From the NCBI GenBank assembly GCA_024697505.1, contig JAILFQ010000085.1, positions 1 to 16,820 on the forward strand: a stretch of DNA of 16,820 nt. The letters run 5' to 3'. Positions 1 to 16,820 of this stretch are shown here, in pieces. The first letter of the stretch is position 1; every line of letters starts with the position of its first letter. The notes below the pieces were generated by a model. The model was not told where the DNA came from, did no database searches, and saw only the letters and a program-made list of their open reading frames with translations. The DNA is from Lachnospiraceae bacterium. GTDB lineage: Bacteria > Bacillota > Clostridia > Lachnospirales > Lachnospiraceae. Both the position numbers and the translations under genes were made by a program.

Positions 1-392
1 CTTTCTATATATTCGTCTCCAAGACCGTCATTCATTATTATGGCGCCTTCCGTACCGGAGCTTAGAATACTTCCGTATATCTCTTCGCTTATATTGTCGT
101 TGCTTACGCAAATATTCAAAGTATATCCGTTTATCTTGCACTGAAGATGCACAGCCTGAATAAGCTGTCTGTAGAAATCTCCCTGTATGCTGGAAAGGAA
201 CAAACCTATTGTATTTTTCTTGTTGGATTTAAGGTATTTGGCATTTACATTTGGAATATACTTAAGTTTTTCCACAACTTTAAGTACCCTTGCAGTGGTT
301 TCTTCACTTACATTTCCCACATTATTAAGAACATTGGAAACAGTGGAGATAGCAACTCCGGACTCTCTTGCCACATCCTTTATTGTTACCAT
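1..392 (-). CDS. LacI-family transcriptional repressor (C-terminus cut by window edge)
   Basis: I translated this directly from the minus strand; it runs off the left edge after about 130 residues. The N-terminus starts MVTIKDVARESGVAISTVSN, the classic LacI/GalR helix-turn-helix, followed by a hinge helix (about residues 47-57) with Leu54. In PurR and relatives the equivalent Leu intercalates at a central CpG of the operator. From residue 61 (TIGLFLSS) the periplasmic-binding-protein-like sensor domain begins; most of that domain is outside the window. The start is the ATG at 392, preceded by an AAGGAGG ribosome binding site (complement of about 400-406). It lies 39 nt after the GH17 stop with no hairpin between, so it is probably the last or a late gene of the operon and autoregulated. 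Family assignment is secure. The effector (perhaps glucose, laminaribiose or a longer gluco-oligosaccharide) and the target are inferred from context. Confidence 0.95.
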   Translation of the reverse strand, partial: MVTIKDVARESGVAISTVSNVLNNVGNVSEETTARVLKVVEKLKYIPNVNAKYLKSNKKNTIGLFLSSIQGDFYRQLIQAVHLQCKINGYTLNICVSNDNISEEIYGSILSSGTEGAIIMNDGLGDEYIE

Positions 393-431
393 AAAAAATC
401 CTCCTTATCGGTCCCTTATTAATTCAAGTCG

Positions 432-1337
432 TTAAACAAAACTGCTTTTTTTATGTCTTCCCTCGTCATATATTCCCCAATGTTTTTCCGGCTCGTTTTC
501 GTCGTCGGACCCCTTCCAAGGCTCATCAAAAGCTTCGAATATAAATACCTGTATATCTTCCGAATCTGTCCACTTAAGAAGATTGGTAAGATATCTGCAC
601 TGAGTCTCGGCATTTGCCTCGTCACACTTCATTGCGGCGGAATTACTTTTTGTTGCCCAGCCGCACTCTGTAAATATCACTTCTTTGTCCGGATACCTGC
701 CCTTAACAAGTCTGTAATCATCAATGTTCATTTGCAGGGCCTTGTCAGCAGAAATTCCGTTCCAAAGAGGATAACTGTGTATAGAAATTATGTCTATAAC
801 CTTAACCAGTTCCTCCAATTGCAGCCACTCACTTGTACCCTCGTTGTAGGTTACAGGCTGTGTGCAGCCGGCTTTAAGTTTTTTTGCAAACTCCACCAGA
901 CGCTTGTCGGTAACAAGATCTTCTCCCCAGCCCGGTCTGTTTTCGTTTCCGACAGAAACGCACATTATTTCTTCCTTGTACTCATTTGCAAGAGATATAA
1001 GATTCTTTATTGCTCTGTCGTTGTATGCCGCATTTTTCTGCAGCCTATTGGCGTTAAGGCTCTCCTTCAGCCAAGGACAGCCGATGTTGTTAAACTCTCT
1101 TTTAGGGTCTATTCCAAGCATTACCTTAAGGGGAAGTTTTTCATCCCTAATAACTCTGAGTGCCGTTCTTGCATGAGTTCCCGGCTCATACATTCTTATA
1201 TAACTGTATCCATCTTCTACAAGAAGTTTAAGATCGTAAAGCACCTCTGCATACGACGGACATATTCCCGTTCTTGGGCTTTGTCCTCTTCTGTATCCGG
1301 AATAACAAATACCTTTCTTTGTCTTCCAGTATTTCAT
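432..1337 (-). CDS. Glycoside hydrolase family 17-like beta-1,3-glucanase, cytoplasmic
   Basis: This 301-residue protein has no signal peptide or membrane segment, so it should act in the cytoplasm. Two hallmarks of GH17 (a TIM-barrel, retaining, beta-1,3-glucan family) are visible. One is SVGNEN with the likely acid/base Glu132; the other is FTECGWAT with the likely nucleophile Glu224. A late FEAFDEPWKG strand (267-276) and the early YIRMYEPGTH stretch also fit the barrel. Length matches the bare catalytic domain. The ATG at 1337 follows a GGAGGTTAAAA ribosome binding site. It sits 17 nt after the phosphorylase stop, so the two are co-translated neighbours. The inferred role is hydrolysis or transglycosylation of imported beta-1,3-gluco-oligosaccharides. 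Some bacterial GH17 enzymes are transglycosylases, and the sequence alone does not separate the two. The family call is strong, the exact activity moderate. Confidence 0.87.
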   Translation of the reverse strand: MKYWKTKKGICYSGYRRGQSPRTGICPSYAEVLYDLKLLVEDGYSYIRMYEPGTHARTALRVIRDEKLPLKVMLGIDPKREFNNIGCPWLKESLNANRLQKNAAYNDRAIKNLISLANEYKEEIMCVSVGNENRPGWGEDLVTDKRLVEFAKKLKAGCTQPVTYNEGTSEWLQLEELVKVIDIISIHSYPLWNGISADKALQMNIDDYRLVKGRYPDKEVIFTECGWATKSNSAAMKCDEANAETQCRYLTNLLKWTDSEDIQVFIFEAFDEPWKGSDDENEPEKHWGIYDEGRHKKSSFV

Positions 1338-1354
1338 TTTTAACCTCCACCAAT

Positions 1355-4300
1355 CTATCTCAAATATGCATCTATTCTGACAAAGCCACCGTCTCGAACT
1401 TTCTCGGCATCTTCTCCTCTAAGAACATTGCTCTCCACAAATGTTTCTTTGCCGTTTACATCCAGAAGCCTCATGGCATATACCTTCGCACCACCGTTTC
1501 CGTAGGTGTTCCTGCCTTCTTCATTATGGTAAACGAGTCTGCACTGGCCCATAAACGTAAATGATGCGGTCTTGTCTTCTCCGAAAAAATCCCCGGAAAG
1601 AGCGGGCTCAGGACAAAAGCAAAGTTCATCGTTTTCCGTAAAGAAAGGCCTTTTCCCCGCAAACATATGTATCCACATTGTAAGGACCTCTGTTGTGGAG
1701 CCACTGAGTCTTGCAACATATCCTCTTCCCACAACATCCTTGTCCGGATTTGCGGAAGAAGCAATAAATGATGAATTCTCCAGTATACTTCTTCCGTACA
1801 CCTCAGCTTTCATAAAAGGTATAAAGGATGTTTTTACAGCTTTGTAAAATTCTTCATAAAGTCCGTTTACAAGAAGGGCAGCAAGATACTTGTACTCCAT
1901 ATGGAGGAAAATGCTTTCCCTTTCAAGCCATCCCGGAGTAAATGCTCTTATTCTTCCGTATTCGTAGGACATATTTTCCAGAGATTCACTGGTCTTAAAC
2001 ATGCCAAGCTTTTTATCATATATATCCGTTTTAAGAAGAGCCTCATGTACCGTCTTTGCGTCCTTAACGCCAACACTTAAATATCTTGCGGGACCTTCAA
2101 GGAAAAGCGGTACGCTCTTTACCTTAAAACCAAGAGCCTTCACAAATTTTCTTCCGTCTTTGTCCTTCTTTTCCTCACCGTTTTCGTCCTTAATCACCTT
2201 GTAATCCGTTACATCAAAGGTAAAATATGTAGGAATAAAACCACCTGTGATTCTTCTGGCTCTTTCTATACCGCTTTCTATTCTTGCCTCTGCCATAGAA
2301 AGGAAGCCTTCTACTTCAGCTTTTGCAATAACAGCCTTTTCCCCGGAAAGAGGCCTGTAGACACAGTCTCTGTATTCCTCCCGAATGGAAGACATCTTAT
2401 CCCAATATGCAAAGTCTGCCGCAGATGCACCGGTCTCATCGGTAAGAGGAGAAAGAGCCCTGTTTTCCTTAAGAAGCGAATAGATCTTTTTAAAATAATC
2501 TGCAACTTCTGCCGGAAGAGAAGTTTCTCCGGCAAGCTTTGCACTCCTTAAGAATTTTATAAGTCTTAAGAGTTCAAAAGTTTCCGGCATGGAGCTCGCA
2601 AACATGGAAGGAAGACCGTTCATGGCATCGTTCCAGCCCGGTTTTCCGCCTTCCATCTCCACTCCCATTCCGTAGGAGTCCATAGATGAAAACTTGTTTA
2701 AAACAAGGGTTAAAAGCTTTCCCTGAAGGCTTGTTGTAACAAGTTCTCCCTTTTTATCCTTCTTCCAGTTGGTTCCCCATTTATTGAAGCCCTCCTGTAT
2801 GTTTTCAGGAGCTTCCCTTTTAATGTTTTCAAATCTTCTTACGCTGCTGCCGTTTAAAACATAAGACTCGTCCCTTTTTAAGACTCTCATTTCATTTTCG
2901 TAGTAAGGGTAGCCTTCTCCGGCAAGAAGTTCTTCTTCTTTGTCCGGAAAAACAAGAAGGTAATTCTCAATAAGATCCAGATTATAGTCAAAATGATCCG
3001 ACCAATAACCTTCAAGCGCACCGGCTTCTATATGGCCCTTTGAAATACCAAGCAGATCTGCAACAAGTTTTTTAGGATCTGCAGTTAACTCAAGGCCTTC
3101 TTTTTTAATCTCGTTAAAAATATCGGCCGGTTTAAACTTTCCCGTAAAAAGCGCAGTAAATCCTTTAAGCTCGTTAGTATAGCTCTTTCTTTTATCCGTA
3201 AGAGAGCAGGCACTTTTTATTACACGAAGCGCTTCTTCCATTTTGCCTTCCTCTATGGTAAAGGTCTCCGGCCTTATTTCCAGAGGATTGTAGCCATCAA
3301 GCTGCATAAGGCTCATAAAGTTCCTAACATTAAAATCTCCTACTTTCGGGCAGAAGAAAACATCATTTCGTCTGTTTTGACATACATCTCTGTAGTTTCC
3401 GTTACCCTGAGAGTAGTACCCGGCCTCTATGGTAAAGAAATTGTAGTCTCTTTCCGGGTCGCCGTGCTTTCTGCTGTATAAATGAAGCACCTTCCCCCCT
3501 GTAAGTGTAGGGTAGCCGCCTCTTAAGAAATTATCCAGATAACACTGTTCTATGTACTTGTCAAAGGTCGGATAGTTTGTCTGTGTATGAACATCCAAAG
3601 TAAGTTCAAAAGCTATATCATCTGCCATATTTAAGTATCTGGAAAGCTTTCCTGTACTTGCCATTCGTTTTAATACAGCATTTAATTCATCTTCGTTTCT
3701 TGTGTAGCCAAAAAAGCTTACAAAATAAAGATCCTGGTTTGGAGCAAGCTTTTTCTTTAACGGAACAAAAGCACAAGGAACTTTGTTATATATCTTTTTA
3801 CAGGTCTTCAGCTCCTCAAATTTTTTATTGTTAAAGCCTTCTGCTGCAAATAATGATGTATCGTAGCCAAAAACTTCTACCGGGTCGCAGATAAAAGGCA
3901 TAAGTTTTCCATCACATACAGATGCAAAGAAGTATCCGTCTCTTATTTCGCTGACCATTGCAGAATCATCCGTAGAAGCTCTCATTGCAAAGATCGGAGC
4001 AAGAGCCTTAGTATTTCTTACATCGGTCCAGCTCTTAAAAAGGTTTGCCATTTCTTCAAACTGGCCGTTTGAAATGCCTCTTGGTATTATCTTTGCGGCT
4101 CCGTCCAAAGCTTCAAGGTCCATTTCTTTGTCCGAAATGTTTGTTATTTTTACCCTTCTGCAAAGAGCACCTATAGGCTCTTTTGGAAGAATAAAATAAT
4201 CCACTCTTATTTCCAGCCCAAGTTCCGGATTGATTTCCGTAATCCTAAGACTGTTCTTTTTTATAGCCATGGTCCTTTTGCCCTTGCCGGTAAAAAGTTC

Positions 4301-4567
4301 CGCATTTGTTCCGTTTACTCTTACAAAAGTACGAAAACTCTTAAACCTTACGTTTTCATACTCTGTGCAGGCAGGAGTAAATTCCATTATTGCTTCTGCC
4401 TTACTGTTTACGCCAAAGCTTGCCACTGCCTGCCCTCTGTTGGTATAGAAAGCCCACATAGGTATTCCGTCTTCTCCGGTAAGACCCGGCAAAAAGCTGG
4501 AAAAAGGTGGCTTGCGGTCGTAGTCTTCAATATAAAAATCCCCGTCTTTTATCATTGTGTTTTCCAC
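1355..4567 (-). CDS. Large inverting glycoside phosphorylase, GH94/GH149/GH161 superfamily, probable beta-1,3-oligoglucan phosphorylase
   Basis: This 1070-residue protein lacks a signal peptide and is probably cytoplasmic. Enzymes of this superfamily cleave beta-gluco-oligosaccharides with phosphate to give glucose-1-phosphate. An N-terminal beta-rich region (about 30-330) precedes a helical barrel. The barrel carries GWNDAMNGLP (644-653), where Asp647 is the probable general acid. Further on is a Ser/Thr-rich ARLSGSTTE motif (952-960) at the expected phosphate-binding position. The length is nearer to beta-1,3-oligoglucan phosphorylases of GH149/GH161 (about 1100 residues) than to cellobiose phosphorylases (about 800). 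Neighbouring GH16 and GH17 genes support beta-1,3 specificity. GH161, the type seen in Gram-positives, is my preferred family from memory, not from a search. GH94 beta-1,2-oligoglucan phosphorylases have similar length and are the main alternative. The start is GTG at 4567, eight nt after GGAGG; the in-frame ATG at 4555 is too far from that site. A charged lysine/acidic loop lies at about 792-808. Confidence 0.82.
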   Translation of the reverse strand: MENTMIKDGDFYIEDYDRKPPFSSFLPGLTGEDGIPMWAFYTNRGQAVASFGVNSKAEAIMEFTPACTEYENVRFKSFRTFVRVNGTNAELFTGKGKRTMAIKKNSLRITEINPELGLEIRVDYFILPKEPIGALCRRVKITNISDKEMDLEALDGAAKIIPRGISNGQFEEMANLFKSWTDVRNTKALAPIFAMRASTDDSAMVSEIRDGYFFASVCDGKLMPFICDPVEVFGYDTSLFAAEGFNNKKFEELKTCKKIYNKVPCAFVPLKKKLAPNQDLYFVSFFGYTRNEDELNAVLKRMASTGKLSRYLNMADDIAFELTLDVHTQTNYPTFDKYIEQCYLDNFLRGGYPTLTGGKVLHLYSRKHGDPERDYNFFTIEAGYYSQGNGNYRDVCQNRRNDVFFCPKVGDFNVRNFMSLMQLDGYNPLEIRPETFTIEEGKMEEALRVIKSACSLTDKRKSYTNELKGFTALFTGKFKPADIFNEIKKEGLELTADPKKLVADLLGISKGHIEAGALEGYWSDHFDYNLDLIENYLLVFPDKEEELLAGEGYPYYENEMRVLKRDESYVLNGSSVRRFENIKREAPENIQEGFNKWGTNWKKDKKGELVTTSLQGKLLTLVLNKFSSMDSYGMGVEMEGGKPGWNDAMNGLPSMFASSMPETFELLRLIKFLRSAKLAGETSLPAEVADYFKKIYSLLKENRALSPLTDETGASAADFAYWDKMSSIREEYRDCVYRPLSGEKAVIAKAEVEGFLSMAEARIESGIERARRITGGFIPTYFTFDVTDYKVIKDENGEEKKDKDGRKFVKALGFKVKSVPLFLEGPARYLSVGVKDAKTVHEALLKTDIYDKKLGMFKTSESLENMSYEYGRIRAFTPGWLERESIFLHMEYKYLAALLVNGLYEEFYKAVKTSFIPFMKAEVYGRSILENSSFIASSANPDKDVVGRGYVARLSGSTTEVLTMWIHMFAGKRPFFTENDELCFCPEPALSGDFFGEDKTASFTFMGQCRLVYHNEEGRNTYGNGGAKVYAMRLLDVNGKETFVESNVLRGEDAEKVRDGGFVRIDAYLR

Positions 4568-4575
4568 TGCATCAT

Positions 4576-4580
4576 CCTCC
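4576..4580 (-). promoter_or_regulatory. Ribosome binding site fixing a GTG start
   Basis: GGAGG on the minus strand ends 8 nt before the GTG at 4567. The first in-frame ATG (4555) would be 20 nt away, so the phosphorylase most likely starts with GTG. Confidence 0.75.
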
Positions 4581-4584
4581 GATG

Positions 4585-5586
4585 TTACTTTTGTAAAGCA
4601 GTTATTTCCGGGCTTTGGTAAACCCTTACATAGTCAACTTCCATGGTCTTTGGCCAAATATTTTCATCAACTCCTTTAACTCCTCCCCAGTTACCTCCTA
4701 CGGCAATGTTAAGAAGAAGATGGAATCTCTTGTCAAAAGGCCACTCTTTGTATGTTGGAGAAGACTTATACTTTGTAGGTTTGTAGGTGAAAGTTTCTGT
4801 TCCGTCACAGGAAAAGATTATCTGGTCCGGAAGCCATTCAATGGCATATACATGAAACTCGGTACTTACATTTTCTTCTCTCTTTGTAGCTGTTTTCTGT
4901 GTTCCTATAGAATGATAATAGGACTCGGTATGTATGGAGTAATGGATAACATTCTGGTCGTAACCCACATGCTCCATAATGTCTATTTCTCCGGACTTTG
5001 GCCAGGAACCGTAGTCCCAGTCTGTTGGAAGCATCCATATTGCAGGCCATGTTCCTCTTCCGTCCGGAAGTTTTGCTCTTACTTCGATCTTTCCGTATAA
5101 AAAGTCTCCCTTTCCTCTGGAAACAAGTCTTGTGGAAGTATATTCAGCTCCGTTTTTTTCTTCTTTTCTGGCAGTAATAACCAAAAGGCCGTCTTTAACT
5201 TCAACATTTTCGCCCTTTGTGTAGTACTGAAGCTCGTTGTTGCCCCATCCGCCTGCGCCGGTATCGTAACCCCATTTTTCCGGGTCCGGTTCGCCTTCGT
5301 AATCAAACTCATCAGACCAGACAAGCTCATAATTAAGCTTCTCTCTGTCGTATTCATATCCTTTTGCCTTTATCATTTCCTCAGGCACCTGTGTTATTTT
5401 GGCAGGGTCCACGTAAGCATCGGAAACCTGGCTTCCCACTCTGTATTTGGATTTATCTTCAATACCCATAGACGCATCTTCTCCCTTTTCTTCAACATTT
5501 CCCTTGCCGGTACATGCTCCAAGTGCCATGGTCGCAAGCAGAGCCAGGGCCACCGTCTTTTTTATTATTCCGCTCTTTTTTTGCAT
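4585..5586 (-). CDS. GH16 endo-beta-1,3-glucanase (laminarinase type), surface lipoprotein
   Basis: This 333-residue protein has a lipoprotein signal. A basic start and a hydrophobic stretch are followed by ALGAC with lipidation at Cys25, so it is probably tethered to the outer face of the membrane. A charged linker (about 26-85) leads to the GH16 jelly-roll (about 87-325). The jelly-roll opens with LVWSDEFDY and closes with MEVDYVRVYQ. The active site is GEIDIMEHVG (199-208), with nucleophile Glu200, Asp202 and acid/base Glu205. The extra Met gives the ExDxxE bulge form typical of laminarinases; lichenases have ExDxE. The enzyme should therefore cut internal beta-1,3 (possibly mixed-linkage) glucan bonds outside the cell and feed oligosaccharides to the transporter encoded upstream. 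The ATG at 5586 has an AGGAGA site 5 nt upstream and lies 14 nt after the permease stop. No carbohydrate-binding module is attached. Confidence 0.94.
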   Translation of the reverse strand: MQKKSGIIKKTVALALLATMALGACTGKGNVEEKGEDASMGIEDKSKYRVGSQVSDAYVDPAKITQVPEEMIKAKGYEYDREKLNYELVWSDEFDYEGEPDPEKWGYDTGAGGWGNNELQYYTKGENVEVKDGLLVITARKEEKNGAEYTSTRLVSRGKGDFLYGKIEVRAKLPDGRGTWPAIWMLPTDWDYGSWPKSGEIDIMEHVGYDQNVIHYSIHTESYYHSIGTQKTATKREENVSTEFHVYAIEWLPDQIIFSCDGTETFTYKPTKYKSSPTYKEWPFDKRFHLLLNIAVGGNWGGVKGVDENIWPKTMEVDYVRVYQSPEITALQK

Positions 5587-5600
5587 TTTATTCTCCTGAT

Positions 5601-6518
5601 TTATTCTCCGGTAATACCGGTGTTTTCTATTCCCTCTATAAACTTCTTCTGGACAAAGCTGTAAAGCAGCAAAAGAGGTACTATGGAAATGAATGTTGCC
5701 GCCATCTTGTATGCTTCGTTTAACTTAAATGCCGAACCCGAACTGGATACAGCGTTTTCAAACTCACTGTCAAAAAGGGAAAGCTTTGAAGGAAGAAGTT
5801 CCAGTCCGCTTCTTAACAAAGTTCCAGTTACATATGTCTCGTTCCAATTCCAAACAAATGCGAAAAGGAAAACCACCAAAACAGTGCTTAAAGAAAGCTT
5901 AAGGCCTATATGCCAGAAAACTCTGAAGGCACCGGCTCCGTCTATCATTGCCGCCTCGTCCAGAGATTTTGGTATAAGGTTGAAAAAGTTCTGGAATATG
6001 AGTATAAGTATGGTGGAATTTACCCCCTGTCCCAAAAGGGCCATAAGCATCTGAGGGATCGGAGTTCCTATAAGGGTAAACTTCATTGCTTCCTGAACCG
6101 TAACAAACATCATAAGCCTTGGTATCATAAGTACGGAGGTAGGAACAATAAAGCACATAAGGATCATTACAAACCAGAAACGTTTTCCGGCAAATTCATA
6201 CCTTGAAAGGGCAAAGCCTGTAAGTGCCGCGCAAAATGTCTGCATTATTGCCAGCGCTCCGGAAAAGAGTATGGAGTTTTTCAGCGTAACCGGAAGTTTT
6301 AAAACCTTAAAGGCAACTTTTAAGTTGTTTAAAGAAATGCTCCTTGGCACCCAGTCCACCACAGGGTCTATTATGTCCTCCGGTGTCATAAAGGTTTTAA
6401 CAACTATTCTGAGAATAGGTTCCAAAAAAACAAAACTGATAAGCACAAGTAAAAGATAGAATGTAATCTTTAGTATTGTTCCTTTTAAAGCCCTCTTTGA
6501 TATTTTTAATCTTTTCAT
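5601..6518 (-). CDS. Carbohydrate ABC transporter permease, MalG-like (second pair)
   Basis: This 305-residue membrane protein has about six hydrophobic segments, the first at about 17-40. It carries the cytoplasmic EAA loop DEAAMIDGAGAF (187-198), which docks the ATPase in binding-protein-dependent importers of the CUT1 sugar family. A RYEFAGKRFWF stretch (106-116) and a C-terminal KFIEGIENTGITGE tail are typical of the MalG-type partner. It follows the MalF-like gene by 33 nt, with a GGGAGG site before the ATG at 6518. It is the last transport gene before the GH16 enzyme. The substrate is inferred to be beta-gluco-oligosaccharide from that context. No dedicated binding protein adjoins this pair; the nearest exported neighbours are the DUF5696 and NHL/YIP1 proteins. 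Confidence 0.94.
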   Translation of the reverse strand: MKRLKISKRALKGTILKITFYLLLVLISFVFLEPILRIVVKTFMTPEDIIDPVVDWVPRSISLNNLKVAFKVLKLPVTLKNSILFSGALAIMQTFCAALTGFALSRYEFAGKRFWFVMILMCFIVPTSVLMIPRLMMFVTVQEAMKFTLIGTPIPQMLMALLGQGVNSTILILIFQNFFNLIPKSLDEAAMIDGAGAFRVFWHIGLKLSLSTVLVVFLFAFVWNWNETYVTGTLLRSGLELLPSKLSLFDSEFENAVSSSGSAFKLNEAYKMAATFISIVPLLLLYSFVQKKFIEGIENTGITGE

Positions 6519-6551
6519 ACAAGGCCTCCCTGCGACCGTTAATTCTTAGTA

Positions 6552-7436
6552 CTAATAATGCTTTACCTTGGTCTTCTTTTCCTTCAGTATCAAAAATGAT
6601 AAGCCCATGAGCAAAAGCACCGTAAGGGTATATACCCAGGCGTACGTTGCCGCAAAACCCAGACCGCCGCTGGTGTTTGCCATATATTTTACAATAAGGG
6701 TATATACAGGATTTATGTCGTATGTACCTATTGAAGCTATTGTAAATACCGTTACTATAAGCGCTATCGGTCTTATTATCGGAAGGGTTATCTTCCAAAG
6801 TATCTGCCAGTTCGTAGCAGAATCTATTTTTGCAGCTTCATAAAGGCTCGGGTTGATCTTCTGCAGTCCGTTGATAAAAAGGACTATCGGTATACCGGTA
6901 AACCAGAGTATTGTGGAAAGCTGGGTAAAGGTATCGGATACCAGACCTGCAAGAGGCCTGGAATAACTTGCTATCATATCCACAATAAAAAGGTCCAGGT
7001 ATTCGTCATCCGCAAAAGCCTGCATGTCGCTGGTTTTTGTTTCAAGAAGCTTTGCCATTACAGGGCCGGACATAATAATTACCGGCAGGAAGTAAAGCGT
7101 TCTGAAAAAGCCCTTTAATTTTGTTATATGTTCAAGTATGTAAGCTATAATAAAGGCAACAACCACAATTACAAAGGTGTATGGGATCGCCATCTTTAAG
7201 TAGCCTGCAAGGGCCGGTAAGAACTCGGTATTCTTAAAAAACGCGGTTATGTAATTGGACATTCCCGCAAAACTAAGTTCAAAGCCCAGAATTGTTGAAT
7301 TTACATTCATAAAGCTTAAGACAATAGTTGCCGCAAACGGAAAGGCTGTAAATATTGCAAAACCTATTATCCATGGCAACATAAACAGATATCCGTTCCT
7401 GTTTTGTCTTTGTTTCCACGTTTTCATCTTCTTCAT
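6552..7436 (-). CDS. Carbohydrate ABC transporter permease, MalF-like (second pair)
   Basis: This 294-residue membrane protein begins with a short basic N-terminus and RNGYLFMLPWIIGFAIF, the usual opening of MalF/UgpA-type sugar permeases. About six hydrophobic segments follow. Its EAA loop reads YEAAKIDSATNW (199-210). Ser206 replaces the Gly that normally follows the Asp in this motif, which the other three permeases here retain. A segment of about 40 residues (130-170) rich in acidic residues separates two membrane spans. The ATG at 7436 follows AAGGAG by 9 nt; a second Met at codon 4 is a possible alternative. The gene is 43 nt after the DUF5696 stop and pairs with the MalG-like gene downstream. 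Confidence 0.93.
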   Translation of the reverse strand: MKKMKTWKQRQNRNGYLFMLPWIIGFAIFTAFPFAATIVLSFMNVNSTILGFELSFAGMSNYITAFFKNTEFLPALAGYLKMAIPYTFVIVVVAFIIAYILEHITKLKGFFRTLYFLPVIIMSGPVMAKLLETKTSDMQAFADDEYLDLFIVDMIASYSRPLAGLVSDTFTQLSTILWFTGIPIVLFINGLQKINPSLYEAAKIDSATNWQILWKITLPIIRPIALIVTVFTIASIGTYDINPVYTLIVKYMANTSGGLGFAATYAWVYTLTVLLLMGLSFLILKEKKTKVKHY

Positions 7437-7479
7437 GAAACAGTGCTCCTTGCTCCCTTTTTAGTGCTGTCCTTCCGGC

Positions 7480-9846
7480 TTAGCGAAAAATCGCCGAAAG
7501 TGCAGGTACTTTAACTCCATCCACCGTCTCGTCGGACTGTGTATAGTTAATAATTACGTAATGTGTTTCTTTGCCGTCTTTATACGTGTTTTTAATAAGA
7601 CCGCTCTTTAATACTTCTCTTCCCGTCCAATCCATTCCCATGGTCCTTGAAAGTACTCCGTTTACCCCTTCGTAAACCCTCTTTGCTATTGCCTTGTACT
7701 CCGTATATTCTGTAGAATACATGTCCGAAGACGCCGTATCCGACAAGAGATAAGACGGTTCACCGGTAAACACAAATGATGGGTAAACATTGTAGTCTAT
7801 CATTCTTAAAATGTCCGCCTGAGTATAGAAAGAAAAATTTGAATACGGTGCATACATTTCCATTGTTCCGTTTAATACAAGCTGGAGAAACGGCACTGTA
7901 TCGGACTCAAATACGAACTGGGAATTTCCCACAGGCGCTTTAAGGTACCTGTTTGTATATTTCCAAAGGTACATATTTGGATTTTCAAGATTTAAGGCAA
8001 GTTTTCCTGCTGCCGCCTCCATACTTTCGGCTATAAGCTTTGCGGAATCCGTAAGAGATGTTACAACTCCGTTTCTGTCGTATGTAGCCGTAAGAATGTT
8101 GGAAGATCCCGTTATGGTTAAAGATCCGGCATAGGAAGAAGCCTTCTTTGCTGCGGTTTCTATCCATTTTGCCGTCTTTTCCGGAAGGGCATAACCTGTA
8201 TACTGAACAGGCGCATTCTTAGGATAAAGGACAGTTCTGTCAACACTTAAATACCAGGTATTAACATGCTTGGCCGCATTAGTGTAGTAGCTTAGCATTT
8301 TGTCGTTTATAACCGTAAAGTTTCTTGAGAAGGAAAGGTCTTTGCCTCTTTCCGCAAATTCCTTCATAAGTCCCTTAAAGTCTTTACTGCTTCCGATACT
8401 CTTTGTAAAAGAGAAGCTTGCAGGCTTTGCAAGAGTTTCCGACTTCTTTTGCCAGCCTATCAACCCGGAATTCACATTTTTTATTCCTGCCTCTTCAAGG
8501 TCGTTTAATATGTCTCTAACATCATCAACCGTTGTTGTAACTACCTGCGTTGTTCCTATAACGCTCTTCTTTACATCAGACATAAGGAAGTCCGCTCTCA
8601 TAGGAATGTCTCCGGCAGTTACGTCTTTTTCCGTCAATATCCCTTCTTCCACAAGATGTTCCCTGTAGGCAAGGGCCATGCCTGTGTAGTCTGCGGCAAA
8701 GCCCTTGCTTCCGTCTCCCGCCAGGAATTTATATGTCATTCTTACATCAAATATGTTTGGTTCTTCCATAAGGGTAAAGTAGCCGGAACCCGCATTGTTA
8801 TATACCTGATAGTAGGTAAGGTTATACTCAAAACGGGGATATGCGTAGGTGTACTTTATTCTTTTGGTCTCTTCCGGATTTACTATAATATCCATGTATT
8901 CGGCACCGGACTCTGCGTAGGCAACAAAGGCTGCCTGCCTGTTCCCGTGGGCTATTCCAAACACAGGCATAACCGGATCTTTTACAGGAACAGCATCCGT
9001 AACTTCGCTGTAGTAAAAGGTTTCTGTAGACGGGTCGGACCCGTATACGTCTCCTTCGTAAGAAGTAAATGCCACGTTGTTGTCCGTAAATCTTATAAGT
9101 GCGCCGCTTCCGTCCGGTACAAGAACATAACCCGGTACCATATACTTGGAAACAGCTTCACCGTAGTCTCCCGTTTCCGGGTCGTAATACTGGGCAAGAC
9201 CGCCGCTTGCACCAAGAAATGGAGTAAGTATTACGGCTGTTACACTTTTAAGACCTTCACCGCTCATCTCTTCGAAAGGGACAAAGTAGCTGATCTCGTC
9301 CTCACCAAGAGTTATATATACTGAGAGTTTAAGGTCTATGGCCTCCATATTCACATCCAGTTTGTAGTCTCTTCCGTTTCCGGAGAGAACAGAGGATGCA
9401 CCCTTTTCGGAGGCGGATGAAATATATTTTGTGGTTTCAAGTTCACTGTACTCTACCGTAACAAGTGAATTTGCTATGCCTATATAAGTCGCATTCAGGT
9501 TCTTTTCTTTTGGCTCTGCCGCAAGAAGAAGTTCTTCATCGTTTGAGGCGGCCGCCATGTTTTTCTTTATTTCGCTTGAGTAGGCAGCGTCCAATCCCGT
9601 TTTCCAGGTATAGCCGTTACGCTTGTCTACTATCATAAATATGTCTCTGTCGTCTCTGTAATAGTACTTAAGCGTATCTGTTTCCGTAAGAAAGTCGTAT
9701 CCGTTTGTTCCTATGGTTTCAACAAGAGCTTTTTCCGGTGCAGGTCTTGTGTCCCTGTTTGTGTCTATATAGCCGGTTGCTCCTGTGGTAAACAAAAGAC
9801 AGGCAAGAAGGGCTATGGAAGTTATTCTGAATTTTTTAGATGACAT
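7480..9846 (-). CDS. Exported DUF5696-type protein with a possible glycosidase-like fold, function unknown
   Basis: This 788-residue protein has a Sec-type signal (basic KKFR, then a hydrophobic stretch to about residue 24) and no other obvious membrane span. The N-terminal half (about 35-400) looks beta-rich. It contains VPDGSGALIRF (243-253), which I associate from memory with DUF5696 proteins. The second half opens with VDDVRDILNDLEEAGIKN followed by GLIGWQKK (461-468). This strand-helix pattern resembles the start of TIM-barrel glycosidases. The final beta-rich tail (about 755-788) resembles the C-terminal sandwich of such enzymes. No catalytic pair can be assigned. The ATG at 9846 overlaps the 3' end of the NHL/YIP1 gene by 11 nt, which suggests coupled translation and a joint role. 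It could be an extracellular enzyme, or a second glycan-binding component for the orphan permease pair. The DUF call is from memory; the function is open. Confidence 0.75.
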   Translation of the reverse strand: MSSKKFRITSIALLACLLFTTGATGYIDTNRDTRPAPEKALVETIGTNGYDFLTETDTLKYYYRDDRDIFMIVDKRNGYTWKTGLDAAYSSEIKKNMAAASNDEELLLAAEPKEKNLNATYIGIANSLVTVEYSELETTKYISSASEKGASSVLSGNGRDYKLDVNMEAIDLKLSVYITLGEDEISYFVPFEEMSGEGLKSVTAVILTPFLGASGGLAQYYDPETGDYGEAVSKYMVPGYVLVPDGSGALIRFTDNNVAFTSYEGDVYGSDPSTETFYYSEVTDAVPVKDPVMPVFGIAHGNRQAAFVAYAESGAEYMDIIVNPEETKRIKYTYAYPRFEYNLTYYQVYNNAGSGYFTLMEEPNIFDVRMTYKFLAGDGSKGFAADYTGMALAYREHLVEEGILTEKDVTAGDIPMRADFLMSDVKKSVIGTTQVVTTTVDDVRDILNDLEEAGIKNVNSGLIGWQKKSETLAKPASFSFTKSIGSSKDFKGLMKEFAERGKDLSFSRNFTVINDKMLSYYTNAAKHVNTWYLSVDRTVLYPKNAPVQYTGYALPEKTAKWIETAAKKASSYAGSLTITGSSNILTATYDRNGVVTSLTDSAKLIAESMEAAAGKLALNLENPNMYLWKYTNRYLKAPVGNSQFVFESDTVPFLQLVLNGTMEMYAPYSNFSFYTQADILRMIDYNVYPSFVFTGEPSYLLSDTASSDMYSTEYTEYKAIAKRVYEGVNGVLSRTMGMDWTGREVLKSGLIKNTYKDGKETHYVIINYTQSDETVDGVKVPALSAIFR

Positions 9847-11911
9847 TTAATATCAACTCCCTTCCAACAGATACAATAAAACCGAAAAGCTGCTCAAACA
9901 TAATGGATACTATAAGTCCTATTATTACTGCCACCGCCATAAAGAAGAAGGTAATGATAAAGCTTCTTACCGTTTCTCCAAAGGAATAATCGTGAACATT
10001 CATAAGTCCCGTAAAAAGGTTTACAAAGCTCCAGATTCCGGTAACCACCATTATAATTGTTAATATAAAGCTTTCGTTGTAGGTCATTGCGTAGCTTAAA
10101 ACCGTAACGGAAAGCATGCCCACAATAAGCGGGGCTACTGCATAAGCAGGTAAAATAAAGACTGTCTTAAGGCTTCCGTCTCCATCATTGATTGAAGTAA
10201 CCAACCAGTTGCATATTACAAAAAGTCCGATAAGGACAAAGAATCCTGCAACGCTTCCTCCGATATCCATATCTTCAACCGCAACATACTGGTAAATAAA
10301 GCCTTTCATGGTGCTGTATACCATATAGGTTATAAAGGTTAAAACATAAATGATAGCTGCGCCTATAACGCTTGCGTGACCATGACCCGCAAATTTTGAG
10401 GCTCCTCTTACGGAATTGGCAACTCTTATGTCGTAATAACGGTCACCCGGGTGTCTTGCCACTCTGAACATAAAGAGGACATCTCCCAGAACCGGTGTAT
10501 CCAGCATTTTATTTGTAAGGTCTTTTTTAAAGTTTTTAAGTTTACCCTTTTTATCCACCCTCTTTATTACAATATTTACAACAATAAGAAGGAATATAAG
10601 AGCAAATACATATGGAAGTATTACCTGAAGTTTCTGGTTTCTTACTTCCCAAAAGGCTTCCGAATAATAATTCCTGTTTTCGGCAACTTCAAAATGCTCC
10701 AGAGATTCTTCGTAGCGCTGTGCGTGGAAAAGTGCCTTTCCAACCCCGTTATGTGCAAGCACAGACATTTGGTTAAGTCTTAAAACATCTCTCCATGCAC
10801 TTAAAGACTCTTCATATTTTCCGGCTTCATAAAGCCCCATTGCTCCGTAGATCTGCTTTGCATAGTCTGTAGGCTTAAAGGACTGAAGGTAGCCCTTATC
10901 TTTATCCACGCCCCATATAAAGCCGTTGTTATCCACAGCAATGGACGGAAGTGAGGAGAAAAGCCCCGCAATATCCACATTTGTAACAAAAGAACCGAAT
11001 TCGAAAATGAACTCTCCGTTTTTGGAGTATATCTCAATGTAGCCTCTCTCTGTACAGGTATAAATAATTCCGTTTTTGTCGGTGGTAACATCTGTTACGT
11101 CATCCCATCCCACAATACCTTCCATAAACATATTGCCACCGGAAGTGTTGTGCTTTTTCAGACACTCATCCGCATTTCCCATACTGGTGGAGTAAACAAT
11201 ACCCATGTCATCCACGTACACGTTGGAAAAGGTTGTAGGTACGGTTGCAGTAAGGTTTGCAAGCTGTTCTCTTGTAAAAAGTATTTTTTGAACAAGCTGG
11301 GAAGGTGTAAGTTTGGTCTTGTTTACCGCGAAGTAGCCGAGAAAATCTCCGGTTCCCGCAAGCTGAATAATACCGTTATATACGCCTTCGCTTATTACAT
11401 ACATATTTCCCGCGTTGTCCACAGCCACTTTAAGCGGGTCGAAATTGGTATCCGAAAATGAGGGTTGGGTAGGTCTTGTAAAGGTATTTAAAAGCTCAAG
11501 CTCCGGTGAATACTTTAAAACCGCTTTGGCCCCGTTATCCGCCACATATATGCAGCCGTCTTTTGTAACAAAGACTCCCATAGGAGTTTTAAGTTCTCCG
11601 CCTTTTATCTCGTCCACAACCGTGTCTGTGTCTATGTTGTAGATAACAATCCTCTTGTTTCCGGAATCGCATATAAACATGCGATTGTCCTGCGTAATAA
11701 AAACATCCGTAGGCTTGGAAAGTTCAAGTTTTGTAACCGTTTTATCCGGGAGATAGGCATCCTGCGTCCTTGGAAACTCATAACTTCCGGATTTAATTTC
11801 AAGAGTATACGTATAACTGGTTGCCTGGTTTGCAGAGGCTGTTGTTGCCGGTGCCATAATGGTAAGTACAAAGGCAAGAAGTATGCATACCGTTATTTTT
11901 CCTCTCTTCAT
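9836..11911 (-). CDS. Exported NHL-propeller / TPR / YIP1-domain membrane protein, function unknown
   Basis: This protein has 691 residues from the chosen ATG. A signal peptide (about 1-27, ending TASA) precedes NHL/six-bladed-propeller repeats (about 60-345). The repeats show as periodic blocks such as GVFVTKDGCIYVADNG and IAVDNNGFIWGVD. Two TPR-like helical hairpins follow (about 351-420: GLYEAGKYEESLSAWRDVL and ALFHAQRYEESLEHFEVA). Next come a membrane span (about 430-449), a basic cytoplasmic stretch (450-465) and a YIP1-like five-span membrane region (about 480-690). The propeller and TPRs should lie outside the cell, with the YIP1 part in the membrane. The start is ATG 11911, seven nt from GGGAGGA; a TTG one codon upstream is less likely. 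The gene lies between the two permease pairs and overlaps the DUF5696 gene. A role as scaffold or accessory of the importer is inference only. Confidence 0.82.
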   Translation of the reverse strand: MKRGKITVCILLAFVLTIMAPATTASANQATSYTYTLEIKSGSYEFPRTQDAYLPDKTVTKLELSKPTDVFITQDNRMFICDSGNKRIVIYNIDTDTVVDEIKGGELKTPMGVFVTKDGCIYVADNGAKAVLKYSPELELLNTFTRPTQPSFSDTNFDPLKVAVDNAGNMYVISEGVYNGIIQLAGTGDFLGYFAVNKTKLTPSQLVQKILFTREQLANLTATVPTTFSNVYVDDMGIVYSTSMGNADECLKKHNTSGGNMFMEGIVGWDDVTDVTTDKNGIIYTCTERGYIEIYSKNGEFIFEFGSFVTNVDIAGLFSSLPSIAVDNNGFIWGVDKDKGYLQSFKPTDYAKQIYGAMGLYEAGKYEESLSAWRDVLRLNQMSVLAHNGVGKALFHAQRYEESLEHFEVAENRNYYSEAFWEVRNQKLQVILPYVFALIFLLIVVNIVIKRVDKKGKLKNFKKDLTNKMLDTPVLGDVLFMFRVARHPGDRYYDIRVANSVRGASKFAGHGHASVIGAAIIYVLTFITYMVYSTMKGFIYQYVAVEDMDIGGSVAGFFVLIGLFVICNWLVTSINDGDGSLKTVFILPAYAVAPLIVGMLSVTVLSYAMTYNESFILTIIMVVTGIWSFVNLFTGLMNVHDYSFGETVRSFIITFFFMAVAVIIGLIVSIMFEQLFGFIVSVGRELILNVI

Positions 11912-11918
11912 CAAAAGT

Positions 11919-11925
11919 TCCTCCC
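11919..11925 (-). promoter_or_regulatory. Ribosome binding site choosing ATG 11911
   Basis: GGGAGGA on the minus strand is 7 nt from the ATG at 11911 and only 4 nt from an in-frame TTG at 11914. The spacing and the start codon both favour the ATG. Confidence 0.7.
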
Positions 11926-11931
11926 AAAAGC

Positions 11932-12819
11932 CTACTTAATTCCCGAATGGCTCATAGTATTCATTACCTGAGACTGCATTACAATAAATATAATAAGGTT
12001 AGGTACAAAAAGTATCACTCCGGCTGCCGCCTGCAGTCCCGCTGCCGCAACCGTATTATTGGTAGATAATGATGACAAATAGAAAGCAAGTGTCCTCATA
12101 GAGTCGTCCGTAATAAAATTATTGGAGGCCTCAACCGCTCCCCATACCTGCTGGAAAGTAAGCACTATACTTGTTGCAAGTGCAGGTTTTGTAAGAGGAA
12201 CTATTACCTTTCTTATAACGGTAATATCATTTGCTCCGTCTATAACCGCCGCCTCTATAAGTGCGTCCGGTATCTGATCCGTAAACTGCTTAACAAGGAA
12301 AAGTCCTACCGGCATTGCTGCAAGAGGAAGCACATGTGCCCACCAGGTATCCAAAAGCCCAGCTTTTACTATCACAAGGTACCTCGGAACCGCTACCGCG
12401 GTAGGTACAAACATAAGCGCCAGCTGGTTTATTTCAAAAAGCACTTTCTTGCTTCTGAATTTCTTTTTTGAAAATACATAGGCCGCAAGTACCGTAATAA
12501 AAAGGTTAAGTACAATGGTTATAAGGGTAACCAGTACCGAGTTTAAAAGGTACCTGGACATCGGTATTCCCGTTGTGCCGGACAATTCGAAAAGATCTTT
12601 AAAGTTCTTAAGGGTAGGGCTCTTTACGAAGATAGTCGGCGGGAAGGCAAACAACTCGCCAAGCGGTTTAAAAGCCTGGTTTATTACATATATAACCGGA
12701 ATTATCATAAACACAGCAAGGGGAATAAGAATAAGATAAAACTTAATCTGGCTGGCCGAGAAATATTTCGGGTTAATCTTCGCCCCCATGTATTTGGATT
12801 TTTTATGTCTTTTTTTCAT
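11932..12819 (-). CDS. Carbohydrate ABC transporter permease, MalG-like (first pair)
   Basis: This is a 295-residue integral membrane protein with about six spans and a very basic N-terminus (MKKRHKKSKYMGAK). The EAA loop IEAAVIDGANDI (188-199) contains the conserved Gly195. The C-terminus reads NTMSHSGIK, a common ending in CUT1 sugar permeases of the MalG type. The reading frame is open upstream to 12894, but those starts overlap the preceding gene. The ATG at 12819 is preferred because GGAGAGG lies 4 nt upstream of it, which leaves a 40-nt gap to the previous stop. It should form a heterodimer with the MalF-like protein encoded just before it and take substrate from the large binding protein. 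Confidence 0.93.
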   Translation of the reverse strand: MKKRHKKSKYMGAKINPKYFSASQIKFYLILIPLAVFMIIPVIYVINQAFKPLGELFAFPPTIFVKSPTLKNFKDLFELSGTTGIPMSRYLLNSVLVTLITIVLNLFITVLAAYVFSKKKFRSKKVLFEINQLALMFVPTAVAVPRYLVIVKAGLLDTWWAHVLPLAAMPVGLFLVKQFTDQIPDALIEAAVIDGANDITVIRKVIVPLTKPALATSIVLTFQQVWGAVEASNNFITDDSMRTLAFYLSSLSTNNTVAAAGLQAAAGVILFVPNLIIFIVMQSQVMNTMSHSGIK

Positions 12820-12823
12820 ATTT

Positions 12824-12830
12824 CCTCTCC
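12824..12830 (-). promoter_or_regulatory. Ribosome binding site choosing ATG 12819
   Basis: GGAGAGG on the minus strand sits immediately before the ATG at 12819. Longer candidate starts (12855, 12867, 12894) lack a comparable site, and two of them overlap the preceding permease. Confidence 0.65.
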
Positions 12831-12859
12831 GATTCAACTCTGACATGTTAGACATCTTT

Positions 12860-13789
12860 TTACTCATCTTTAGAGCCAAAGAACTTATGTGCAACCTTGT
12901 TGAAAAGGTAAACCACTATCAAAAGCATAAGTGATATTGCCGCCGCATAGCCCATTTCGTATCTTATAAATCCGTAGTCGTCTATGTGGTTGGTTATAAG
13001 CTGTCCGGCGTATTCCGGTGTAGGGTTTGCACCGGAAAGGGTAACTCCTATCCAGCCCATGTTAAAGGCGTTCACAATGGCCATTACCGCGCCAAAGAGC
13101 ATCTGCGGTTTCATGGACGGAATGGTTATGTAGATGATCTCCTGAAATCTGTTTCTCATACCGTCTACATAAGCCGCTTCATATAATTCTTCGTTAATAT
13201 TTAAAATACCGGATATCATTGCCAAAAAGCCTATTCCCATTGCAGACCAAAGGGAAATGATTATCATTATCTGCATAAAGTAGTCTTTGGTAAGCAAAAA
13301 CTGTATCGGTGTATCTATTAAGTTTAATTCCAGGAGAATGTTATTAATAATACCTCTCTGGTCTCCGGAAAAGATCGTCTTCCAAACCACCCCTATAAAT
13401 ACCTGTCCAACCATGGAAGGGGTGTATATTGCAAGGGAAATGATGGTTCTTGGTATGCTCTGTATCTGTGCCAGCATCCAGGCCAGCAAAAATGATATTG
13501 CATATCCTCCCGGCCCTACTATAAGAGCGTATAAAAAGGTATTGGGAAGAACCTTTTTCATAAACACCGTATCTTGGGTAAAGAGGTATATGTAATTCAT
13601 AAGACCGGTAAACGACGGTTTATTAATAACGTCGAAGTATGTAAAGCCAAGAGCAATGGCTATAACAACCGGTACAAGTATAAAGAGGGAAAACAGGATC
13701 GCATACGGAAAGAGAAGAAGCATGGAACGTCTTCCTTCGCGCACATCCGCCGCACTCTTTTTTATTCTTTTTGTGTTAGCTGCTATCAT
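12860..13789 (-). CDS. Carbohydrate ABC transporter permease, MalF-like (first pair)
   Basis: This 309-residue membrane protein has a basic, hydrophilic N-terminus (1-22) and then about six spans starting at [19 protein letters not shown]. The EAA loop [13 protein letters not shown] (203-215) with Gly210 identifies a CUT1-type sugar importer subunit that contacts the ATPase. The C-terminal GSKDE tail is hydrophilic. The ATG at 13789 follows a GGAGG site and is 30 nt after the binding-protein stop, so it belongs with that protein and with the MalG-like gene that follows. No ATP-binding subunit is encoded in the window. A shared MsmX/UgpC-type ATPase elsewhere in the genome is the usual solution in Firmicutes and is assumed here. 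Confidence 0.94.
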
Positions 13790-13819
13790 TTTGGCCTCCG
13801 CTTTTACCTGCCGGCAAAA

Positions 13820-16777
13820 TTACTGTTTTCTGTGGGCTTCAATCTGTTCCTCAACCCAGTCTATATCTCTTATTACATAAGGTTTTATAAGGTTTCCGTC
13901 TTCGTCCGTATAACCCAGTTCCTTCATTTTCTTCTTGATCTCTCGGTTTATAGGAATTGTCTGCTCATCTATTACAACCTGGGCGGAAACACCTTCATTT
14001 ATCATTTTGTTCCAGATATCCGAAAGGGATCTTTCCACAAGGTACTGTCCCATGGAACGGGGAACGTCTCTGAGCCATTTTATGGAGTCCATAATAACGT
14101 CCTTGTCTTCCCTGTCTATAGGTGCTTCGTTTAAAGCCTCAAGATTGGACGGTATCCAGAAGAATTCCTTTCCGTAAGTGGATCTTAAAGTATATGTGTA
14201 ATCCACCTGAGTTTCTTTTTCGGTCCACCATTTAAGGAACTCCCAGGCTTCATTTGCTTTTTTGGTTTCCTTAAATACTATTGCTCCGGTTCCGTTGGCA
14301 ACGTACCATCTGGAAACGCTTCCGTCCTCTTTTACAGTGCCCGGGTACGGAGCAAGGGCCCATTGCCCTTCAAGCTCCGGCGCACCGTTCTTCAGGAGGA
14401 TGTATTCTGAAGAGTCGATTATTCCCACAGGCAAAATTGAATATCTGAAGGAGTTAAAAAACGAGTTAACCTGTTTATCAAGTGAATATGCCATAAAGAG
14501 GTTTCCAAGTGCCGAAACTCCCTTAACGGCTTCCGGTCTGTCTATAGCTGTTGAAAGACCGTCTTCTGCGTAAAGCTTTCCATCATTTTGGAAAATAAGC
14601 GGTACCGTCTGGTAAAACCACTTGTATCCCACTCCGGCGGAAATATTGTGATAGAAGTTCATTCCGAATCTTTGAAGTTCCGGAAGCTGGTTTACAACAT
14701 CATCCCAGGTATCCGGCGGTGTAAGAGAAAGACTTTCGTATATATCCTTTCTGTACACCAGAGTGTAGAAATTAAGGGTTTCCGGAAGTGCGTATACGCC
14801 TTCGTTAAACACATAGGAGACAAAGGCTCCCGGGGTAAAGCGGTCTGCCACTTCCCAGAAATCATCAAATGATGAAAGGTCGTAAAGCGCATCTCTGCAG
14901 GCAAGTTCAAAAGGCATGTGGGATGAAAGACCAAGGGCCACATCCGGTGTTTTGTCTGCTGCGGCTGCCAGCGTAAGCTTATTGGCATCCGGCATGATAC
15001 TTACTTTTACCTTGATTCCCTTTTTTGGAGTAAATTCCGAATCTATCATTTTTTGAAGAAGATCTACATGGGTAACAGCTCTGTTTACCCAGACAGTAAG
15101 CACTTCTTCATCATCTGTTTTTGTGCTGTATTTATTGTCCGTAAAGCTTAGGGCGAGTTTCTTTACCCTTGCTCCGAATTTCTTAAAGAATCCGGCTTCC
15201 GCCTTCTTTATCTGCCCTTCGTCTCCGGTAAGATAAACAGTATCCAGGGTAAATTTTCCGGTAAGTATCTGGGAAGTAAAGTTACTCATTGCCACAAGGA
15301 CCGAGTTGTCTCTTCCGGTAAGTTTTTCCGTATAAAGGGCAATTTCCTCCGGATACTTTTGCATCTGCTCTATAAACATAAGGGCTTTATCCATATCCGA
15401 GAGAAGCGCGGAATTAATTCCATAGGTTGCATTATCCTGAGAAAGATAACGAATGTGCTGTATAAGAGTTACGTACGCTTCAAGATAATCCGGAATTTCC
15501 GGAATAAACTTGGTCATATTCCAGGTTCTGTACTTATCTTTATCCGCACCGGTAACTTTGGATATTTCAAGAGAGAACCAGGCAACATGTTCGGAAATGA
15601 GTCTTGCACATCTCCAGGCCTCTGTTACGGCTTCGTTTTCAGACTTTAAGCAGATTTCGTATTCTTTGCCTGCTTCCAGGTAAACATAAAGGATCTCTCC
15701 CTCTGAGTCTTTTAAAGTCTCGTTTGCCCATGTACTGCCTGTTGGTTTAAACGCATAGCTTTTAAACTCTTTAAAAGGTATCTCTCCGTTTATATAAATG
15801 CTTTCAAAAGCGTCATATTCTTCTTTTTCGTTTAAATAATGGAAAGTAAGTGCATAAAGGCCGGTTTTTTCCGGAGTTATGCTGTAATAAAGTTCTGTAC
15901 CCGGCTCGGTAAACTTTATGGAATTAAGAAGTTTATTCTTAACGTTATAGGGTTCTACCGATGGAGTATCTTTAGACATATAAATAGCCTGTGTGGAGTT
16001 TTTGTATGTGTATGCTGTGGCATCCACATTTATAACTTCATCCGACTTTTCCACACCTTGATATTTTGAAATGTATTCCTTGTAACTTTCCGGTTCCGCA
16101 AGAGGCTCGGAAACAAGAAGTTCCCCCGTCATAAGGCCACTTGCCGCAACACTTTCAAGCACTATTTTGTTTTCTCCCTTTTTAAGTTCGAAAAGCATAG
16201 GCTCGTCTGTTACATAAGTACCACTGTAGAAGTATCTGTTTTGAAAATCGTCATATCTGATCTGCTTTGGTGCAATTTCATCACCGTAGCTGTCTGTTAT
16301 ATAATCTTTTGTTTCGTCTGACCATAAGAGCGGCAAAGCAACAATCTTCATTTCGTGATAAGGAGCTGCCCCGTTAATGGTAACGCTTACCGCAAAGTCC
16401 GACATGGTGTTACTTACAGGCTTATAGTTAAGCCTCATTATATAAAGTCCCGCTTTAGGTACGTTTACCTTATATGTTACCTTCTGACCGTATTCCAAAG
16501 TTGCGTTCTTACCGGAAACACTGCATTCTCCGGTTTTTTCAGGATAAGAGGTGTATTCCCCTTCACCGTAATACTTTGTTATATCGCCGTCATATTCCTT
16601 TATCCAATCTGAATACATCAAGCTTCCGTTAAGGGAATCCGCAAGAAGTTTTGTTGCCTTGACAACTGCAGCTTCATCCGGTTTTTCAACGTATTCGGCA
16701 TTGTTGCCCGAAAAAGCCAGAGCAAGAACCCCCACAATTGCCACTATTATTACCAAACCCATAATTCGCTTCTTCAT
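13820..16777 (-). CDS. Large multidomain extracellular solute-binding protein with duplicated N-terminal beta-sandwich region
   Basis: This protein has 985 residues from the chosen ATG, more than twice the usual 400-450 of sugar-binding proteins. A basic start and a hydrophobic stretch (about 6-22) form a Sec signal or uncleaved anchor; there is no lipobox Cys. Two similar beta-rich modules follow at about 85-225 and 285-385. Each has a GLY-x(8,9) strand, a short linker, an IN-G turn and a W-x-x-E segment, which suggests an internal duplication of carbohydrate-binding-like domains. A helical region (about 405-540) leads to a complete family-1 solute-binding domain (about 557-985). That domain includes DTWDDVVNQLPEL, WYVANGTGAIVF and AWEFLKWWTE. 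The C-terminus (NREIKKKMKELG) is typical of the family. The likely role is capture of long beta-glucan fragments for the adjacent permeases. As first gene it is nearest the putative operator. The start was chosen from AAGGGTGA 5 nt upstream of the ATG; a TTG at 16798 is the longer alternative. Confidence 0.9.
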   Translation of the reverse strand: MKKRIMGLVIIVAIVGVLALAFSGNNAEYVEKPDEAAVVKATKLLADSLNGSLMYSDWIKEYDGDITKYYGEGEYTSYPEKTGECSVSGKNATLEYGQKVTYKVNVPKAGLYIMRLNYKPVSNTMSDFAVSVTINGAAPYHEMKIVALPLLWSDETKDYITDSYGDEIAPKQIRYDDFQNRYFYSGTYVTDEPMLFELKKGENKIVLESVAASGLMTGELLVSEPLAEPESYKEYISKYQGVEKSDEVINVDATAYTYKNSTQAIYMSKDTPSVEPYNVKNKLLNSIKFTEPGTELYYSITPEKTGLYALTFHYLNEKEEYDAFESIYINGEIPFKEFKSYAFKPTGSTWANETLKDSEGEILYVYLEAGKEYEICLKSENEAVTEAWRCARLISEHVAWFSLEISKVTGADKDKYRTWNMTKFIPEIPDYLEAYVTLIQHIRYLSQDNATYGINSALLSDMDKALMFIEQMQKYPEEIALYTEKLTGRDNSVLVAMSNFTSQILTGKFTLDTVYLTGDEGQIKKAEAGFFKKFGARVKKLALSFTDNKYSTKTDDEEVLTVWVNRAVTHVDLLQKMIDSEFTPKKGIKVKVSIMPDANKLTLAAAADKTPDVALGLSSHMPFELACRDALYDLSSFDDFWEVADRFTPGAFVSYVFNEGVYALPETLNFYTLVYRKDIYESLSLTPPDTWDDVVNQLPELQRFGMNFYHNISAGVGYKWFYQTVPLIFQNDGKLYAEDGLSTAIDRPEAVKGVSALGNLFMAYSLDKQVNSFFNSFRYSILPVGIIDSSEYILLKNGAPELEGQWALAPYPGTVKEDGSVSRWYVANGTGAIVFKETKKANEAWEFLKWWTEKETQVDYTYTLRSTYGKEFFWIPSNLEALNEAPIDREDKDVIMDSIKWLRDVPRSMGQYLVERSLSDIWNKMINEGVSAQVVIDEQTIPINREIKKKMKELGYTDEDGNLIKPYVIRDIDWVEEQIEAHRKQ

Positions 16778-16781
16778 ATAA

Positions 16782-16789
16782 TCACCCTT
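16782..16789 (-). promoter_or_regulatory. Ribosome binding site choosing ATG 16777
   Basis: AAGGGTGA on the minus strand is about 4-5 nt before the ATG at 16777. The in-frame TTG at 16798 lies upstream of this site and close to the operator-like palindrome, so it is unlikely to be the start. Confidence 0.6.
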
Positions 16790-16802
16790 AACCACCAAAT
16801 CT

Positions 16803-16818
16803 ATCGAAACGTTTTTAT
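16803..16818. promoter_or_regulatory. Putative LacI-family operator upstream of the operon
   Basis: The sequence ATCGAAACGTTTTTAT is an imperfect palindrome centred on CpG, with a perfect AAACGTTT core and matching AT pairs at the outer ends. It lies about 25 nt upstream of the first gene. CG-centred palindromes of this size are the usual operators of LacI-family proteins with an intercalating hinge leucine, and the regulator at the other end of the operon has Leu54. The promoter itself would be to the right of the window and is not visible. Binding by this regulator is inferred. Confidence 0.5.
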
Positions 16819-16820
16819 CA

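What the first reader, a model, noticed from the sequence alone, without database searches (positions are those of the whole stretch)
5601..16777. Composite sugar importer: one giant binding protein, two permease pairs, two exported proteins of unknown function
The sequence shows gene order SBP, MalF-like, MalG-like, NHL/TPR/YIP1 protein, DUF5696-type protein, second MalF-like, second MalG-like, all on one strand with gaps of 43 nt or less and one overlap. A normal CUT1 importer has one binding protein and one pair. The second pair has no binding protein of its own, and the two exported proteins sit exactly between the pairs. Inference: the seven genes encode one machine in which the DUF5696 and/or NHL protein serves as substrate-handling or docking subunit, perhaps for long beta-1,3-glucan chains. 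It would be a Gram-positive answer to the SusCD-type glycan uptake system.
Basis: partly seen in the sequence, partly recalled or inferred. Interest (0 to 1): 0.82.

Follow-up and report, generated by a model that had tools for sequence, protein, structure and literature searches.

The report
Sugar importer with dead-glycosidase partner
This gene cluster carries a sugar-importing system that recurs in many bacteria together with the same two unstudied exported proteins, one of them shaped like a sugar-cutting enzyme that seems to have lost its cutting residues in most copies examined; the idea that half of the importer lacks its own binding protein comes from the DNA piece being cut off too early.

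Summary
The gene order is real and conserved. With enough flanking DNA, NHL/TPR/YIP1 lies directly 5' of DUF5696 in 94 of 94 cases and the second MalF-type gene directly 3' in 82 of 83; the exact seven-gene order holds in 46 of 64. One central claim falls: the window is a whole contig ending 43 nt before the giant binding protein's likely start. In 9 of 9 close relatives that have the giant protein and extend further, a second, SBP-like gene lies there. Complete loci thus have about eight genes: two binding proteins, two permease pairs, and two exported proteins tied to pair two. DUF5696 has a GH129 fold, but the aligned GH129 catalytic positions are both acidic in only 15 of 72 members, not in the window's. 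The Caldicellulosiruptor bescii xylan locus appears to be the same eight genes, published as two ABC transporters plus a 'GH129' (PMC8579813). Best reading: a dual CUT1 importer whose second half needs a mostly non-catalytic glycosidase-fold subunit and a propeller/YIP1 membrane subunit. Complex formation is inferred, not shown.

The parts
13820..16777 (-). Giant solute-binding protein: exported, N-terminal half with at least one CBM35-like region, C-terminal SBP_bac_1 domain. TTG start at 16798, likely ATG at 16777
   Evidence: SBP_bac_1 E 6e-20, residues 578-864; profile A3: 5ysb Lin1841 E 5e-30 for positions 571-885; cycloisomaltooligosaccharide glucanotransferase 5x7g E 1e-9 for positions 261-406
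12860..13789 (-). MalF-type permease of pair 1 (MF1)
   Evidence: BPD_transp_1 E 5e-12; MF1 separated from MF2 with 0 errors
11932..12894 (-). MalG-type permease of pair 1 (MG1)
   Evidence: BPD_transp_1 E 6e-12
9836..11914 (-). NHL beta-propeller / TPR / transmembrane helix / YIP1 membrane domain (two genes in 23 of 92 loci judged)
   Evidence: Yip1 E 1e-12, NHL E 3e-6, TPR; model; NHL propellers as best matches; fused 69, split 23
7480..9846 (-). DUF5696: exported GH129-fold protein; the GH129 nucleophile position aligns with Gly580
6552..7436 (-). MalF-type permease of pair 2 (MF2), a subfamily found beside DUF5696
   Evidence: BPD_transp_1 E 2e-6
5601..6518 (-). MalG-type permease of pair 2 (MG2)
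   Evidence: BPD_transp_1 E 2e-14
4585..5586 (-). GH16 laminarinase; N-terminus looks like a lipoprotein signal (by eye)
   Evidence: (laminarinase 3iln E 7e-87)
1355..4567 (-). GH161 beta-1,3-oligoglucan phosphorylase; no hydrophobic segment found
   Evidence: 9qqk GH161 phosphorylase, E 1e-227, residues 8-1063
432..1337 (-). GH17-like protein
   Evidence: Glyco_hydro_17 E 2e-6, 28.1 bits, just under the 28.2 cut-off

Best explanation
A dual CUT1 oligosaccharide importer with an obligate accessory module, here for beta-1,3-glucan. Complete loci carry about eight genes: an ordinary SBP, the giant SBP, MF1, MG1, NHL/TPR/YIP1, DUF5696, MF2, MG2. Shown: this order and its recurrence; that DUF5696 and NHL/YIP1 travel with the MF2/MG2 permease subfamily; that the DUF5696 model has the GH129 fold, with the aligned catalytic pair not conserved and a Gly at the nucleophile position here. 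Inferred: the giant SBP delivers to MF1/MG1, the ordinary SBP to MF2/MG2, and a shared MsmK-type ATPase drives both. DUF5696 acts mainly as a non-catalytic, glycan-facing ancillary subunit of the MF2/MG2 importer, held at the membrane by the propeller/TPR/YIP1 protein. Together they grip chains released by the surface laminarinase and present them to the importer; cytoplasmic GH161 phosphorolyses the oligosaccharides. The two importers probably take different sizes or decorations of one polysaccharide.
For: Adjacency 94/94 upstream, 82/83 downstream; 54 of 55 MF2-type permeases (270 bits or more; next best 171) lie 3' of DUF5696 on the same strand, 52 of them within 200 nt (against 20, 71, 95). 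All 37 of 398 sampled genomes of the phylum with full-length DUF5696 also have the giant-SBP N-domain (36 at over 400 bits, one contig-cut); two more have it without DUF5696, and seven have only weak matches of 54-167 bits. A second SBP lies within 1 kb in 25 of 30 fully flanked seven-gene loci. EAA-type loops in 82/82, 81/82, 84/88 and 80/87 of MF1, MG1, MF2, MG2. GH129 fold; GH129 pair both acidic in 15 of 72. Fusion/fission of NHL-TPR with YIP1, 69 against 23. Distance matrices of the seven proteins correlate at r 0.83 to 0.93. OB_MalK proteins elsewhere in the genome. C. bescii operon induced on xylan; shared MsmK shown by deletion there.
Against: No interaction, binding or mutant data. 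The catalytic-column assignment rests on about 15-20% identity, and 15 of 72 members keep acidic residues at both positions, so some may be active enzymes. Other acidic positions are well conserved (684 acidic in 70 of 72; 245 and 271 Asp in 67 of 72 each), so another chemistry is possible. The correlated distances could come from shared descent of a linked operon; no housekeeping control was run. In the window itself the second SBP is not visible, and no orthologue was found in the rest of the 70%-complete genome. Five of 30 fully flanked loci gave no second-SBP hit, and one MF2-MG2 pair has no DUF5696 beside it.
Confidence: 0.5

Rival explanations
1. Two ordinary, separate CUT1 importers plus an active extracellular enzyme (DUF5696 as a GH129-like glycosidase) and an unrelated sensor/scaffold (NHL/YIP1), grouped because they serve one polysaccharide. 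This is the published reading of the C. bescii locus as far as the passages read go.
For: PMC8579813 names two transporters (XloEFG, AxoFGE) and lists the gene in the DUF5696 position as GH129; full-length GH129 fold; 15 of 72 members acidic at both aligned catalytic positions; the two halves can be encoded apart (11 of 64 DUF5696 loci; 5 of 18 giant-SBP loci, which I had picked because they were not yet in a fetched DUF5696 locus).
Against: 57 of 72 members lack the aligned pair, among them the window and the seven Caldicellulosiruptor-type loci L073, L074, L077, L078, L079, L082, L084. An enzyme need not be tied to one permease subfamily (54 of 55) while the surrounding enzymes vary widely.
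Confidence: 0.27
2. One physical multi-subunit machine holding both permease pairs, both SBPs, DUF5696 and NHL/YIP1, in which chains are threaded or passed between the two importers.
For: Exact seven-gene order in 46 of 64 loci; genome-level co-occurrence 37 of 37; cross-half distance correlations as high as within-half ones (SBP-DUF5696 0.90, SBP-MF1 0.87).
Against: The two halves can be separate, can appear in reverse order (6 of 64) and differ in copy number (DUF5696 against giant SBP: G122 10/4, G195 10/4, G225 8/4), so a fixed 1:1 complex is not required. No structural evidence for contact.
Confidence: 0.15
3. A sensory device: DUF5696 and the propeller detect extracellular glycan and signal occupancy of the MF2/MG2 pair to a regulator, so that pair 2 acts mainly as a transceptor.
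For: One MF2-MG2 pair (G225:C18) has a dCache chemoreceptor gene upstream instead of DUF5696. This is one case.
Against: EAA-type ATPase-docking loops kept in 84/88 MF2 and 80/87 MG2; an SBP usually accompanies the locus.
Confidence: 0.06

Closest known systems
Caldicellulosiruptor bescii xylan degradation locus, xloEFG-X-GH129-axoFGE (PMC8579813; passages read)
   Same: Apparently the same eight genes in the same order: L079, whose DUF5696 is 99% identical to a C. bescii protein, reads giant SBP, MF1, MG1, NHL/YIP1, DUF5696, MF2, MG2, SBP, then a GH43 protein and the start of a GH10-like one. Operon induced on xylan.
   Different: Serves xylan; the second SBP is 3' of MG2. The paper treats it as two transporters plus a GH129 enzyme and, in the passages read, does not comment on the recurring unit. 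Locus tags were not compared.
CUT1 (MalFGK-type) ABC importers with shared MsmK/MsmX ATPase
   Same: SBP_bac_1 proteins, MalF/MalG-type permeases with EAA-type loops, no ATPase gene in the operon.
   Different: Two permease pairs and two accessory proteins in one operon; a giant SBP with a CBM35-like part.
GH129 (NagBb, ZgGH129) and GH101
   Different: Catalytic pair not conserved; no PF11308 match in the window protein; tied to a permease pair.
Heteromeric amino-acid transporters (4F2hc/CD98hc with LAT1)
   Different: Analogy only: many amylase barrels score as high, the transporter type differs, and 4F2hc is membrane-anchored and covalently linked to its partner (recalled).
GH161 beta-1,3-glucan loci of Bacillota (PMC6484121, passages read)
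   Same: GH161 with GH16 and ABC permeases, mostly without an ATPase gene.
   Different: The word YIP1 does not occur in that text; DUF5696-like proteins are not mentioned in the passages read.
SusCD of Bacteroidota
   Same: Purpose only: capture and uptake of surface glycan.
   Different: No SusC or SusD domain in the window's ten proteins; CUT1 permeases instead.

Membership tests
CUT1 ABC importer | SBP_bac_1 / SBP_bac_8 binding protein | tested here: met
   SBP_bac_1 E 6e-20 in the giant SBP
CUT1 ABC importer | MalF- and MalG-type permeases with EAA loop for the ATPase | tested here: met
   BPD_transp_1 in all four; loop pattern in 82/82, 81/82, 84/88, 80/87 across loci
CUT1 ABC importer | MalK/MsmK-type ATPase available | tested here: met
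   None in the operon; three OB_MalK matches elsewhere in the genome. Which one serves this operon is unknown.
CUT1 ABC importer | Own binding protein for the second pair | tested here: inconclusive
   Window contig ends too early; 9 of 9 window-type relatives with the giant SBP and more upstream DNA have a second SBP-like gene; no orthologue in the own incomplete genome
GH129 glycosidase (DUF5696 protein) | Overall fold | tested here: met
GH129 glycosidase (DUF5696 protein) | Catalytic Asp/Glu pair (D435/E478 in NagBb, numbers recalled and consistent with the sequence printed) | tested here: not met
   window G580/E621; both acidic in 15 of 72. Alignment at about 15-20% identity.
GH129 glycosidase (DUF5696 protein) | Match to the GH129 profile PF11308 | tested here: not met
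   only PF18952 in the window protein at E 0.001
GH161 phosphorylase (1355-4567) | Full-length similarity to a solved GH161 | tested here: met
   9qqk E 1e-227, residues 8-1063
GH161 phosphorylase (1355-4567) | Phosphorolysis of beta-1,3-oligoglucan | not testable with these tools
   needs an assay
SusCD-type uptake system | TonB-dependent SusC and SusD lipoprotein | tested here: not met
   no such domain in the ten window proteins
Yip1 family (C-terminal part of the NHL protein) | Yip1 domain with about five transmembrane helices | tested here: met
   PF04893 E 1e-12; five hydrophobic segments from residue 514 on; helical model

The most novel reading that the evidence does not exclude
An undescribed class of composite glycan importer, widespread in Bacillota and present in Treponema: two CUT1 importers and two binding proteins docked on one extracellular scaffold made of a retired glycosidase (DUF5696), a beta-propeller and a YIP1 membrane anchor, which hands one polysaccharide's fragments to both import channels, whatever the polysaccharide.
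Probability: 0.2. Interest if true: 0.85.

Novelty: new variant of a known kind. Interest (0 to 1): 0.62.

Why it matters
ABC sugar importers are textbook machines of one binding protein, one permease pair and one ATPase pair. Here a permease subfamily is nearly inseparable from two exported proteins of unknown role, in dozens of loci with many different polysaccharides, apparently including a model biomass degrader whose operon has been seen but read as two plain transporters plus an enzyme. If DUF5696 is a repurposed glycosidase serving as a transporter subunit, it parallels in bacteria the 4F2hc-type heavy chains of animal amino-acid transporters and would change how many glycan-uptake loci are annotated. 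The question can be tested directly by deleting single genes in Caldicellulosiruptor or Paenibacillus.

Tried and rejected
Rejected: 'DUF5696 replaces a missing binding protein'. The missing SBP is best explained by the contig end. Rejected: 'laminarin machine'. Neighbouring enzymes in other loci include GH43, GH5, GH3, GH42, GH26, GH28, GH31, Melibiase, pectic acid lyase and GH2 families (25 of 77 families are shown there; the 87 proteins were picked by me out of 199 neighbours, which were left of 219 after I set aside eleven near-duplicate loci).

Led nowhere: the Rfam scan gave 0 hits. A solved-structure search by sequence with the DUF5696 profile gave 0 at E 1. A search of the own genome for the second SBP gave 0. 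Paper searches: DUF5696 0 papers; Caldicellulosiruptor with YIP1 0; NHL repeat with ABC transporter, permease, xylan and operon 0; YIP1 family protein with ABC transporter permease 3 papers, none relevant by listing; some searches gave, by their listings, nothing further on this unit apart from the papers cited. I looked at passages of PMC10318527 and PMC11212667, which do not describe it. The library holds only open-licence PMC papers, so absence there is weak.

Limits: ORFs were called mechanically, so starts are approximate and L092 lost its MF2 to an opposite frame. The structure models have mean pLDDT 74 and 80. Copy numbers in fragmented genomes include fragments. L125 shows no SBP next to MF1 and is not in the 9 of 9. 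In two of the 54 MF2 cases the matches are 519 nt (G329) and 992 nt (G195:C93) from the DUF5696 match; in four large genomes only 106 of 152-220 permease candidates were scored. The second-SBP profile hits range down to 36 bits (L096). The first EAA-loop pattern was too strict and was replaced. The phylum searches scored at most three candidates per genome, so they give presence, not copy number.
Full report
WHAT IS THERE. The window is a whole contig (C93 of a 1.9-Mb, 70%-complete genome in 390 contigs). Ten minus-strand genes run almost without gaps: giant SBP, MF1, MG1, NHL/TPR/YIP1, DUF5696, MF2, MG2, GH16, a 1070-aa phosphorylase and a GH17-like gene. The phosphorylase is GH161 by full-length similarity to a solved GH161 (9qqk, E 1e-227), and GH16 is closest to laminarinases. 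So this copy most likely serves beta-1,3-glucan. That a characterised GH161 acts on beta-1,3-gluco-oligosaccharides is from PMC6484121 (passages).

RECURRENCE. The genome has three further contigs with the same series as far as they reach (L005, L006, L007). A scan of genome contigs with the window's DUF5696 gave twelve loci: Lachnospiraceae, Clostridiales, Epulopiscium, Treponema, others, and one contig labelled Anaerolineaceae. Eight of the twelve are long enough to hold all seven genes, and all eight show them in order, three with the giant SBP cut by the contig end. Among 398 genomes of the phylum, PF18952 scores over its cut-off in 39 and full length in 37. I fetched 60 regions around DUF5696 (of 63 listed), 20 around giant SBPs, 18 in the same family and one check, and annotated them with profiles built from the window and its relatives. 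NHL/YIP1 is immediately 5' of DUF5696 in 94 of 94 with room, MF2 immediately 3' in 82 of 83; the exception, L092, does have MF2 there by a separate search (G432:C1:658675). Of 64 DUF5696 genes with at least 7.6 kb upstream and 2.3 kb downstream, 46 show the exact seven-gene order, 6 show NHL/YIP1-DUF5696-MF2-MG2 followed by SBP-MF1-MG1, 11 show only the former block, 1 is L092. In 22 genomes, 55 permeases match the MF2 profile at 270 bits or more, the next best at 171. I compared their places by eye with the DUF5696 places: 54 lie 3' of DUF5696 on the same strand (52 within 200 nt, one at 519 nt, one at 992 nt), one (G225:C18) lies behind a chemoreceptor gene. MF1 and MF2, and MG1 and MG2, form cleanly separate clades (0 errors; branch support 0.98 for MalF, 0.64 for MalG).

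TWO HALVES. Block A is giant SBP-MF1-MG1; block B is NHL/YIP1-DUF5696-MF2-MG2. All 37 genomes with full-length DUF5696 have the giant-SBP N-domain (36 above 400 bits, G163 cut by a contig end). Two further genomes (G164, G214) have the giant SBP without DUF5696, on contigs of 3.8 and 4.3 kb, and seven genomes have only weaker matches of 54-167 bits. Block A stands alone in 5 of 18 giant-SBP loci that could be judged (of 20 fetched; chosen because they were not in a DUF5696 locus already fetched, so biased towards separation). Block B outnumbers block A in five of 17 genomes counted (DUF5696 against giant SBP matches: G122 10/4, G195 10/4, G225 8/4, G142 19/10, G100 11/6); the numbers are equal in nine (G394, G126, G435, G349, G401, G161, G299, G453, G053), 4/5 in the window's genome and 0/1 in G164 and G214. 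The distance matrices of the seven proteins correlate at 0.83 to 0.93 over 32 loci, as strongly across blocks as within them; the nearest neighbour agrees between SBP and DUF5696 for 28 of 44 loci. Linked vertical descent could give the same, so this is weak evidence for contact.

THE MISSING BINDING PROTEIN. The contig ends 43 nt upstream of the giant SBP's likely ATG. In L009, L010, L012, L014 and L018 and L123, L126, L127 and L128, that is, in all window-type loci (DUF5696 43-56% identical to the window's) that have the giant SBP and reach further, the next gene upstream encodes a 541-587 aa protein of one family; the five aligned ones are 51-60% identical to L010's and begin like lipoproteins (by eye). 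Pfam sees it only weakly (SBP_bac_1 E 1.6e-4 in L018, nothing in the other four scanned), but its profile matches solved SBPs (22hh, E 5e-12). L125, also window-type, shows neither SBP beside MF1. Other loci carry an ordinary SBP_bac_1 protein 5' of the giant SBP or 3' of MG2. Over all, 25 of 30 seven-gene loci with both flanks have a second SBP within 1 kb; L055, L075, L086, L094 and L099 gave no hit. It cannot be proven for this strain: its genome, as assembled, holds no orthologue.

THE OTHER PARTS. The NHL/YIP1 model (pLDDT 80) shows a beta-rich propeller region, TPR helices, a long helix with the first membrane span and a helical membrane domain; the structure matches listed are mostly NHL and other propellers. 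It is one gene in 69 loci and two (NHL-TPR and YIP1) in 23, which suggests that the pieces work together. The giant SBP's C-terminal domain is nearest to Lin1841 of Listeria, a beta-1,2-glucooligosaccharide SBP (name; ligand from a reference title and recall), and positions 261-406 match a part of cycloisomaltooligosaccharide glucanotransferases that I recall as CBM35. The four permease families keep the EAA-type loop (MF1 82/82, MG1 81/82, MF2 84/88, MG2 80/87). No ATPase gene lies in the operon; three OB_MalK proteins lie elsewhere in the genome.

SUBSTRATES. Of 87 neighbours scanned, 24 match SBP_bac_1; the enzymes are spread over GH43 (4), GH5 (4), GH3 (3), GH42, GH26, GH28, GH31, Melibiase (2 each), pectic acid lyase, GH2 (1 each) and others. 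The importer is a general design, not a laminarin device.

PRIOR KNOWLEDGE. The DUF5696 of L079 is 99% identical to a Caldicellulosiruptor bescii protein, and L079 reads giant SBP, MF1, MG1, NHL/YIP1, DUF5696, MF2, MG2, SBP, GH43, then a cut GH10-like gene just under its cut-off. This matches the published operon xloEFG-X-GH129-axoFGE-xynF-... of the C. bescii xylan degradation locus, induced on xylan and read as two CUT1 transporters (PMC8579813, passages). I infer the match from gene order and organism; locus tags were not compared. In that organism deletion of msmK impairs growth on di-, oligo- and polysaccharides. In the open-licence library I found no paper naming DUF5696 and none joining YIP1 to these loci.

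VERDICT. Best supported: a dual CUT1 importer whose second half has two near-obligate accessory proteins, one of them a largely non-catalytic GH129-fold protein. Physical assembly and role are inference. It is a new variant of a known kind, with a sharply testable open question.

Noticed in passing
L140 (G225:C18), 792-3934: An MF2-MG2 pair with a dCache/HAMP/MCP chemoreceptor gene directly upstream in place of DUF5696, the only such exception among 55 MF2-type permeases.
   Followed up: partly
L016 (contig labelled Anaerolineaceae): Carries MG1, NHL/YIP1 and a split DUF5696 53% identical to the window's Lachnospiraceae-type protein: recent transfer or a mis-binned contig.
   Followed up: no
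L013 and L018 (Treponema contigs): The same operon, with GH16 and GH161 in L013, in spirochaetes, which have an outer membrane; how the giant SBP and DUF5696 are placed there is unclear.
   Followed up: no
L125, upstream of MF1: A window-type locus with MF1 to GH161 but no detectable giant SBP or second SBP 5' of MF1.
   Followed up: partly
G142 and G100 (whole genomes): 19 and 11 DUF5696 matches in one genome, fragments included: strong lineage-specific expansion of the block.
   Followed up: partly
P0080, P0081, P0108: A database source names these DUF5696 proteins 'ABC-type transport system, substrate-binding component'; most others have no functional name.
   Followed up: no
G000 contigs C121 and C375: Two further giant SBP genes in the window's genome without a DUF5696 match on the same contig.
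   Followed up: no
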